In this document: piece by piece, positions 1 through 44,230 of the stretch
Numbering within the stretch: the first letter of the stretch is position 1
Layout of the letters: each line of letters begins with the position of its first letter
DNA from: Donghicola mangrovi
GTDB taxonomy: Bacteria; Pseudomonadota; Alphaproteobacteria; Rhodobacterales; Rhodobacteraceae
Length of the DNA: 44,230 nt
NCBI RefSeq assembly: GCF_013377535.1
Contig: NZ_JABCJE010000017.1
Span: 1-44,230, forward strand
Direction: 5' to 3'
Program-made: the position numbers and the translations under genes
Notes under the pieces: generated by a model
The model's database searches: none
The model's input: only the letters and a program-made list of their open reading frames with translations
Told to the model about the DNA's origin: nothing

Positions 1-10
1 GGCCGAGCGT

Positions 11-895
11 TCATGTGACGCTTGACAACCATTTCCTGAAGGCCACGAGCGGCGGATAGTCTGCGTTCACATGCGGCCAGCACAGGTAATACATCTCGTC
101 ACTGCGCATCTTATGGGGAAGGGCGCGCACTAGCGCTCCTGCTTCCAATTCGTTTTGGATCAAGAATTCTGGCAATAGGGCCACGCCAAGACCCACCATT
201 GCCGCTTGGGCAGCCGTAGCGAACTGATCGAAGAGCATGCCGTGTAGTGGCTCGGTCTCCACATCGTGACGCGCCATGAATTTCTCCCACGCATCGGGGC
301 GCGATGTCAGATGGAGCAGTGGCGCTTGGACCAGATCAGCTACCTCCTTAAACCCAAATTGCTCGAGCAGCGCAGGGGCGCAGGCCGGAACCACGTCCTC
401 TTTACACAGGGGAAGTGCGGCACATTGGGGCCAATCCGCACGGCCAAAGTGAATAGCCGCATCCAAGGGGACTTGAGTGAAATCGAAAGGTTCAAGCTTT
501 GTGGTAAGGTTAATGGTGATCCCGGGATTTTTCTGCAAAAAGTCCGGTAGGCGCGGGGCCAGCCAGCGGGTGCCAAAGGTCGGAAGAATGGCCAATGCCA
601 GTGTGCCGCCGCTTGGGTTGGCCCTTAGGTTCATGGACGCAGACGATATCTTTTGTAGCGCTTCTCGGATCTCTCTGGCATAGCGTTCGCCGCCGGCGGT
701 AAGGCGGATGGATTGCTTTTCCCGGTGGAAAAGCTCTGTGCCCAATTGCTCTTCCAGTGCTCTGATCTGACGAGAAACCGCGCTTTGCGTTAAGGATAAC
801 TCCTTGGCGGCAGTGGTCACATTCTGGGTGCGCGCAGCCGTTTCGAACGCCTGAAGTAGGGATGTCGATGGCAAAAAGCGGCGGGGGATCGGCAT
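11..895 (-). CDS. LysR-family transcriptional regulator (GcvA-like)
   Basis: A 294-residue protein of normal LysR length. The N-terminal winged helix-turn-helix spans about residues 10-67, with the typical AAKELSLTQSAVSRQIRALE recognition helix and an LFHRE wing. A periplasmic-binding-protein-like effector domain fills about residues 90-290. The sequence resembles the GcvA/AmpR branch, but the effector cannot be read from it. The gene is divergent from the FAD oxidoreductase that begins near 1173, the usual arrangement for a LysR protein and its target. A candidate LysR box lies at 916-930, just upstream of its start, which would suit autoregulation. The family assignment is secure; the target gene is inferred from position. 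Confidence 0.9.
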   Translation of the reverse strand: MPIPRRFLPSTSLLQAFETAARTQNVTTAAKELSLTQSAVSRQIRALEEQLGTELFHREKQSIRLTAGGERYAREIREALQKISSASMNLRANPSGGTLALAILPTFGTRWLAPRLPDFLQKNPGITINLTTKLEPFDFTQVPLDAAIHFGRADWPQCAALPLCKEDVVPACAPALLEQFGFKEVADLVQAPLLHLTSRPDAWEKFMARHDVETEPLHGMLFDQFATAAQAAMVGLGVALLPEFLIQNELEAGALVRALPHKMRSDEMYYLCWPHVNADYPPLVAFRKWLSSVT

Positions 896-915
896 GGTGC
901 ACCTGTGGACTTGGT

Positions 916-930
916 ATTCTGAAAGCGAAT
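916..930. promoter_or_regulatory. Candidate LysR-type operator (ATTC-N7-GAAT)
   Basis: A perfect 4-bp inverted repeat with a 7-bp spacer, containing the T-N11-A core of LysR-type boxes. It sits about 20 bp upstream of the LysR start codon, in the 277-bp gap between the two divergent genes. The position suits autoregulation. An 8-bp match can occur by chance, so it is only a candidate. I see no clear -35/-10 pair and no other structure in the rest of the gap (931-1172). Confidence 0.4.
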
Positions 931-1172
931 GGATGTTGCTAGGCTGCTTGGCAAGTAGGTTTAGCCGAACGTCGATCTACGCCTAAATTTTCCGCGTCAG
1001 GCTGAAATTTGGAAATCACTCGCTTTAGATCTCCTAAGAAGTCCCTAACCAAAGCAGTAGCCATTACCAAACGGAATGAGGTTACGCGCAAGAGTGACTG
1101 GCGCGAAGGGCGAAGTTGGGCAACCGTTTCCGGCAGGGAAGCAGCCCGTTCAAGACACCGGATCACGTGAAC

Positions 1173-2453
1173 ATGACCACCAAATCGCTCAGCCATGGCT
1201 TATGGGCCGCCAGCGCCCCCGAGGCTCCGACCACCCCAGCATTGGATCGGAAAATCCATGTCGATGTGGCTGTGATCGGTGCCGGTTACACCGGCCTGTC
1301 GGCCGCGCTGCATCTGGCAGAGCTTGGACGATCGGTCGCCGTGCTCGAGGCCGAAGTGCCAGGTCACGGTGGGTCAGGGCGCAACGTGGGGTTGGTAAAT
1401 GCCGGGATGTGGGTGATGCCCGATGCCCTGCGCCAAAATCTGGGAGAGGATTTGGGCGGGCGCATGCTGTCCTTTCTGGGGGACGGGCCTTCGGCGGTGT
1501 TCGATCTGATTAACCAACATGGCATAGACTGCGAGGCGACGCGGCGGGGTACGCTTCACTGTGCGGTTGGCGCCTCGGGGTTAACCGAGATTTCCGAGCG
1601 GGCGCGGCAGTGGTCTGCGCTGAAAGCTCCGGTCGAGGTATTGGCGGCGAAAGATGCGGCAGAGAAACTGGGGACCAAGGCTTTTGAGGGGGCGCTGTGG
1701 GACCATCGGGCGGGCACGGTCCAGCCCATGGCCTATGTTCGGGGCCTGTGCCGCGCCGCGATGAAGGCGGGTGCACAGGTTTATGGAAAGTCACCGGTGA
1801 CGGAGGTTGCTCAGGGGCCGGATCACTGGACGTTAACCACGCCCACCGGGAAGGTTCATGCGGATTGGTTGATTGCGGCGACCAATGTGTACACTGCGTC
1901 GGTTTGGCCAGAACTCGCAACCAGCCAAGTCGTTCTGCCCTATTTCAACATGGCCACTGCGCCGCTGCCCGCGGATGTGCTGGCCTCGATCCTGCCTGAA
2001 CGGCAGGGGGCTTGGGACACGCGGTCGGTGCTGACGTCATTTCGGTTGGATCAGGCGGGGCGGCTTATCTTTGGCAGTGTCGGGCAACTCGGGGTCGAGG
2101 CCGCGATCCACGCCGGATTTTCGCAGCGCAGTCTGCGGGCGATGTACCCACAGCTGGGGGACGTTACGTTTGAATATCAGTGGTGGGGCCAGATCGGGAT
2201 GACGCCGGATAACCTGCCGCGATTAACCAAGTTGGGGCGCAACGCGCTGGCGGTGTCGGGGTACAACGGGCGGGGCATCGCGCCCGGCACCGTGTGTGGC
2301 AGGGCGCTGGCCCATCATATCGCGGGCAATCTGCCGATTTCGGAAATTCCGTTGCCGGTGGTGGATCTGACGCCCGACCCGATGCGCGCCGCCCGAGGGC
2401 TAGGGTATCGGGCGGGGGCGGCAGCCCTCCACGCCGTGGCGCAGAGGGTCTGA
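1173..2453 (+). CDS. FAD-dependent oxidoreductase, DAO/PuuB-like
   Basis: A 426-residue flavoprotein of the D-amino-acid oxidase (DAO) superfamily. The dinucleotide-binding motif VAVIGAGYTGLSAALHLAE lies about 35 residues in, with an acidic residue ending the second strand (VLEAE). A C-terminal GYNGRGIAPGTVCGRAL segment is the typical second FAD contact. Overall it resembles gamma-glutamylputrescine oxidase-like enzymes, which oxidise an amine or amino acid and release H2O2; the substrate is not predictable here. The ATG at 1173 (MTTKSL) is preferred, but the frame stays open to an ATG at 1116, giving 445 residues. The Shine-Dalgarno is weak at both. Its stop lies 3 bp from the convergent hypE stop with no hairpin between them. 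Confidence 0.85.
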   Translation: MTTKSLSHGLWAASAPEAPTTPALDRKIHVDVAVIGAGYTGLSAALHLAELGRSVAVLEAEVPGHGGSGRNVGLVNAGMWVMPDALRQNLGEDLGGRMLSFLGDGPSAVFDLINQHGIDCEATRRGTLHCAVGASGLTEISERARQWSALKAPVEVLAAKDAAEKLGTKAFEGALWDHRAGTVQPMAYVRGLCRAAMKAGAQVYGKSPVTEVAQGPDHWTLTTPTGKVHADWLIAATNVYTASVWPELATSQVVLPYFNMATAPLPADVLASILPERQGAWDTRSVLTSFRLDQAGRLIFGSVGQLGVEAAIHAGFSQRSLRAMYPQLGDVTFEYQWWGQIGMTPDNLPRLTKLGRNALAVSGYNGRGIAPGTVCGRALAHHIAGNLPISEIPLPVVDLTPDPMRAARGLGYRAGAAALHAVAQRV

Positions 2454-2456
2454 AGG

Positions 2457-3485
2457 TTAACAAATACGCGGCAGTTGCTCGCCCACCAACATGTCCACGA
2501 TGCGTGCGCCACCGAACAGGGTGCGCATGGTGACCTGACCAGCGGGGCCCTTTTTCGCGCGGCCGATGATGCAGGCGCCTTGGCCAGCTTCGGTGGACTT
2601 CATCGCAGCCAGTGCGGCCTCGGCCTGTTCCTCGGGCACGAACAGAACCAAGGTCCCCTCGTTCGCCAGATACAGTGGATCAAGGCCGAGGATTTCGCAG
2701 ACCCCTTTCACCTCGGTGCGCAGGGGTAGGGCGGTTTCTTCGATCTCGATCGCCAGCCCGCATGCATCCGCCATCTCGTTCAGGGCACTCGCCACGCCGC
2801 CACGGGTCGCATCGCGGCAGGCGCGTACATCGGCGGCCTGACACACTGCCTGCATCAGATGACCGAGGCCCTGACAGTCGGACTGGATGTCGGTGGACAG
2901 CATCATGTCGCCCCGCGCCGCCAGAATGGCCGCGCCGTGATCACCAAGGACGCCGTTCACGATGGCAACGTCACCCTCTTGGATGCGGTCGGCGGACAGA
3001 GTGCGCCCCGCCGGAATCACGCCCACGCCCGAGGTGGTGATGAACACCTTGTCCGCGCTGCCACGGCCCACGACCTTGGTGTCGCCGGTCACGATGCGGA
3101 CGCCGGCCTTCTCGGCCTCGATCCGCATGGATTCGACGATCCGACGTAGCAGGGCGATCTCGGTACCTTCTTCGATGATGAACGCTGCCGACAGCCACAG
3201 GGGTTTCGCGCCCCCAACGGCCAGATCGTTTACCGTGCCGCAGACGGCGATCTTACCGATATCACCACCCGGAAATTCCACCGGATCGACCACAAAGCTG
3301 TCGGTGGTAAAGGCCAGACGCGCACCCGGTTCCTGTAGCGCGGCATCCATCAGGCGGGCCTGATCTTCCATACCGTCGGGCTGGAACACGCTGGTAAAGA
3401 CGCTCTCGATCAGATCGCGCATCGCCTTGCCGCCGCCGCCATGGGCCAGTGTGACGGTGTCCTGTTTAAGTCGCATCATGTTCAT
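2457..3485 (-). CDS. hypE: Hydrogenase maturation protein HypE
   Basis: HypE dehydrates the thiocarboxamide on its own C-terminal cysteine to a thiocyanate, using ATP. It then donates the cyanide ligand to the active-site iron held on HypC-HypD. The protein has 342 residues with the PurM/AIR-synthase fold: N-terminal LAHGGGGKAM glycine-rich motif, a mid-protein GDTKVV segment and the diagnostic C-terminal PRIC, whose cysteine is carbamoylated by HypF. It overlaps hypD by 4 bp (ATGA) and is the last gene of the hup/hyp cluster. The first ATG is used, although two further ATGs follow within four codons. Recognition is very secure. Confidence 0.97.
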   Translation of the reverse strand: MNMMRLKQDTVTLAHGGGGKAMRDLIESVFTSVFQPDGMEDQARLMDAALQEPGARLAFTTDSFVVDPVEFPGGDIGKIAVCGTVNDLAVGGAKPLWLSAAFIIEEGTEIALLRRIVESMRIEAEKAGVRIVTGDTKVVGRGSADKVFITTSGVGVIPAGRTLSADRIQEGDVAIVNGVLGDHGAAILAARGDMMLSTDIQSDCQGLGHLMQAVCQAADVRACRDATRGGVASALNEMADACGLAIEIEETALPLRTEVKGVCEILGLDPLYLANEGTLVLFVPEEQAEAALAAMKSTEAGQGACIIGRAKKGPAGQVTMRTLFGGARIVDMLVGEQLPRIC

Positions 3486-4624
3486 TCCGCAGGCTCCACG
3501 GCTCGGGCCCCGCCGTATTGGTAGTAGGCCGCGCAGGCCCCTTCGGAGCTAACCATCAGCGCGCCAAGGGGCATCTCAGGGGTGCAGCCTTTGCCGAACA
3601 TCGGGCATTGGGTGGGCTTCATCCGGCCGGTCATCACTGCGCCGCATTCGCAGCCCTCGGGTTCCTGAACCGAGCGGGTGCCGGTGGCGTAGCCGATGCC
3701 AAACTTCTCTTCGGCGTCGAAGGCTTTGTACTGCTCGCGAATGCGCAGACCGGAGTGGTCGATCTCACCCAATCCGCGCCATTCAAAGCTGGGGCGCTGC
3801 TCGTAAACATCATTGATCGCGGCGATGCTGACGGGGTTGCCGTGTTCGGGCACCACGCGGGCGTATTGGTTCTGCACCACCGCTTTGCCGTCGCGGATCT
3901 GCTCCAGCACCATCAGGACCGATTGCAGCAGGTCGAGGGGTTCGAACCCCGCCACGACGATGGGCTTGCCGTATTCTTCGGCGATGAAATCATAGGGGTG
4001 CGTGCCGATTACCATGCTCACGTGGCCGGGGCCGACAAAGCCGTCCAGCTTCATGAAGGGGTCATCCAGCAGCGCCTTGATCGGGGGCGGCACGGTGATG
4101 TGGTTGCAGAAGACGGTGAAGTTGGTCAGGTCCTCTCGGGCCGCCTGCTGGATCGACAAGGCGGTCGAGGGGGTGGTCGTCTCGAACCCGAGGCCAAAGA
4201 AGATCACCTCTTTGCCCGGGTTCCGGCGGGCCAGTTCCAGCGCATCAAGGGGCGAGTACACCATGCGGATATCCGCGCCGTCCGCCTTGGCCTGAAGCAA
4301 GGATTTGCGGGTGCCGGGCACGCGCATCGCATCGCCAAAGGTGGTGAAGATCACGTTGGGCTGCTCGGCCAGTTGGACGCATTCGTCCACGCGGCTCATG
4401 GGCAGAACGCAGACGGGGCAACCGGGGCCGTGGATGAACTCGATCCCCGGATGGGTCAGCTTATCAAGGCCATAGCGGAAGATCGCGTGGGTGTGGCCGC
4501 CGCAAATCTCCATGATCCGGACGGGGTTTTCAGCGGTCGCGCCGATCTGGTCGCAGACACGCGCAATGGCGTCCAAGGCCGCGCGGGCGGCGATAGGATC
4601 GCGGAATTCCTCTGCGTATTTCAT
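3482..4624 (-). CDS. hypD: Hydrogenase maturation protein HypD
   Basis: HypD is the [4Fe-4S] scaffold on which, together with HypC, the Fe(CN)2CO unit is assembled. The 380-residue sequence shows the family motifs in order: EICGGHTH near residue 43, GPGCPVCVLP near residue 70, FFGLGFETTTP in the middle, and a cysteine-rich C-terminal third (CECGAVMTG, QCPMFGKGCTPE, SSEGACAAYY) that holds the cluster. It overlaps both hypC upstream and hypE downstream by ATGA, indicating translational coupling of hypCDE. Confidence 0.97.
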   Translation of the reverse strand: MKYAEEFRDPIAARAALDAIARVCDQIGATAENPVRIMEICGGHTHAIFRYGLDKLTHPGIEFIHGPGCPVCVLPMSRVDECVQLAEQPNVIFTTFGDAMRVPGTRKSLLQAKADGADIRMVYSPLDALELARRNPGKEVIFFGLGFETTTPSTALSIQQAAREDLTNFTVFCNHITVPPPIKALLDDPFMKLDGFVGPGHVSMVIGTHPYDFIAEEYGKPIVVAGFEPLDLLQSVLMVLEQIRDGKAVVQNQYARVVPEHGNPVSIAAINDVYEQRPSFEWRGLGEIDHSGLRIREQYKAFDAEEKFGIGYATGTRSVQEPEGCECGAVMTGRMKPTQCPMFGKGCTPEMPLGALMVSSEGACAAYYQYGGARAVEPAE

Positions 4625-4911
4625 GCCCGTCCCTCCAGTGCGGCGTCGCCTGCGGCCATCGCCTCCAGGGTTTCCTGCGCCTCTCCCAAACCGCGCAGAG
4701 CTTCCAAAGTCTTCTCGGCTTCATCCTCGTCAATGACGGCCATGGCAAAGCCCACGTGGATCAAGGCCCACTTGCCCACCACATCCACCAGTTCGCCGGT
4801 GACGATAGGGGCCACGTTCACCTCGCGGCGGACGCCCGACACTTCGGCCATGGCCATCATGCGGGTAGGATCGGTAATCGCTGTGATCTGACCGGGTATT
4901 CCCAGACACAT
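4621..4911 (-). CDS. hypC: Hydrogenase maturation chaperone HypC
   Basis: A 96-residue protein starting MCLGIPGQI. The N-terminal cysteine (Cys2 after Met removal) binds the iron precursor together with HypD and delivers it to apo-HupL. The MCLxxP start and the mid-protein VGKWALIHVGFAM segment are diagnostic of the HypC/HupF family. A paralogue, HupF, lies at 10530-10850. The gene starts 3 bp after the hupR stop and overlaps hypD by 4 bp. The C-terminal tail is somewhat longer than in E. coli HypC and rich in acidic residues and alanine. Confidence 0.96.
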   Translation of the reverse strand: MCLGIPGQITAITDPTRMMAMAEVSGVRREVNVAPIVTGELVDVVGKWALIHVGFAMAVIDEDEAEKTLEALRGLGEAQETLEAMAAGDAALEGRA

Positions 4912-4914
4912 GGC

Positions 4915-6393
4915 TTAGTCCTCCTTGTCACTGGCGTCGGCACGGACGGGGCTGTCGATGCCATAGCGTTCGATTTTCGCGCGCAGACCCACGCGGGACA
5001 GGCCCAGTTCGTTGGCGGCGCGGCTTTTGTTCCAACGCAGGCGCGTCAGAGTTTCGCGCAGGATGCGCATCTCGATCATCTCGATCCGGTCCTTGAGCGT
5101 GCCTTCGGTGGCCAGAACCGCGTCGGTGTCCAGATCGCTGCCCGCATCGCGGGGGGCGGCCTGCAGGATGTGGCGGCTGATCAGTTCCGGCCCCAAGGTC
5201 GGGTCCTGGGAAAAGATCAGCATCCGCAGCACTTCGTTTTCCAACTCGCGCAGGTTTCCGGGCCAGTCGTATTCCGACAAAAAGCGCAGGGCGTCATCCG
5301 ACAGCCCATGCACCGGTTTACCGTGGGCATTGGCCGCGTCGAACAGGGCGCGCGCGGCCAGAACCGGCAGGTCGCCGATCCGCTGACGCAGGGACGGAAT
5401 TTGCAGAACCGTGGGCGCAAGCGCGTAGTACAGGTCACTGCGGAAATTGTCGTTCGCCACCTCGTGGCGCAGGTCGCGGTCGCTGCCGGTCAGCAGACGG
5501 ATGTCCACGCGGATGGTCTCGAACGCACCGATGGGGCGGAAGGCACCCTCGGTCGCGACACGCAGCAGCGCCAGCTGCATCCGCGGCGACAAGTCCTGCA
5601 CCCCGTTGATGAACAGCGTCCCGCGGTCGGCCTTTTGCAACAGGCCCGTCTTTTTCGAGGCCAGCCCCGGCACCGCCCCACGGCGGGCGCCGAACAGTTC
5701 CAGCTCCAGAATATCGTCGTCGATGCCGGTGACGTTCAGCTCATAAAACGGCTTGTCCGACCGGAGCGAGGAATAGTGCATCGCGCGGGCAAAGGTCGAT
5801 TTGCCAGTGCCCGGTTCGCCTTGCAGCAGGACCGGCACGTTGAAGCTGGCATATTGGCGCGCCTGTTCGATCACCGCATTGATGGGCGAATTCGAGGCCC
5901 GCAGCACGCTTTCGAACCCCAGCCCCTCGCGCAGGGCTTTGCGCTGCTCTTCGACGCTGCTTTCGACGCGGCGGGACAGGTAGCGCATTTCCAGCGACAT
6001 GCGTTCGTGTTCGCGGTTCAGGCGGAACAGATCGGTGGCGTTCTTGGCCACCATCAGCAGTTGGTCGGGGTGCCAAGGTTTCGTCAGGAATTGATAGATC
6101 CCCGCCTCATTGATGGCGGAAATCATGTCGTTGGTTTCGGTGTAGCCCGTGATGATAATGCGAACGGTTTCGGGCCAGCGCTCGCGCACTTCGGCTAGAA
6201 ACTCGACGCCCGATTTGCCCGGCATCCGCTGGTCGCAAAAGATCACCTGAACGTCCTGCTCCTGCATGACTTGCAGAGCGGCGTCGGCGCCGGTTGCGGT
6301 GTGACACTCGAAGTCATCTTCGAGCGCCATCCGCATCGCGGACAGCGAATGTTCTTCGTCATCGACCAGCAGGATGGTGGGCAGAGCAGTCAT
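4915..6393 (-). CDS. hupR: Hydrogenase response regulator HupR (HoxA/NtrC family)
   Basis: A 492-residue response regulator that controls hupSL expression together with HupT. The receiver domain (residues 1-125) has acidic residues DDEE at 11-14, the phospho-acceptor Asp54 (FCDQRMPG) and Lys105 (TKPW). The AAA+ domain has an intact Walker A GEPGTGKS at 192-199. The sigma54-contacting loop reads GAVPGL in place of GAFTGA (239-244). The Walker B region reads GTLFING instead of GTLFLDE, so the ATPase acidic pair is missing. A Fis-type helix-turn-helix ends the protein (about 440-487). In Rhodobacter capsulatus HupR acts with the sigma70 polymerase and is active unphosphorylated, which fits these losses. 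The gene lies between hypB and hypC as in that species. Confidence 0.95.
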
Positions 6394-7274
6394 TATTCCG
6401 CAGCCTCGGGTTTTGCCTTTTGCGCCAAGCGGTCACGCAGCCACGTGATCCAGGTTTCCATACCTTCGCCGGTGCGGGCACTGACGCGCAGGATGTCGAT
6501 GGTCGGGTTCACGCGGCGCAGGTTCGCCTCGTAGAGGTCAAGATCCACGTCGCAATAGGGGGCCAGATCGACCTTGTTCAGGATCGCCAGACGGGCGGCG
6601 GTGAACATGTCGGGGTATTTCAGCGGCTTGTCCTCGCCCTCGGTCACGGACAGGATCGCGACTTTGGCGTCCTCTCCCAGATCGAAGCCTGCGGGGCAAA
6701 CAAGGTTTCCCACGTTCTCGATGAACAGGATCGAGTTCGCGGCCAGCTCCAGATGTTCCATCGCGTGGCCGACCATGTGACCGTCCAAATGGCAGCCCTT
6801 GCCGGTGTTGACCTGTACGGCCTTGGCGCCGGTGGCACGGATGCGGTCGGCGTCGTTGGCGGTCTGCTGGTCGCCCTCGATCACGGCAAGGGGCTGATCC
6901 CCGAGCGCCTCGATGGTTTTGCACAACAGGGTGGTTTTCCCCGAACCGGGCGAGCTGACAAGGTTCAGCGCCAGAATTTCGCGGCCCGCCAGAATGGTGC
7001 GGTTGGCGGCGGCGTAGCGATCGTTCTTCGCCAGAATATCGGTCTCGATCTCGATCAGGCGCTCTTGGGTCATGCCGGGCACTTCGACGCCAGCGGGGCC
7101 TTGGCCAAAGTGGATGTCACCGTGGTGGTGATGATGGTGGTGATGGCTATGACCGTGGTCATGGTCATGGTCATGGTCATGGTCATGGTCGTGGTGATGA
7201 TGCCCCGCGCCATGGTCGTGGTGGTGGCTATGGCCTTCGACACTTCCGGTGCCGCATCCGCAAACGTTACACAT
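6393..7274 (-). CDS. hypB: Hydrogenase nickel incorporation GTPase HypB
   Basis: A 293-residue SIMIBI-class GTPase that delivers nickel to the hydrogenase large subunit with HypA. It begins MCNVCGCG, the high-affinity nickel site seen in E. coli HypB (Cys2, Cys5, Cys7). A histidine-rich tract follows (about residues 14-56, roughly two dozen His alternating with Asp), a nickel store. The G domain has the P-loop SSPGSGKT near residue 105, an IEGD segment and an NKVD specificity motif near residue 243. It overlaps hypA and hupR by one base (TGATG). The His tract is encoded by a 6-bp tandem repeat. Confidence 0.97.
7155..7196. repeat. 6-bp tandem repeat encoding the HypB His-Asp tract
   Basis: Five perfect consecutive copies of ATGGTC (7161-7190), flanked on both sides by near copies (GTGGTC and GTGGTG). 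On the coding strand the unit is GACCAT, giving alternating Asp-His. A unit of two codons can expand or contract without shifting the frame, so tract length may vary between strains. Confidence 0.9.
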
Positions 7275-7615
7275 CAGATCACCTCCAGATCTTTAATTCT
7301 CATCTCGTCGCCGCCCACGGGCATCAAGCGCCCGCCCCCGCAATCGGGACAGGGGGCAAGCCTGTCATCAATCTCGACCTCCTTGACGCAGTCGTAGCAC
7401 ATGGCCCGACCGGGCAGGTCGATCATCTCGAGCCGCGCCCCTTCGGCAACGGACCCGCGCATCACGACCTCGAAGGCGAATTCCAGCGCGGGTTTTTCCA
7501 CCCCCGCAAAGCGACCGATCTCGACCCGCACAGCCTTGACGCCCTTGATGGCGTGGATGCGGGCCTGATCCTCGATCACGTTCCTGATCCCTTCGCAGAG
7601 CGACATCTCATGCAT
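7274..7615 (-). CDS. hypA: Hydrogenase nickel metallochaperone HypA
   Basis: A 113-residue nickel chaperone, the usual family length. It starts [10 protein letters not shown], with the nickel-binding His2. The zinc site is formed by two CxxC pairs in the C-terminal half (CYDC and CPDC, about 26 residues apart). It works with HypB to insert nickel into pro-HupL. Its start overlaps the end of hupK by 8 bp and its stop overlaps the hypB start codon by one base. Confidence 0.97.
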
Positions 7616-8486
7616 CGGGCAATCCTTTCAGCGACACCGGCGTGCAGGGGTCGAGGATCTCGACCAGCAGCGCGGCCTCATTGTGCTTGTGGGCGGGCAA
7701 GGTCTCAAGGGTCTGCTCCATGATCCCGCCTTTGCACAGCAGATGGTCGGTGGGGGTCATCCGGCAGAACCGGGTGACGCGGCCGTCGGTAACCTCGGCG
7801 CTGACGGCGTAAATCCCGCGCGCGGCCGGCACAATGGCGTGGCCCTTGGACAGGACCTTCAGCTCGGGGTGCCAGCCGTGGATCAGCGCCTCCAGGTCCA
7901 GCGCCCGCGCGGTGACCCGCCACAGGGGGCCACGGCCATAGCGGGCCTCGATGTCCTGCATCAGCGGGTGATCCGTGCGCCGCGTCCCGACAGAGTTTTC
8001 CTGCGCCCGCTCCCCCAGAATTTCCACGTCACAGGACAGGGGCAGGCCGTTTGCGACGGCCTCCTCGGGGGCAAAGCGCCGGATCAGTTCCTGCACCATC
8101 GGTTGGAAGGCGCTGGGACGGTTCACCAGATCCTCCAGCCGCTCGGGCAGGCTGCCCCCGAACAGGACCTCCGCCAATGCGCGGTCGGTATCACCACGCA
8201 CGGGCAAGGGGGCAAGGCCCAGTTTCTGGGGCAGCATCAGACACAGTTTGACCAGATGCTCGCGCCGGATTTCAGCGGCCAGTTCGAACTCTTCGTCGGG
8301 GGCGACGGACAGGCCAAGCGCGGCCCGCACCGCCATCCTCTGCGCCGTCCGGCACAGGTTGAACACGCGCGGCAGGGTTTCGGCGACCTCTTCGGCGGGG
8401 CGGCCGATGACCATCAGATGGATCGGCAGCTTGACGGGCTGCTCGACCCACAGGCCCGAGGGCCGGATATCCCGCACCGCGCCCAA
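7608..8486 (-). CDS. hupK: Hydrogenase assembly protein HupK
   Basis: A 292-residue protein resembling a degenerate hydrogenase large subunit. In Rhizobium and Rhodobacter it is required for making active HupL, probably as a scaffold for the Fe(CN)2CO cofactor in oxygen-exposed cells. Two vestiges of the NiFe-binding motifs are visible. Near Cys45 the N-terminal CxxC has become LCRTAQ. At residues 279-281 the C-terminal DPCxxC has become DPCTPV. It lies between hupJ and hypA as in R. capsulatus. HupK/HoxV naming is based on context plus these remnants. Confidence 0.9.
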
Positions 8487-8489
8487 CGC

Positions 8490-9287
8490 TTAGTCCGCCA
8501 TACCAGCAGAGATGATCGCGCGGCGGGTCGGAGCGTCCGACAGGATCGGCACTTCGGGTTCGGCGGCGGCTTGCTCGGCCTCTTCGGCGGCCTTCAACTC
8601 GGCCTCGCGGGTGGCGCGAATGTCGGCGCTGCGATCGGTTTCGGCGCGGTGCTCCTCTTGGAACAGGGCGACCATCACAGCCTCGGCAACCTCGACCGCG
8701 GCGGCCTGCGATTTGAAATCACCCATGGGCGAAAACAGCGAGCACGCTTTGTAGCCACCGGTCATTTCCCGCACGTTCGAGATGAACTCGTATTCGCCCG
8801 ACGGAAAGGTCAGGTGCTCTTTGGCGCCGGCCATCAGGTCCGACCAGTCTTCGCCCTCGGCGGGCAGCTGGATCAGGTTCATGAACCACGGGCTGATCAG
8901 GATGCCCAAGGGGCGTCCCTCGTGGACTCGCCAGCCCACGGCCTGAACATGCAGAACCTTGTTCACAATCGGAACGTCCCGCATTTTGGCGTGCCAGACT
9001 TCGTTGAAGTCCGTGACCAGCGCCGAGGTTTTCTTGGACAGCATCGCAGCTTCGGCCATCTGGTCCGAACCGGGATCGTGGCTGACCAGAAACTGGGCCT
9101 TGGGGGCGTCGCAGTTCGGGCAGGACCAATCCTCGGGCAGATGCATAAAGGGCGTGCCCGGCAGTACCTGACGGGTGTCGTCGCCCTCTTCGGGGTCATA
9201 GGGGGTCCAGCAGATCTTACACTCCATGACGGCGCGCGGGCTGATTTTATCGTTGGCTCCCAGATAGCTGCCTTCGAAAGTGCTCAT
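8490..9287 (-). CDS. hupJ: HupJ: rubredoxin domain fused to HybE-type chaperone
   Basis: A 265-residue fusion. Residues 20-65 form a rubredoxin domain with two CxxC pairs (Cys23/Cys26 and Cys56/Cys59) around a short loop, equivalent to HupI of Rhizobium. Residues about 75-215 form a HybE/HupJ-type [NiFe]-hydrogenase assembly chaperone domain (GWRVHEGRPLGILISPWFMN). A charged, Ala/Glu-rich tail follows. HupI is thought to support cluster or cofactor assembly under oxygen, while HupJ-type proteins guard the small-subunit precursor. The start overlaps the hupH stop by ATGA. The R. capsulatus gene is, as I recall, similarly fused. Confidence 0.93.
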   Translation of the reverse strand: MSTFEGSYLGANDKISPRAVMECKICWTPYDPEEGDDTRQVLPGTPFMHLPEDWSCPNCDAPKAQFLVSHDPGSDQMAEAAMLSKKTSALVTDFNEVWHAKMRDVPIVNKVLHVQAVGWRVHEGRPLGILISPWFMNLIQLPAEGEDWSDLMAGAKEHLTFPSGEYEFISNVREMTGGYKACSLFSPMGDFKSQAAAVEVAEAVMVALFQEEHRAETDRSADIRATREAELKAAEEAEQAAAEPEVPILSDAPTRRAIISAGMAD

Positions 9288-10120
9288 CGGATCGCCTCCA
9301 GAACCTCGAGGACACGCTCGTGGCTGTCGGACAGGTCTTCGGCGGCGGCCAGGGCCACTTCAGGCATGGCGGTCACTTCGAAGGTGTCGAGGATCAGCAC
9401 ATCCATCGAGTTAAAGAACTGCACGCGCCACACATGGTCCAGCGCGGTCGCGGTGATGCGGCAGTTGCCATAGCCGCGCGACAGAATATCGGTGCTGCCC
9501 TGACCCAAGGCTTGCTCCAGCCAGACCAGATCCTGCTCGGTGTGGGGCAGCAGGCTGAGGTTGATCACATAGACCTCGTCACCGGCCTGATAGGCGGCGG
9601 ATTTGTCTTGCAACTCGACCAGCAGCGACAGCGCGTTCACCACGCCCGGAACCTTGGGCGCATCGGTGCCAAGAGCGGCGCGGCGGGGGGCAAACGCACG
9701 GGTGCGCGCCATATCGGGGGCAGAGCCGACCTCGATCGCGTCAAGGCCCGCGCCCTTGAGCACCCAGATGCCCGCAAACACGGATTCTTGGGCGGCAACG
9801 GCGGGAATGCCGTGCATCTTCATCGCGACTTCGCCTTCGCCCATTGTCTCGGCGACCAGACGGCGGTTGGCGGCGTCCAGATCGGACAGGTCGAAACGGG
9901 CGTTCGGGGCACCGGCAGAGCACGCCTTGGCGGCATTGGCGACAGTGCCCATCAGTTCCATCGCGGGGCGCAGGGCCTCGTCATACTCGACCTCGGGGAT
10001 GTGCGCGTAATAGGCGCGCATGTCCTGCGGCATCGACATGTACTGGAGTTCTTCGTCGCCCTCGTTCGCTTGCGATCCGGGGCCATAACCCATGGGGGGC
10101 AGGTGGAAATTGCTGACCAT
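9284..10120 (-). CDS. hupH: Hydrogenase expression/formation protein HupH (HyaF family)
   Basis: A 278-residue protein of the HupH/HyaF family, cytoplasmic, with no signal peptide. The C-terminal half carries the family segment LPHTEQDLVWLEQALGQGST and NCRITATALDHVWRVQFFNS. Its biochemical role is not settled. In Rhizobium and Ralstonia, HupH/HoxQ relatives help mature the small subunit before export, with HupG/HoxO. It follows hupG by 18 bp and overlaps hupJ by 4 bp. Confidence 0.92.
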   Translation of the reverse strand: MVSNFHLPPMGYGPGSQANEGDEELQYMSMPQDMRAYYAHIPEVEYDEALRPAMELMGTVANAAKACSAGAPNARFDLSDLDAANRRLVAETMGEGEVAMKMHGIPAVAAQESVFAGIWVLKGAGLDAIEVGSAPDMARTRAFAPRRAALGTDAPKVPGVVNALSLLVELQDKSAAYQAGDEVYVINLSLLPHTEQDLVWLEQALGQGSTDILSRGYGNCRITATALDHVWRVQFFNSMDVLILDTFEVTAMPEVALAAAEDLSDSHERVLEVLEAIR

Positions 10121-10138
10121 TCTGGCTGGCTCCTGTGA

Positions 10139-10519
10139 TTAAGCGTCTGCGGTCTGCGCAAGGATCTGGGTGATCCGCGCCATGTATTCATCCCAGTCGC
10201 GGACGCGGGGGATGCCGCCGATCATCTTGCCATCGCGGAAGAAGATCAGGCTGGGGGTCTTCAGAACTTTGGTGTCCTCGCGGACTTGCTGTTCGATGGC
10301 GTCTCCCACGACGCCGCAGTCGAAGCGGCCCTGAAAGGCTTGCTTCAGTTCGGGCAGGATCACGGCCACGTCGGCGGTTTCCAGATTGCGGGCGGCGTCG
10401 CCGGGAACGAACAGGACATGCACGCCGGGACGGGCGGTGAATTCGGTCACGTCGTGGGCGCTGTCCAGATGCGGCCAGCTGAATTCGGACGTCAGGCGGT
10501 CAATCAGCGGATGGGTCAT
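10139..10519 (-). CDS. hupG: HupG (HyaE/HoxO-type thioredoxin-like chaperone)
   Basis: A 126-residue protein starting MTHPLIDRL. It has the HyaE thioredoxin-like fold (FVPGDAARNLETADVAVILPEL, then KTPSLIFFRDGKMIGGIPRVRDWDEY) but no CxxC redox pair, as is normal for the family. HyaE/HoxO proteins bind the Tat signal of the hydrogenase small subunit and hold it until cluster insertion is finished. The ATG at 10519 is chosen because it lies 10 bp after the hupF stop. The frame stays open upstream to 10627, but that would overlap hupF by about 100 bp. Confidence 0.93.
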   Translation of the reverse strand: MTHPLIDRLTSEFSWPHLDSAHDVTEFTARPGVHVLFVPGDAARNLETADVAVILPELKQAFQGRFDCGVVGDAIEQQVREDTKVLKTPSLIFFRDGKMIGGIPRVRDWDEYMARITQILAQTADA

Positions 10520-10529
10520 TGTTGGCCTC

Positions 10530-10850
10530 TCAGGCTGTGGTTTTGCCGGCGTCCAGCGCGGCTTGCAGATGGGGGGGCAGCTGGGGGCCGCGTTCCTCGA
10601 TGTCGGCGAACGCATCGCCAAGGGCATGGCCCGACATCAGATTGCGAAGGCCATCCAGCGCGGCGGTGATCTTTTGCGCCTCGTCGGCCGAGATGATTTC
10701 GCGCGCCGCCCCAAGGAACGTCAGAACCCAGTCGCCGGGTTTCGCGTCATCGGTCAGGGACAGGTCGATCAGCGCCTCTTCGGTGCCGTCAGTGGCGCGG
10801 GCAGCGATCCCGTTCACCGAGATCAGCTGCATCGGTACACCCAGACACAT
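10530..10850 (-). CDS. hupF: HupF, HypC-family chaperone
   Basis: A 106-residue paralogue of HypC beginning MCLGVPMQL with the N-terminal cofactor-binding cysteine. It carries [20 protein letters not shown] and a longer C-terminal part than HypC. In Rhizobium HupF acts as a second, HupL-specific chaperone that stabilises the large subunit and takes cofactor from HypC-HypD, with most benefit under oxygen. It starts 2 bp after the hupD stop. Presence of both HypC and HupF is typical of oxygen-tolerant uptake hydrogenase clusters. Confidence 0.95.
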
Positions 10851-10852
10851 GA

Positions 10853-11461
10853 TCAGGCGCTTTCCGGAAAGAAGCGGTGGTCGCCGGTGCGGCAGGCGTC
10901 TTCCTCGGAGGGGCGGCCGCCTTCGTAGGCGTCTCGCATGATCGAGGGGTCCGCAAGGTTGCTGATGTCGCCCTGACCTTCGATGGGGTGGATGCCCATC
11001 TCGGCCAGCTTCTCCAGCGCGATGTCGATCGCGGGGTCGATGCGGGCGGCCACGATGTCACGCAGGCCTCCGCCGTAATCTTCCAGCTCGACGGGTTGGC
11101 AGCCGATCAGGACCAGGCGCTCGGGGCAATAGCCCATCAGCTGTGCAGTCGCGATCACGTCCTGAAAGCCGGTCTGGTGCAGGCTCATTTTCTTGGCGCC
11201 CATAAAGCTGGGAACCTCGTCATCCTCGACGATCTTCATGGTGCCGGGCTCCAGCCCGTAATCCACGGCGTCAAAGACGATCAGCGCGTCGGCTTCTTCC
11301 AAGAAGGGGAGGAGGTAGAGACCCTGAGTGCCACCATCCAAAACAGTAACGTTCGGCCCGAAAGCCTTGGTCAGTGCGAGCCGCTCAACGCATCGAACCC
11401 CAAAGCCTTCGTCAGCCCAAAGTACGTTACCAATACCCAAAACAAGCACATTGGGCGCCAT
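10853..11461 (-). CDS. hupD: Hydrogenase maturation endopeptidase HupD
   Basis: A 202-residue member of the HyaD/HybD peptidase family, which removes the C-terminal extension of the large subunit after nickel insertion. Motifs: [20 protein letters not shown], with the nickel-sensing Glu near residue 18, then FDAVDYG near residue 65 with the second acidic ligand. Its expected cut is after His581 of HupL. A GGAGGAGG-type Shine-Dalgarno lies close upstream of the ATG. It starts a second block of genes after a 286-bp gap downstream of hupC and may have its own promoter there. Confidence 0.96.
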
Positions 11462-11634
11462 TCGTTCTCTCCTCCTCCGCCGGTGAGCTGGTTGCTAGCT
11501 TTCCGGTTTCTTCCAGTGCTGACAGTTTGGCATCTATCCGGAAGGCTTGAAAGAAAATCACCTTTTGGGTGGAATTGTAATTTTCCCTTTTGTTGCATGG
11601 GGTTGCGGGGAAAATTGGCGTCACCTGTTGAGAT

Positions 11635-11659
11635 AAAGTGGAAATATAGTATCCACTTT
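11635..11659. promoter_or_regulatory. Inverted repeat and possible hupD promoter in hupC-hupD gap
   Basis: A perfect 8-bp inverted repeat (AAAGTGGA / TCCACTTT, 9-bp AT spacer) in an AT-rich segment (about 11560-11690) that stands out from GC-rich neighbours. On the minus strand a good -10-like TATACT lies just upstream of the repeat (about 11663-11668), with only a weak -35 match. This suggests a second promoter for hupD onward, with the repeat acting as operator or leader hairpin. It is not proven. Confidence 0.35.
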
Positions 11660-11689
11660 GCAGTATAATTGGAAATTCATTAAACACAA

Positions 11690-11717
11690 GAAAGGCGGAC
11701 CCGAAGATCCGCCTTTC
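11690..11717 (-). terminator. Hairpin downstream of hupC
   Basis: Perfect 10-bp stem (GAAAGGCGGA / TCCGCCTTTC) with an 8-nt loop, 30 bp after the hupC stop. On the minus strand it is followed by a broken T-rich run (TTGTGTTTAA). It is probably a partial terminator, or an mRNA 3'-end stabiliser, separating abundant hupSLC message from the maturation genes. Confidence 0.7.
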
Positions 11718-11747
11718 CGATTCCTGTCCGAAGTGACAGCCTTCTGA

Positions 11748-12524
11748 TCAATCGACGCGGTCGTCCTTGAAGGTCCGGTGCCCCGAGATCATGGTCGAGA
11801 CCATGGACTGGCGGCTCAGGATGTCTTCGCGGATGGCGGCGTAGATGTGGATGATCATGAAGACCACGATGAACCACATGCCCAGATGGTGGAAGGTGTG
11901 CAGCAGCTGGGTGTTGCCAACCAGACCGATCAGCCAGCCCATCACCTGATCCGGCAGACTGCCTTGACCCGCGCCCTCGGCGTACAGAGCCCAACCGGTC
12001 AGCAGCATGAAGGTGATCCCGACGGTCATAAAGAAGAACATCGCGATCTGTGCCAGCGGGTTGTGGCCCACGTATTTCTTGGGCTCGGATTCCAGGAACA
12101 TGTACCAGCGCAGCTCGAAGAACACTTCTTGCCACCAGTGCTTGTTCAGGATCGGGACATAGAACAGTTGCTTGGCGTGGTGGTTGCCCACGATGGCCCA
12201 ATACACACGGCCAAAGAAACCAACCGTGAGGATCTGCGCAGCGGCAAAGTGTGCGAACCGCATGTACCCCATGACGAACTGGTGGGTCGCCTCGGCAAAG
12301 TTCATGGTCGGCAGCGGGCTGGCGATGAACCAGCCGGTGAAGCACAGCACCAGAATACAGGCTGCGTTCACCCAGTGCCACAGACGCACGGGCCATTCGT
12401 AAACGAAGACGGACGTGCGCTTGCGGACGCTATCGATATCCTCGGCGGTGGCGTCACCGGTCAGCCGCGAGGTTTCGAGGGGTCTTACCCCCTCGTTTGC
12501 TCGGTGGATGGTGTCATGGGCCAT
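11748..12524 (-). CDS. hupC: Ni/Fe-hydrogenase b-type cytochrome HupC
   Basis: A 258-residue integral membrane dihaem cytochrome b that anchors HupSL and passes electrons from H2 to the quinone pool. Four hydrophobic segments are visible: about residues 45-67 (WPVRLWHWVNAACILVLCF), about 90-120, about 165-187 (MFFFMTVGITFMLLTGWAL) and about 212-235 (HLGMWFIVVFMIIHIY). Conserved histidines in or near these (for example His50 and those in HHLGMWFIVV) are likely haem ligands. An N-terminal extension of about 38 residues is polar. It starts 3 bp after the 58-codon small gene and is followed by a hairpin. Confidence 0.96.
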   Translation of the reverse strand: MAHDTIHRANEGVRPLETSRLTGDATAEDIDSVRKRTSVFVYEWPVRLWHWVNAACILVLCFTGWFIASPLPTMNFAEATHQFVMGYMRFAHFAAAQILTVGFFGRVYWAIVGNHHAKQLFYVPILNKHWWQEVFFELRWYMFLESEPKKYVGHNPLAQIAMFFFMTVGITFMLLTGWALYAEGAGQGSLPDQVMGWLIGLVGNTQLLHTFHHLGMWFIVVFMIIHIYAAIREDILSRQSMVSTMISGHRTFKDDRVD

Positions 12525-12527
12525 TGC

Positions 12528-12704
12528 TCACTCCTTCCGGCGGGCGCTGCGGAGGGTATAGAGCAGACCGGCAACCGCGATCAGGCCCAGACCGTGCATG
12601 GGCGACAGGACCCAGTGTGCAGCCCCGTTCAGGGCTGCGTCGTGACCGGGGTGCGCTGCGGCGGCGGTTGCACTCAGGAAAAGAGCGGGAATTGCGTATT
12701 TCAT
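12528..12704 (-). CDS. Small exported/membrane protein between hupL and hupC
   Basis: A 58-codon gene not named in the classical hup operon. The product has a signal-like N-terminus (MKYAIPALFLSATAAAA), then HPGHDAA after a plausible AxA cleavage site. A second hydrophobic stretch (about residues 36-51, MHGLGLIAVAGLLYTL) ends in a basic RSARRKE tail that would stay in the cytoplasm. A GGAG ribosome-binding site sits 7-8 bases before the ATG. The stop is 3 bp before the hupC start and the ATG is 15 bp after the hupL stop, so it is co-transcribed. It resembles the small DUF6732-type proteins (signal plus HPGH plus one membrane helix) I recall from Rhodobacteraceae. Its function is unknown; a role in membrane attachment of HupSL-C or metal handling is speculation. 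Confidence 0.75.
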   Translation of the reverse strand: MKYAIPALFLSATAAAAHPGHDAALNGAAHWVLSPMHGLGLIAVAGLLYTLRSARRKE

Positions 12705-12719
12705 GGGTGAACTCCGGTA

Positions 12720-14510
12720 TTAGCGCACTTTGACAGTGGTCAGTTCGTCGCCATCGGGCGACATCACGTGGGTCGAGCAAGCAAGGCAAGGGTCGAAGCT
12801 GTGCAGGGTGCGCAGGATTTCGACGGGCTCGTCGGGACGCTCCATCGGGGTGTTCATCAGCGACGCTTCGAACGCGCCGATGTTGCCCTTGCTGTCGCGG
12901 GGCGAGCCGTTCCAAGTGGTGGGAACCACGCACTGGTAGTTCTCGATCCGGCCGTCCTTGATCTTGATCCAGTGGCCCAAGGCACCGCGGGGTGCTTCGG
13001 TCATACCAACGCCTTTGGCCTCTTTCGGCCAGGTGCTGGGGTCCCACTTCTCGACGTTGGCGGTGCTTTCGTCGCCGTTCTTGATGTTCTGGACCAGCTT
13101 GTCGAAGAAGTGCTTCTGCAAGCGGCCACAGTATTCGGATTCCAGCGCACGCGCCGCGGTCCGGCCAAGGGTCGAGAACAGAGCGTCCACGGGCAGATCC
13201 ATGGTGCGCAGCAGGCCATCGACCTGGTTCTTGATGTCCTCGTGACCTTTGGCGTAGCCGACGATGTAGCGGGCCAGCGGGCCGACTTCCATCGCGTTGC
13301 CGCGCCAACGGGGGGCCTTGATCCAGCTGTATTTCGCAGCTTCGTCCAGCTCTTCGATGCGGGTCTTGGTGCCTTTGGCGTTCGGACCCAGCTCGAATTT
13401 GGGCTCGGTGCGGCCATCCCAGGGGTGCAGACCCATGCCGGGCTCGCCGTAGTCGTACCAGCTGTGATCGACGAACTCCTGAACCTGCTCGGGGTCGCGG
13501 GGATCAACGTCGTGTACCTCGTTGAGGTTGCCGTTGATGATCGCGCCGCGGGGCAGGTGCAGCTGCTCGGGGCTGAAGTCGTTGGGATGCTCGGGGATAT
13601 CGCCGTAGGCCAGACACGCCTTGGACGACAGACCGCCACCATAGAGCCAGTTCTTGTAGAAGCCACCGATCGCCACAACGTCGGGCAGGTACACGTTCTT
13701 GTTGAACTCGATGCACTTGTCGATGATCGACGAAACGTGGTTCAGACGCTCCATGTTGATCGCGCCGACAGCACCGGTGCTGTGGACGTTGATCGGGCAG
13801 GGCACGCCGCCAACCAGCCAGTTCGGGTGCGGGTTCTTGCCGCCGAAGATGGTGTGAACCTTCACAACCTCTTTCTGCAGGTCCAGCGCCTCGAGGTAGT
13901 GGGTGGTCGCCATCAGGTCTGCCTCGGGGGGCAGTTTATAGGCAGGGTTGTCCCAGTAACCGTTCTTGAACAGACCCAGCTGGCCCGATTCAACGAACTT
14001 TTTCAGGCGGTTCTGAACATCGCGGAAATAGCCGGGCGACGACAGCGGGTGCGAGGGCGACACCATCTGCTGCAGTTCGCTGGTGGCTTTGGGGTCCGCG
14101 CGCAGGGCGTTCACCGGGTTGACCCAATCCAGAGCGTGCAGGTGGTAGAAGTGCACGATGTGGTCGTGGATCTGCAGGTTCAGCTGCATGATGTTCCGGA
14201 TCGAGTTCGCGTTGTCGGGAATCTGGATTCCCAGCGCGTCTTCCACTGCACGAACCGAGGTCAGCGCGTGGGTGCCGGTGCAAACGCCGCAGATGCGCTC
14301 GGTAAAGGCCCACGCGTCACGGGGGTCACGACCCTTGAGGATCACTTCCAGACCGCGCCACATGGTGCCGGTGCTGACTGCGTTGCGGATGACGCCGTTC
14401 TCGTCCACGTTCACTTCGCAGCGCATGTGGCCTTCGATACGGGTCACGGGGTCGACGACGATGCGGCGGCCGGTGTTATCGAGGTCAAAGCCGTTCGGAG
14501 TTGCGACCAT
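12720..14510 (-). CDS. hupL: Uptake [NiFe]-hydrogenase large subunit HupL
   Basis: The 596-residue catalytic subunit of the membrane-bound H2-oxidising enzyme. Nickel-iron ligands are visible in the N-terminal RICGVC (Cys74, Cys77) and the C-terminal DPCLAC (Cys575, Cys578). The protein ends with a 15-residue extension after His581 ([15 protein letters not shown]), the substrate of HupD. The residue before Cys77 is Val76, and Leu occupies the second gas-channel position (HFYHL), as in ordinary hydrogenases and unlike HupV. HupL has no signal peptide and travels through Tat bound to HupS. The gene follows hupS by 3 bp. Confidence 0.98.
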
Positions 14511-14513
14511 GGC

Positions 14514-15602
14514 TTATGCCTCCTCTTTGTTGTCTTGGGTTTTGCGTTGGGCGGCCTTCAGCGCGCTGATCGCGGCGTGGGCGGCGACACCTGCGCCAAC
14601 GACACCTGCGGCGGCCATGCCGATCTTGTCCGCGTTCGCTTCGATGCCGAACTGGGTCAGATCGGTCACGCGGTTGTAGAAGCTGCCCTGATCCCAGAAG
14701 CCATCTTCCGAACAGCCGATACAGCCGTGGCCGGACTGGATGGGGAAGCTGACGCCTTCGTTCCAGCGGATGGTCGAGCACGCGTTATAGGTGGTCGGGC
14801 CTTTGCAGCCCATCTTGTACAGGCAGTAGCCCTTGCGCGCGTTCTCGTCGTCCCATGCCTCGACGAACTGACCGGCGTCAAAGTGCGGACGGCGGTAGCA
14901 TTTGTCGTGGATACGCTGGCTGTAGAACATCGCGGGGCGGCCCTGACGGTCCAGCTCGGGCAGACGGTCAAAGGTCAGCATATAGGTGATCACACCGGTC
15001 ATAACTTCGGCGATGGGCGGGCAGCCCGGAACCTTGATGATCGGCTTGTCGGTGATGACCTTGTGGACCGGAGTCGCTTGGGTCGGGTTCGGTTTCGCTG
15101 CCTGCACACAGCCATAGGACGCACAGGCACCCCAGCTGATGATCGCTTTGGCGTCTTTGGCCGCATAACGCAGCTTTTCGACAAAGGGTCGGCCACCGGT
15201 GATGCAGAACATGCCATCTTCGTTCAGGGGCGGGTTGCCCTCTACCGCGAGGATGTAGTTGCCCTTGTACTTCTCGATGGTCTCTTCCAGCGCGGCCTCA
15301 GCCGCGTGACCGGCCGCAGCCATCAGCGTGTCGTCATAGTCGAGCGAGATCATCGACAGAACCACATCCTTGGCCAGCGGGTGCGCGGCGCGGATGAAGG
15401 ATTCCGAACAACAGGTACATTCCAGACCGTGGACCCAGATCACCGGCGTACGCGGCTTGGTTTCCATGGCGTGGGCGATTTTCGGCACAAAGCTGGGGCT
15501 CAGGCCCAGGGCCGCCGCGGTCAGAGAGCAATACTTCATAAAGCTCCGCCGCGTGATCCCCTGACGTCGCATGACGTCGTAAAAGGTTTCGATCTGGCTC
15601 AA
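14514..15602 (-). CDS. hupS: Uptake [NiFe]-hydrogenase small subunit HupS
   Basis: A 362-residue iron-sulfur subunit with a Tat signal (RRSFMK at 18-23, probable cut after Ala45) and a C-terminal hydrophobic anchor (about 325-345, followed by a charged tail). The proximal-cluster region has CTCC and CASYGC. In mature numbering these give Cys17, 19, 20, 115 and 120, the pattern of oxygen-tolerant group 1d enzymes with a [4Fe-3S] cluster. The start chosen is TTG at 15602, because a GGAGG lies 7 bases upstream (15610-15614) and the product then begins [15 protein letters not shown] like other HupS proteins. The frame stays open to an upstream start at 15695, adding 31 unlikely residues. Confidence 0.95.
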
Positions 15603-15609
15603 AACTGGT

Positions 15610-15614
15610 CCTCC
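15610..15614 (-). promoter_or_regulatory. Ribosome-binding site supporting the TTG start of hupS
   Basis: A perfect GGAGG on the minus strand, 7 bases before the TTG at 15602. It decides the start: no comparable site precedes the longer frame, and homologous HupS proteins begin at this point. Confidence 0.8.
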
Positions 15615-15634
15615 CCTGACTGGATCGATTCCGT

Positions 15635-15658
15635 CGGAATGCGATTGCATACATTCCG
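15635..15658. promoter_or_regulatory. Inverted repeat in the hupS leader
   Basis: Perfect 7-bp arms (CGGAATG / CATTCCG) with a 10-bp spacer, 33 bp upstream of the hupS start codon. It could be an operator near the transcription start or a leader hairpin. I do not recognise the motif. Confidence 0.4.
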
Positions 15659-15747
15659 TCAGGCTAAACTTCGGACAGGTGACAGTTTCGATCAAAGCGA
15701 ATGGGGGCGCAGTGGGTGCGGATTTAATATGCTTTCAAATCATGGGT

Positions 15748-15758
15748 TTGCTGCGCAA
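15748..15758. promoter_or_regulatory. Candidate HupR-binding site TTG-N5-CAA upstream of hupS
   Basis: TTGCTGCGCAA matches exactly the TTG-N5-CAA palindrome bound by Rhodobacter capsulatus HupR far upstream of its hupS promoter. It is centred about 151 bp upstream of the hupS start codon. Chance occurrence in this 230-bp gap is roughly 5 percent, so position and context carry the call. The AT-rich stretch just beside it (15738-15750) matches the IHF consensus with one mismatch, which is weak evidence for DNA bending as described in R. capsulatus. Confidence 0.6.
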
Positions 15759-15833
15759 AATCGCTCAATTTCTGCGGGTGCGTGCGGATGGGGGGTTGCC
15801 AGCTTTCCATCCGGTTGGACGGATACTTTCCGG

Positions 15834-18062
15834 TTAGCCCAAGTGGCGGGCCGCCGCGACCAGTGCCTGACCCAGCGCGAGGCCCCCGTCATTGGCAGGC
15901 GTTTTCGTGTGGATCAGCACTGGGGCTTGGGTGCCGATGTGGTGCAATGTCAGGCCTAGTAACACTTCGCTCTGAAAGCAGCCGCCGGACAGGGCAATCG
16001 CCTGCGCCTGACCTGAATGCACCAGCTGGACCGCAGCCTGCGCGAACTGCTGCGCCAGCCCCGCGTGAAAGCGCATCGAAATGGTGCTCAGGGGCGTGCC
16101 CCTGTCCAGATCGTCCTGGATCTGCTGCCAGAGCGGGGCGGGGTCGATTTCGCTTCCAGTCCGCGCGAACGCATAGGGTGGGGCCGAGGTGGGCTGCGCC
16201 AAGGCCTCTAGCGTCATCGCCGCCTCACCCTCATAGCTTTGGCGGTCGGGGCAGAGGCCCAGAACCGCCGCGACAGCCTCGAACAGCCGTCCGGCGCTTG
16301 ATGATAGCGGGGCGTTCAGCCCCCGTTCCACAGCCATGCGGGCCATTCCCAGCGGTTTGTCCCCGAACAGCGCATCCGCCTTGGCCTGCAAACCCGCCTG
16401 ATCCAGCCGCGCCAATGCATTCCGCCAAGGCTCTTTGGCCGCCATGTCCCCGCCGATCAGCGGCGCGGGCCGCAGCCAAGCCATACGCTCGAATCCGGTG
16501 TAATCCCCCAGCAGCAGTTCTCCGCCCCAGACGGTCCCATCCGCCCCAAGGCCGGTGCCGTCCAGAATGATCCCCGCCACTTTGCCCCCGCCGAGCGGCC
16601 ACAGATTCTCGCCCATGCAAGCGGCCAAGTGCGCGTGGTGGTGCTGCACCTCTTCTAGCGCCAGCCCCTCGGCCTCGGCCCGCGCGGCCCCGTGGCGCGA
16701 GGCTCGGAAATCGGGGTGCAGGTCCACGGCGACGACCTGCGGCTTGTGGTCGAACAGGTCCGCATAATCGCGGTCGGCGTGCTGGAACGCCTCCCACGTC
16801 AGGGCTTCGTCCAACTCTCCCAGATGGTGCCCCGACAGGGCCTGACCGTTCTTGATCAGGCAAATCGCTGCCTTCATCTGGCCGCCATAGGCTACGGACT
16901 GAGGGGCATCGGCGAACCCTTCGGGCAAAGGCAGCGTCCCCGGAACCCGCCCCCGCGCGCGGCGCAGGATCATGGGGCCGTGAGGGGTGATCCGCTCGAC
17001 GCTGTCATCCAGACGGCGGGCGATATCGCGGTCATGCATCAGAAAGGCATCCGCAAAGGGGGCCAGTTTTTCCAGCGCCTCATCGTTGCCGATCACTTGG
17101 GGCTCGCCCGACAGGTTCCCGCTGGTCATGACCAAGGGCGCACCGAACGCATCCAGCAAGAGGTGATGCAGCGGAGTGTAGGGCAGCATCCAGCCAAGGG
17201 TGTTCTGGCCCGGCGCGATATTCGGGGGGAGGCCGTCGGTGCCCTTGATCAGGACGATCGGCGCAGCGGGGTCTTGCAGCAGTGCGACTTCGGCCTCTGA
17301 CGGGGCGGCGTGCTGGCGGATCATCTCCAACGTGCCCATCAGGGCAAAGGGTTTGGCAGGCCGGTGCTTGCGCTGGCGCAGCAGGGCGATGGCCCCTTCG
17401 TTCCGCGCATCACAGGCCAGATGGAAGCCCCCCAGCCCCTTGATCGCCAGAATTTCCCCGTGCCGCAGGCGGGCAGCCGCTTCGGCCAAGGGGGCGTCGT
17501 GGGGCGGCTCGATCCAGAGCTTGGGCCCGCAGGCAGGGCAGGCCACAGGCTGCGCGTGGAACCGGCGGTCGGCGGGGTTGGCGTATTCGGCGGCACAGTC
17601 GGGGCACATAATGAACGGGGCCATCGTCGTTTGGCCGCGGTCATAGGGCAAGGCGTTCAGGATCGTGAAACGCGGCCCACAATGGGTGCAGTTGGCAAAG
17701 GCGTAACCGTGCCGCCGATCCTCGGGGTCCCGGATTTCGCGCAGGCAATCGGGGCAGGTTGCGGCATCGGGCGTGACGCGGGTTTCGGCACCCGTGCCCT
17801 GACTGGCAGCGATGGTGAAATCGGGTGGTGCCTCGGCGGTCAGGGGGCATACTTCGATCGCGTCGATGCGGGACAGCGGCGGCGCCTTCGCGCGGATCAG
17901 GTCGGGCAGGGTGTCTGTGGGCCCGAAAGCCTCGATCAGCACGCCTTCGGGGTCGTTCAGGACGCGGCCCGTGACCCCCAACTCGCGGGCCAGTTGCCAG
18001 ATAAAGGGGCGGAAGCCGACGCCTTGGACCTGCCCACGGACCCTGATGCGGACACCTGCCAT
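15834..18062 (-). CDS. hypF: Carbamoyltransferase HypF
   Basis: A 742-residue enzyme that makes the cyanide precursor by transferring a carbamoyl group from carbamoyl phosphate to the C-terminal cysteine of HypE. Domains in order: acylphosphatase (about 1-85, RVRGQVQGVGFRPF), two zinc fingers of CxxC-x18-CxxC type (about 105-180), a YrdC-like domain (about 195-375, KGLGGFHLACDA), and a Kae1-like domain with VAVDLHPDFRAS and HHHAHLAACM. The ATG at 18062 overlaps the hupV stop by one base (TGATG) and starts directly with the acylphosphatase strand. An ATG at 18077 would add five residues. The gene closes the hupTUV-hypF block. Confidence 0.97.
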   Translation of the reverse strand: MAGVRIRVRGQVQGVGFRPFIWQLARELGVTGRVLNDPEGVLIEAFGPTDTLPDLIRAKAPPLSRIDAIEVCPLTAEAPPDFTIAASQGTGAETRVTPDAATCPDCLREIRDPEDRRHGYAFANCTHCGPRFTILNALPYDRGQTTMAPFIMCPDCAAEYANPADRRFHAQPVACPACGPKLWIEPPHDAPLAEAAARLRHGEILAIKGLGGFHLACDARNEGAIALLRQRKHRPAKPFALMGTLEMIRQHAAPSEAEVALLQDPAAPIVLIKGTDGLPPNIAPGQNTLGWMLPYTPLHHLLLDAFGAPLVMTSGNLSGEPQVIGNDEALEKLAPFADAFLMHDRDIARRLDDSVERITPHGPMILRRARGRVPGTLPLPEGFADAPQSVAYGGQMKAAICLIKNGQALSGHHLGELDEALTWEAFQHADRDYADLFDHKPQVVAVDLHPDFRASRHGAARAEAEGLALEEVQHHHAHLAACMGENLWPLGGGKVAGIILDGTGLGADGTVWGGELLLGDYTGFERMAWLRPAPLIGGDMAAKEPWRNALARLDQAGLQAKADALFGDKPLGMARMAVERGLNAPLSSSAGRLFEAVAAVLGLCPDRQSYEGEAAMTLEALAQPTSAPPYAFARTGSEIDPAPLWQQIQDDLDRGTPLSTISMRFHAGLAQQFAQAAVQLVHSGQAQAIALSGGCFQSEVLLGLTLHHIGTQAPVLIHTKTPANDGGLALGQALVAAARHLG

Positions 18063-19486
18063 CAGTGGACCGTGCAAACCATGCAGGGGTCAAAGCTGCG
18101 GACGATGTGCTGGACGGACAGGGGGGTATCCTCGCCCTCGGTCACAGGGGCGCCGACCAAGGCTGCCTCGACCGGACCGGGGGTGCCGCCCCCATCGCGA
18201 GGGCTGAAATTCCACGTGGTAGGTGCAATGATCTGATAGCTGCTGATCGCGCCGTCCTGAACGGTGATCCAGTGGCCCAATGCGCCCCGCGCTGCCTCGA
18301 CCACACCCACGCCAGAGCCATTGGCGGGCAGGGTCACCTGATCCATGAACCGCTGTTCGGGATGGATATCGCGCAGCAGGCGCTCCATCTCCAACTGGGT
18401 CAAAGCAATCTCCAGCAGCCGCCCGATGACCCGCGCCCTGACGCCGCCCTCAGCCGCAAGCGCCCGCGCCAAGGGGTGGCCGACCACCACCTGCCGCGCC
18501 AGTGCGCCCGTTTCAAAGGTCCGACCGCCGAGGCGCGGCGCCTTGCACCAGCTGTAGGCATCCTCGCGCAGCATCTCATCAGGGATCGTTTCGCCTACGC
18601 GGGGATGGGCCGTGCTCCCAAGCATCCATGCGTGGCTGATATCCTCGGCGATGGCGGTGAAATCCACGGGGGCCTCGGTGCCGTTGTCCCACGTGCCGCC
18701 CCTGAATACGCGCCCGTCTGGCAGGGGGTAGGCGCCAAAGGACAGATACCGCCCCGTTCCGCGCCCCATCGCCCCTGTGCCGGTCGCGGCGGCCACCTGT
18801 AGGAACAGGGCAACATCGCCGCCAGTCCAGCCTTCCAACTGCTCTACCGTTTCTAGGCCCGCGAAATCCTCTAGCTTGCCGCCAAAGGTTTCGGCCTCCA
18901 GATACCGGCGGAAGGCTTGCAGCGTCGCGCCGATCCGGATCAGATCGCGCGCCGTGGGGGTGCGGGTCACGCCGCCGGGCTGGATGGCCAGCGTGTGGGG
19001 CCACTTGCCCCCCAGCATCCCGACAACGTGCATCAACTCGGCCCGCGCCTCGACCGCGCGTCGCAGGGCGCTGCCTTGGCCAGCGGTAAAGCGGTTCACG
19101 ACCGTCCCGTGCCAGTCCGCCCCCGTATACCCCGCCCGCGCATAGTCGGGCATGAAGAACAGGTTGAAATGGGTCATGTGGTCCGAGACATTCTCGATCA
19201 TATGGAGCAGGGCTGCGACCTTGGCCCCCTCGGGCGCGGGCTGGACCCCTGCCAGATCGGCCAGCGCCAGCGCCGCCGCCGCCGATTGGCTGATTGAGCA
19301 AATCCCGCAGATGCGCGGGGTGATGGTCAGCGCGTCCAGCGGCCCTTTTCCCAGCATCATCCGTTCAAATCCGCGAAACAGAGGGGAGTTGGCGTGGGCC
19401 GCAGCGACGGCTCCGTCCTGCACATCCAGCCGGATTTCCAGATCGCCTTCGACGCGGTTGAAAGGGCCAACAAGAAGGGTCGTCAT
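18062..19486 (-). CDS. hupV: Regulatory (sensor) hydrogenase large subunit HupV
   Basis: The 474-residue catalytic subunit of the H2 sensor. NiFe ligands: RICGIC (Cys60, Cys63) and a terminal DPCMVC. The protein ends directly at CTVH with no cleavable extension, the hallmark of HupV/HoxC, so no HupD-type peptidase is needed. Ile62 and Phe110 occupy the positions of the bulky pair that narrows the gas channel in Ralstonia HoxC and is linked to oxygen insensitivity. The ATG at 19486 overlaps the hupU stop (ATGA). The frame extends upstream to 19597 inside hupU, but those residues are not hydrogenase-like. Confidence 0.96.
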   Translation of the reverse strand: MTTLLVGPFNRVEGDLEIRLDVQDGAVAAAHANSPLFRGFERMMLGKGPLDALTITPRICGICSISQSAAAALALADLAGVQPAPEGAKVAALLHMIENVSDHMTHFNLFFMPDYARAGYTGADWHGTVVNRFTAGQGSALRRAVEARAELMHVVGMLGGKWPHTLAIQPGGVTRTPTARDLIRIGATLQAFRRYLEAETFGGKLEDFAGLETVEQLEGWTGGDVALFLQVAAATGTGAMGRGTGRYLSFGAYPLPDGRVFRGGTWDNGTEAPVDFTAIAEDISHAWMLGSTAHPRVGETIPDEMLREDAYSWCKAPRLGGRTFETGALARQVVVGHPLARALAAEGGVRARVIGRLLEIALTQLEMERLLRDIHPEQRFMDQVTLPANGSGVGVVEAARGALGHWITVQDGAISSYQIIAPTTWNFSPRDGGGTPGPVEAALVGAPVTEGEDTPLSVQHIVRSFDPCMVCTVH

Positions 19487-20475
19487 GGTTTCGGCTTTCG
19501 CAGGGTCGGCGGGATGGTGATGCGGTCGGCGGTGGCGTTTTCGGCCAACCGTTTGGGGGTCGCGGCCTTGGACAAGGAGGCCAGCGCCATGAACCACGCC
19601 TTGGGCATGTCCGACGGCAGGCCCACGGGAATGCCCGCGAATTTCGGGGTTTCGGTAAAGCCGTGCCCGGGTTCCTCGAATTCAGGCGCGGTGCAATTGA
19701 TGCAAGGGTATCCGGCCCGCGTGCAACTGCCCGTGCCGTTCCAGCCACGGATGTTGCAGTCGCCCACGGCTTGGGTCCCGATGCAGCCCAGATGCTCCAT
19801 CATGCAGCCCATCTCGCACAGGTGCTCGGCGCTTGCTTTGTATTCGTAGAACTCGTTCTTGGGGCAGGCGTGGTGCACCAGATTGTCGGCGTAGAAACGG
19901 GGGCGGGCATAGCCGTCCAGATCGGCCGCCGACAGTTCGCCAGCCTTCAGCAGCAGCAGCGTTTCGGTGACCCAGTCGGGGTGCGTCGGGCAGCCCGCCA
20001 CGTTGATCACCGGCAGGCCCGATTTCGTCCGCCATTTCGCGGGGAACAGACCGCCCGCGTGGCCGCCATCGTATTGCAGACCAACCGCATCCGTCAGGTT
20101 CTCACCGGCCGAAGACACGCCGCCATATGCCGCGCAGGTGCCCACAGCGATCACGTGACTAGCCAAAGGGGCTAGCTCTCGCACCCATTCCATCATCGAC
20201 CGGCCGGTGCCCGCCATCATGTGGTAGCGCCCCGTACCGTTGGGGCCGCGCAGGATCGAGCCCTCGACACACAGAATGTCCAGCTTTTGTGCTCCGGTAA
20301 TGACGGCATCCAGAATGCGGCGCACTTCGGCACCCGTCGCTTCGGAGATCGAGGGATGCCACAGGAACTCCAGCCCCGCGCCATCCAGCAGGTCGATCAC
20401 ATTGGGGTCTTCGGCGCACAGCAGCGACATGGTGCAGCCACCGCATCCGCCCGATTGAAGCCATAGGATATTCAT
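19483..20475 (-). CDS. hupU: Regulatory (sensor) hydrogenase small subunit HupU
   Basis: A 330-residue iron-sulfur subunit of the cytoplasmic H2 sensor. It begins MNILWLQSGGCGGCTMSLL, with the proximal-cluster cysteines at the extreme N-terminus and no Tat signal, which separates it from HupS. GTCAAYGG has the standard cysteine spacing without the extra cysteines of HupS. The C-terminal third carries the medial and distal cluster cysteines (CEMGCMMEHLGC, CTRAGYPCINC). The ATG at 20475 overlaps the hupT stop by ATGA. An upstream in-frame start at 20511 would lie inside hupT and is not preferred. Confidence 0.96.
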   Translation of the reverse strand: MNILWLQSGGCGGCTMSLLCAEDPNVIDLLDGAGLEFLWHPSISEATGAEVRRILDAVITGAQKLDILCVEGSILRGPNGTGRYHMMAGTGRSMMEWVRELAPLASHVIAVGTCAAYGGVSSAGENLTDAVGLQYDGGHAGGLFPAKWRTKSGLPVINVAGCPTHPDWVTETLLLLKAGELSAADLDGYARPRFYADNLVHHACPKNEFYEYKASAEHLCEMGCMMEHLGCIGTQAVGDCNIRGWNGTGSCTRAGYPCINCTAPEFEEPGHGFTETPKFAGIPVGLPSDMPKAWFMALASLSKAATPKRLAENATADRITIPPTLRKPKP

Positions 20476-21800
20476 GTCTGATCTCCCCGCAGCAGGGTCA
20501 GCCGGAAACACGCCCCTTGGACCGAGGGCACCAGCTCCAGTGAGCCGCCGTGTTCTTCGGCGATCTTGTGGCTGATGGACAGGCCAAGGCCGGTGCCTTT
20601 GCCCACCTCTTTGGTGGTGAAGAAGGGGTCGAAAATCTTGGCGGCGGCGGTGTCGGGAATGCCGGGGCCGTTGTCGCTGATCTCGATCACCGCATGAGGG
20701 CCGTCATAGAAGCTGCGGATGGTCAGGGCCGCGTCATCCTGCTCTGCCATCGCGTCCACTGCGTTCTGCACAAGGTTCATGAGGACCTGCTGCACATGGC
20801 CCGCGCGGGCGCTGGCGATGCATGATGGCTCGCCCTCGAACGCGATGGTGACACGGCTTTTGCTGCCACGCTCCACCCAGTCGGCGGCGATACTGGCGGT
20901 GCGGACCAGATCGGTGGGGGCCAGTTCACCTGACCCTTCGGCGGACAGACGGCGCAGATCCTCGACGATGTTTTTCACCCGCTCGGCCCCATCGCGGGCC
21001 CCTTCGATAGCGGTGCGCAAGTTGCGCAGGTCGCGGTCCAGCTTCAGGGTGCCGCGCAGTTCGACCAGTTCCTCGCGCGGGGCGCCGGCCTGAACGCGGT
21101 CGAAATAGGTTTCGAACCGGTTGATGTATTTTTCCAGCGCGTGGGTGTTCGCGTAGACAAAGCTGATCGGGTTATTCAACTCGTGTGCCACACCGGCCAG
21201 CAGGCGGCCAAGCGAGGCCAGCTTTTCGTTGCGGACCAGTTGGGTCTGGGTCTGCTTCAGTTCTTCGTGGCTGGCCTCAAGCTCTGAATAAGCGCGGCGC
21301 AGTTCGCCCAACGGACGGCCCGTCAGGATCACACCCGCCCGCTTGCGACCGCCGCGCAGGCGCGGGGCGATGCGGAATTCCACGGGCTCGGGGCCGATGG
21401 TGGTGGTCAGCTCTGCCTCGACGGTGTTGTCGGCGCGTTGAGCCACACTGCGCGAAATGGCGGTGATCAGGTTCCCGCCCGAGGTGCCCTGCAGGAACCC
21501 CGCGATGGGTTGGCCGACCAGCTTTTCCACGGGCAGGCCCACGGCTTTGCAAAAGGACCGGCTGGCATCCGCGATGCACAGCGCGGTGTCGGTCACCACC
21601 AGATAGTCGCTGATCGAATGCATGATCGAGGACAGGAAAGTCCGCAGCGCCTCAAGCTCTGCGTTCCGCGTTTCCAGCTGTTCCTGATAGTCCACCAGCT
21701 CCGCATAGGTGCGGTCCACAGCCTGCATGACATCCACCCAAGCCGCATCACCGATGTCGGCGCGCAGGGAATCGGTAGACTGGAAGTGGTCCGGTGACAT
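20472..21800 (-). CDS. hupT: Hydrogenase sensor histidine kinase HupT
   Basis: A 442-residue soluble histidine kinase that, in R. capsulatus, phosphorylates HupR and so represses hupSL when H2 is absent; HupUV modulates it. A PAS domain spans about residues 53-165. The dimerisation/phospho-acceptor box GVAHELNNPISF places the phospho-histidine at His206. The HATPase domain has LMNLVQNAVDAM (N box), DNGPGIP (G1) and GKGTGLGLSI (G2). No membrane helix is present, in line with a cytoplasmic partner of HupUV. The ATG at 21800 is chosen because the longer frame to 22007 would run into betC. A betC terminator ends only 15 bp upstream. Confidence 0.95.
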   Translation of the reverse strand: MSPDHFQSTDSLRADIGDAAWVDVMQAVDRTYAELVDYQEQLETRNAELEALRTFLSSIMHSISDYLVVTDTALCIADASRSFCKAVGLPVEKLVGQPIAGFLQGTSGGNLITAISRSVAQRADNTVEAELTTTIGPEPVEFRIAPRLRGGRKRAGVILTGRPLGELRRAYSELEASHEELKQTQTQLVRNEKLASLGRLLAGVAHELNNPISFVYANTHALEKYINRFETYFDRVQAGAPREELVELRGTLKLDRDLRNLRTAIEGARDGAERVKNIVEDLRRLSAEGSGELAPTDLVRTASIAADWVERGSKSRVTIAFEGEPSCIASARAGHVQQVLMNLVQNAVDAMAEQDDAALTIRSFYDGPHAVIEISDNGPGIPDTAAAKIFDPFFTTKEVGKGTGLGLSISHKIAEEHGGSLELVPSVQGACFRLTLLRGDQT

Positions 21801-21814
21801 GGCTGCCCTATCGC

Positions 21815-21845
21815 AAAAAGACCCCGCGGGGGATGCCGCAGGGTC
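21815..21845 (-). terminator. Rho-independent terminator after betC, next to hupT
   Basis: On the minus strand, a 10-bp stem with one mismatch (GACCCTGCGG / CCGCGGGGTC), a 6-nt loop, then TTTTT. It would end betC transcription. The T run finishes 15 bp before the hupT ATG, so little room is left for a hupT promoter downstream of it. Any hupT promoter upstream must read through this hairpin. Confidence 0.85.
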
Positions 21846-21904
21846 CAACAGATTGAAACCAAAGGTCAAGGGCCAGCAGATTGCCACTAATGGAAGGGGC
21901 GCTT

Positions 21905-23428
21905 TCACTCTCCTCGGGGGTAGCGCTTGCTTTCCTCTAGGATGTTCAGGTCCATGTGGTTGCGCATATAGCGCTCCGAGGCCTTTTGCAGGGGCTGGTA
22001 ATCCCACGGATAGTAGTCGCCGTTGCGCAGGGCCTCATAAACGACCCAGCGGCGGGCCTGACTGAACCGCACATCCGCGTCAAATCGGTCCAGATCCCAG
22101 CGGGCATCGGCCTGCGCCCGGAAATCGGCCAGAACCGAAGCGTAGTCGGGGTTTTCGGCCAGATTGGTCAGCTCGTGCGGGTCGTTTTCCAGATCGAATA
22201 GCTGCTCGGGGTCCAGTTTGCAGCGGGTGTATTTCCACTGCCCCTGACGCAAGCACACCAGCGGCGCATAGGACGCCTCGGCGGCGTATTCCATCGCCAC
22301 GGCAGATTCGCGTTTCACCCCTTGGCCATAGGGCACCAGCGACTCGCCGGTGGTCCAGGGCATGACTTCTTCCATGCTGACGCCGGCCAGATCACACAGG
22401 GTCGGGCAGATGTCGATGTTGGACACGGGCTCTGTCACCAGACCGGCCTGCATCTGGGGCGCGCAGACCATGATCGGCACGCGGCTGGAGCCTTCGAAGA
22501 AATTCATTTTGAACCACAGGCCCCGTTCCCCCAGCATGTCGCCGTGGTCCGAGACGAACAGGATCACGGTGTCCTCGGTCTGGCGGGTGCCGTCCAGCGC
22601 CTCCATGATCTGGCCTACCTTGTCATCCAGATAGGTGATGTTGGCGAAATAGGCGCGGCGTGAGCGGCGGATGTCATCCTCGGTGATGTCGAAGTTGCGC
22701 CAGTCGTTGGCGTCGAAGATGCGCTTGGAGTGGGCGTCCTGTTCCTCATAGGGGATGGCGCCGATGGTGGGCATCAGGTGCTCGCAATCCTCGTACATGT
22801 CCCAGTATTTCTTGCGGGCCACATACGGGTCGTGCGGGTGGGTAAAGCTGACGGTTAGACACCACGGGCGCGCATCCAGCCCGCGCCCCAGATCATAGAT
22901 CTTGCGGACGGCGTTGTAGGCGACCTCGTCGTCATATTCCATCTGGTTGGTGATCTCGGCCACGCCTGCGCCGGTCACGCTGCCCATGTTGTGGTACCAC
23001 CAGTCGATACGCTCGCCGGGTTTGCGATAATCCGGGGTCCAGCCGAAGTCGGCGGGGTAGATGTCGGTGGTCAGGCGCTCTTCGAACCCGTGCATCTGGT
23101 CAGGTCCGACGAAATGCATTTTACCCGATAGGCAAGTCTGATAGCCCGCACGGCGCAAATGGTGCGCATATGTCGGGATTGACGAAGTGAATTCGGCGGC
23201 GTTGTCATAAACACCCGTATCACTGGGCAGTTGGCCCGACATAAAGGAGGCGCGGCCAGGTGCGCACAAAGGGGACGCCGTGTAGGCATTGCGGAACCGC
23301 GTCGAGCGTTCTGCCAGCTTTTTCAGGTGCGGGGTGTGCAGCCAGTCTGCCGGCCCGTCAGGAAAGAGCGTCCCGTTGAGCTGGTCGACCATAATAATCA
23401 GGATGTTTGGGCGTTTGGTCTCGGTCAT
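21905..23428 (-). CDS. betC: Choline sulfatase BetC
   Basis: A 507-residue type I sulfatase that hydrolyses choline-O-sulfate to choline and sulfate in the cytoplasm; no signal peptide is visible. The N-terminal metal-binding part (PNILIIMVDQ) is followed by the sulfatase signature LCAPGRASFMSG. Cys55 is the residue converted to formylglycine by a separate enzyme not in this window. Further active-site segments are GKMHFVGPDQ and FVSDHGDMLGE. Length and the C-terminal YPWDYQPLQKASERYMRNHMDL are typical of BetC. The ATG at 23428 (MTETKRPN) is preferred over 23503. It is divergent from choXWV, so sulfate ester cleavage and choline uptake are probably co-regulated. Confidence 0.95.
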   Translation of the reverse strand: MTETKRPNILIIMVDQLNGTLFPDGPADWLHTPHLKKLAERSTRFRNAYTASPLCAPGRASFMSGQLPSDTGVYDNAAEFTSSIPTYAHHLRRAGYQTCLSGKMHFVGPDQMHGFEERLTTDIYPADFGWTPDYRKPGERIDWWYHNMGSVTGAGVAEITNQMEYDDEVAYNAVRKIYDLGRGLDARPWCLTVSFTHPHDPYVARKKYWDMYEDCEHLMPTIGAIPYEEQDAHSKRIFDANDWRNFDITEDDIRRSRRAYFANITYLDDKVGQIMEALDGTRQTEDTVILFVSDHGDMLGERGLWFKMNFFEGSSRVPIMVCAPQMQAGLVTEPVSNIDICPTLCDLAGVSMEEVMPWTTGESLVPYGQGVKRESAVAMEYAAEASYAPLVCLRQGQWKYTRCKLDPEQLFDLENDPHELTNLAENPDYASVLADFRAQADARWDLDRFDADVRFSQARRWVVYEALRNGDYYPWDYQPLQKASERYMRNHMDLNILEESKRYPRGE

Positions 23429-23586
23429 CTCGAGGTGTCCTCTCCCGGTTGATACGAATGCCATGCGCTTTGTTGTGCGACACATCGCACTGTTCCACCG
23501 CAAACCGCATAAAATCTGGCCCGTTGCGGCGCGAAACCACGCCTTTCAGGCTTTTTCGTTGACTCCAACAGCGAGACCAGATTTTT

Positions 23587-23600
23587 ATTGACCAGTCAAT
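23587..23600. promoter_or_regulatory. Candidate BetI-type operator between betC and choX
   Basis: Perfect inverted repeat ATTGACCAGTCAAT (6-bp arms, 2-bp centre), 38 bp upstream of the choX start, in the 209-bp divergent region. A further TCAATCAA half-site lies directly beside it. TTGA/TCAA palindromes are typical of choline-responsive TetR repressors of the BetI type. No betI gene is in the window. Confidence 0.6.
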
Positions 23601-23637
23601 CAACAAAACTTCACGCAAGCAGAACAGGGAAAAACAG

Positions 23638-24552
23638 ATGAAATTGAAGGCTACAATCTCGGCACTGGCGGTACTGGCAGCAGCCCCCGCATTCGCAGAT
23701 TGCTCCAAGGTAACGTTCTCGGACGTTGGCTGGACCGACATCACCACCACCACTGCAACCGCGACCCACATCCTCGAAGGTCTGGGCTACAAGGTTGACA
23801 CCAAAGTGCTTTCGGTTCCCGTAACTTTCGCTTCGCTCGAAAGCGATGACGTTGACGTGTTCCTGGGCAACTGGATCCCCGCACAGTCGGGCGCGATCCA
23901 GCCCTACCTCGACAAAGGCGAGATCGACCAGCTGGTCGTGAACCTCGAAGGCACCAAATACACCCTGGCCGTTCCCACCTACACCTATGAGCGCGGCCTG
24001 CAGTCCTATGCTGATATCCACAAGTTCGAAGAATCGCTGGGTGGCAAAATCTACGGCATCGAGCCCGGCAACGAAGGCAACGACTACCTGATCGGCCTGA
24101 CCAAGGACAACAAGTTCGACCTGAAGAACTTCGAAGTCGTGGAAAGCTCGGAGCAGGGCATGCTGGCGATGGTTGACCGCGCCTACAAAGACGAGAAGGA
24201 CGTTGTTTTCCTGGGTTGGGAACCCCACCCCATGAACGCGAACTTCAGCCTGAAATACCTGCCCGGCGGCGAAGACTTCTTTGGCGGTGAAGGCGTTGTC
24301 TACACCACCACCCGCAAAGGCTATGCAGACGAATGCCCGAACGTTGGCACCCTGCTGAAGAACATGAAGTTCAGCCTGGCCATGGAAAACGAAGTCATGG
24401 GCAAAATCCTGAACGACGGCGAAGAAGCTGGCGACGCGACCGAAGTCTGGCTGAAAGCCAACTTTGATCAGGTCGAGCCCTGGCTGGCAGGCGTGACCAC
24501 TCTGGACGGTGGCGACGCGGTTGCCGCAGTCAAAGCGCATCTGGGTCTCTGA
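23638..24552 (+). CDS. choX: Choline ABC transporter substrate-binding protein ChoX
   Basis: A 304-residue periplasmic choline-binding protein of the glycine-betaine/OpuAC family. A Sec signal peptide covers residues 1-20 (cut after AFA). The motif FSDVGWTDITTTTATATHILEGLGY and the segment DVDVFLGNWIPAQ supply part of the aromatic binding box; FLGWEPHPMNANF supplies more. Codon use is biased toward a small set of codons (AAC, GAA, CTG, GGC), suggesting high expression. It is followed by an intercistronic hairpin and choW. Confidence 0.95.
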   Translation: MKLKATISALAVLAAAPAFADCSKVTFSDVGWTDITTTTATATHILEGLGYKVDTKVLSVPVTFASLESDDVDVFLGNWIPAQSGAIQPYLDKGEIDQLVVNLEGTKYTLAVPTYTYERGLQSYADIHKFEESLGGKIYGIEPGNEGNDYLIGLTKDNKFDLKNFEVVESSEQGMLAMVDRAYKDEKDVVFLGWEPHPMNANFSLKYLPGGEDFFGGEGVVYTTTRKGYADECPNVGTLLKNMKFSLAMENEVMGKILNDGEEAGDATEVWLKANFDQVEPWLAGVTTLDGGDAVAAVKAHLGL

Positions 24553-24567
24553 TCGCGAACCTAACAA

Positions 24568-24595
24568 GGGGTCTGGCATCACTCTGTCAGGCCCC
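24568..24595 (+). terminator. Intercistronic hairpin between choX and choW
   Basis: An 8-bp stem (GGGGTCTG / CAGGCCCC, one G-U pair) with a 12-nt loop, 16 bp after the choX stop and with no T run. It probably stabilises the choX message or attenuates, giving more binding protein than permease. Confidence 0.5.
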
Positions 24596-24633
24596 GTCAA
24601 AGGTTACATTTTACGACAGAGAACGAGAGACAG

Positions 24634-25473
24634 ATGCTTGATTGGTTAACTGATAATAAGATTCCAGTAGGCGCCGCTGCCGCAGACGTATTCGACTTTC
24701 TGCGCGACAACGCCGAATTCTTCTTCGAAGGCATGTCCAATGCGATGGAGGGGCTGATTGCCGCCATCCTATGGTTATTGCAGACGCCGCACCCGCTGGT
24801 TGTGGTGGCGTTCTTTGTTGCACTGACATGGGTGATCCAGCGCAGCTGGAAGACCTGCCTGTTCGTTTTCCTTGGGTTCCTGTTCATCCTGAACCAGGAC
24901 TACTGGGAGGAAACGACGGAAAGCATCACGCTGGTGATGTCGGCCTGTGTGGTCTGTATGCTGGTCGGGGTCCCGATCGGGATTTTCGCGGCCCACAAGC
25001 CCAAGTTCTATACCTATCTGCGTCCGATCCTTGACCTGATGCAGACGCTGCCGACCTTTGTGTACCTGATCCCCGCGATCGTGTTTTTTGGCATCGGGAT
25101 GGTGCCGGGCCTGATCGCGACCGTGATTTTCGTGCTGCCCGCACCGATCCGCCTGACCTATCTGGGTGTGTCCTCTACGCCGCAGCAACTGCTAGAGGCC
25201 GCGCGTGCCTTTGGCGCGACCCCCAATCAGGTGCTGTTCAAGGTCGAGCTTCCCTATGCCCTTCCGCAGATCATGGCGGGCCTGAACCAGACCATCATGC
25301 TATCGCTGTCGATGGTTGTGGTCGCAGCGCTGGTTGGCGCGGATGGTCTGGGTGTGCCTGTGGTGCGCGCGCTGAACCAGGTGAACACCAAGCTCGGGTT
25401 TGAGTCCGGCTTCGTGATCGTGGTCGTCGCCATCATGCTGGACCGTATGCTGAGCAAAGGGGATCAGAAATGA
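24634..25473 (+). CDS. choW: Choline ABC transporter permease ChoW
   Basis: A 279-residue inner-membrane permease of the ProW/OpuAB family. About six hydrophobic helices are present from residue 40 onward. The cytoplasmic EAA-type loop (LEAARAFGATPNQVLFKVELPYALPQIMAGL) lies near residue 185-215 and docks on ChoV. The N-terminal 35 residues are polar. Its end overlaps choV by ATGA, so the two are translationally coupled. Confidence 0.95.
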   Translation: MLDWLTDNKIPVGAAAADVFDFLRDNAEFFFEGMSNAMEGLIAAILWLLQTPHPLVVVAFFVALTWVIQRSWKTCLFVFLGFLFILNQDYWEETTESITLVMSACVVCMLVGVPIGIFAAHKPKFYTYLRPILDLMQTLPTFVYLIPAIVFFGIGMVPGLIATVIFVLPAPIRLTYLGVSSTPQQLLEAARAFGATPNQVLFKVELPYALPQIMAGLNQTIMLSLSMVVVAALVGADGLGVPVVRALNQVNTKLGFESGFVIVVVAIMLDRMLSKGDQK

Positions 25474-26501
25474 GCACTGCTGTAAAATTCGACAACGTCT
25501 CGATTGTCTTTGGTGACAACCCCAAAAGCGCTCTGCCCCTGATGGACAACGGGGCCGACCGTGGCACCGTCCAGCAGGAATGCGGTCAGGTCTTGGGCGT
25601 GCACAACTGCTCGCTCGAGGTCGGGACCGGTGAAATTCTGGTGCTGATGGGCCTGTCGGGTTCGGGCAAATCGACCCTGCTGCGGGCCGTGAACGCGCTG
25701 AACCCCGTCGTGCGTGGCTCGGTTCTGGTGAATGACGGCAACCAGATGGTCGACATCACCCACGCAGACAAAGCGAACCTGCGCCGCATGCGTCTGAGCC
25801 AGATCGCCATGGTCTTCCAGCAGTTTGGTCTGCTGCCGTGGCGCACTGTGCGCGAGAACGTGCAGCTGGGTCTGGAACTTGGCGGCATGGACAAGGCCGA
25901 GCGCGATTCCAAGGTGGAAAAGCAGCTGGAGCTTGTAGGCCTGTCCCAGTGGGCCGACCGCAAGGTGGGTGAGCTTTCTGGCGGTATGCAGCAGCGTGTG
26001 GGTCTGGCCCGCGCGTTCGTGACCGACGCGCCGATCCTGCTAATGGACGAACCTTTCAGTGCGCTAGACCCGCTGATCCGCGCCAAACTGCAGGACGAAC
26101 TTCTGGAGCTTCAGCAGAAGCTGAACCGCACCATCATCTTCGTGAGCCACGATCTGGACGAGGCGTTCAAGATCGGCAACCGCATCGCGATCATGGAAGG
26201 CGGCCGGATCGTCCAGTGCGGCACTCCGCAAGAAATCTTCTCGAAACCCGCAGATGATTACGTGACCGAGTTTGTGGCGCACATGAACCCGCTGGGTGTT
26301 CTGCGCGCGGGAGATATCATGTCGGCGGCGTCGGGAATGGCGGTTGATCAGGTCGATGCAGCCATGCCCGTGGGCGAGGTTATGCAGCGCATCATGGGCA
26401 CCGAGGCGCCCTTGGCCGTGGTGAACGGCGGTCAAATCGTCGGTCAGATCACCAAGGACGACATTCTGCGCAATCTGGTGGACCCGCGCAGCGCGGCCTA
26501 A
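25470..26501 (+). CDS. choV: Choline ABC transporter ATPase ChoV
   Basis: A 343-residue ATPase of the ProV/OpuAA family. Walker A GLSGSGKST, Q-loop FQQFGLLPWRTV, ABC signature LSGGMQQRVGLARA, Walker B ILLMDEPFSALD and H-loop VSHDLDEA are all intact. After about residue 270 there is a short regulatory extension resembling a single degenerate CBS-like repeat (PLAVVNGGQIVGQITKDDILRNL). Its TAA stop overlaps the stop codon of the convergent ABC ATPase gene on the other strand. Confidence 0.95.
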   Translation: MSTAVKFDNVSIVFGDNPKSALPLMDNGADRGTVQQECGQVLGVHNCSLEVGTGEILVLMGLSGSGKSTLLRAVNALNPVVRGSVLVNDGNQMVDITHADKANLRRMRLSQIAMVFQQFGLLPWRTVRENVQLGLELGGMDKAERDSKVEKQLELVGLSQWADRKVGELSGGMQQRVGLARAFVTDAPILLMDEPFSALDPLIRAKLQDELLELQQKLNRTIIFVSHDLDEAFKIGNRIAIMEGGRIVQCGTPQEIFSKPADDYVTEFVAHMNPLGVLRAGDIMSAASGMAVDQVDAAMPVGEVMQRIMGTEAPLAVVNGGQIVGQITKDDILRNLVDPRSAA

Positions 26502-27130
26502 CCGATTTTCAGGATCGGGCCACCGGCGGCCTCGGCTTCGGCGGGGTCGTGGGTGACCATCACAACCGGCAGATTTCTGGTGCGGGCGCGGGTGAAAACC
26601 AGCGCCCGTATCTGTTCGCGCAGTTCAGGGTCCAGACCGCTGAACGCCTCGTCCAGCAGCAGAGCTTCTGGTTCACTTAGCAGCATCCGCATCAGGGCAA
26701 CGCGCGCCTTTTGCCCGCCGGACAGGGTCGCGGGATCACGGTCGTAAAAACCCGCCAGTCCGATGTCGTTCAGGGCCTCGAAGATGCGGGCTTTGCGCTG
26801 TTGGCGTGTGCCCCCAGCGCGCAGGCCAAAGGACAGGTTTTCCCCGACGCTTAAATGCGGAAACAGCAGGTCGTCCTGAAACAGGATACCAACGCGGCGC
26901 TGTTCCGTCGGCAGGTCAGTGATGTCTCGGCCGTTCAGGATGACCCGCCCGGTCGTGGTAAACCCATCGGCCAAGGTGCCGGTCAGCGCGGCCAGTAACG
27001 TGGACTTTCCCGCCCCCGACGGCCCCATAATTGACAGGACTTCGCCCGCCGGAACGTGGGTGTCGATCTGCACCAAAGGCGCCCCATGCCGAGAGATGGC
27101 AAGTGAATTCAGGGTTAATCCCGTGGTCAT
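26498..27130 (-). CDS. YnjD-like ABC transporter ATPase
   Basis: A 210-residue compact ATPase. Walker A GPSGAGKST, Q-loop FQDDLLFPHLSV, signature LSGGQKARVALMRM and Walker B ALLLDEAFSGLDPE are intact. The short Q-loop variant FQDDLLFPH is typical of the YnjD/ThiQ-like group. The ATG at 27130 is chosen because it lies 2 bp after the permease stop; the frame stays open far upstream, but those residues are an out-of-frame shadow of the permease. Its TAG overlaps the choV stop on the opposite strand. Substrate unknown. Confidence 0.9.
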   Translation of the reverse strand: MTTGLTLNSLAISRHGAPLVQIDTHVPAGEVLSIMGPSGAGKSTLLAALTGTLADGFTTTGRVILNGRDITDLPTEQRRVGILFQDDLLFPHLSVGENLSFGLRAGGTRQQRKARIFEALNDIGLAGFYDRDPATLSGGQKARVALMRMLLSEPEALLLDEAFSGLDPELREQIRALVFTRARTRNLPVVMVTHDPAEAEAAGGPILKIG

Positions 27131-27132
27131 GG

Positions 27133-28815
27133 TCACTCCGGTCTCAGGGCGCGGCGGTTGCGGAACAAGATGCGCGGCAGGGTTAACGCAATGGCAAAGG
27201 GGATCAGCGCGGCGCAGGTCTGCGCGATCCCGTAGACCCCAATGGCGCGGCGGTTGCCGCCCGATGTCAGGGCGACGGCCTCGGTGGTCAGGGTGGCGAT
27301 GCGGCCCCCTCCGGCCAAGAGGGTGGGCAGGTATTGCCCCACGGACACGGCGCACCCCACGGCGGCGGCGGTCAGGATCGGGGTCAGAAGCATAGGCAGG
27401 CGAATGCGGAACAGAACGCGGTTCGGACTGGCACCCAAGGCACGTCCAACGGTGCCATACCGCCGATCCCAAGCGCGCCACGGATCGGACAGGGACAGGA
27501 ACACATAGGGGATAACAAAGACCAGATGGCTCAGGATCACCACCCAGCGCCCCGAGGTTAGCCCCCAATTCAGCAGCAGCACTTGAAGGCCCGGTAGGAA
27601 GGCGATCTGCGGGACCAGTAGCGGCAGATACAGCAGCGCCATCGCGCGGGTGGTCGGGCGCAGGTTGTGGCGGGCCTCGGCCTCTAGGCTGCCGATGCAC
27701 AGGATCAGGGCGATCAGCGTGGTGGTCAGAGCGATGATCGCGGTCTCTTGGATCGGTGCGCCGAGCGCAGGTCCGAACCGTTGCCAGTTGCGCAGGGTTA
27801 ATGGGGCGGGCAGGGCGTCGGGAAAGCTCCACTGTCCGGCAAAGGACCACACCAGCAGGCCCGCGATGCCCGTCAGAACCACAGCGGCAGATGCAGTGCC
27901 AAGGCCGCTTGCGATGGGGCGCAGAAGGCCGATCCCATGGCTGCGTGCGCCGCTGGTGATCCAACGCCGGCCAAGGGCAGCGATCAGATGTTCGCCCACC
28001 CACCAAACCGCCAGCGCGCCGATGACCAAGGCCAGTTGCAGCAGGGCACCGGCCGCCCCCAGCAGTCGCAGGCTCAGGTCGGGGTCGGACATCCAGCGCA
28101 GGATTTGCACGGATAGCGTGGTTGGCAGCGTCGGCCCGAGGATCATCGCCACATCCACAACCGTCATCGAATAGGCCAGCACCACGTACACGGGCAGGCG
28201 GATTTGGCGGTAGACGGCGGGGAATACGGTTTTCAACCACGCGCCGGACAGGCTGTGCCCCAAGGCGCGGGCGATGAGCAGGGATTGGCCGGCTCGGATC
28301 TGTCCCAGCGCGGCCAGTGACATGAGCAGTAGAAAGGGCGCCTCTTTCACAGCGAGGCCGAGGGTCAGCGCAATACCCCACGGGTCATTCAGGATGAGCA
28401 GGTCCGGCGGTTGCGCCCAACCCGTGGCCCACGGGCTGAACAGGCGGGCGATCCAACCGGAAGGGGCAATCAGGAACGCCAGCCCGAACGCCGCAGCGGC
28501 ATGGGGCATCGAAAGCAGCGGGGACAGAAGGCGGCGCAGGACCGCCAGCCCCCGCGTGCCGTGCAGTTGGGACAGGATCAGGACCACCAGCGCCAGCGCC
28601 ATTAGGGTCGCACCGAAACCGCTGGTGATGCTTAGGGCAGAGGCGTCAGTCAGGCCGGGCCACGCCAAGAGGTCCGCTATGGCCTGATCAGGATCGGCCC
28701 CCGCAATGTGGACCAACCCCAGAAGGGGGGCGATCACCCCCCAGAGCCCCGCTCCGACCGGCAGCAGCAATGCGGCCAGCGTCAGGCGGGGAACCCATGT
28801 CAGACTGGGCCTCAC
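27133..28815 (-). CDS. YnjC-like fused double permease of ABC importer
   Basis: A 560-residue membrane protein with two permease halves in one chain, each with a BPD_transp_1 loop: LIARALGHSLSGAWLKTVFPAVYRQIRLPV in the first half and VGRALGASPNRVLFRIRLPMLLTPIL in the second. This fused layout is typical of YnjC (and of ThiP/FbpB-type iron or thiamine permeases). A GTG start at 28815 overlaps the upstream stop as GTGA, giving tight coupling; an ATG at 28839 lies inside the preceding gene. About a dozen hydrophobic helices can be traced. The transported compound is not known for this family. Confidence 0.88.
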   Translation of the reverse strand: MRPSLTWVPRLTLAALLLPVGAGLWGVIAPLLGLVHIAGADPDQAIADLLAWPGLTDASALSITSGFGATLMALALVVLILSQLHGTRGLAVLRRLLSPLLSMPHAAAAFGLAFLIAPSGWIARLFSPWATGWAQPPDLLILNDPWGIALTLGLAVKEAPFLLLMSLAALGQIRAGQSLLIARALGHSLSGAWLKTVFPAVYRQIRLPVYVVLAYSMTVVDVAMILGPTLPTTLSVQILRWMSDPDLSLRLLGAAGALLQLALVIGALAVWWVGEHLIAALGRRWITSGARSHGIGLLRPIASGLGTASAAVVLTGIAGLLVWSFAGQWSFPDALPAPLTLRNWQRFGPALGAPIQETAIIALTTTLIALILCIGSLEAEARHNLRPTTRAMALLYLPLLVPQIAFLPGLQVLLLNWGLTSGRWVVILSHLVFVIPYVFLSLSDPWRAWDRRYGTVGRALGASPNRVLFRIRLPMLLTPILTAAAVGCAVSVGQYLPTLLAGGGRIATLTTEAVALTSGGNRRAIGVYGIAQTCAALIPFAIALTLPRILFRNRRALRPE

Positions 28816-30011
28816 TTGACCCCGTAGCGGGTGGTCCACTCGGCCTTGAGCATTTCCATCCAGCTGGGATGGGGCTCGGGCAGGGCGGTGCCAAGTTCTG
28901 CGGGTGTCAGGGTCGCCATGCCTAGTTCAATCGCGTCAAAGGCAGCTTTCTGCTCGTCGGACAGGGTCTTCATGTCCAGAACGGTGCCGTAGCCAAGGTT
29001 CAGTGGGTCCAGACCGTGGGCCTGCGCCTCGGGGGACAGGATGAAGTTCGCCACAACCATCGCCCCCGCCGCTGCATTCGCGTTGTAGGGGATCGCCAGA
29101 TAGCTGGCGTTGCCCAACGTGCCCTTGTCCAGAACATAGGTGCGGACGGTGTCGGGCAGCTCGAAATTGGCGATGGCGGTCGAAGCCTCGCCGGGGCTGA
29201 AGCTGATGGCCAGATCAATCTCGCCGTCGTTCATCAGCTGGATTTGCTGGGGGCCGGTCTGGGGATAGGCTTGGCCTTGGCGCCACAGAACGGGGGTCAG
29301 TTTATCCAGAAAATCCCACAGGGGCGCGGTGACTTTGTCGAACGTCTCGGGCGTGGCGGGCTGCATCAGGGGGGCCGGATCATCGGTCAGGTCCAGCAGA
29401 GCCTGCTTCAGGAACGTCGCGCCAAGGAAATCGGGCGGCTGGGGATAGGTGAAGCGGCCGGGATGAGCCTGCGCCCACTCCAGAATGGCGTTCATCGAGG
29501 GCAGGGGCGCGTCGATGTCGGCGGTGTCATACATGAAAACAACCTGCGCCATGGCCCACGGGCTCTCGTAGCCGTCGGTCGGGATGGTGAAATCGGTCTG
29601 GACGGTTTTGCCTGCGGTGTCGACGTACTGCCAGTTGGGCAGCTGTTCCGCGAACGGGCCGAACAGCAGGTCCTGCCGCTTCATCGAGGCAAAGTTTTCA
29701 CCGTTGAGCCAGATGATGTCGACCGCGCCGCCTTCGTTCTTGCCGGCTTGCTGTTCGGCCAGAACGCGGGCAACGGCGTCGGCGGTGTCGGTCAGTTTCA
29801 CATGTTCTAGGGTGACGTCGTATTCCTCGGCCACGCGGTCACCGACCCACGCGATAAAGTCGTTGGTAGTGGTCGAGCCGCCCCATGCGTTCCAGTACAC
29901 GGTCTGACCGCGCGCCTCTTCCAGAACGCTTTCCCAGTTGGTCGGATCGGGTTGGGCCATAGCTGTGGTGGCCAGCAGCGTCGCCGCCAAAGCCGCAGTG
30001 ATGCGTTTCAT
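28812..30011 (-). CDS. YnjB-like ABC transporter substrate-binding protein
   Basis: A 399-residue exported protein. A Sec signal peptide ends after about residue 19 (LLATTAMA). The mature part starts with WESVLEEARGQTVYWNAWGGSTTTNDFIAWVGDRV, a characteristic YnjB/COG4134 opening, and continues as a two-lobed binding protein of the extracellular solute-binding class. The ATG at 30011 overlaps the preceding stop by one base (TGATG). The frame is open to 30383, but that part is a shadow of the phosphatidyltransferase gene. The ligand is unknown. Confidence 0.9.
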   Translation of the reverse strand: MKRITAALAATLLATTAMAQPDPTNWESVLEEARGQTVYWNAWGGSTTTNDFIAWVGDRVAEEYDVTLEHVKLTDTADAVARVLAEQQAGKNEGGAVDIIWLNGENFASMKRQDLLFGPFAEQLPNWQYVDTAGKTVQTDFTIPTDGYESPWAMAQVVFMYDTADIDAPLPSMNAILEWAQAHPGRFTYPQPPDFLGATFLKQALLDLTDDPAPLMQPATPETFDKVTAPLWDFLDKLTPVLWRQGQAYPQTGPQQIQLMNDGEIDLAISFSPGEASTAIANFELPDTVRTYVLDKGTLGNASYLAIPYNANAAAGAMVVANFILSPEAQAHGLDPLNLGYGTVLDMKTLSDEQKAAFDAIELGMATLTPAELGTALPEPHPSWMEMLKAEWTTRYGVK

Positions 30012-30643
30012 CAAATGCTCTCCTCGTTTCGGGTATTGGGCCCGAACACCTGTCGGGCCAGCAGAATGCGGGAAATGGCCGTCACAAAGCACAGCGCGCC
30101 AAACACATAGGACGCGGGCGCAAACAGGACAGGCCATAGGCAGATCAGGGCAAAGAAACCGATGGTCTCGGCACCCTCGAGGATGCCGCCGGTGAAATAG
30201 AGCGACTTGGCCCCGCGCTTGGCGGTCTGCATCCCGTGCTTTTCCGCCAGAATCGCGTAGCCAAGGAAACTGGCCCCGTTGAAGTAAAAGCTCGTCAGCA
30301 GGAACGCCCCAGCCAGCCCGTTCGCGGCAGGGTCCAGCACGACGAACCCCAGGGGGATCGCGCCATAGAACAGAAAATCGCAAGTGATATCGAGGTAGCC
30401 GCCGAAATCCGTGCCCTTAGTCGCGCGGGCGATGGCGCCGTCCAGACCGTCGGCCAGACGGCTGGCCAGCATCAGCGCCAGCCCCAGATTGGTCAGCCCC
30501 ACGGCGATAAATCCCGCAGCGGCTAACCCCAGCGCCAGCCCCGCCAGCGTGACGCCGTTCGCACTGAAACCGGCGCGCGCCAACCCACGGCCGAGCCGGT
30601 TCAGGGTGGGGTCAATCAGAGGGCGAAGGGCTGCATCGAACAT
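30011..30643 (-). CDS. CDP-alcohol phosphatidyltransferase, YnjF-like
   Basis: A 210-residue membrane enzyme of the CDP-alcohol phosphotransferase family, which joins a CDP-linked lipid or other alcohol to a second alcohol. The full catalytic motif D-x2-DG-x2-AR-x8-G-x3-D-x3-D is present (DGLDGAIAR...FGGYLDITCD), with about six hydrophobic segments. It is the first gene of a four-gene operon with the YnjBCD-type importer, as ynjF accompanies ynjBCD in E. coli. The ATG at 30643 is preferred (MFDAALRPLIDP); a GTG at 30679 would add 12 basic residues. Neither has a strong Shine-Dalgarno. The acceptor alcohol is unknown. Confidence 0.88.
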   Translation of the reverse strand: MFDAALRPLIDPTLNRLGRGLARAGFSANGVTLAGLALGLAAAGFIAVGLTNLGLALMLASRLADGLDGAIARATKGTDFGGYLDITCDFLFYGAIPLGFVVLDPAANGLAGAFLLTSFYFNGASFLGYAILAEKHGMQTAKRGAKSLYFTGGILEGAETIGFFALICLWPVLFAPASYVFGALCFVTAISRILLARQVFGPNTRNEESI

Positions 30644-30893
30644 GGGCGGGAATTTGCTGCGAGGTCGGCGGGTTGTCACCCGTTTTGTAACAGTCTTGCA
30701 GGAAACCGACAGGATCGTGAACGAGGATTCCTAGAAAAATCCAACAGATATCGTTAGTCACAGGGGAACCTTTGGCGGTGTGTATGTGTTGCCTAAGTGT
30801 AATTCTCCGTTCCGGCACAGGCTGCATGTGCACCGGCCCGTCCCCTCGGGTGCCGAACAAAACGAACTCAAGAACAAGAAGAAACTGCACGAC

Positions 30894-33272
30894 ATGATCC
30901 GACCCCTCTCGACCCTGTCGAAGCTGATGCTGGCCTGTATCGTGGCGCTGACCCTTGTCTGGTCCGGTGCCTTGCTGGCCCAAGAAGCAACCACCGATAC
31001 TGCTGCATCGACTGAAACGGCGACCTCTGCCGAAACCGATAAACTGATCGAGGTGCTGCAAGACGACGGCACCCGTGACCGCCTGATCGAGGCTCTGAAG
31101 GCCATTGATCAGGCCCCCGAAACCACAACCACCACTGCGGACACCGCTGAAACGCCCGTCGAACAGGCCGCCCAAAAGGCCGAAGCCGTCGCGGCCAGCG
31201 ACGAGGCTACCTTTGGCAAGCAGATCGCGACCTTTACCAAATCGCTGGCCGAGGAGTTGATCGACGAAGGCCAGCAGGCCTGGAGCCAAGTGGTGTTCTC
31301 TTTCTCGACCATCACGTCACTGGGCAGCGGGGATGCCGCTGATCTGTTCGCCACGTTCAAGGACGTGGCTTTCGTGATCCTGTCCACCGTCGCGGTGTTT
31401 CTGGTGCTGCGCGGGTTTGCGACGACCTACTACACCCGTCTCGGGGCCAAGGCCTCGGACAGTCCGTTCCTGAAATCGGTTGGGCTGTTCTTCTTGTCCG
31501 GCTTCATCGACGTGCTGGTGGTGCTGGTGTCGTGGCTGACGGGCTACATTTTGGCGCTGACCGTCTTTGGCGAGTTTGGCCAGATCGGCATCCGTCAAAC
31601 CCTGTATCTGAACGCCTTCCTCGTGGTCGAGCTGATCAAGGTGGTGGTGCGTCTGGTCTTTTCCCCCACGACGTCGAGCCTGCGGATGTTCCCGTTGGAT
31701 GACCCGACCGCGCGCTATATTTCGCGCCGTTTGAACCTGCTGATCGGCCTGCTTGGCTATGGTCAGCTGCTGGTCGTGCCGGTGATTAATCAGGACGTAT
31801 CGTATATGACGGGCCGCGCGGTGACGCTGGTTCTGGCGCTGTTGGTGCTGGGGATCATCGTGGCGACCGTGCTGCGCAACCGTTCGAACGTGGCCAGCTA
31901 CCTGCTGGGTCAGGACGAAGACCGCGCCCCCCGTGGGGCGGCCCGCGTGCTGGCGCGCAACTGGCATTGGCCGGTGCTGCTGTATCTGGCTGGCGTGTTC
32001 TTGATCGTGATGACCCGCTCGAACGCGGTGGTGTTCGACACCTTTGTGAACACGGCGCAGGTCGCGCTGGTGGTTCTGCTGGGGATGCTGGCGTCCGGTT
32101 GGCTGACCCACATGGTGCGTCACGGCATCCATCTGCCCGACAGCTGGAACGCCCGCCTGCCGCTGCTGCAAACGCGCCTGAACAGCTTTGTGCCCAAGAT
32201 CATGGCAGGTCTGCGCGTGCTGATCTTCTTGTTCGTGCTGGTCTTTGCGCTGAACGCTTTGGGCGTGTTTGATCTGGGGGCGGCTTTGGCAACCCCGACC
32301 GGCGTGTTCCTGTCCGGCAAAGCGGTGAGTGTGGTGCTGATCCTTGCGGCGTCCTGCCTGATCTGGCTGGCGATGACCTCTTGGGTGGATTACCGCCTGA
32401 ACCCCGATTGGGGCACCATCGCCAGCGCCCGAGAGGCAACCCTGCTGACCCTGCTGCGCAATGCGGCGACCATTGCGCTGATCATCATTACCCTGATGTT
32501 CACCCTGTCCGAGATCGGACTGGACATCGCGCCGCTGCTGGCCTCGGCCGGGGTGCTGGGTCTGGCCATCGGTTTCGGTGCCCAGAAGATGGTGCAGGAT
32601 ATCATCACCGGTATCTTCATCCAGTTCGAGGGCGTGATTAACGTCGGTGACGTGATCACCCTGAACGGCACCACCGGTGTGGTCGAAAAGCTGACCATCC
32701 GCTCGGTGTCCCTGCGCGACTATCAGGGCGTTTACCACATGATCCCCTTCAGCAGCGTCGATATGGTGTCGAACTACATGAAGGACTACGGCTACTTTGT
32801 TGCCGACATGGGCGTCGCCTACCGCGAGAGCGTCCCCGAGGTGAAAGAAGCCATGTTCGCCGCCTTTGAGGAACTGGTGTCCGATCCCGACAACAAGGTT
32901 AAAATCGTTGGCGATCTGGAATGGATGGGTCTGAACGCGTTTGGCGACAGTGCCATCGTTCTGCGGGCGCGGATCAAGTGTCGCCCCGGCGATCAGTGGG
33001 GCATCGGCCGCGCGTATAACGAAATCGTCAAACGGATCTTTGACGAGCGCGGGATCGAGATTCCCTATCCCTATCAGACCCTCACCTTTGCCGAGGCCAA
33101 GGATGGCAAAGGCCAATCCGTCGGCGTCAAGATGGAGGAGAAGGTCGTCAAAACCATCAAGCCCGAGTCCAAGCCTTCGATCGTGGATCATACCCACGAC
33201 CCCAAGGAACTGGATTTGCCCGATCACACCGACGACGATGTTGGCGATGACGGGGATGATGGCGGGCGGTAA
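30894..33272 (+). CDS. Large MscS-family mechanosensitive channel
   Basis: A 792-residue inner-membrane channel protein, far longer than E. coli MscS (286). A signal-like hydrophobic N-terminus (residues 1-31) precedes a Thr/Glu/Ala-rich periplasmic segment of about 100 residues. About ten membrane helices follow in two blocks. The MscS pore and beta domain begin near residue 545 (LLASAGVLGLAIGFGAQ, then FIQFEGVINVGDVITLNG). The C-terminal tail is acidic (Asp/Gly-rich). Such channels release solutes on hypo-osmotic shock, consistent with the nearby choline import genes. The ATG at 30894 (MIRPLSTL) is preferred over a GTG at 30780. I see no clear promoter motif in the 214-250 bp upstream. Confidence 0.9.
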   Translation: MIRPLSTLSKLMLACIVALTLVWSGALLAQEATTDTAASTETATSAETDKLIEVLQDDGTRDRLIEALKAIDQAPETTTTTADTAETPVEQAAQKAEAVAASDEATFGKQIATFTKSLAEELIDEGQQAWSQVVFSFSTITSLGSGDAADLFATFKDVAFVILSTVAVFLVLRGFATTYYTRLGAKASDSPFLKSVGLFFLSGFIDVLVVLVSWLTGYILALTVFGEFGQIGIRQTLYLNAFLVVELIKVVVRLVFSPTTSSLRMFPLDDPTARYISRRLNLLIGLLGYGQLLVVPVINQDVSYMTGRAVTLVLALLVLGIIVATVLRNRSNVASYLLGQDEDRAPRGAARVLARNWHWPVLLYLAGVFLIVMTRSNAVVFDTFVNTAQVALVVLLGMLASGWLTHMVRHGIHLPDSWNARLPLLQTRLNSFVPKIMAGLRVLIFLFVLVFALNALGVFDLGAALATPTGVFLSGKAVSVVLILAASCLIWLAMTSWVDYRLNPDWGTIASAREATLLTLLRNAATIALIIITLMFTLSEIGLDIAPLLASAGVLGLAIGFGAQKMVQDIITGIFIQFEGVINVGDVITLNGTTGVVEKLTIRSVSLRDYQGVYHMIPFSSVDMVSNYMKDYGYFVADMGVAYRESVPEVKEAMFAAFEELVSDPDNKVKIVGDLEWMGLNAFGDSAIVLRARIKCRPGDQWGIGRAYNEIVKRIFDERGIEIPYPYQTLTFAEAKDGKGQSVGVKMEEKVVKTIKPESKPSIVDHTHDPKELDLPDHTDDDVGDDGDDGGR

Positions 33273-33297
33273 TCCGCCGGACTAGGACCAATTTACG

Positions 33298-33330
33298 ATG
33301 GCCCGCGGGGATTACGTCCTTGCGGGCCAT
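33298..33330 (+). terminator. Hairpin after the MscS-family gene
   Basis: Perfect 9-bp stem (ATGGCCCGC / GCGGGCCAT) with a 15-nt loop, 25 bp after the stop. The following bases (TTGCC) are a poor T run, so termination may be inefficient or Rho-assisted. Confidence 0.55.
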
Positions 33331-33357
33331 TTGCCATTCAGAGACACTGCGGCAGCC

Positions 33358-33386
33358 AGTCTGCCGAGTGAGGATTTAGGCAGACT
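33358..33386. promoter_or_regulatory. Inverted repeat upstream of the GAF-Fis regulator
   Basis: Perfect 8-bp arms (AGTCTGCC / GGCAGACT) with a 13-bp spacer, ending 21 bp before the GTG start at 33408. Candidate autoregulatory operator or leader hairpin. It differs from the palindrome downstream at 34373. Confidence 0.4.
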
Positions 33387-33407
33387 CGCCTGTATGGGAG
33401 GTGCCTT

Positions 33408-34373
33408 GTGTCCGATCTTCGTGACCACGCAGACCGTGTTCTTTCCGTCGTCGAGTCCGGTTCCGCCGCAGCGCGTTCGCGGCTGGCGGCGTCGTGGCGG
33501 CGTTCTTTGGTGCGCCATGGGATTGACCCCGCCACCGGGCAGGGGCCCCAGCGCCTGAGCCAGCGGGAACTGAGCCCGATCCTTGAATACAATGACAATT
33601 TCATGCGCAGTGCGACGCCGCGGGTGGATAACCTGTATGCCTTGGTCGGGCAGTCGGGCTGTGCCGTCCTGCTGACCGATGCCCGCGGGATCGTTCTGCA
33701 GCACCGCGTGAATGGCAGCGACGAGGACGTATTTTCCAAGTGGGGTCTGTGGTCCGGCGGCAACTGGAGCGAAGAGGCCGAAGGTACTAATGGTATCGGC
33801 ACCTGTCTGGCCGAACGCCGTCGCGTCACCATCCACCGCGAGGATCACTTCATCGCCCGCAACACCAGCCTCAGCTGCATGGACGCGCCGATCTTTGGTC
33901 CCGAGGGGCAACTTCTGGGGGCCTTGGATGTGTCCTCGGCCCGCAGTGACCAGACCGAAGGGTTCAACCAGCTGATCTCGGCGATGGTGGAACAGACCGC
34001 CCGCCAGATCGAAGTGGACTACTTCCGCGCGACCTTCCCCAAGGCCCGTATCATTGTGGCAGGCGAAGAGGGGCGCGAAGGATCGCTCTTGGCGGTTGAT
34101 CAGGATGATTTGGTGATTGGGGCCACCCGCTTGGCCCGCGCCGCGCTGGACCTGCCGACCGAAGGCGTTCTGCGCCCGATCCCCGCCGTGGACCTGCTCG
34201 GCCGGTCCGAAGAATCACCCACCGGATTCGAAGGCGCCGAGCGCGCGGCCCTGATGCGTGCGCTTTCACGTGCGGATGGCAACGTTTCTGCGGCGGCCAA
34301 AGCGCTCGGAATCGGGCGGGCCACGATGTATCGCCGGATGAAGCGTCTCGGAATCTCGGAAAAGTCTCACTGA
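33408..34373 (+). CDS. GAF-Fis transcriptional regulator (AcoR-like, no AAA+ domain)
   Basis: A 321-residue regulator related to AcoR. A GAF-type sensor region spans about residues 75-215 ([58 protein letters not shown]). A Fis-type helix-turn-helix lies at about 280-317 ([26 protein letters not shown]). The AAA+ sigma54-activating domain that full-length AcoR has between these is absent; only a short linker remains, so it cannot work as a sigma54 ATPase. The start is GTG with a GGGAGG ribosome-binding site. It sits directly before the aldehyde dehydrogenase gene, its likely target. Confidence 0.88.
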
Positions 34374-34411
34374 CTGTCTCAGTCCTGAGACAGTCCCCCC
34401 GAGACTGAGAC
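34373..34411. promoter_or_regulatory. Palindrome upstream of the aldehyde dehydrogenase gene
   Basis: Perfect 10-bp arms (ACTGTCTCAG / CTGAGACAGT, 2-bp centre) at 34373-34394, starting inside the regulator's stop codon. A second inverted copy of GTCTCAGTC occurs as GACTGAGAC at 34403-34411. There is no T run, so an operator is more likely than a terminator; the adjacent GAF-Fis protein is the natural candidate ligand. Confidence 0.6.
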
Positions 34412-34497
34412 TTTGGTGGGGATGCGCAGGATCAAAAGGGTGGGCATCGTCTTCTCAATCCCGGTCGGAGGATATCGGGTCTACGAGGAGGAATACC

Positions 34498-36021
34498 ATG
34501 AACGAGATGGCTCAAGCCGGTTCTGCAGCACGCGTGTCGCCCTTCAAAGAGCGTTACGACAACTTCATCGGCGGCAAGTTCGTTGCCCCCGTTTCTGGCC
34601 GTTACTTTGACAACGGCAGCCCCATCACTGGCGGCAAAATCTGTGAAATCGCACGTTCGGAAGCCGCCGACGTCGAAGCAGCTCTGGACGCAGCACACGC
34701 AGCCAAAGCCGCATGGGGCCACACCGCCCCCGCCGCACGCGCAGCCGTTCTGTTGAAAATCGCGGACGTCATGGAAGCCAACATGGAACTGCTGGCAACC
34801 TGCGAAACCTGGGACAACGGTAAGCCGATCCGCGAAACCATGGCGGCTGACCTTCCGCTGGCAATCGACCACTTCCGCTACTTTGCTGGCGTTCTGCGTT
34901 CGCAGGAAGGTTCGATCTCGGAAATCGACGCAGACACCATTGCGTACCACTTCCACGAGCCTCTGGGTGTTGTTGGCCAGATCATTCCCTGGAACTTCCC
35001 CCTGCTGATGGCGTGCTGGAAACTGGCACCCGCGCTGGCAGGCGGCAACTGTGTGGTTCTGAAGCCCGCAGAACAGACCCCCGCAGCGATCATGGTTCTG
35101 TGTGAACTGCTGGCCGACGTCATCCCCGCAGGCGTTCTGAACGTTGTGAACGGTTTCGGTCTGGAAGCAGGCAAGCCGCTGGCACAGTCGAAGCGCATCG
35201 CAAAGATCGCGTTCACCGGCGAAACCTCGACCGGCCGTCTGATCATGCAGTACGCATCGGAAAACCTGATCCCCGTTACTCTGGAACTGGGTGGCAAGTC
35301 GCCGAACATCTTCTTCGAAGACGTTGCAGCACACGACGACGACTTCTTCGACAAAGCGATCGAAGGCTTCGTAATGTTCGCGCTGAACCAGGGCGAAGTT
35401 TGCACCTGCCCCAGCCGCGCACTGATCCAGGAATCGATCTACGAGAAGTTCATGGAGCGCGCTCTGGCCCGCGTTGAAGCCATCGTTCAGGGCGACCCGC
35501 TGGACCCCAACACCATGATCGGTGCACAGGCTTCGCAAGAGCAGCTGGAAAAGATCCTGAGCTACATCCAGATCGGTCGTGACGAAGGCGCAGAAGTTCT
35601 GGCTGGCGGCGACCGCAACATCCTGGGTGGCGATCTCGAGAACGGCTACTACGTCAAGCCGACCGTGATGAAGGGCCACAACAAGATGCGCATCTTCCAG
35701 GAAGAGATCTTTGGCCCGGTTGTATCGGTTACCACCTTCAAGGATGCCGAAGAAGCGCTGGAAATCGCAAACGACACCCTGTTCGGTCTGGGTGCAGGCG
35801 TATGGTCGCGTGACGCGAACACCTGCTACCGCTTTGGCCGCGCCATCCAGGCCGGCCGCGTCTGGACCAACTGCTACCACGCATACCCTGCACACGCAGC
35901 GTTCGGTGGTTACAAGCAGTCGGGTGTTGGCCGCGAAACCCACAAGATGATGCTGGACCACTATCAGCAGACCAAAAACATGCTGGTCAGCTACAGCCCC
36001 AAGAAACTGGGCTTCTTCTAA
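34498..36021 (+). CDS. NAD-dependent aldehyde dehydrogenase (AcoD/ExaC-like)
   Basis: A 507-residue aldehyde dehydrogenase, oxidising an aldehyde (acetaldehyde is the usual substrate of this subgroup) to the acid with NAD. NAD-binding [10 protein letters not shown] (162-171) and FTGETSTGR (239-247), general base Glu263 in LELGGKSPN, and catalytic Cys302 in [11 protein letters not shown] are all present. A strong AGGAGG ribosome-binding site precedes the ATG. Codon use is strongly biased, suggesting high expression. An AcoR-like regulator before it and a DUF779 gene after it form a grouping recurrent in proteobacteria. Confidence 0.95.
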
Positions 36022-36032
36022 GTCCGGAATAC

Positions 36033-36055
36033 GTGGGGGGCCGTCGGCCCCCCAC
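36033..36055 (+). terminator. Hairpin between aldehyde dehydrogenase and DUF779 genes
   Basis: Perfect 10-bp GC-rich stem (GTGGGGGGCC / GGCCCCCCAC) with a 3-nt loop, 12 bp after the stop. It lacks a T run and probably acts as an mRNA 3' stabiliser or partial terminator. The adjoining segment 36056-36085 (CCCCCGAGGGTATTTTCGCC, then AAGATGAAGG) resembles a short repeat I recall from intergenic sites in Rhodobacterales genomes. Confidence 0.6.
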
Positions 36056-36096
36056 ACCCCCCGAGGGTATTTTCGCCAAGATGAAGGAGGCGGGTC

Positions 36097-36438
36097 ATGT
36101 CTGAAAAACTGGACAAGGTCACTGCCACCCCAGGCGCGCTGGAACTATTGGCCGAGATCGTCGCAGATCATGGTCCCGTCATGTTCCACCAGTCCGGAGG
36201 CTGCTGCGATGGCTCGGCCCCGATGTGTTATGCGCAAGGGGATTTCAAAATTGGTGTTCACGATGTTTTAATGGGAGAGATTGGCGGCATGCCATTCTAC
36301 ATCTCGGATCGTCAGTACGAGTTGTGGAAGCATACGGACCTGATCATTGATGTGATCGATGGCCGCGGTGGCATGTTCAGCCTTGATAATGGGCGGGAGC
36401 GTCGTTTCCTCACACGCTCTGTGCTCTGCGCCACCTGA
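36097..36438 (+). CDS. DUF779 family protein
   Basis: A 113-residue protein with the family's conserved cysteine cluster FHQSGGCCDGSAPMCY (about residues 32-47) and the DLIIDVIDGRGGMFSLDNGRERRFLTRS C-terminal half. The three close cysteines look suited to metal or redox chemistry, but no function is established to my knowledge. Family members are commonly found beside acetaldehyde-type dehydrogenases, as here, so an accessory role in aldehyde metabolism is a reasonable inference. An AAGGAGG lies upstream of the ATG. Confidence 0.9.
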   Translation: MSEKLDKVTATPGALELLAEIVADHGPVMFHQSGGCCDGSAPMCYAQGDFKIGVHDVLMGEIGGMPFYISDRQYELWKHTDLIIDVIDGRGGMFSLDNGRERRFLTRSVLCAT

Positions 36439-36470
36439 CTCCCCTACTTCCATCCCAAGTGGCGCTCTCC

Positions 36471-36512
36471 GGCGCAGGCCCCTCCTCACTGGCCTGCGCC
36501 TTTCCCCTTTTT
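36471..36512 (+). terminator. Rho-independent terminator after DUF779 gene
   Basis: Perfect 10-bp stem (GGCGCAGGCC / GGCCTGCGCC) with a 10-nt loop, followed by TTTCCCCTTTTT. The T run overlaps the stop codon of the convergent binding-protein gene. Confidence 0.85.
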
Positions 36513-37551
36513 AGGGGGACAGGAATTGTGGGGCTCCGAAGGTGGCGCGCCATTGGGCGATGAACCGTTTGCGGCGGTGCTGGTCGCGGGCCACCAGCAG
36601 CATCGGGTCGATCGGGATCGCCCGTTCCGAGCTTTCTGGCAAAAACGTTTCCTCTGGGTCGCGGCGCTGGACGAGGCCGCTTTCCTTGAGCAGCGCCTCG
36701 CCGCGGGCAGACAGAAGGAAGTCCAAAAGGCGCGTGGCGTCGCCCTGATTGCGGGCATGGCGCGGGATCATGTAGGCGCGCGACAGGAACAGGGTGTAAT
36801 CCTCGGGCATGACGACGCTGACATTGTCGCGGTACTGCGTGCTGACATAGGAGCCGAGCACGTTGTAGGCGATCAGATAACGGCCGGAACTGACGCCCTG
36901 AATAATCTCGTTCGAGCAGCAGGTGGCGACCGCATCCACGCGGCTGAACCCTTCGAGGAGGGCGCCGAATGTGCTGGCCTCAAGGCTGTCGGAAAAGGCG
37001 AAGAGGTAGCCTAGGCCCGATGCTTCGATATCATAGGTGGCGATGCGGTCCTGATAGGCGGGGTTGTTGCGGCGCATCAGGTCCAAGAGTTCAAAGCGGC
37101 TGTGGGGGACGTCCTCGGGGGGGACCAGAGCGGTGTTGTAGATCATGACCGCCGCTTCGCGGGTGATCCCCCAAAGTTCGTTGCGCCACCGTCGGTCGGC
37201 GGGCAGGGCCTCGGTCTGGGGCGAGCGGTAGGGCGCGGCGCAGGCGCTGTTTACTAATTCCACCATCTGATGAACCGCCGAGGACAGGATCGCATCGGCG
37301 CCGCGGCCCTGATCGCAATCGCTGCGGGATTCGTCGAACAGGGCGTTCGACCCCCATTGTTCATAGATCACGTGGATATCCGGGTTCAGGCGGGTGAATT
37401 CCTGAATGGTCGGCCCCAGAACGCGGATATCGGTGGTCGAGCGGAACAGCAGCGGGCGACCGAATTCGCTGCCGAAGACGGCGGTTTCCTCGGCGGCGCT
37501 GGCGGGCAGGGCGCTCAGGATGGTCAGGGCTGTCAGGGCGGCGCGGATCAT
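36511..37551 (-). CDS. Periplasmic substrate-binding protein linked to a two-component system
   Basis: A 346-residue exported protein with a Sec signal peptide (cut after ASA, about residue 19). It is a two-lobed extracellular solute-binding protein of the iron/spermidine class (VLGPTIQEFTRLNPDIHVIYEQWGSNALF, LWGITREAAVMIYNTALV). No permease or ATPase gene accompanies it. Its start overlaps the histidine kinase stop by ATGA, so it is made together with the kinase. The probable role is presenting a ligand to the kinase periplasmic domain rather than transport. A disulfide pair is possible (CSNE region and Cys near residue 79). Confidence 0.85.
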   Translation of the reverse strand: MIRAALTALTILSALPASAAEETAVFGSEFGRPLLFRSTTDIRVLGPTIQEFTRLNPDIHVIYEQWGSNALFDESRSDCDQGRGADAILSSAVHQMVELVNSACAAPYRSPQTEALPADRRWRNELWGITREAAVMIYNTALVPPEDVPHSRFELLDLMRRNNPAYQDRIATYDIEASGLGYLFAFSDSLEASTFGALLEGFSRVDAVATCCSNEIIQGVSSGRYLIAYNVLGSYVSTQYRDNVSVVMPEDYTLFLSRAYMIPRHARNQGDATRLLDFLLSARGEALLKESGLVQRRDPEETFLPESSERAIPIDPMLLVARDQHRRKRFIAQWRATFGAPQFLSP

Positions 37552-38957
37552 TGCGGATCTCCGGTACGGGTCGGGCGCAGGGGCAAGAGCAGCGTCACGC
37601 GAAAGCCGTTTTCGCCGGGGGCCATGCGGACTTCGCCTTGGAAGGCGCTGGCGACGGCTCGGACGATGGAAAGGCCAAGCCCCGCGCTGCGCCCCGAAGA
37701 GGCCGAGCTGCGTTCGAACCGCTCGCCGATGCGGTCAAGAATTTCGGGCGGGGGGCCGTTTCCTGCATCCTCGACCCAGAGGGCGGCGTTGGTGCCCTCG
37801 ACCGTGACGCCGATAGTGACTGGGGATGCTCCGTGGCGCAGGGCGTTGTTGAACATGTTCTTGGCGGCCTCGGTCAGAGAAATCTCGTCTGCCAGAACGA
37901 TCACCTCGTCGGGGCCGATGCGCAGTTCGACCTCGGTTTCGGGGGCCAGTAGTTCGTGGTCGCGGCTGTCCACCACCTCGAGCGCGATGTCGCGCAGGTC
38001 GATGGGCAGGCGCGGGGCGCTGTCGGTGCGGTGAATGACCAGAGCGCGGGAGAGCATCTGGTCCAGCAATTCCCCCAGCGACCGCGAGCGTCGGGTCAGG
38101 CGGGTGACCATCTGCTGGCGGGCGTCGTCGTTGGTTTCTTCGCCGATCAGTTCGGCTTGGGCACGGATGGCGGCGACGGGGGTGCGCAGCTGGTGCGCGG
38201 TGTCCGAGATCAGGTTGCGCATGCTGGAAAACTGGCGATCCAGCCGCAGCATGAAGCGATTCATGGCGTCGATCATCACCGACACCTCGGCGGGCACGTT
38301 CCGGTCCATCGGGGTCAGATCATAGGGGTCGCGGTCCAGAAGCTCCGACGCGATGCGGTTCAGGGGCTCCATCGCGTTGCGGATGACCAGCGCGGCCAGC
38401 AGCATCAGCGCGACCCCCGCCACCAACGAGGCGATCAGCGCATCGCGGGTCAGGCTCAGGGCCATGGCATTTCGCGCAGCTATGGTCTGGCCGACGGTTA
38501 CGCTGACGGTGCCGGAAAAGTCGCGCTCGGCAAAGCGGCGGTAGACGGTGACGAAGCGCGCGGTGTCGCCTTGCATCGGGTGGTCAAAGAAGTGCGGGTT
38601 GCCGGTGGTGACGCGGGTGTCGGTCGGCGGGCGGGCGAAATCGTTGCCGGTCAGAAGCTGCCCTTGAGGGCCGCGCACGGCATAGGCAATGCGGTCATCA
38701 GGGGCCAGGGCCAGCAGTTTGAACGCGGAAATGGGCAGGTCGGCCAAGGGCTCGCCTCCCAGCACGCTAATCGATTCAGCGATGTCGTTCGCGGCCCCCA
38801 GCAGCAGGCGGTCATAGGCTTCGCGGGCGGCTTGGCGGCCATAGGCGAAGCTGGCGATGGCGACGATGATTCCCCCCACGAAAAGCAGCGACAGAACCCC
38901 CGTCACCACGCGGGACGAAAGGGAACGCTGCGCATCGGGACGAGGGGCGTCAGTCAT
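37548..38957 (-). CDS. Sensor histidine kinase, TctE-like
   Basis: A 469-residue membrane kinase. Membrane helices lie at about 18-38 and 172-192 with a 130-residue periplasmic sensor domain between them. A HAMP-like linker follows, then the phospho-acceptor His255 in SDTAHQLRTPVAA, and a HATPase domain with NMFNNALRHG, DAGNGPP and SAGLGLSIVRAVA. It matches the TctE group, which controls tricarboxylate transporter genes; tctCBA lies just beyond the partner response regulator. The ATG at 38957 overlaps the regulator stop by 8 bp and is preferred over an upstream start at 38978. Confidence 0.92.
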   Translation of the reverse strand: MTDAPRPDAQRSLSSRVVTGVLSLLFVGGIIVAIASFAYGRQAAREAYDRLLLGAANDIAESISVLGGEPLADLPISAFKLLALAPDDRIAYAVRGPQGQLLTGNDFARPPTDTRVTTGNPHFFDHPMQGDTARFVTVYRRFAERDFSGTVSVTVGQTIAARNAMALSLTRDALIASLVAGVALMLLAALVIRNAMEPLNRIASELLDRDPYDLTPMDRNVPAEVSVMIDAMNRFMLRLDRQFSSMRNLISDTAHQLRTPVAAIRAQAELIGEETNDDARQQMVTRLTRRSRSLGELLDQMLSRALVIHRTDSAPRLPIDLRDIALEVVDSRDHELLAPETEVELRIGPDEVIVLADEISLTEAAKNMFNNALRHGASPVTIGVTVEGTNAALWVEDAGNGPPPEILDRIGERFERSSASSGRSAGLGLSIVRAVASAFQGEVRMAPGENGFRVTLLLPLRPTRTGDPQ

Positions 38958-39621
38958 CCAGACAGATCCGGTAGCCAAGGCGGCGCTGGGTTTCGATGCT
39001 GACGCCGGTGCCGTTCAGTTTCTTGCGCAGGCGCCCGATATAGAGCTCGATCGCGTTCAGCCCCACATCCGCGCTGTCAAAAGCGAACAGACCATCATAC
39101 AGGCGCTCTTTGCTCAGAACCTTGCCGCCGTTGCGCAGCAAGAGGCTCAGCAGGGCGGCCTCGCGCCGGGTCAGGTCCAGCGGGGCATCACCAATCTCGG
39201 CGGTCATCGAAGAGGGGAAGAATCGCAGGGGGCCGAGGGATAGGGTGTCGGTCTTTTGTTCGGCCTCGCGGCGGACAAGGGCGCGCAAGCGGGCCTCAAG
39301 CTCGCGGTGATCAAAGGGTTTCACCAGATAATCGTCCGCCCCGAGGTTCAGCGCGGACACGCGGTCATCCACGGAGAACAGGGCGGTCAGCATCAGGACA
39401 GGGGTGCGTACGCCCCGCGCCCGCAGGTCGGACAAAAGGTCGGTGCCAGACCGGTCAGGCAGATTGATATCCAGAACAATCGCATCATAGCGCTGAACGG
39501 CCAGAAAATCCTCGGCGGCTTCGCAGCAGTCGGCCAGATCACAGGCCATTCCTGCCTTGCCCAAACGGATCGCGACGGCTTCGGCCATGTCCGTGGCGTC
39601 CTCGACGATCAGGATGCGCAT
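38950..39621 (-). CDS. Response regulator, TctD-like (OmpR family)
   Basis: A 223-residue OmpR-type regulator. The receiver domain has acidic Glu7-Asp8, phospho-acceptor Asp51 (VLDINLPDRSG) and Lys101-region KPFDHREL. The C-terminal winged helix is complete (LTRREAALLSLLLRNGGKVLSKERLYDGL, VELYIGRLRKKL-type). It is divergent from tctCBA, which it probably activates. The ATG at 39621 (MRILIVEDATDM) is the natural start; the frame extends upstream to 39690 without regulator homology. Confidence 0.92.
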   Translation of the reverse strand: MRILIVEDATDMAEAVAIRLGKAGMACDLADCCEAAEDFLAVQRYDAIVLDINLPDRSGTDLLSDLRARGVRTPVLMLTALFSVDDRVSALNLGADDYLVKPFDHRELEARLRALVRREAEQKTDTLSLGPLRFFPSSMTAEIGDAPLDLTRREAALLSLLLRNGGKVLSKERLYDGLFAFDSADVGLNAIELYIGRLRKKLNGTGVSIETQRRLGYRICLDD

Positions 39622-39657
39622 GGGTTTTTCTCCGTTCGGGTGCGTAATGGATAGTTT

Positions 39658-39674
39658 CCTGTCAAATTGACAGG
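39658..39674. promoter_or_regulatory. Inverted repeat in the tctD-tctC divergent promoter region
   Basis: Perfect 8-bp arms (CCTGTCAA / TTGACAGG) around one base, 37 bp upstream of the response-regulator start and 138 bp upstream of tctC. TTGACA occurs on both strands within it and could serve as a -35, but I see no well-spaced -10. Candidate binding site for the adjacent regulator. Confidence 0.5.
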
Positions 39675-39811
39675 TTCGCGACAGCTTCACTCGCTAGTTA
39701 CATCCTTCATAGCCCGCCACGAGGAGACTGCAAACATTTGCAGCGTCGGCGGGAAGGAACATACCGGACGGCCTCGAATCGTCCGTAAGATCACTGTGGA
39801 GGAGTACATCA

Positions 39812-40801
39812 ATGATCTTTAAAGCGACCCGCTTGACCGTGGCTGCCCTGCTGCTGGGTGCAACTGCATTTGGCGCTTCGGCCGAAGGCTGGCAGCCCGA
39901 GAACCCCGAGTGCATCGCGCCCGCCAACCCCGGTGGTGGCTGGGACTTTACCTGCCGTCAGGTCGGTAAATCGCTGCAGGACCAGGGCCTGATCGAAAAG
40001 ACCATGCAGGTTGTGAACCTCGCCGGTGGCGGCGGTGGCGTGGCCTATGCAGAAGTCGTGAACAAGCGCGGCGACGACAGCGACCTGATCGTTGCAGCAT
40101 CGTCGGCAACCGCGACCCGTCTGGCGCAGGGCGCATACCCCGGCAACACCATGGATCAGGTTCGTTGGCTGGCGTCGATCGGTGCGGATTACGGTGTGAT
40201 CGCCGTTGCCAAAGACAGCGCAGTGAACACTCTGCCCGAGCTGCTGGACATGATCAAAAACGACCCGACTTCGGTTGCGGTTGCTGGCGGTTCGGCTGTT
40301 GGCGGCTGGGACCACCTGAAAGTTCTGATCGCAGCGAACGCATACGGCGTCGAAGACGTGCGTAAGGTGAAATACATCGCGTTCGATGGCGGCGGCGAAG
40401 CTGTGACCCAGCTGCTGGCTGGTTCGGTTCAGGCCTTCACCGGCGATATCTCCGAAGCCAAAGGTTTCGTTGACAGCGGCGACATCAAAGTTCTCGCAGT
40501 TCTGTCCCCCGAGCGTCTGGGTGGCGAGTTCGCCGACTTCCCGACCGCAAAAGAGCAGGGCGTTGACGCAATCGGCGCAAACTGGCGCGGTTTCTATGCC
40601 CCCGCTGGCATGAGCGACGAAGCCTACGACGCATGGGTTGCCAAGATCGGCACCCTGTACGAGTCGGCTGAGTGGAAAGAAATCATGGCAGCAAACGGTC
40701 TGGCACCGCTGGACCTGCGTGGCGCTGACTTCCAGAACTTTGTCTCGATGTCGGTAACTCAGATCCAGAACATCTCGAAAGAGATCGGGATCATCAAGTA
40801 A
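39812..40801 (+). CDS. tctC: Tripartite tricarboxylate transporter binding protein TctC
   Basis: A 329-residue periplasmic receptor of the Bug/TctC family. A Sec signal peptide ends near residue 24 (GASA). The N-terminal domain has the carboxylate-binding loop ANPGGGWDFTCR, and the second loop includes AVAGGSAVGGWDHLK. It captures a di- or tricarboxylate for TctAB; the exact substrate is not predictable. A GGAGGAG-like site precedes the ATG. Codon bias suggests high expression. An intercistronic hairpin follows. Confidence 0.93.
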   Translation: MIFKATRLTVAALLLGATAFGASAEGWQPENPECIAPANPGGGWDFTCRQVGKSLQDQGLIEKTMQVVNLAGGGGGVAYAEVVNKRGDDSDLIVAASSATATRLAQGAYPGNTMDQVRWLASIGADYGVIAVAKDSAVNTLPELLDMIKNDPTSVAVAGGSAVGGWDHLKVLIAANAYGVEDVRKVKYIAFDGGGEAVTQLLAGSVQAFTGDISEAKGFVDSGDIKVLAVLSPERLGGEFADFPTAKEQGVDAIGANWRGFYAPAGMSDEAYDAWVAKIGTLYESAEWKEIMAANGLAPLDLRGADFQNFVSMSVTQIQNISKEIGIIK

Positions 40802-40830
40802 TTCTACGCAGCCCCCCTGTGTAGATATTA

Positions 40831-40863
40831 GGGACGCCGCTTCTCCCCTTCATGCGGCGTCCC
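40831..40863 (+). terminator. Hairpin between tctC and tctB
   Basis: Perfect 10-bp stem (GGGACGCCGC / GCGGCGTCCC) with a 13-nt loop, followed by TTTCCTTAT. Probably a partial terminator or stabiliser that lets tctC be expressed above tctBA. Confidence 0.75.
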
Positions 40864-40900
40864 TTTCCTTATATTCCAACGCCGCCTCAGGAGATCCTTG

Positions 40901-41332
40901 ATGAGTGATCGTATCTTCGGCGTGTTCGGCATTCTTCTGGCAATCGGGTTCGCCATGTCGGCCCTGACCATCGAAGAGAGCTTTCTGTCGGACGCCGTCG
41001 GACCCAAAGCCTTTCCCCTGATTATCGCAGCGATCCTCGGCATCAGCTCTGCCGTGATTGCGATAAAACCCGATCCGGAGCCCCACTGGCCCAACTTTGC
41101 CCGTCTGGCAGAGATCGCGGCCGCTGTCGTGGTTATGGTTCTGTACGCTCAGTTTCTGCCTGTTGCCGGTTTCGTCCTCGCGACCGCTGCTGCGGCGACC
41201 TACCTGTCGTGGCGCCTTGGTTCGACCATCATCGGCTCGGTTCTGACCGGTGTGGGTACGTCGGTCGGCATCTATGTCATCTTCCATCTCGTGCTGGGGC
41301 TGTCGCTGGCCCGCGGCCCGCTTGGTTTCTAA
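40901..41332 (+). CDS. tctB: Tripartite tricarboxylate transporter small membrane subunit TctB
   Basis: A 143-residue membrane protein with four hydrophobic segments (about residues 5-22, 36-50, 67-90 and 105-137). It has the TctB pattern SDAVGPKAFPLIIAAILGISS after the first helix. TctB has no known catalytic motif and partners TctA. The ATG at 40901 has AGGAG 8 bases upstream; a TTG at 40898 is an unlikely alternative. It is 12 bp upstream of tctA. Confidence 0.92.
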   Translation: MSDRIFGVFGILLAIGFAMSALTIEESFLSDAVGPKAFPLIIAAILGISSAVIAIKPDPEPHWPNFARLAEIAAAVVVMVLYAQFLPVAGFVLATAAAATYLSWRLGSTIIGSVLTGVGTSVGIYVIFHLVLGLSLARGPLGF

Positions 41333-41344
41333 GGAGGTCTCAGG

Positions 41345-42883
41345 ATGGATATGCTGAACTCTCTGGCCGATGGTTTCATGATCGCGCTGACCTGGCAGAA
41401 CCTGCTGCTGGCTCTGCTCGGCTGTTTCCTTGGTACGATCATGGGCGCGCTGCCCGGCCTCGGGCCGTCGAACGGCGTGGCTATTCTGATCCCGCTGGCG
41501 TTCACGCTGGGTCTGGGGGCGACGCCCTCGTTGATCCTGCTGACCTCGGTGTATTATGGCGCGATGTATGGCGGCCGTATTTCGTCGATCCTGCTGAACA
41601 TCCCCGGTGACGAACCGGCGATGATGACCTGCCTTGACGGTTATCCGATGGCGAAAAAGGGTCTGGCAGGCGAAGCGCTGTCGATCTCGGGGATTGCGTC
41701 GTTTGTGGGCTCGTTCTTTGCGACTTGGGGTCTGATCCTGCTGGCCCCCCAGCTGGTCAAGATCGCGCTGCTGTTCGGTCCGGCGGAATACTTTGCGCTG
41801 TTCGCTCTGGCGTTCATGACCCTTGGTGGCGTCAGCTCGACCAACCAGGCGAAATCGGCCTTTGCCGCTGCGCTGGGTCTGGGTCTGGCGATGATCGGTG
41901 TGGACACCCAGACCGGCGTGCCGCGCTTTACCTTCGGCGAAGTGCACCTCTATGACGGTCTCGATTTCCTTGTGGCGATCGTGGGTCTGTTCGCCCTGTC
42001 CGAAGTGCTGATCTTCCTTGAGGAGCGTCACGGCAACGCAAGCGCCGAAGGCCGCAAGCTCGAGGTCGGTCGCCTGACCCCGCCGCTGTCGATGGTCAAG
42101 GAATGCACCCCGACCATGCTGCGGACCTCGTTCCTTGGCTTCCTTGCCGGTGTTCTGCCGGGTGCGGGTGCCTCTCTGGGTTCGTTTATCGCCTATTCGT
42201 TCGAAAAGCGTCTGGTCGACAAAGACGGCACCTTCGGCAAAGGCGATCCGCGCGGTGTGGCTGCCCCCGAGGCCGGTAACAACGCGGCTGCCGGTGGCGC
42301 TCTGGTGCCGATGCTGGCGCTGGGTGTTCCCGGTTCGGGCACCACTGCGGTTCTGCTGGCGGTTCTGCTGTCGCTGAACATCACCCCCGGTCCACTGCTG
42401 TTCAGCCAGAACCCGGACGTGGTCTGGGGCCTGATCGCTGCGCTGTTCATCGCGAACTTCATGCTGCTGGCTATGAACATTCCCATGGTTGGTCTGTTCA
42501 CCCGTCTGCTGATGGTGCCCCCGCGCATCCTGATGCCGGTGGTGGCGATGGTCAGCTTTGTCGGGATCTACGGCATCTCGGGCTCTTCGTTCGACCTGCT
42601 GGTGATGATCGGCTTCGGCGTGATGGGCTGGGTCCTGCGTAAACTGGATGTTCCGCTGGTTCCGATCATTCTGGGTACCCTCTTGGGCAACGCCATGGAA
42701 AGCAACCTGCGCCGCGCGATCACCATCGACAACGGCGACTGGTTCACCCTGATTGACAGCCCCTTGGCGATTGGCCTGTGGGCCGTGGCGATCATCGGGT
42801 TCATCCTGCCCATCATCTTTGGCCGCGTGGTGAAATCCAAGATGCGCCGCCGCGAAGACGAAGAAGGCGCAATCACCGACTAA
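41345..42883 (+). CDS. tctA: Tripartite tricarboxylate transporter large membrane subunit TctA
   Basis: A 512-residue permease with about eleven or twelve membrane helices, driving secondary uptake of the carboxylate presented by TctC. Family signatures are clear: MGALPGLGPSNGVAILIPL near residue 37, YYGAMYGGRISSILLNIPGDEPAMMT near residue 75, and GVLPGAGASLGSFIAY followed by AAPEAGNNAAAGGALVPMLALGVPGSGTTA in the second half. An AAGGAGG ribosome-binding site precedes the ATG. A strong terminator follows. Confidence 0.95.
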   Translation: MDMLNSLADGFMIALTWQNLLLALLGCFLGTIMGALPGLGPSNGVAILIPLAFTLGLGATPSLILLTSVYYGAMYGGRISSILLNIPGDEPAMMTCLDGYPMAKKGLAGEALSISGIASFVGSFFATWGLILLAPQLVKIALLFGPAEYFALFALAFMTLGGVSSTNQAKSAFAAALGLGLAMIGVDTQTGVPRFTFGEVHLYDGLDFLVAIVGLFALSEVLIFLEERHGNASAEGRKLEVGRLTPPLSMVKECTPTMLRTSFLGFLAGVLPGAGASLGSFIAYSFEKRLVDKDGTFGKGDPRGVAAPEAGNNAAAGGALVPMLALGVPGSGTTAVLLAVLLSLNITPGPLLFSQNPDVVWGLIAALFIANFMLLAMNIPMVGLFTRLLMVPPRILMPVVAMVSFVGIYGISGSSFDLLVMIGFGVMGWVLRKLDVPLVPIILGTLLGNAMESNLRRAITIDNGDWFTLIDSPLAIGLWAVAIIGFILPIIFGRVVKSKMRRREDEEGAITD

Positions 42884-42905
42884 GGATTGGCCTGCCGGAA
42901 ATCAG

Positions 42906-42939
42906 AAACCCCCGCTCTCATCGGCGGGGGTTTTTCTTT
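42906..42939 (+). terminator. Rho-independent terminator after tctCBA
   Basis: Perfect 10-bp stem (AAACCCCCGC / GCGGGGGTTT) with an 8-nt loop, then TTCTTT. With AAA on the other arm it may also serve the convergent TetR gene, which ends at 42943. Confidence 0.9.
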
Positions 42940-42942
42940 GGG

Positions 42943-43539
42943 TCAGGCGGGAAACAGGGTTTCTAGTCCGTCCACTGCCCGCGCGGCCCGATGCTGATAG
43001 GCGGCGGCTTCCAGAGGGGGCATCCGCGCGACCACCCGCCGGATTTGCAGGTCCCCGATCAGCAGGGACAGGTAGACTTCGGTCGCCTCATCCGCTGGTC
43101 CACTGATCGCCCCCGTGGTGACCGCCCGCTGTATGACATCTTCGATCAAAGGGGCGACCGTGCCGCGCCCCGCCTGCGCCAAAGCCACGGCCAGCTCGCC
43201 CGTCGTATCCGCCGCCGCTGCACGGTTCAGCGCCACTGCCTTTTCATCCAGCAATGCAGACAGCAACACGGGTCCCAGATTGCGCAGGGTCTGCAAGGGC
43301 TCTGCATTCTGGTCCAGCGCGTCATTCAGAACAGTGACAGCCTGCTGCGCGTTCCGCTCGACCAAAGCGCGGAACAGCCCAACCTTGTCCCCGTACCAGC
43401 GATACATGGTTTCGTTCGAACACTTCGCCTTCTTGGCGATCGAGAGCATGGACGCCGCGCCATAGCCCTTGTCCCGCAGCACCTCATAGGCGGCGTCTTC
43501 GATCTGCTGGCTGCGGGCTTCTTTCTTGTGGTCTTGCAT
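42943..43539 (-). CDS. TetR-family transcriptional regulator
   Basis: A 198-residue repressor. The helix-turn-helix spans about residues 14-58 (IEDAAYEVLRDKGYGAASMLSIAKKAKCSNETMYRWYGDKVGLF), typical of TetR. The ligand domain is all-helical and of the AcrR-like C-terminal type (TetR_C_33-like in appearance), with no recognisable ligand motif. The ATG at 43539 (MQDHKKEARS) is preferred; the longer frame to 43689 would overlap the divergent gene. It is divergent from the DUF1772 gene with two repeat sites between, suggesting it represses both. Confidence 0.9.
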   Translation of the reverse strand: MQDHKKEARSQQIEDAAYEVLRDKGYGAASMLSIAKKAKCSNETMYRWYGDKVGLFRALVERNAQQAVTVLNDALDQNAEPLQTLRNLGPVLLSALLDEKAVALNRAAAADTTGELAVALAQAGRGTVAPLIEDVIQRAVTTGAISGPADEATEVYLSLLIGDLQIRRVVARMPPLEAAAYQHRAARAVDGLETLFPA

Positions 43540-43566
43540 GGGGAATTCCGACTGTTGACACGAAAC

Positions 43567-43611
43567 CGTACACACTGTTACGCCTACAGTGCAAGCGTAC
43601 ACATCATTACG
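43567..43611. repeat. Two direct operator-like repeats between tetR and DUF1772 gene
   Basis: CGTACACACTGTTACG (43567-43582) and CGTACACATCATTACG (43596-43611) match at 13 of 16 positions, 29 bp apart. Each has CGTA/TACG ends in inverted orientation. Together they cover much of the 82-bp gap and are probable TetR-protein binding sites. Confidence 0.6.
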
Positions 43612-43621
43612 GATTTTGATT

Positions 43622-44164
43622 ATGGCGATTCTGGAAGACAGACATGTACTGGGCAGCGCGGCGAAACTGGCAGCGGATGCCTCTGGCATTACCGGGTTGA
43701 TCTTTGCGGGTGCGATCTTTGGGTTCTTTTATGCATGGGTCTGCTCGACCATGTGGGGGCTCGATCAAGCGGACCCCCGTGTGGCGATCATCGCGATGCA
43801 AGAGATGAACAGATCGGTCAGAAATGCGGTCTTTGCGCCGGCATTCTTCGGGACGCCGTTTGTGTTGGCCTTGGCTGCGGTGCTGAATCGCCGGGCGGGA
43901 TTCGGACGAACGGCGATCTGGATGGCCCTTGCGGCGGTCATTTACGGAGTCGGCGGGATGTTTTTGACCATGAAGGTGAACGTTCCGATGAACGAAGCCT
44001 TGGGTGCGCTAGATATTTCTCTGGAAACCAAGCTGAGCGATGCCCACGATATATGGAAGGCATACTCGGGTAAGTGGCAGCTCTGGAATACAGTGCGAAC
44101 CTTGTTTTCTGGGCTATCCTTGATGTGCGTGGGGCTTGGCCTGTTAGCGAGGATCAAGATGTAG
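43622..44164 (+). CDS. DUF1772 family membrane protein
   Basis: A 180-residue protein with four hydrophobic helices and the DUF1772 pattern: AMQEMNR in the first loop, an FFGTPFVLALAAVL helix, and MKVNVPMNEAL after the third helix. Bacterial members are often controlled by an adjacent TetR gene; some fungal relatives are anthrone oxygenases, but activity here is unknown. The ATG at 43622 is chosen as it follows the repeat operators; a start at 43589 would lie between them. The Shine-Dalgarno is poor. After its stop, 44165-44230 shows nothing recognisable. Confidence 0.85.
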   Translation: MAILEDRHVLGSAAKLAADASGITGLIFAGAIFGFFYAWVCSTMWGLDQADPRVAIIAMQEMNRSVRNAVFAPAFFGTPFVLALAAVLNRRAGFGRTAIWMALAAVIYGVGGMFLTMKVNVPMNEALGALDISLETKLSDAHDIWKAYSGKWQLWNTVRTLFSGLSLMCVGLGLLARIKM

Positions 44165-44230
44165 TGGAGGGGGCTTCCCTAGGGGAAAGTCGAGGAATTC
44201 TAGATATTTGGCCTTTCTGTCATTTTTCTC

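Follow-up and report, generated by a model that had tools for sequence, protein, structure and literature searches.

A YnjBCD-type ABC importer and a CDP-alcohol phosphatidyltransferase are encoded side by side in Donghicola mangrovi, which raises the question of whether uptake and lipid synthesis are joined here in one function and, if so, for which compound. Our literature search did not find a functional study of YnjF or YnjBCD. The window, i.e., the whole stretch of 44,230 nucleotides that was analysed, carries the four genes, hereafter F, B, C and D, and the neighbouring choV as follows:

30643-30011, minus strand: F, predicted YnjF-type CDP-alcohol phosphatidyltransferase (210 aa), first gene of the four
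30011-28812, minus strand: B, YnjB-type periplasmic solute-binding protein (399 aa)
28815-27133, minus strand: C, YnjC-type ABC permease (GTG start, 560 aa)
27130-26498, minus strand: D, YnjD-type ABC ATPase (210 aa)
25470-26501, plus strand: choV, convergent to D

Organization of the F-B-C-D locus

All four genes were confirmed on the minus strand at these coordinates. F and B overlap by 1 nucleotide (TGATG), B and C overlap by 4 nucleotides (GTGA), and C and D are separated by a gap of 2 nucleotides, in agreement with the tight packing reported in the original prediction; the end of D overlaps the convergent choV by 4 nucleotides. The prediction had also described the importer as fused by translation to the transferase. 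The gene overlap stands, there is no gene fusion, and "translationally coupled at most" is the correct wording, such coupling being deduced from the overlaps. An alternative GTG for C is present upstream at position 28839, from which the frame is open too. Since F adjoined B in 27 of the 30 best-scoring YnjB loci of the window's family (out of 66), 23 times on the same strand and 4 times divergently, the packing of F and B is no local accident.

Family assignment of the four proteins

In a profile search, F matched PF01066 with 29.9 bits (cut-off of 22), and it aligned gap-free with E. coli YnjF over 193 aa (46% identity). CDP-alcohol phosphatidyltransferases carry the motif D-xx-D-G-xx-A-R-x8-G-xxx-D-xxx-D. 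The corresponding residues of F are D65..D68-G69..A72-R73..G81..D85..D89, and the four catalytic Asp were invariant across 40 aligned sequences. The spacing after AR was x7 in most YnjF members, including F, and x8 in families f40 and f69; the x8 spacing of the motif was thus found in one YnjF subgroup only. Profile A1 assigned F to the YnjF subfamily, with 222-327 bits for members and at most 59 bits for the other matches listed, while the strongest NCBIfam match of F was far under its cut-off (59 of 180 bits). The AF2 model of F (pLDDT 90.6) had PIP synthase/PgsA1 and AF2299 as its closest folds. Judged from its sequence, F is a member of the CDP-alcohol phosphatidyltransferase superfamily with a complete motif, and a predicted enzyme.

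B matched NF008633 with 559 bits (cut-off of 203) and is adjacent to a permease and an ATPase, as in YnjBCD importers (COG4134-4136). C reached 34.6 bits against PF00528 (cut-off of 26.4) when the longer GTG start at 28839 was used, and aligned with YnjC of E. coli at 31% identity along 418 aa; D matched PF00005 (114.9 bits) and aligned with YnjD of E. coli at 51% identity along 177 aa. The periplasmic binding protein suggests that transport is directed inward. The AF2 model of B (pLDDT 93.1) has the fold of 2-aminoethylphosphonate, polyamine, AfuA and ferric-type binding proteins, a neighbourhood with many ligand types. A single-sequence search revealed no solved relative of YnjB at E 0.01, and the YnjB profile gave weak, partial-length matches only against solved structures (best E of 0.0002).

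YnjF accompanies YnjB across genomes

YnjF was present in all 66 YnjB-positive genomes of an order sample (149 genomes) and in 49 of the 51 YnjB-positive genomes of a phylum sample (398 genomes); the two overlap in family f1 genomes and are samples, not all species. Both genes lay within 8 kb of each other in 55/66 and 35/49 genomes, respectively. These are raw counts, uncorrected for kinship on a species tree, and are therefore given alongside two others: when linked genomes were removed, YnjF was still found in 14 of 16 YnjB-positive genomes vs. 11 of 347 others, and at the genus level (213 genera) 30 had both genes, 2 only YnjB, 8 only YnjF and 173 neither. The phylum searches scored the best candidates per genome (up to 4 for YnjB, 7 for YnjF and 2 for the VTT fusion described below), YnjF matches below 60 bits and YnjB matches under the NF008633 cut-off being discarded. 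The two YnjB-positive genomes without a YnjF hit (G232 and G414) yielded none in a re-search in which all candidates were scored, and no YnjF was found in the 17 kb surrounding YnjBCD on S. meliloti pSymB. Conversely, YnjB was within the stretch at 34 of 80 named YnjF loci, 14 of the 80 being short contigs.

The orders F-B-C-D and B-C-D-F as well as divergent and convergent arrangements were observed, neighbour lists being approximate at unannotated loci, where genes came from a simple in-house caller. On a FastTree phylogeny of 155 YnjF proteins, which are short and left 48 of 149 inner branches open, the linked or solo state changed at least 20 times, 7 of these changes being forced by starred branches; when 12 rows that were doubtful because of contig edges were left out, the values were 18 and 4. 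The proposed partnership of importer and transferase was thus borne out by the gene-neighbourhood survey, in which co-occurrence was the rule and not rare, and co-function of YnjBCD and YnjF is well supported. In one publication, YnjBCD is described as the top functions enriched in a clade of Marinobacter (PMC9207381).

The distribution of YnjF was broader than that of YnjB, with 15 of 81 (order) and 11 of 60 (phylum) YnjF-positive genomes having no YnjB; solitary YnjF was seen, for instance, beside apaG-, metZ- and dcd-like genes, the last two named by eye. As YnjF occurs without YnjB, its acceptor cannot hinge on YnjBCD alone. The linkage itself could also have come about by co-regulation or by cassette transfer; 79 plasmid records matched at least 80% of the length of YnjB.

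A proposed route from uptake to lipid

The explanation that we favour, and to which we give about an even chance, is that F-B-C-D is one functional unit in which a polar precursor taken up through YnjBCD is joined by YnjF to a CDP-lipid. It builds on the gene packing, the full catalytic motif and fold class of F, the recurrent linkage and the near-obligate presence of YnjF with YnjB. It is also in its favour that ynjABCDEFI were placed in one group with suf genes by a genetic-interaction study of E. coli (PMC3930520). A small polar compound would be captured by YnjB in the periplasm and brought in by YnjC and YnjD, and the membrane enzyme YnjF would then use this compound, or its phosphate, as acceptor of the phosphatidyl group of a CDP-lipid, presumably CDP-diacylglycerol, to produce a minor phospholipid. 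Such an uptake-to-lipid route is plausible; its substrate and its lipid step, and with them the identity of the imported compound with the YnjF acceptor, are what we infer.

Relatives outside the window's family often have a third partner. A VTT/DedA protein was in the stretch at 19 of 40 YnjB loci of those families, in places fused to a MerA-like flavin reductase, and none was found in the window or at 79 of the 80 named YnjF loci. The VTT-reductase fusion was detected in 57 of 398 genomes, with YnjF in 24 of them and absent in 33, and it was linked to YnjF in 16 genomes and to YnjB in 14; this count omits 10 listed matches below 900 bits, among them a second match in G432 and the 513-bit homolog of the window genome. 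Pseudooceanicola algae has a compact operon of VTT-reductase, F, B, C, D and FAD oxidoreductase genes. A VTT/DedA partner is consistent with lipid work, and in these relatives it may move or process the product, sometimes with the fused reductase. It also offers a candidate context for membrane proteins of the YdjX/YdjZ type, which have been placed in the DedA/Tvp38 family in two publications (PMC7818093, PMC3836016).

A wider proposal, tentative and rather doubtful in our judgement, is a dedicated salvage-to-lipid pathway that would operate in E. coli and be widespread among Proteobacteria. In it, an imported head group that the cell does not make itself, or its phosphate, would be built by YnjF into a minor phospholipid, the VTT/DedA protein, in genomes that have one, would flip the product and the flavin reductases fused to it or encoded nearby would perform a redox step on that product. 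If true, this would provide a lipid and a role for the uncharacterised E. coli genes ydjX, ydjZ, ynjBCD and ynjF. With YnjF almost always present alongside YnjB, the two orphan annotations become a single pathway open to experiment, where the YnjB ligand would predict the head group of the lipid expected to be lost in a ynjF mutant.

The neighbours outside the window's family also bear on a different explanation, namely that YnjBCD and YnjF serve one physiological state, such as envelope or redox stress, acting on different molecules and not in consecutive steps: the importer would take up some nutrient or redox-active molecule, YnjF would tune the membrane, and both would be kept together by need or regulation. 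This is a possibility of some weight, less probable than the unit. Redox and sulfur proteins (MerA-like VTT fusions, TIGR03169 oxidoreductases, the sulfurtransferase YnjE and the AhpD-like YnjA) neighbour these genes in other families, and YnjF was found alone in some genomes. In E. coli, ydjXYZ-ynjABCD appears in an FNR regulon list (PMC3688515), and ynjA and ynjB are reported to increase 1.6- and 1.4-fold with BaeR, perhaps indirectly (PMC2731931). Against a mere shared state, YnjF accompanied YnjB even in genomes where the two were unlinked, and their recurrent tight coupling speaks for a direct link.

Candidate substrates

The placement of the genes beside choline genes had suggested that the unit imports a choline-like compound for lipid synthesis. 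The unit is convergent with choXWV and close to a choline-sulfatase-type gene, and ChoX, present in 106 of the 149 genomes of the order, was commoner in YnjB-positive genomes (61/66 vs. 45/83). Nevertheless, among the 61 genomes with both proteins, that of the window was the only one in which a single contig carried ChoX no more than 60 kb from YnjB, a count from which draft contigs could hide some cases, and ChoX matches occurred at none of the 80 named YnjF loci. Linkage with choline uptake, as a choline-to-phosphatidylcholine route would have it, was therefore confined to the window genome. Elsewhere this genome encodes, besides PssA and PgsA enzymes, a separate Pcs-like enzyme (233 bits, Pcs as best family, under the cut-off of 350). 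Furthermore, E. coli has the unit, and phosphatidylcholine is not known as a normal lipid there. Choline is thus an unlikely cargo, and the placement argument finds no support: we consider the choline reading the least probable of all.

Thiamine, after the KEGG name of YnjBCD (thiamine importer), is another candidate, with YnjF as an incidental neighbour. D scored against ThiQ models (157 of 245 bits) and C weakly against ThiP (32 of 395), both under the cut-offs, and a thiamin-binding protein ranked 44 among the fold neighbours of B. B had no ThiB family match, only NF008633. TPP riboswitch control of ThiBPQ is common, not universal; none of 15 loci, among them those of the window and E. coli, contained such a riboswitch at the gathering score. 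Thiamine import was rejected on these grounds and, as it also leaves the co-occurrence of YnjB and YnjF unexplained, a thiamine or thiamine-like importer is very improbable.

Import of a metal or metal chelate, reduced by the MerA-like reductase and TIGR03169 proteins while YnjF and the VTT protein shield the envelope, is improbable too. MerA-like reductase fusions (under the MerA cut-off), bufferin-type genes (MbnB/TglH/ChrH, DUF2063, DoxX) beside YnjB in locus L067 and, by eye, L081, a TonB receptor at 7 loci and iron-binding proteins among the fold neighbours of B are in its favour. Metal-type neighbours were nevertheless limited to few families, and the Tyr-Tyr pair of the ferric-binding protein 7w3w, presumably its iron-binding residues, fell opposite P/S of the YnjB profile in a sequence alignment, on which ferric-ion binding was rejected.

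Relatives of TIGR04282/04283, named "arsenosugar biosynthesis glycosyltransferase" in NCBIfam, were beside YnjBCD at four loci of family f51 (L068, L070, L088 and L097) and beside YnjF in genome G492 (L115), as tested by profile in L068 and L115 and assigned by similarity in the remainder. ArsS radical SAM (TIGR04167) was over its cut-off in 1 of 63 genomes (48 with YnjB or YnjF, 15 with neither), namely G492, which has YnjF without YnjB, and under it in the window genome; an arsenosugar lipid was thus rejected as a general function. A NupC nucleoside transporter gene was beside YnjF in two genomes of family f6 (272 of 442 bits at L112; an 80% identical relative at L113), which, being seen in one family only, gives a hint of nucleoside cargo.

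Comparison with known systems

The E. coli genes ydjXYZ-ynjABCDE and ynjF have four families in common with the window, at 31-51% identity and neighbouring. The partnership attributed to E. coli holds as regards gene neighbourhood and not as an operon, since ynjF is beside ynjE on the opposite strand, convergent to ydjXYZ-ynjABCDE, whereas in the window F is the first gene on the same strand as B-C-D. Moreover, ydjX and ydjZ (VTT/DedA), ynjA and ynjE adjoin ynjBCD in E. coli, while the window has no YdjX/YdjZ or VTT-reductase relative. The ynjB-ynjF region was at least 80% covered in 5364 of 5426 E. coli genomes and is a core region.

Among enzymes with solved structures, phosphatidylinositol-phosphate synthase, AF2299 and DIPPS share fold and catalytic motif with F, which had 17-24% identity in its top 19 structure matches and is set apart by its AR-x7-G spacing. 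Similarly, the importers for 2-aminoethylphosphonate, polyamines, AfuA substrates and ferric iron have the binding-protein fold of B and share the SBP_bac_8 and BPD_transp_1 families with the window's importer; B, 12-20% identical to their binding proteins among the 50 matches listed, differs from this group in belonging to a family of its own, NF008633.

Organization of the Four-Gene Unit in the Window

The transferase and importer genes, all assigned by family profile, lie as follows:

30643-30011, minus strand: ynjF, CDP-alcohol phosphatidyltransferase (YnjF-type)
30011-28812, minus strand: ynjB, YnjBCD importer binding protein
28815-27133, minus strand: ynjC, YnjBCD importer permease
27130-26498, minus strand: ynjD, YnjBCD importer ATPase

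These coordinates bear out the original prediction of four genes overlapping or abutting by 1-4 nucleotides or a 2-nucleotide gap, as ynjF and ynjB overlap by 1 nucleotide, ynjB and ynjC by 4, and 2 nucleotides separate ynjC from ynjD. The convergent choV gene shares 4 nucleotides with the 3′ end of ynjD and belongs to a plus-strand choline block (choX, choW and choV, 23638-26501; TIGR03414, TIGR03416 and TIGR03415, all above cut-off), which is adjoined by a choline-sulfatase-type gene (21905-23503, minus strand; PF00884 with Choline_sulf_C). Just upstream of ynjF, on the opposite strand, starts the gene of an 830-residue MscS-family mechanosensitive channel (30780-33272), matched at 2 of 80 named YnjF loci (63 and 137 bits). 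The window also carries a large [NiFe]-hydrogenase region (2457-22007) with genes for HypD, HypF, a CobW/HypB-type protein, HybE joined to rubredoxin, two large-subunit-type proteins and one small subunit, together with a sigma-54 response regulator and a PAS histidine kinase.

Co-occurrence and Linkage of YnjF and YnjBCD

YnjB (NF008633) and YnjF (own profile, with scores sharply split between at least 222 and at most 59 bits) were searched over identical order (149 genomes) and phylum (398 genomes) samples. YnjB was found in 66 and YnjF in 81 genomes of the order, and in 51 and 60 genomes of the phylum sample. Rare co-occurrence, the outcome named as adverse to the original prediction, was refuted, since YnjF was present in 66 of 66 and 49 of 51 YnjB-positive genomes, respectively; the two phylum-sample exceptions (G232 and G414) also lacked YnjF in a looser repeat search. 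Both genes lay within 8 kb of each other in 55/66 (order) and 35/49 (phylum) genomes. Among 213 genera, 30 had both, 2 YnjB only, 8 YnjF only and 173 neither. With linked genomes taken out, YnjF was still present in 14 of 16 YnjB-positive genomes, compared with 11 of 347 YnjB-negative ones.

In the window's own family, which supplied 66 YnjB loci, ynjF adjoined ynjB in 27 of the 30 that scored best, on the same strand in 23 (F-B-C-D) and divergently in 4. At the 40 phylum-sample YnjB loci outside this family, ynjF was near ynjBCD in 25 (19 as B-C-D-F, 6 convergent). In a FastTree phylogeny of 155 YnjF proteins, the linked or solo state switched at least 20 times, 7 of them forced by starred branches; these values were 18 and 4 once 12 solo rows with possible contig-edge effects were dropped. 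Collectively, the genome evidence makes it highly probable that YnjBCD and YnjF function together. Since YnjF occurs in nearly all YnjB-positive genomes, linked or not, YnjBCD seems to depend on YnjF, whose distribution is wider.

VTT-Domain and Redox Partners

Outside the window's family, YnjF and YnjBCD are commonly joined by a VTT-domain (DedA/TMEM64) protein, and a YdjX/YdjZ relative of this kind was within the stretch at 19 of 40 YnjB loci; none was detected in the window or at 79 of the 80 named YnjF loci. In three families (f40, f62 and f69) this VTT-domain protein occurs as a fusion with a MerA-like flavin reductase (VTT-reductase), alongside DUF547 at 8 loci and, at 7 loci each, a TonB receptor and a fatty-acid hydroxylase. 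The fusion occurred in 57 of 398 genomes, 24 with and 33 without YnjF, and was linked to YnjF in 16, to YnjB in 14 and to either in 20. On plasmid p111 of Pseudooceanicola algae, six genes with 4-nucleotide overlaps encode VTT-reductase, YnjF, YnjB, YnjC, YnjD and a TIGR03169 oxidoreductase. Such "N-terminal to SelD" oxidoreductases without the SelD part recur beside VTT-reductase, YnjF or YnjBCD genes:

L217 (P. algae p111), 11496-12608: 369 bits, cut-off 310
L081, 930-2027: 391 bits, cut-off 310
L113, 11958-13082: 292 bits, below cut-off 310

A distant VTT-reductase homolog in the window genome (G000:C1:168910-170913; 513 bits, one TGA within the matched stretch) lies about 10 kb from pgsA (C1:158201) and not near YnjF. 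NupC, bufferin-type genes and TIGR04282/04283 relatives were family-specific rather than general neighbours. Bufferin-type genes (MbnB/TglH/ChrH, DUF2063, DoxX) directly adjoin YnjB in two f43 genera (L067, 9147-11355, Pfam-tested; L081, 9109-11320, identified by eye).

YnjF Without YnjBCD and the Proposed Role

YnjB was lacking in 15 of 81 (order) and 11 of 60 (phylum) YnjF-positive genomes, and it was within the stretch at 34 of the 80 named YnjF loci, 14 of which are short contigs. Neighbours at 54 solo loci included apaG-like (13; profile-tested at one locus), metZ-like (15) and dcd-like (14) genes. Conversely, no YnjF was found in 17 kb around YnjBCD on Sinorhizobium meliloti pSymB. Solo YnjF can still adjoin VTT-reductase (L111-L114, L207). 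Two such loci (L112, 3947-8493; L113, 7368-11913) carry a run of YnjF, VTT-reductase, a 143-residue protein with no family match and a NupC-type nucleoside transporter. This transporter, where other genomes carry YnjBCD, is a possible swap, which could hint at nucleoside-like cargo.

The reading we favour, at roughly even odds, is an uptake-to-lipid step, for which we infer acceptor source, lipid product and substrate identity: YnjBCD would supply a polar precursor, YnjF would couple it to a CDP-lipid and, in relatives carrying them, the VTT protein and reductases would act on the same lipid pathway. The main rival, that YnjBCD and YnjF share physiology and do not perform consecutive steps, appears rather unlikely to us.

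Protein Models and Candidate Substrates

As judged by motif, YnjF appears catalytically competent, with four catalytic Asp residues invariant in 40 sequences. Its AF2 model (pLDDT 90.6; low confidence in loop 144-152, which holds invariant K146) was closest among solved folds to mycobacterial PIP synthase/PgsA1, AF2299 and DIPPS. The YnjB model (pLDDT 93.1) resembled, among the 50 matches listed, binders of 2-AEP type (4r6y, labelled 2-AEP), spermidine, glucose-6-phosphate, iron, agropinic acid and thiamine at 12-20% identity, and the fold therefore gives no ligand name. YnjB residues W43, N103, N106 and W152 were invariant in 30 sequences.

The choline-like substrate proposed from gene placement was not upheld. 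ChoX occurred in 106 of 149 order genomes (61 of the 66 YnjB-positive ones) and had no match at the 80 named YnjF loci. The window genome was the only one with ChoX and YnjB no more than 60 kb apart, although draft contigs could hide some cases. Besides YnjF, the window genome encodes three CDP-alcohol transferases:

PgsA: 132 bits, cut-off 109
PssA: 110 bits, cut-off 107
Pcs-like enzyme: best 233 bits, cut-off 350; assigned by best match only

Glycerol-3-phosphate and serine, and probably choline, are therefore already served by enzymes other than YnjF. Thiamine (YnjB without ThiB match; no TPP riboswitch at gathering score at 15 loci), iron (tyrosine pair absent from YnjB by sequence alignment) and, as a general role, an arsenosugar pathway (ArsS in 1 of 63 genomes) were rejected.

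Comparison With Escherichia coli

Our literature search on YnjF and its pairing with YnjBCD found no functional study. Earlier reports group ynjABCDEFI together with suf genes in E. coli genetic-interaction data (PMC3930520), list ydjXYZ-ynjABCD in the FNR regulon (PMC3688515), describe BaeR-linked induction as small and perhaps indirect (PMC2731931) and note one Marinobacter clade enriched in YnjBCD (PMC9207381). The ynjB-ynjF region is core in E. coli, being at least 80% covered in 5364 of 5426 genomes. Identity to the E. coli proteins was 46% for YnjF (193 residues, gap-free), 43% for YnjB, 31% for YnjC and 51% for YnjD. The partnership also claimed for E. coli stands as to the adjacency of ynjF but forms no single operon: the K-12 order is ydjX-ydjY-ydjZ-ynjA-B-C-D-E with ynjF convergent, and the partnership there is therefore one of adjacency, whereas in the window ynjF is the first gene, on the same strand as ynjBCD.
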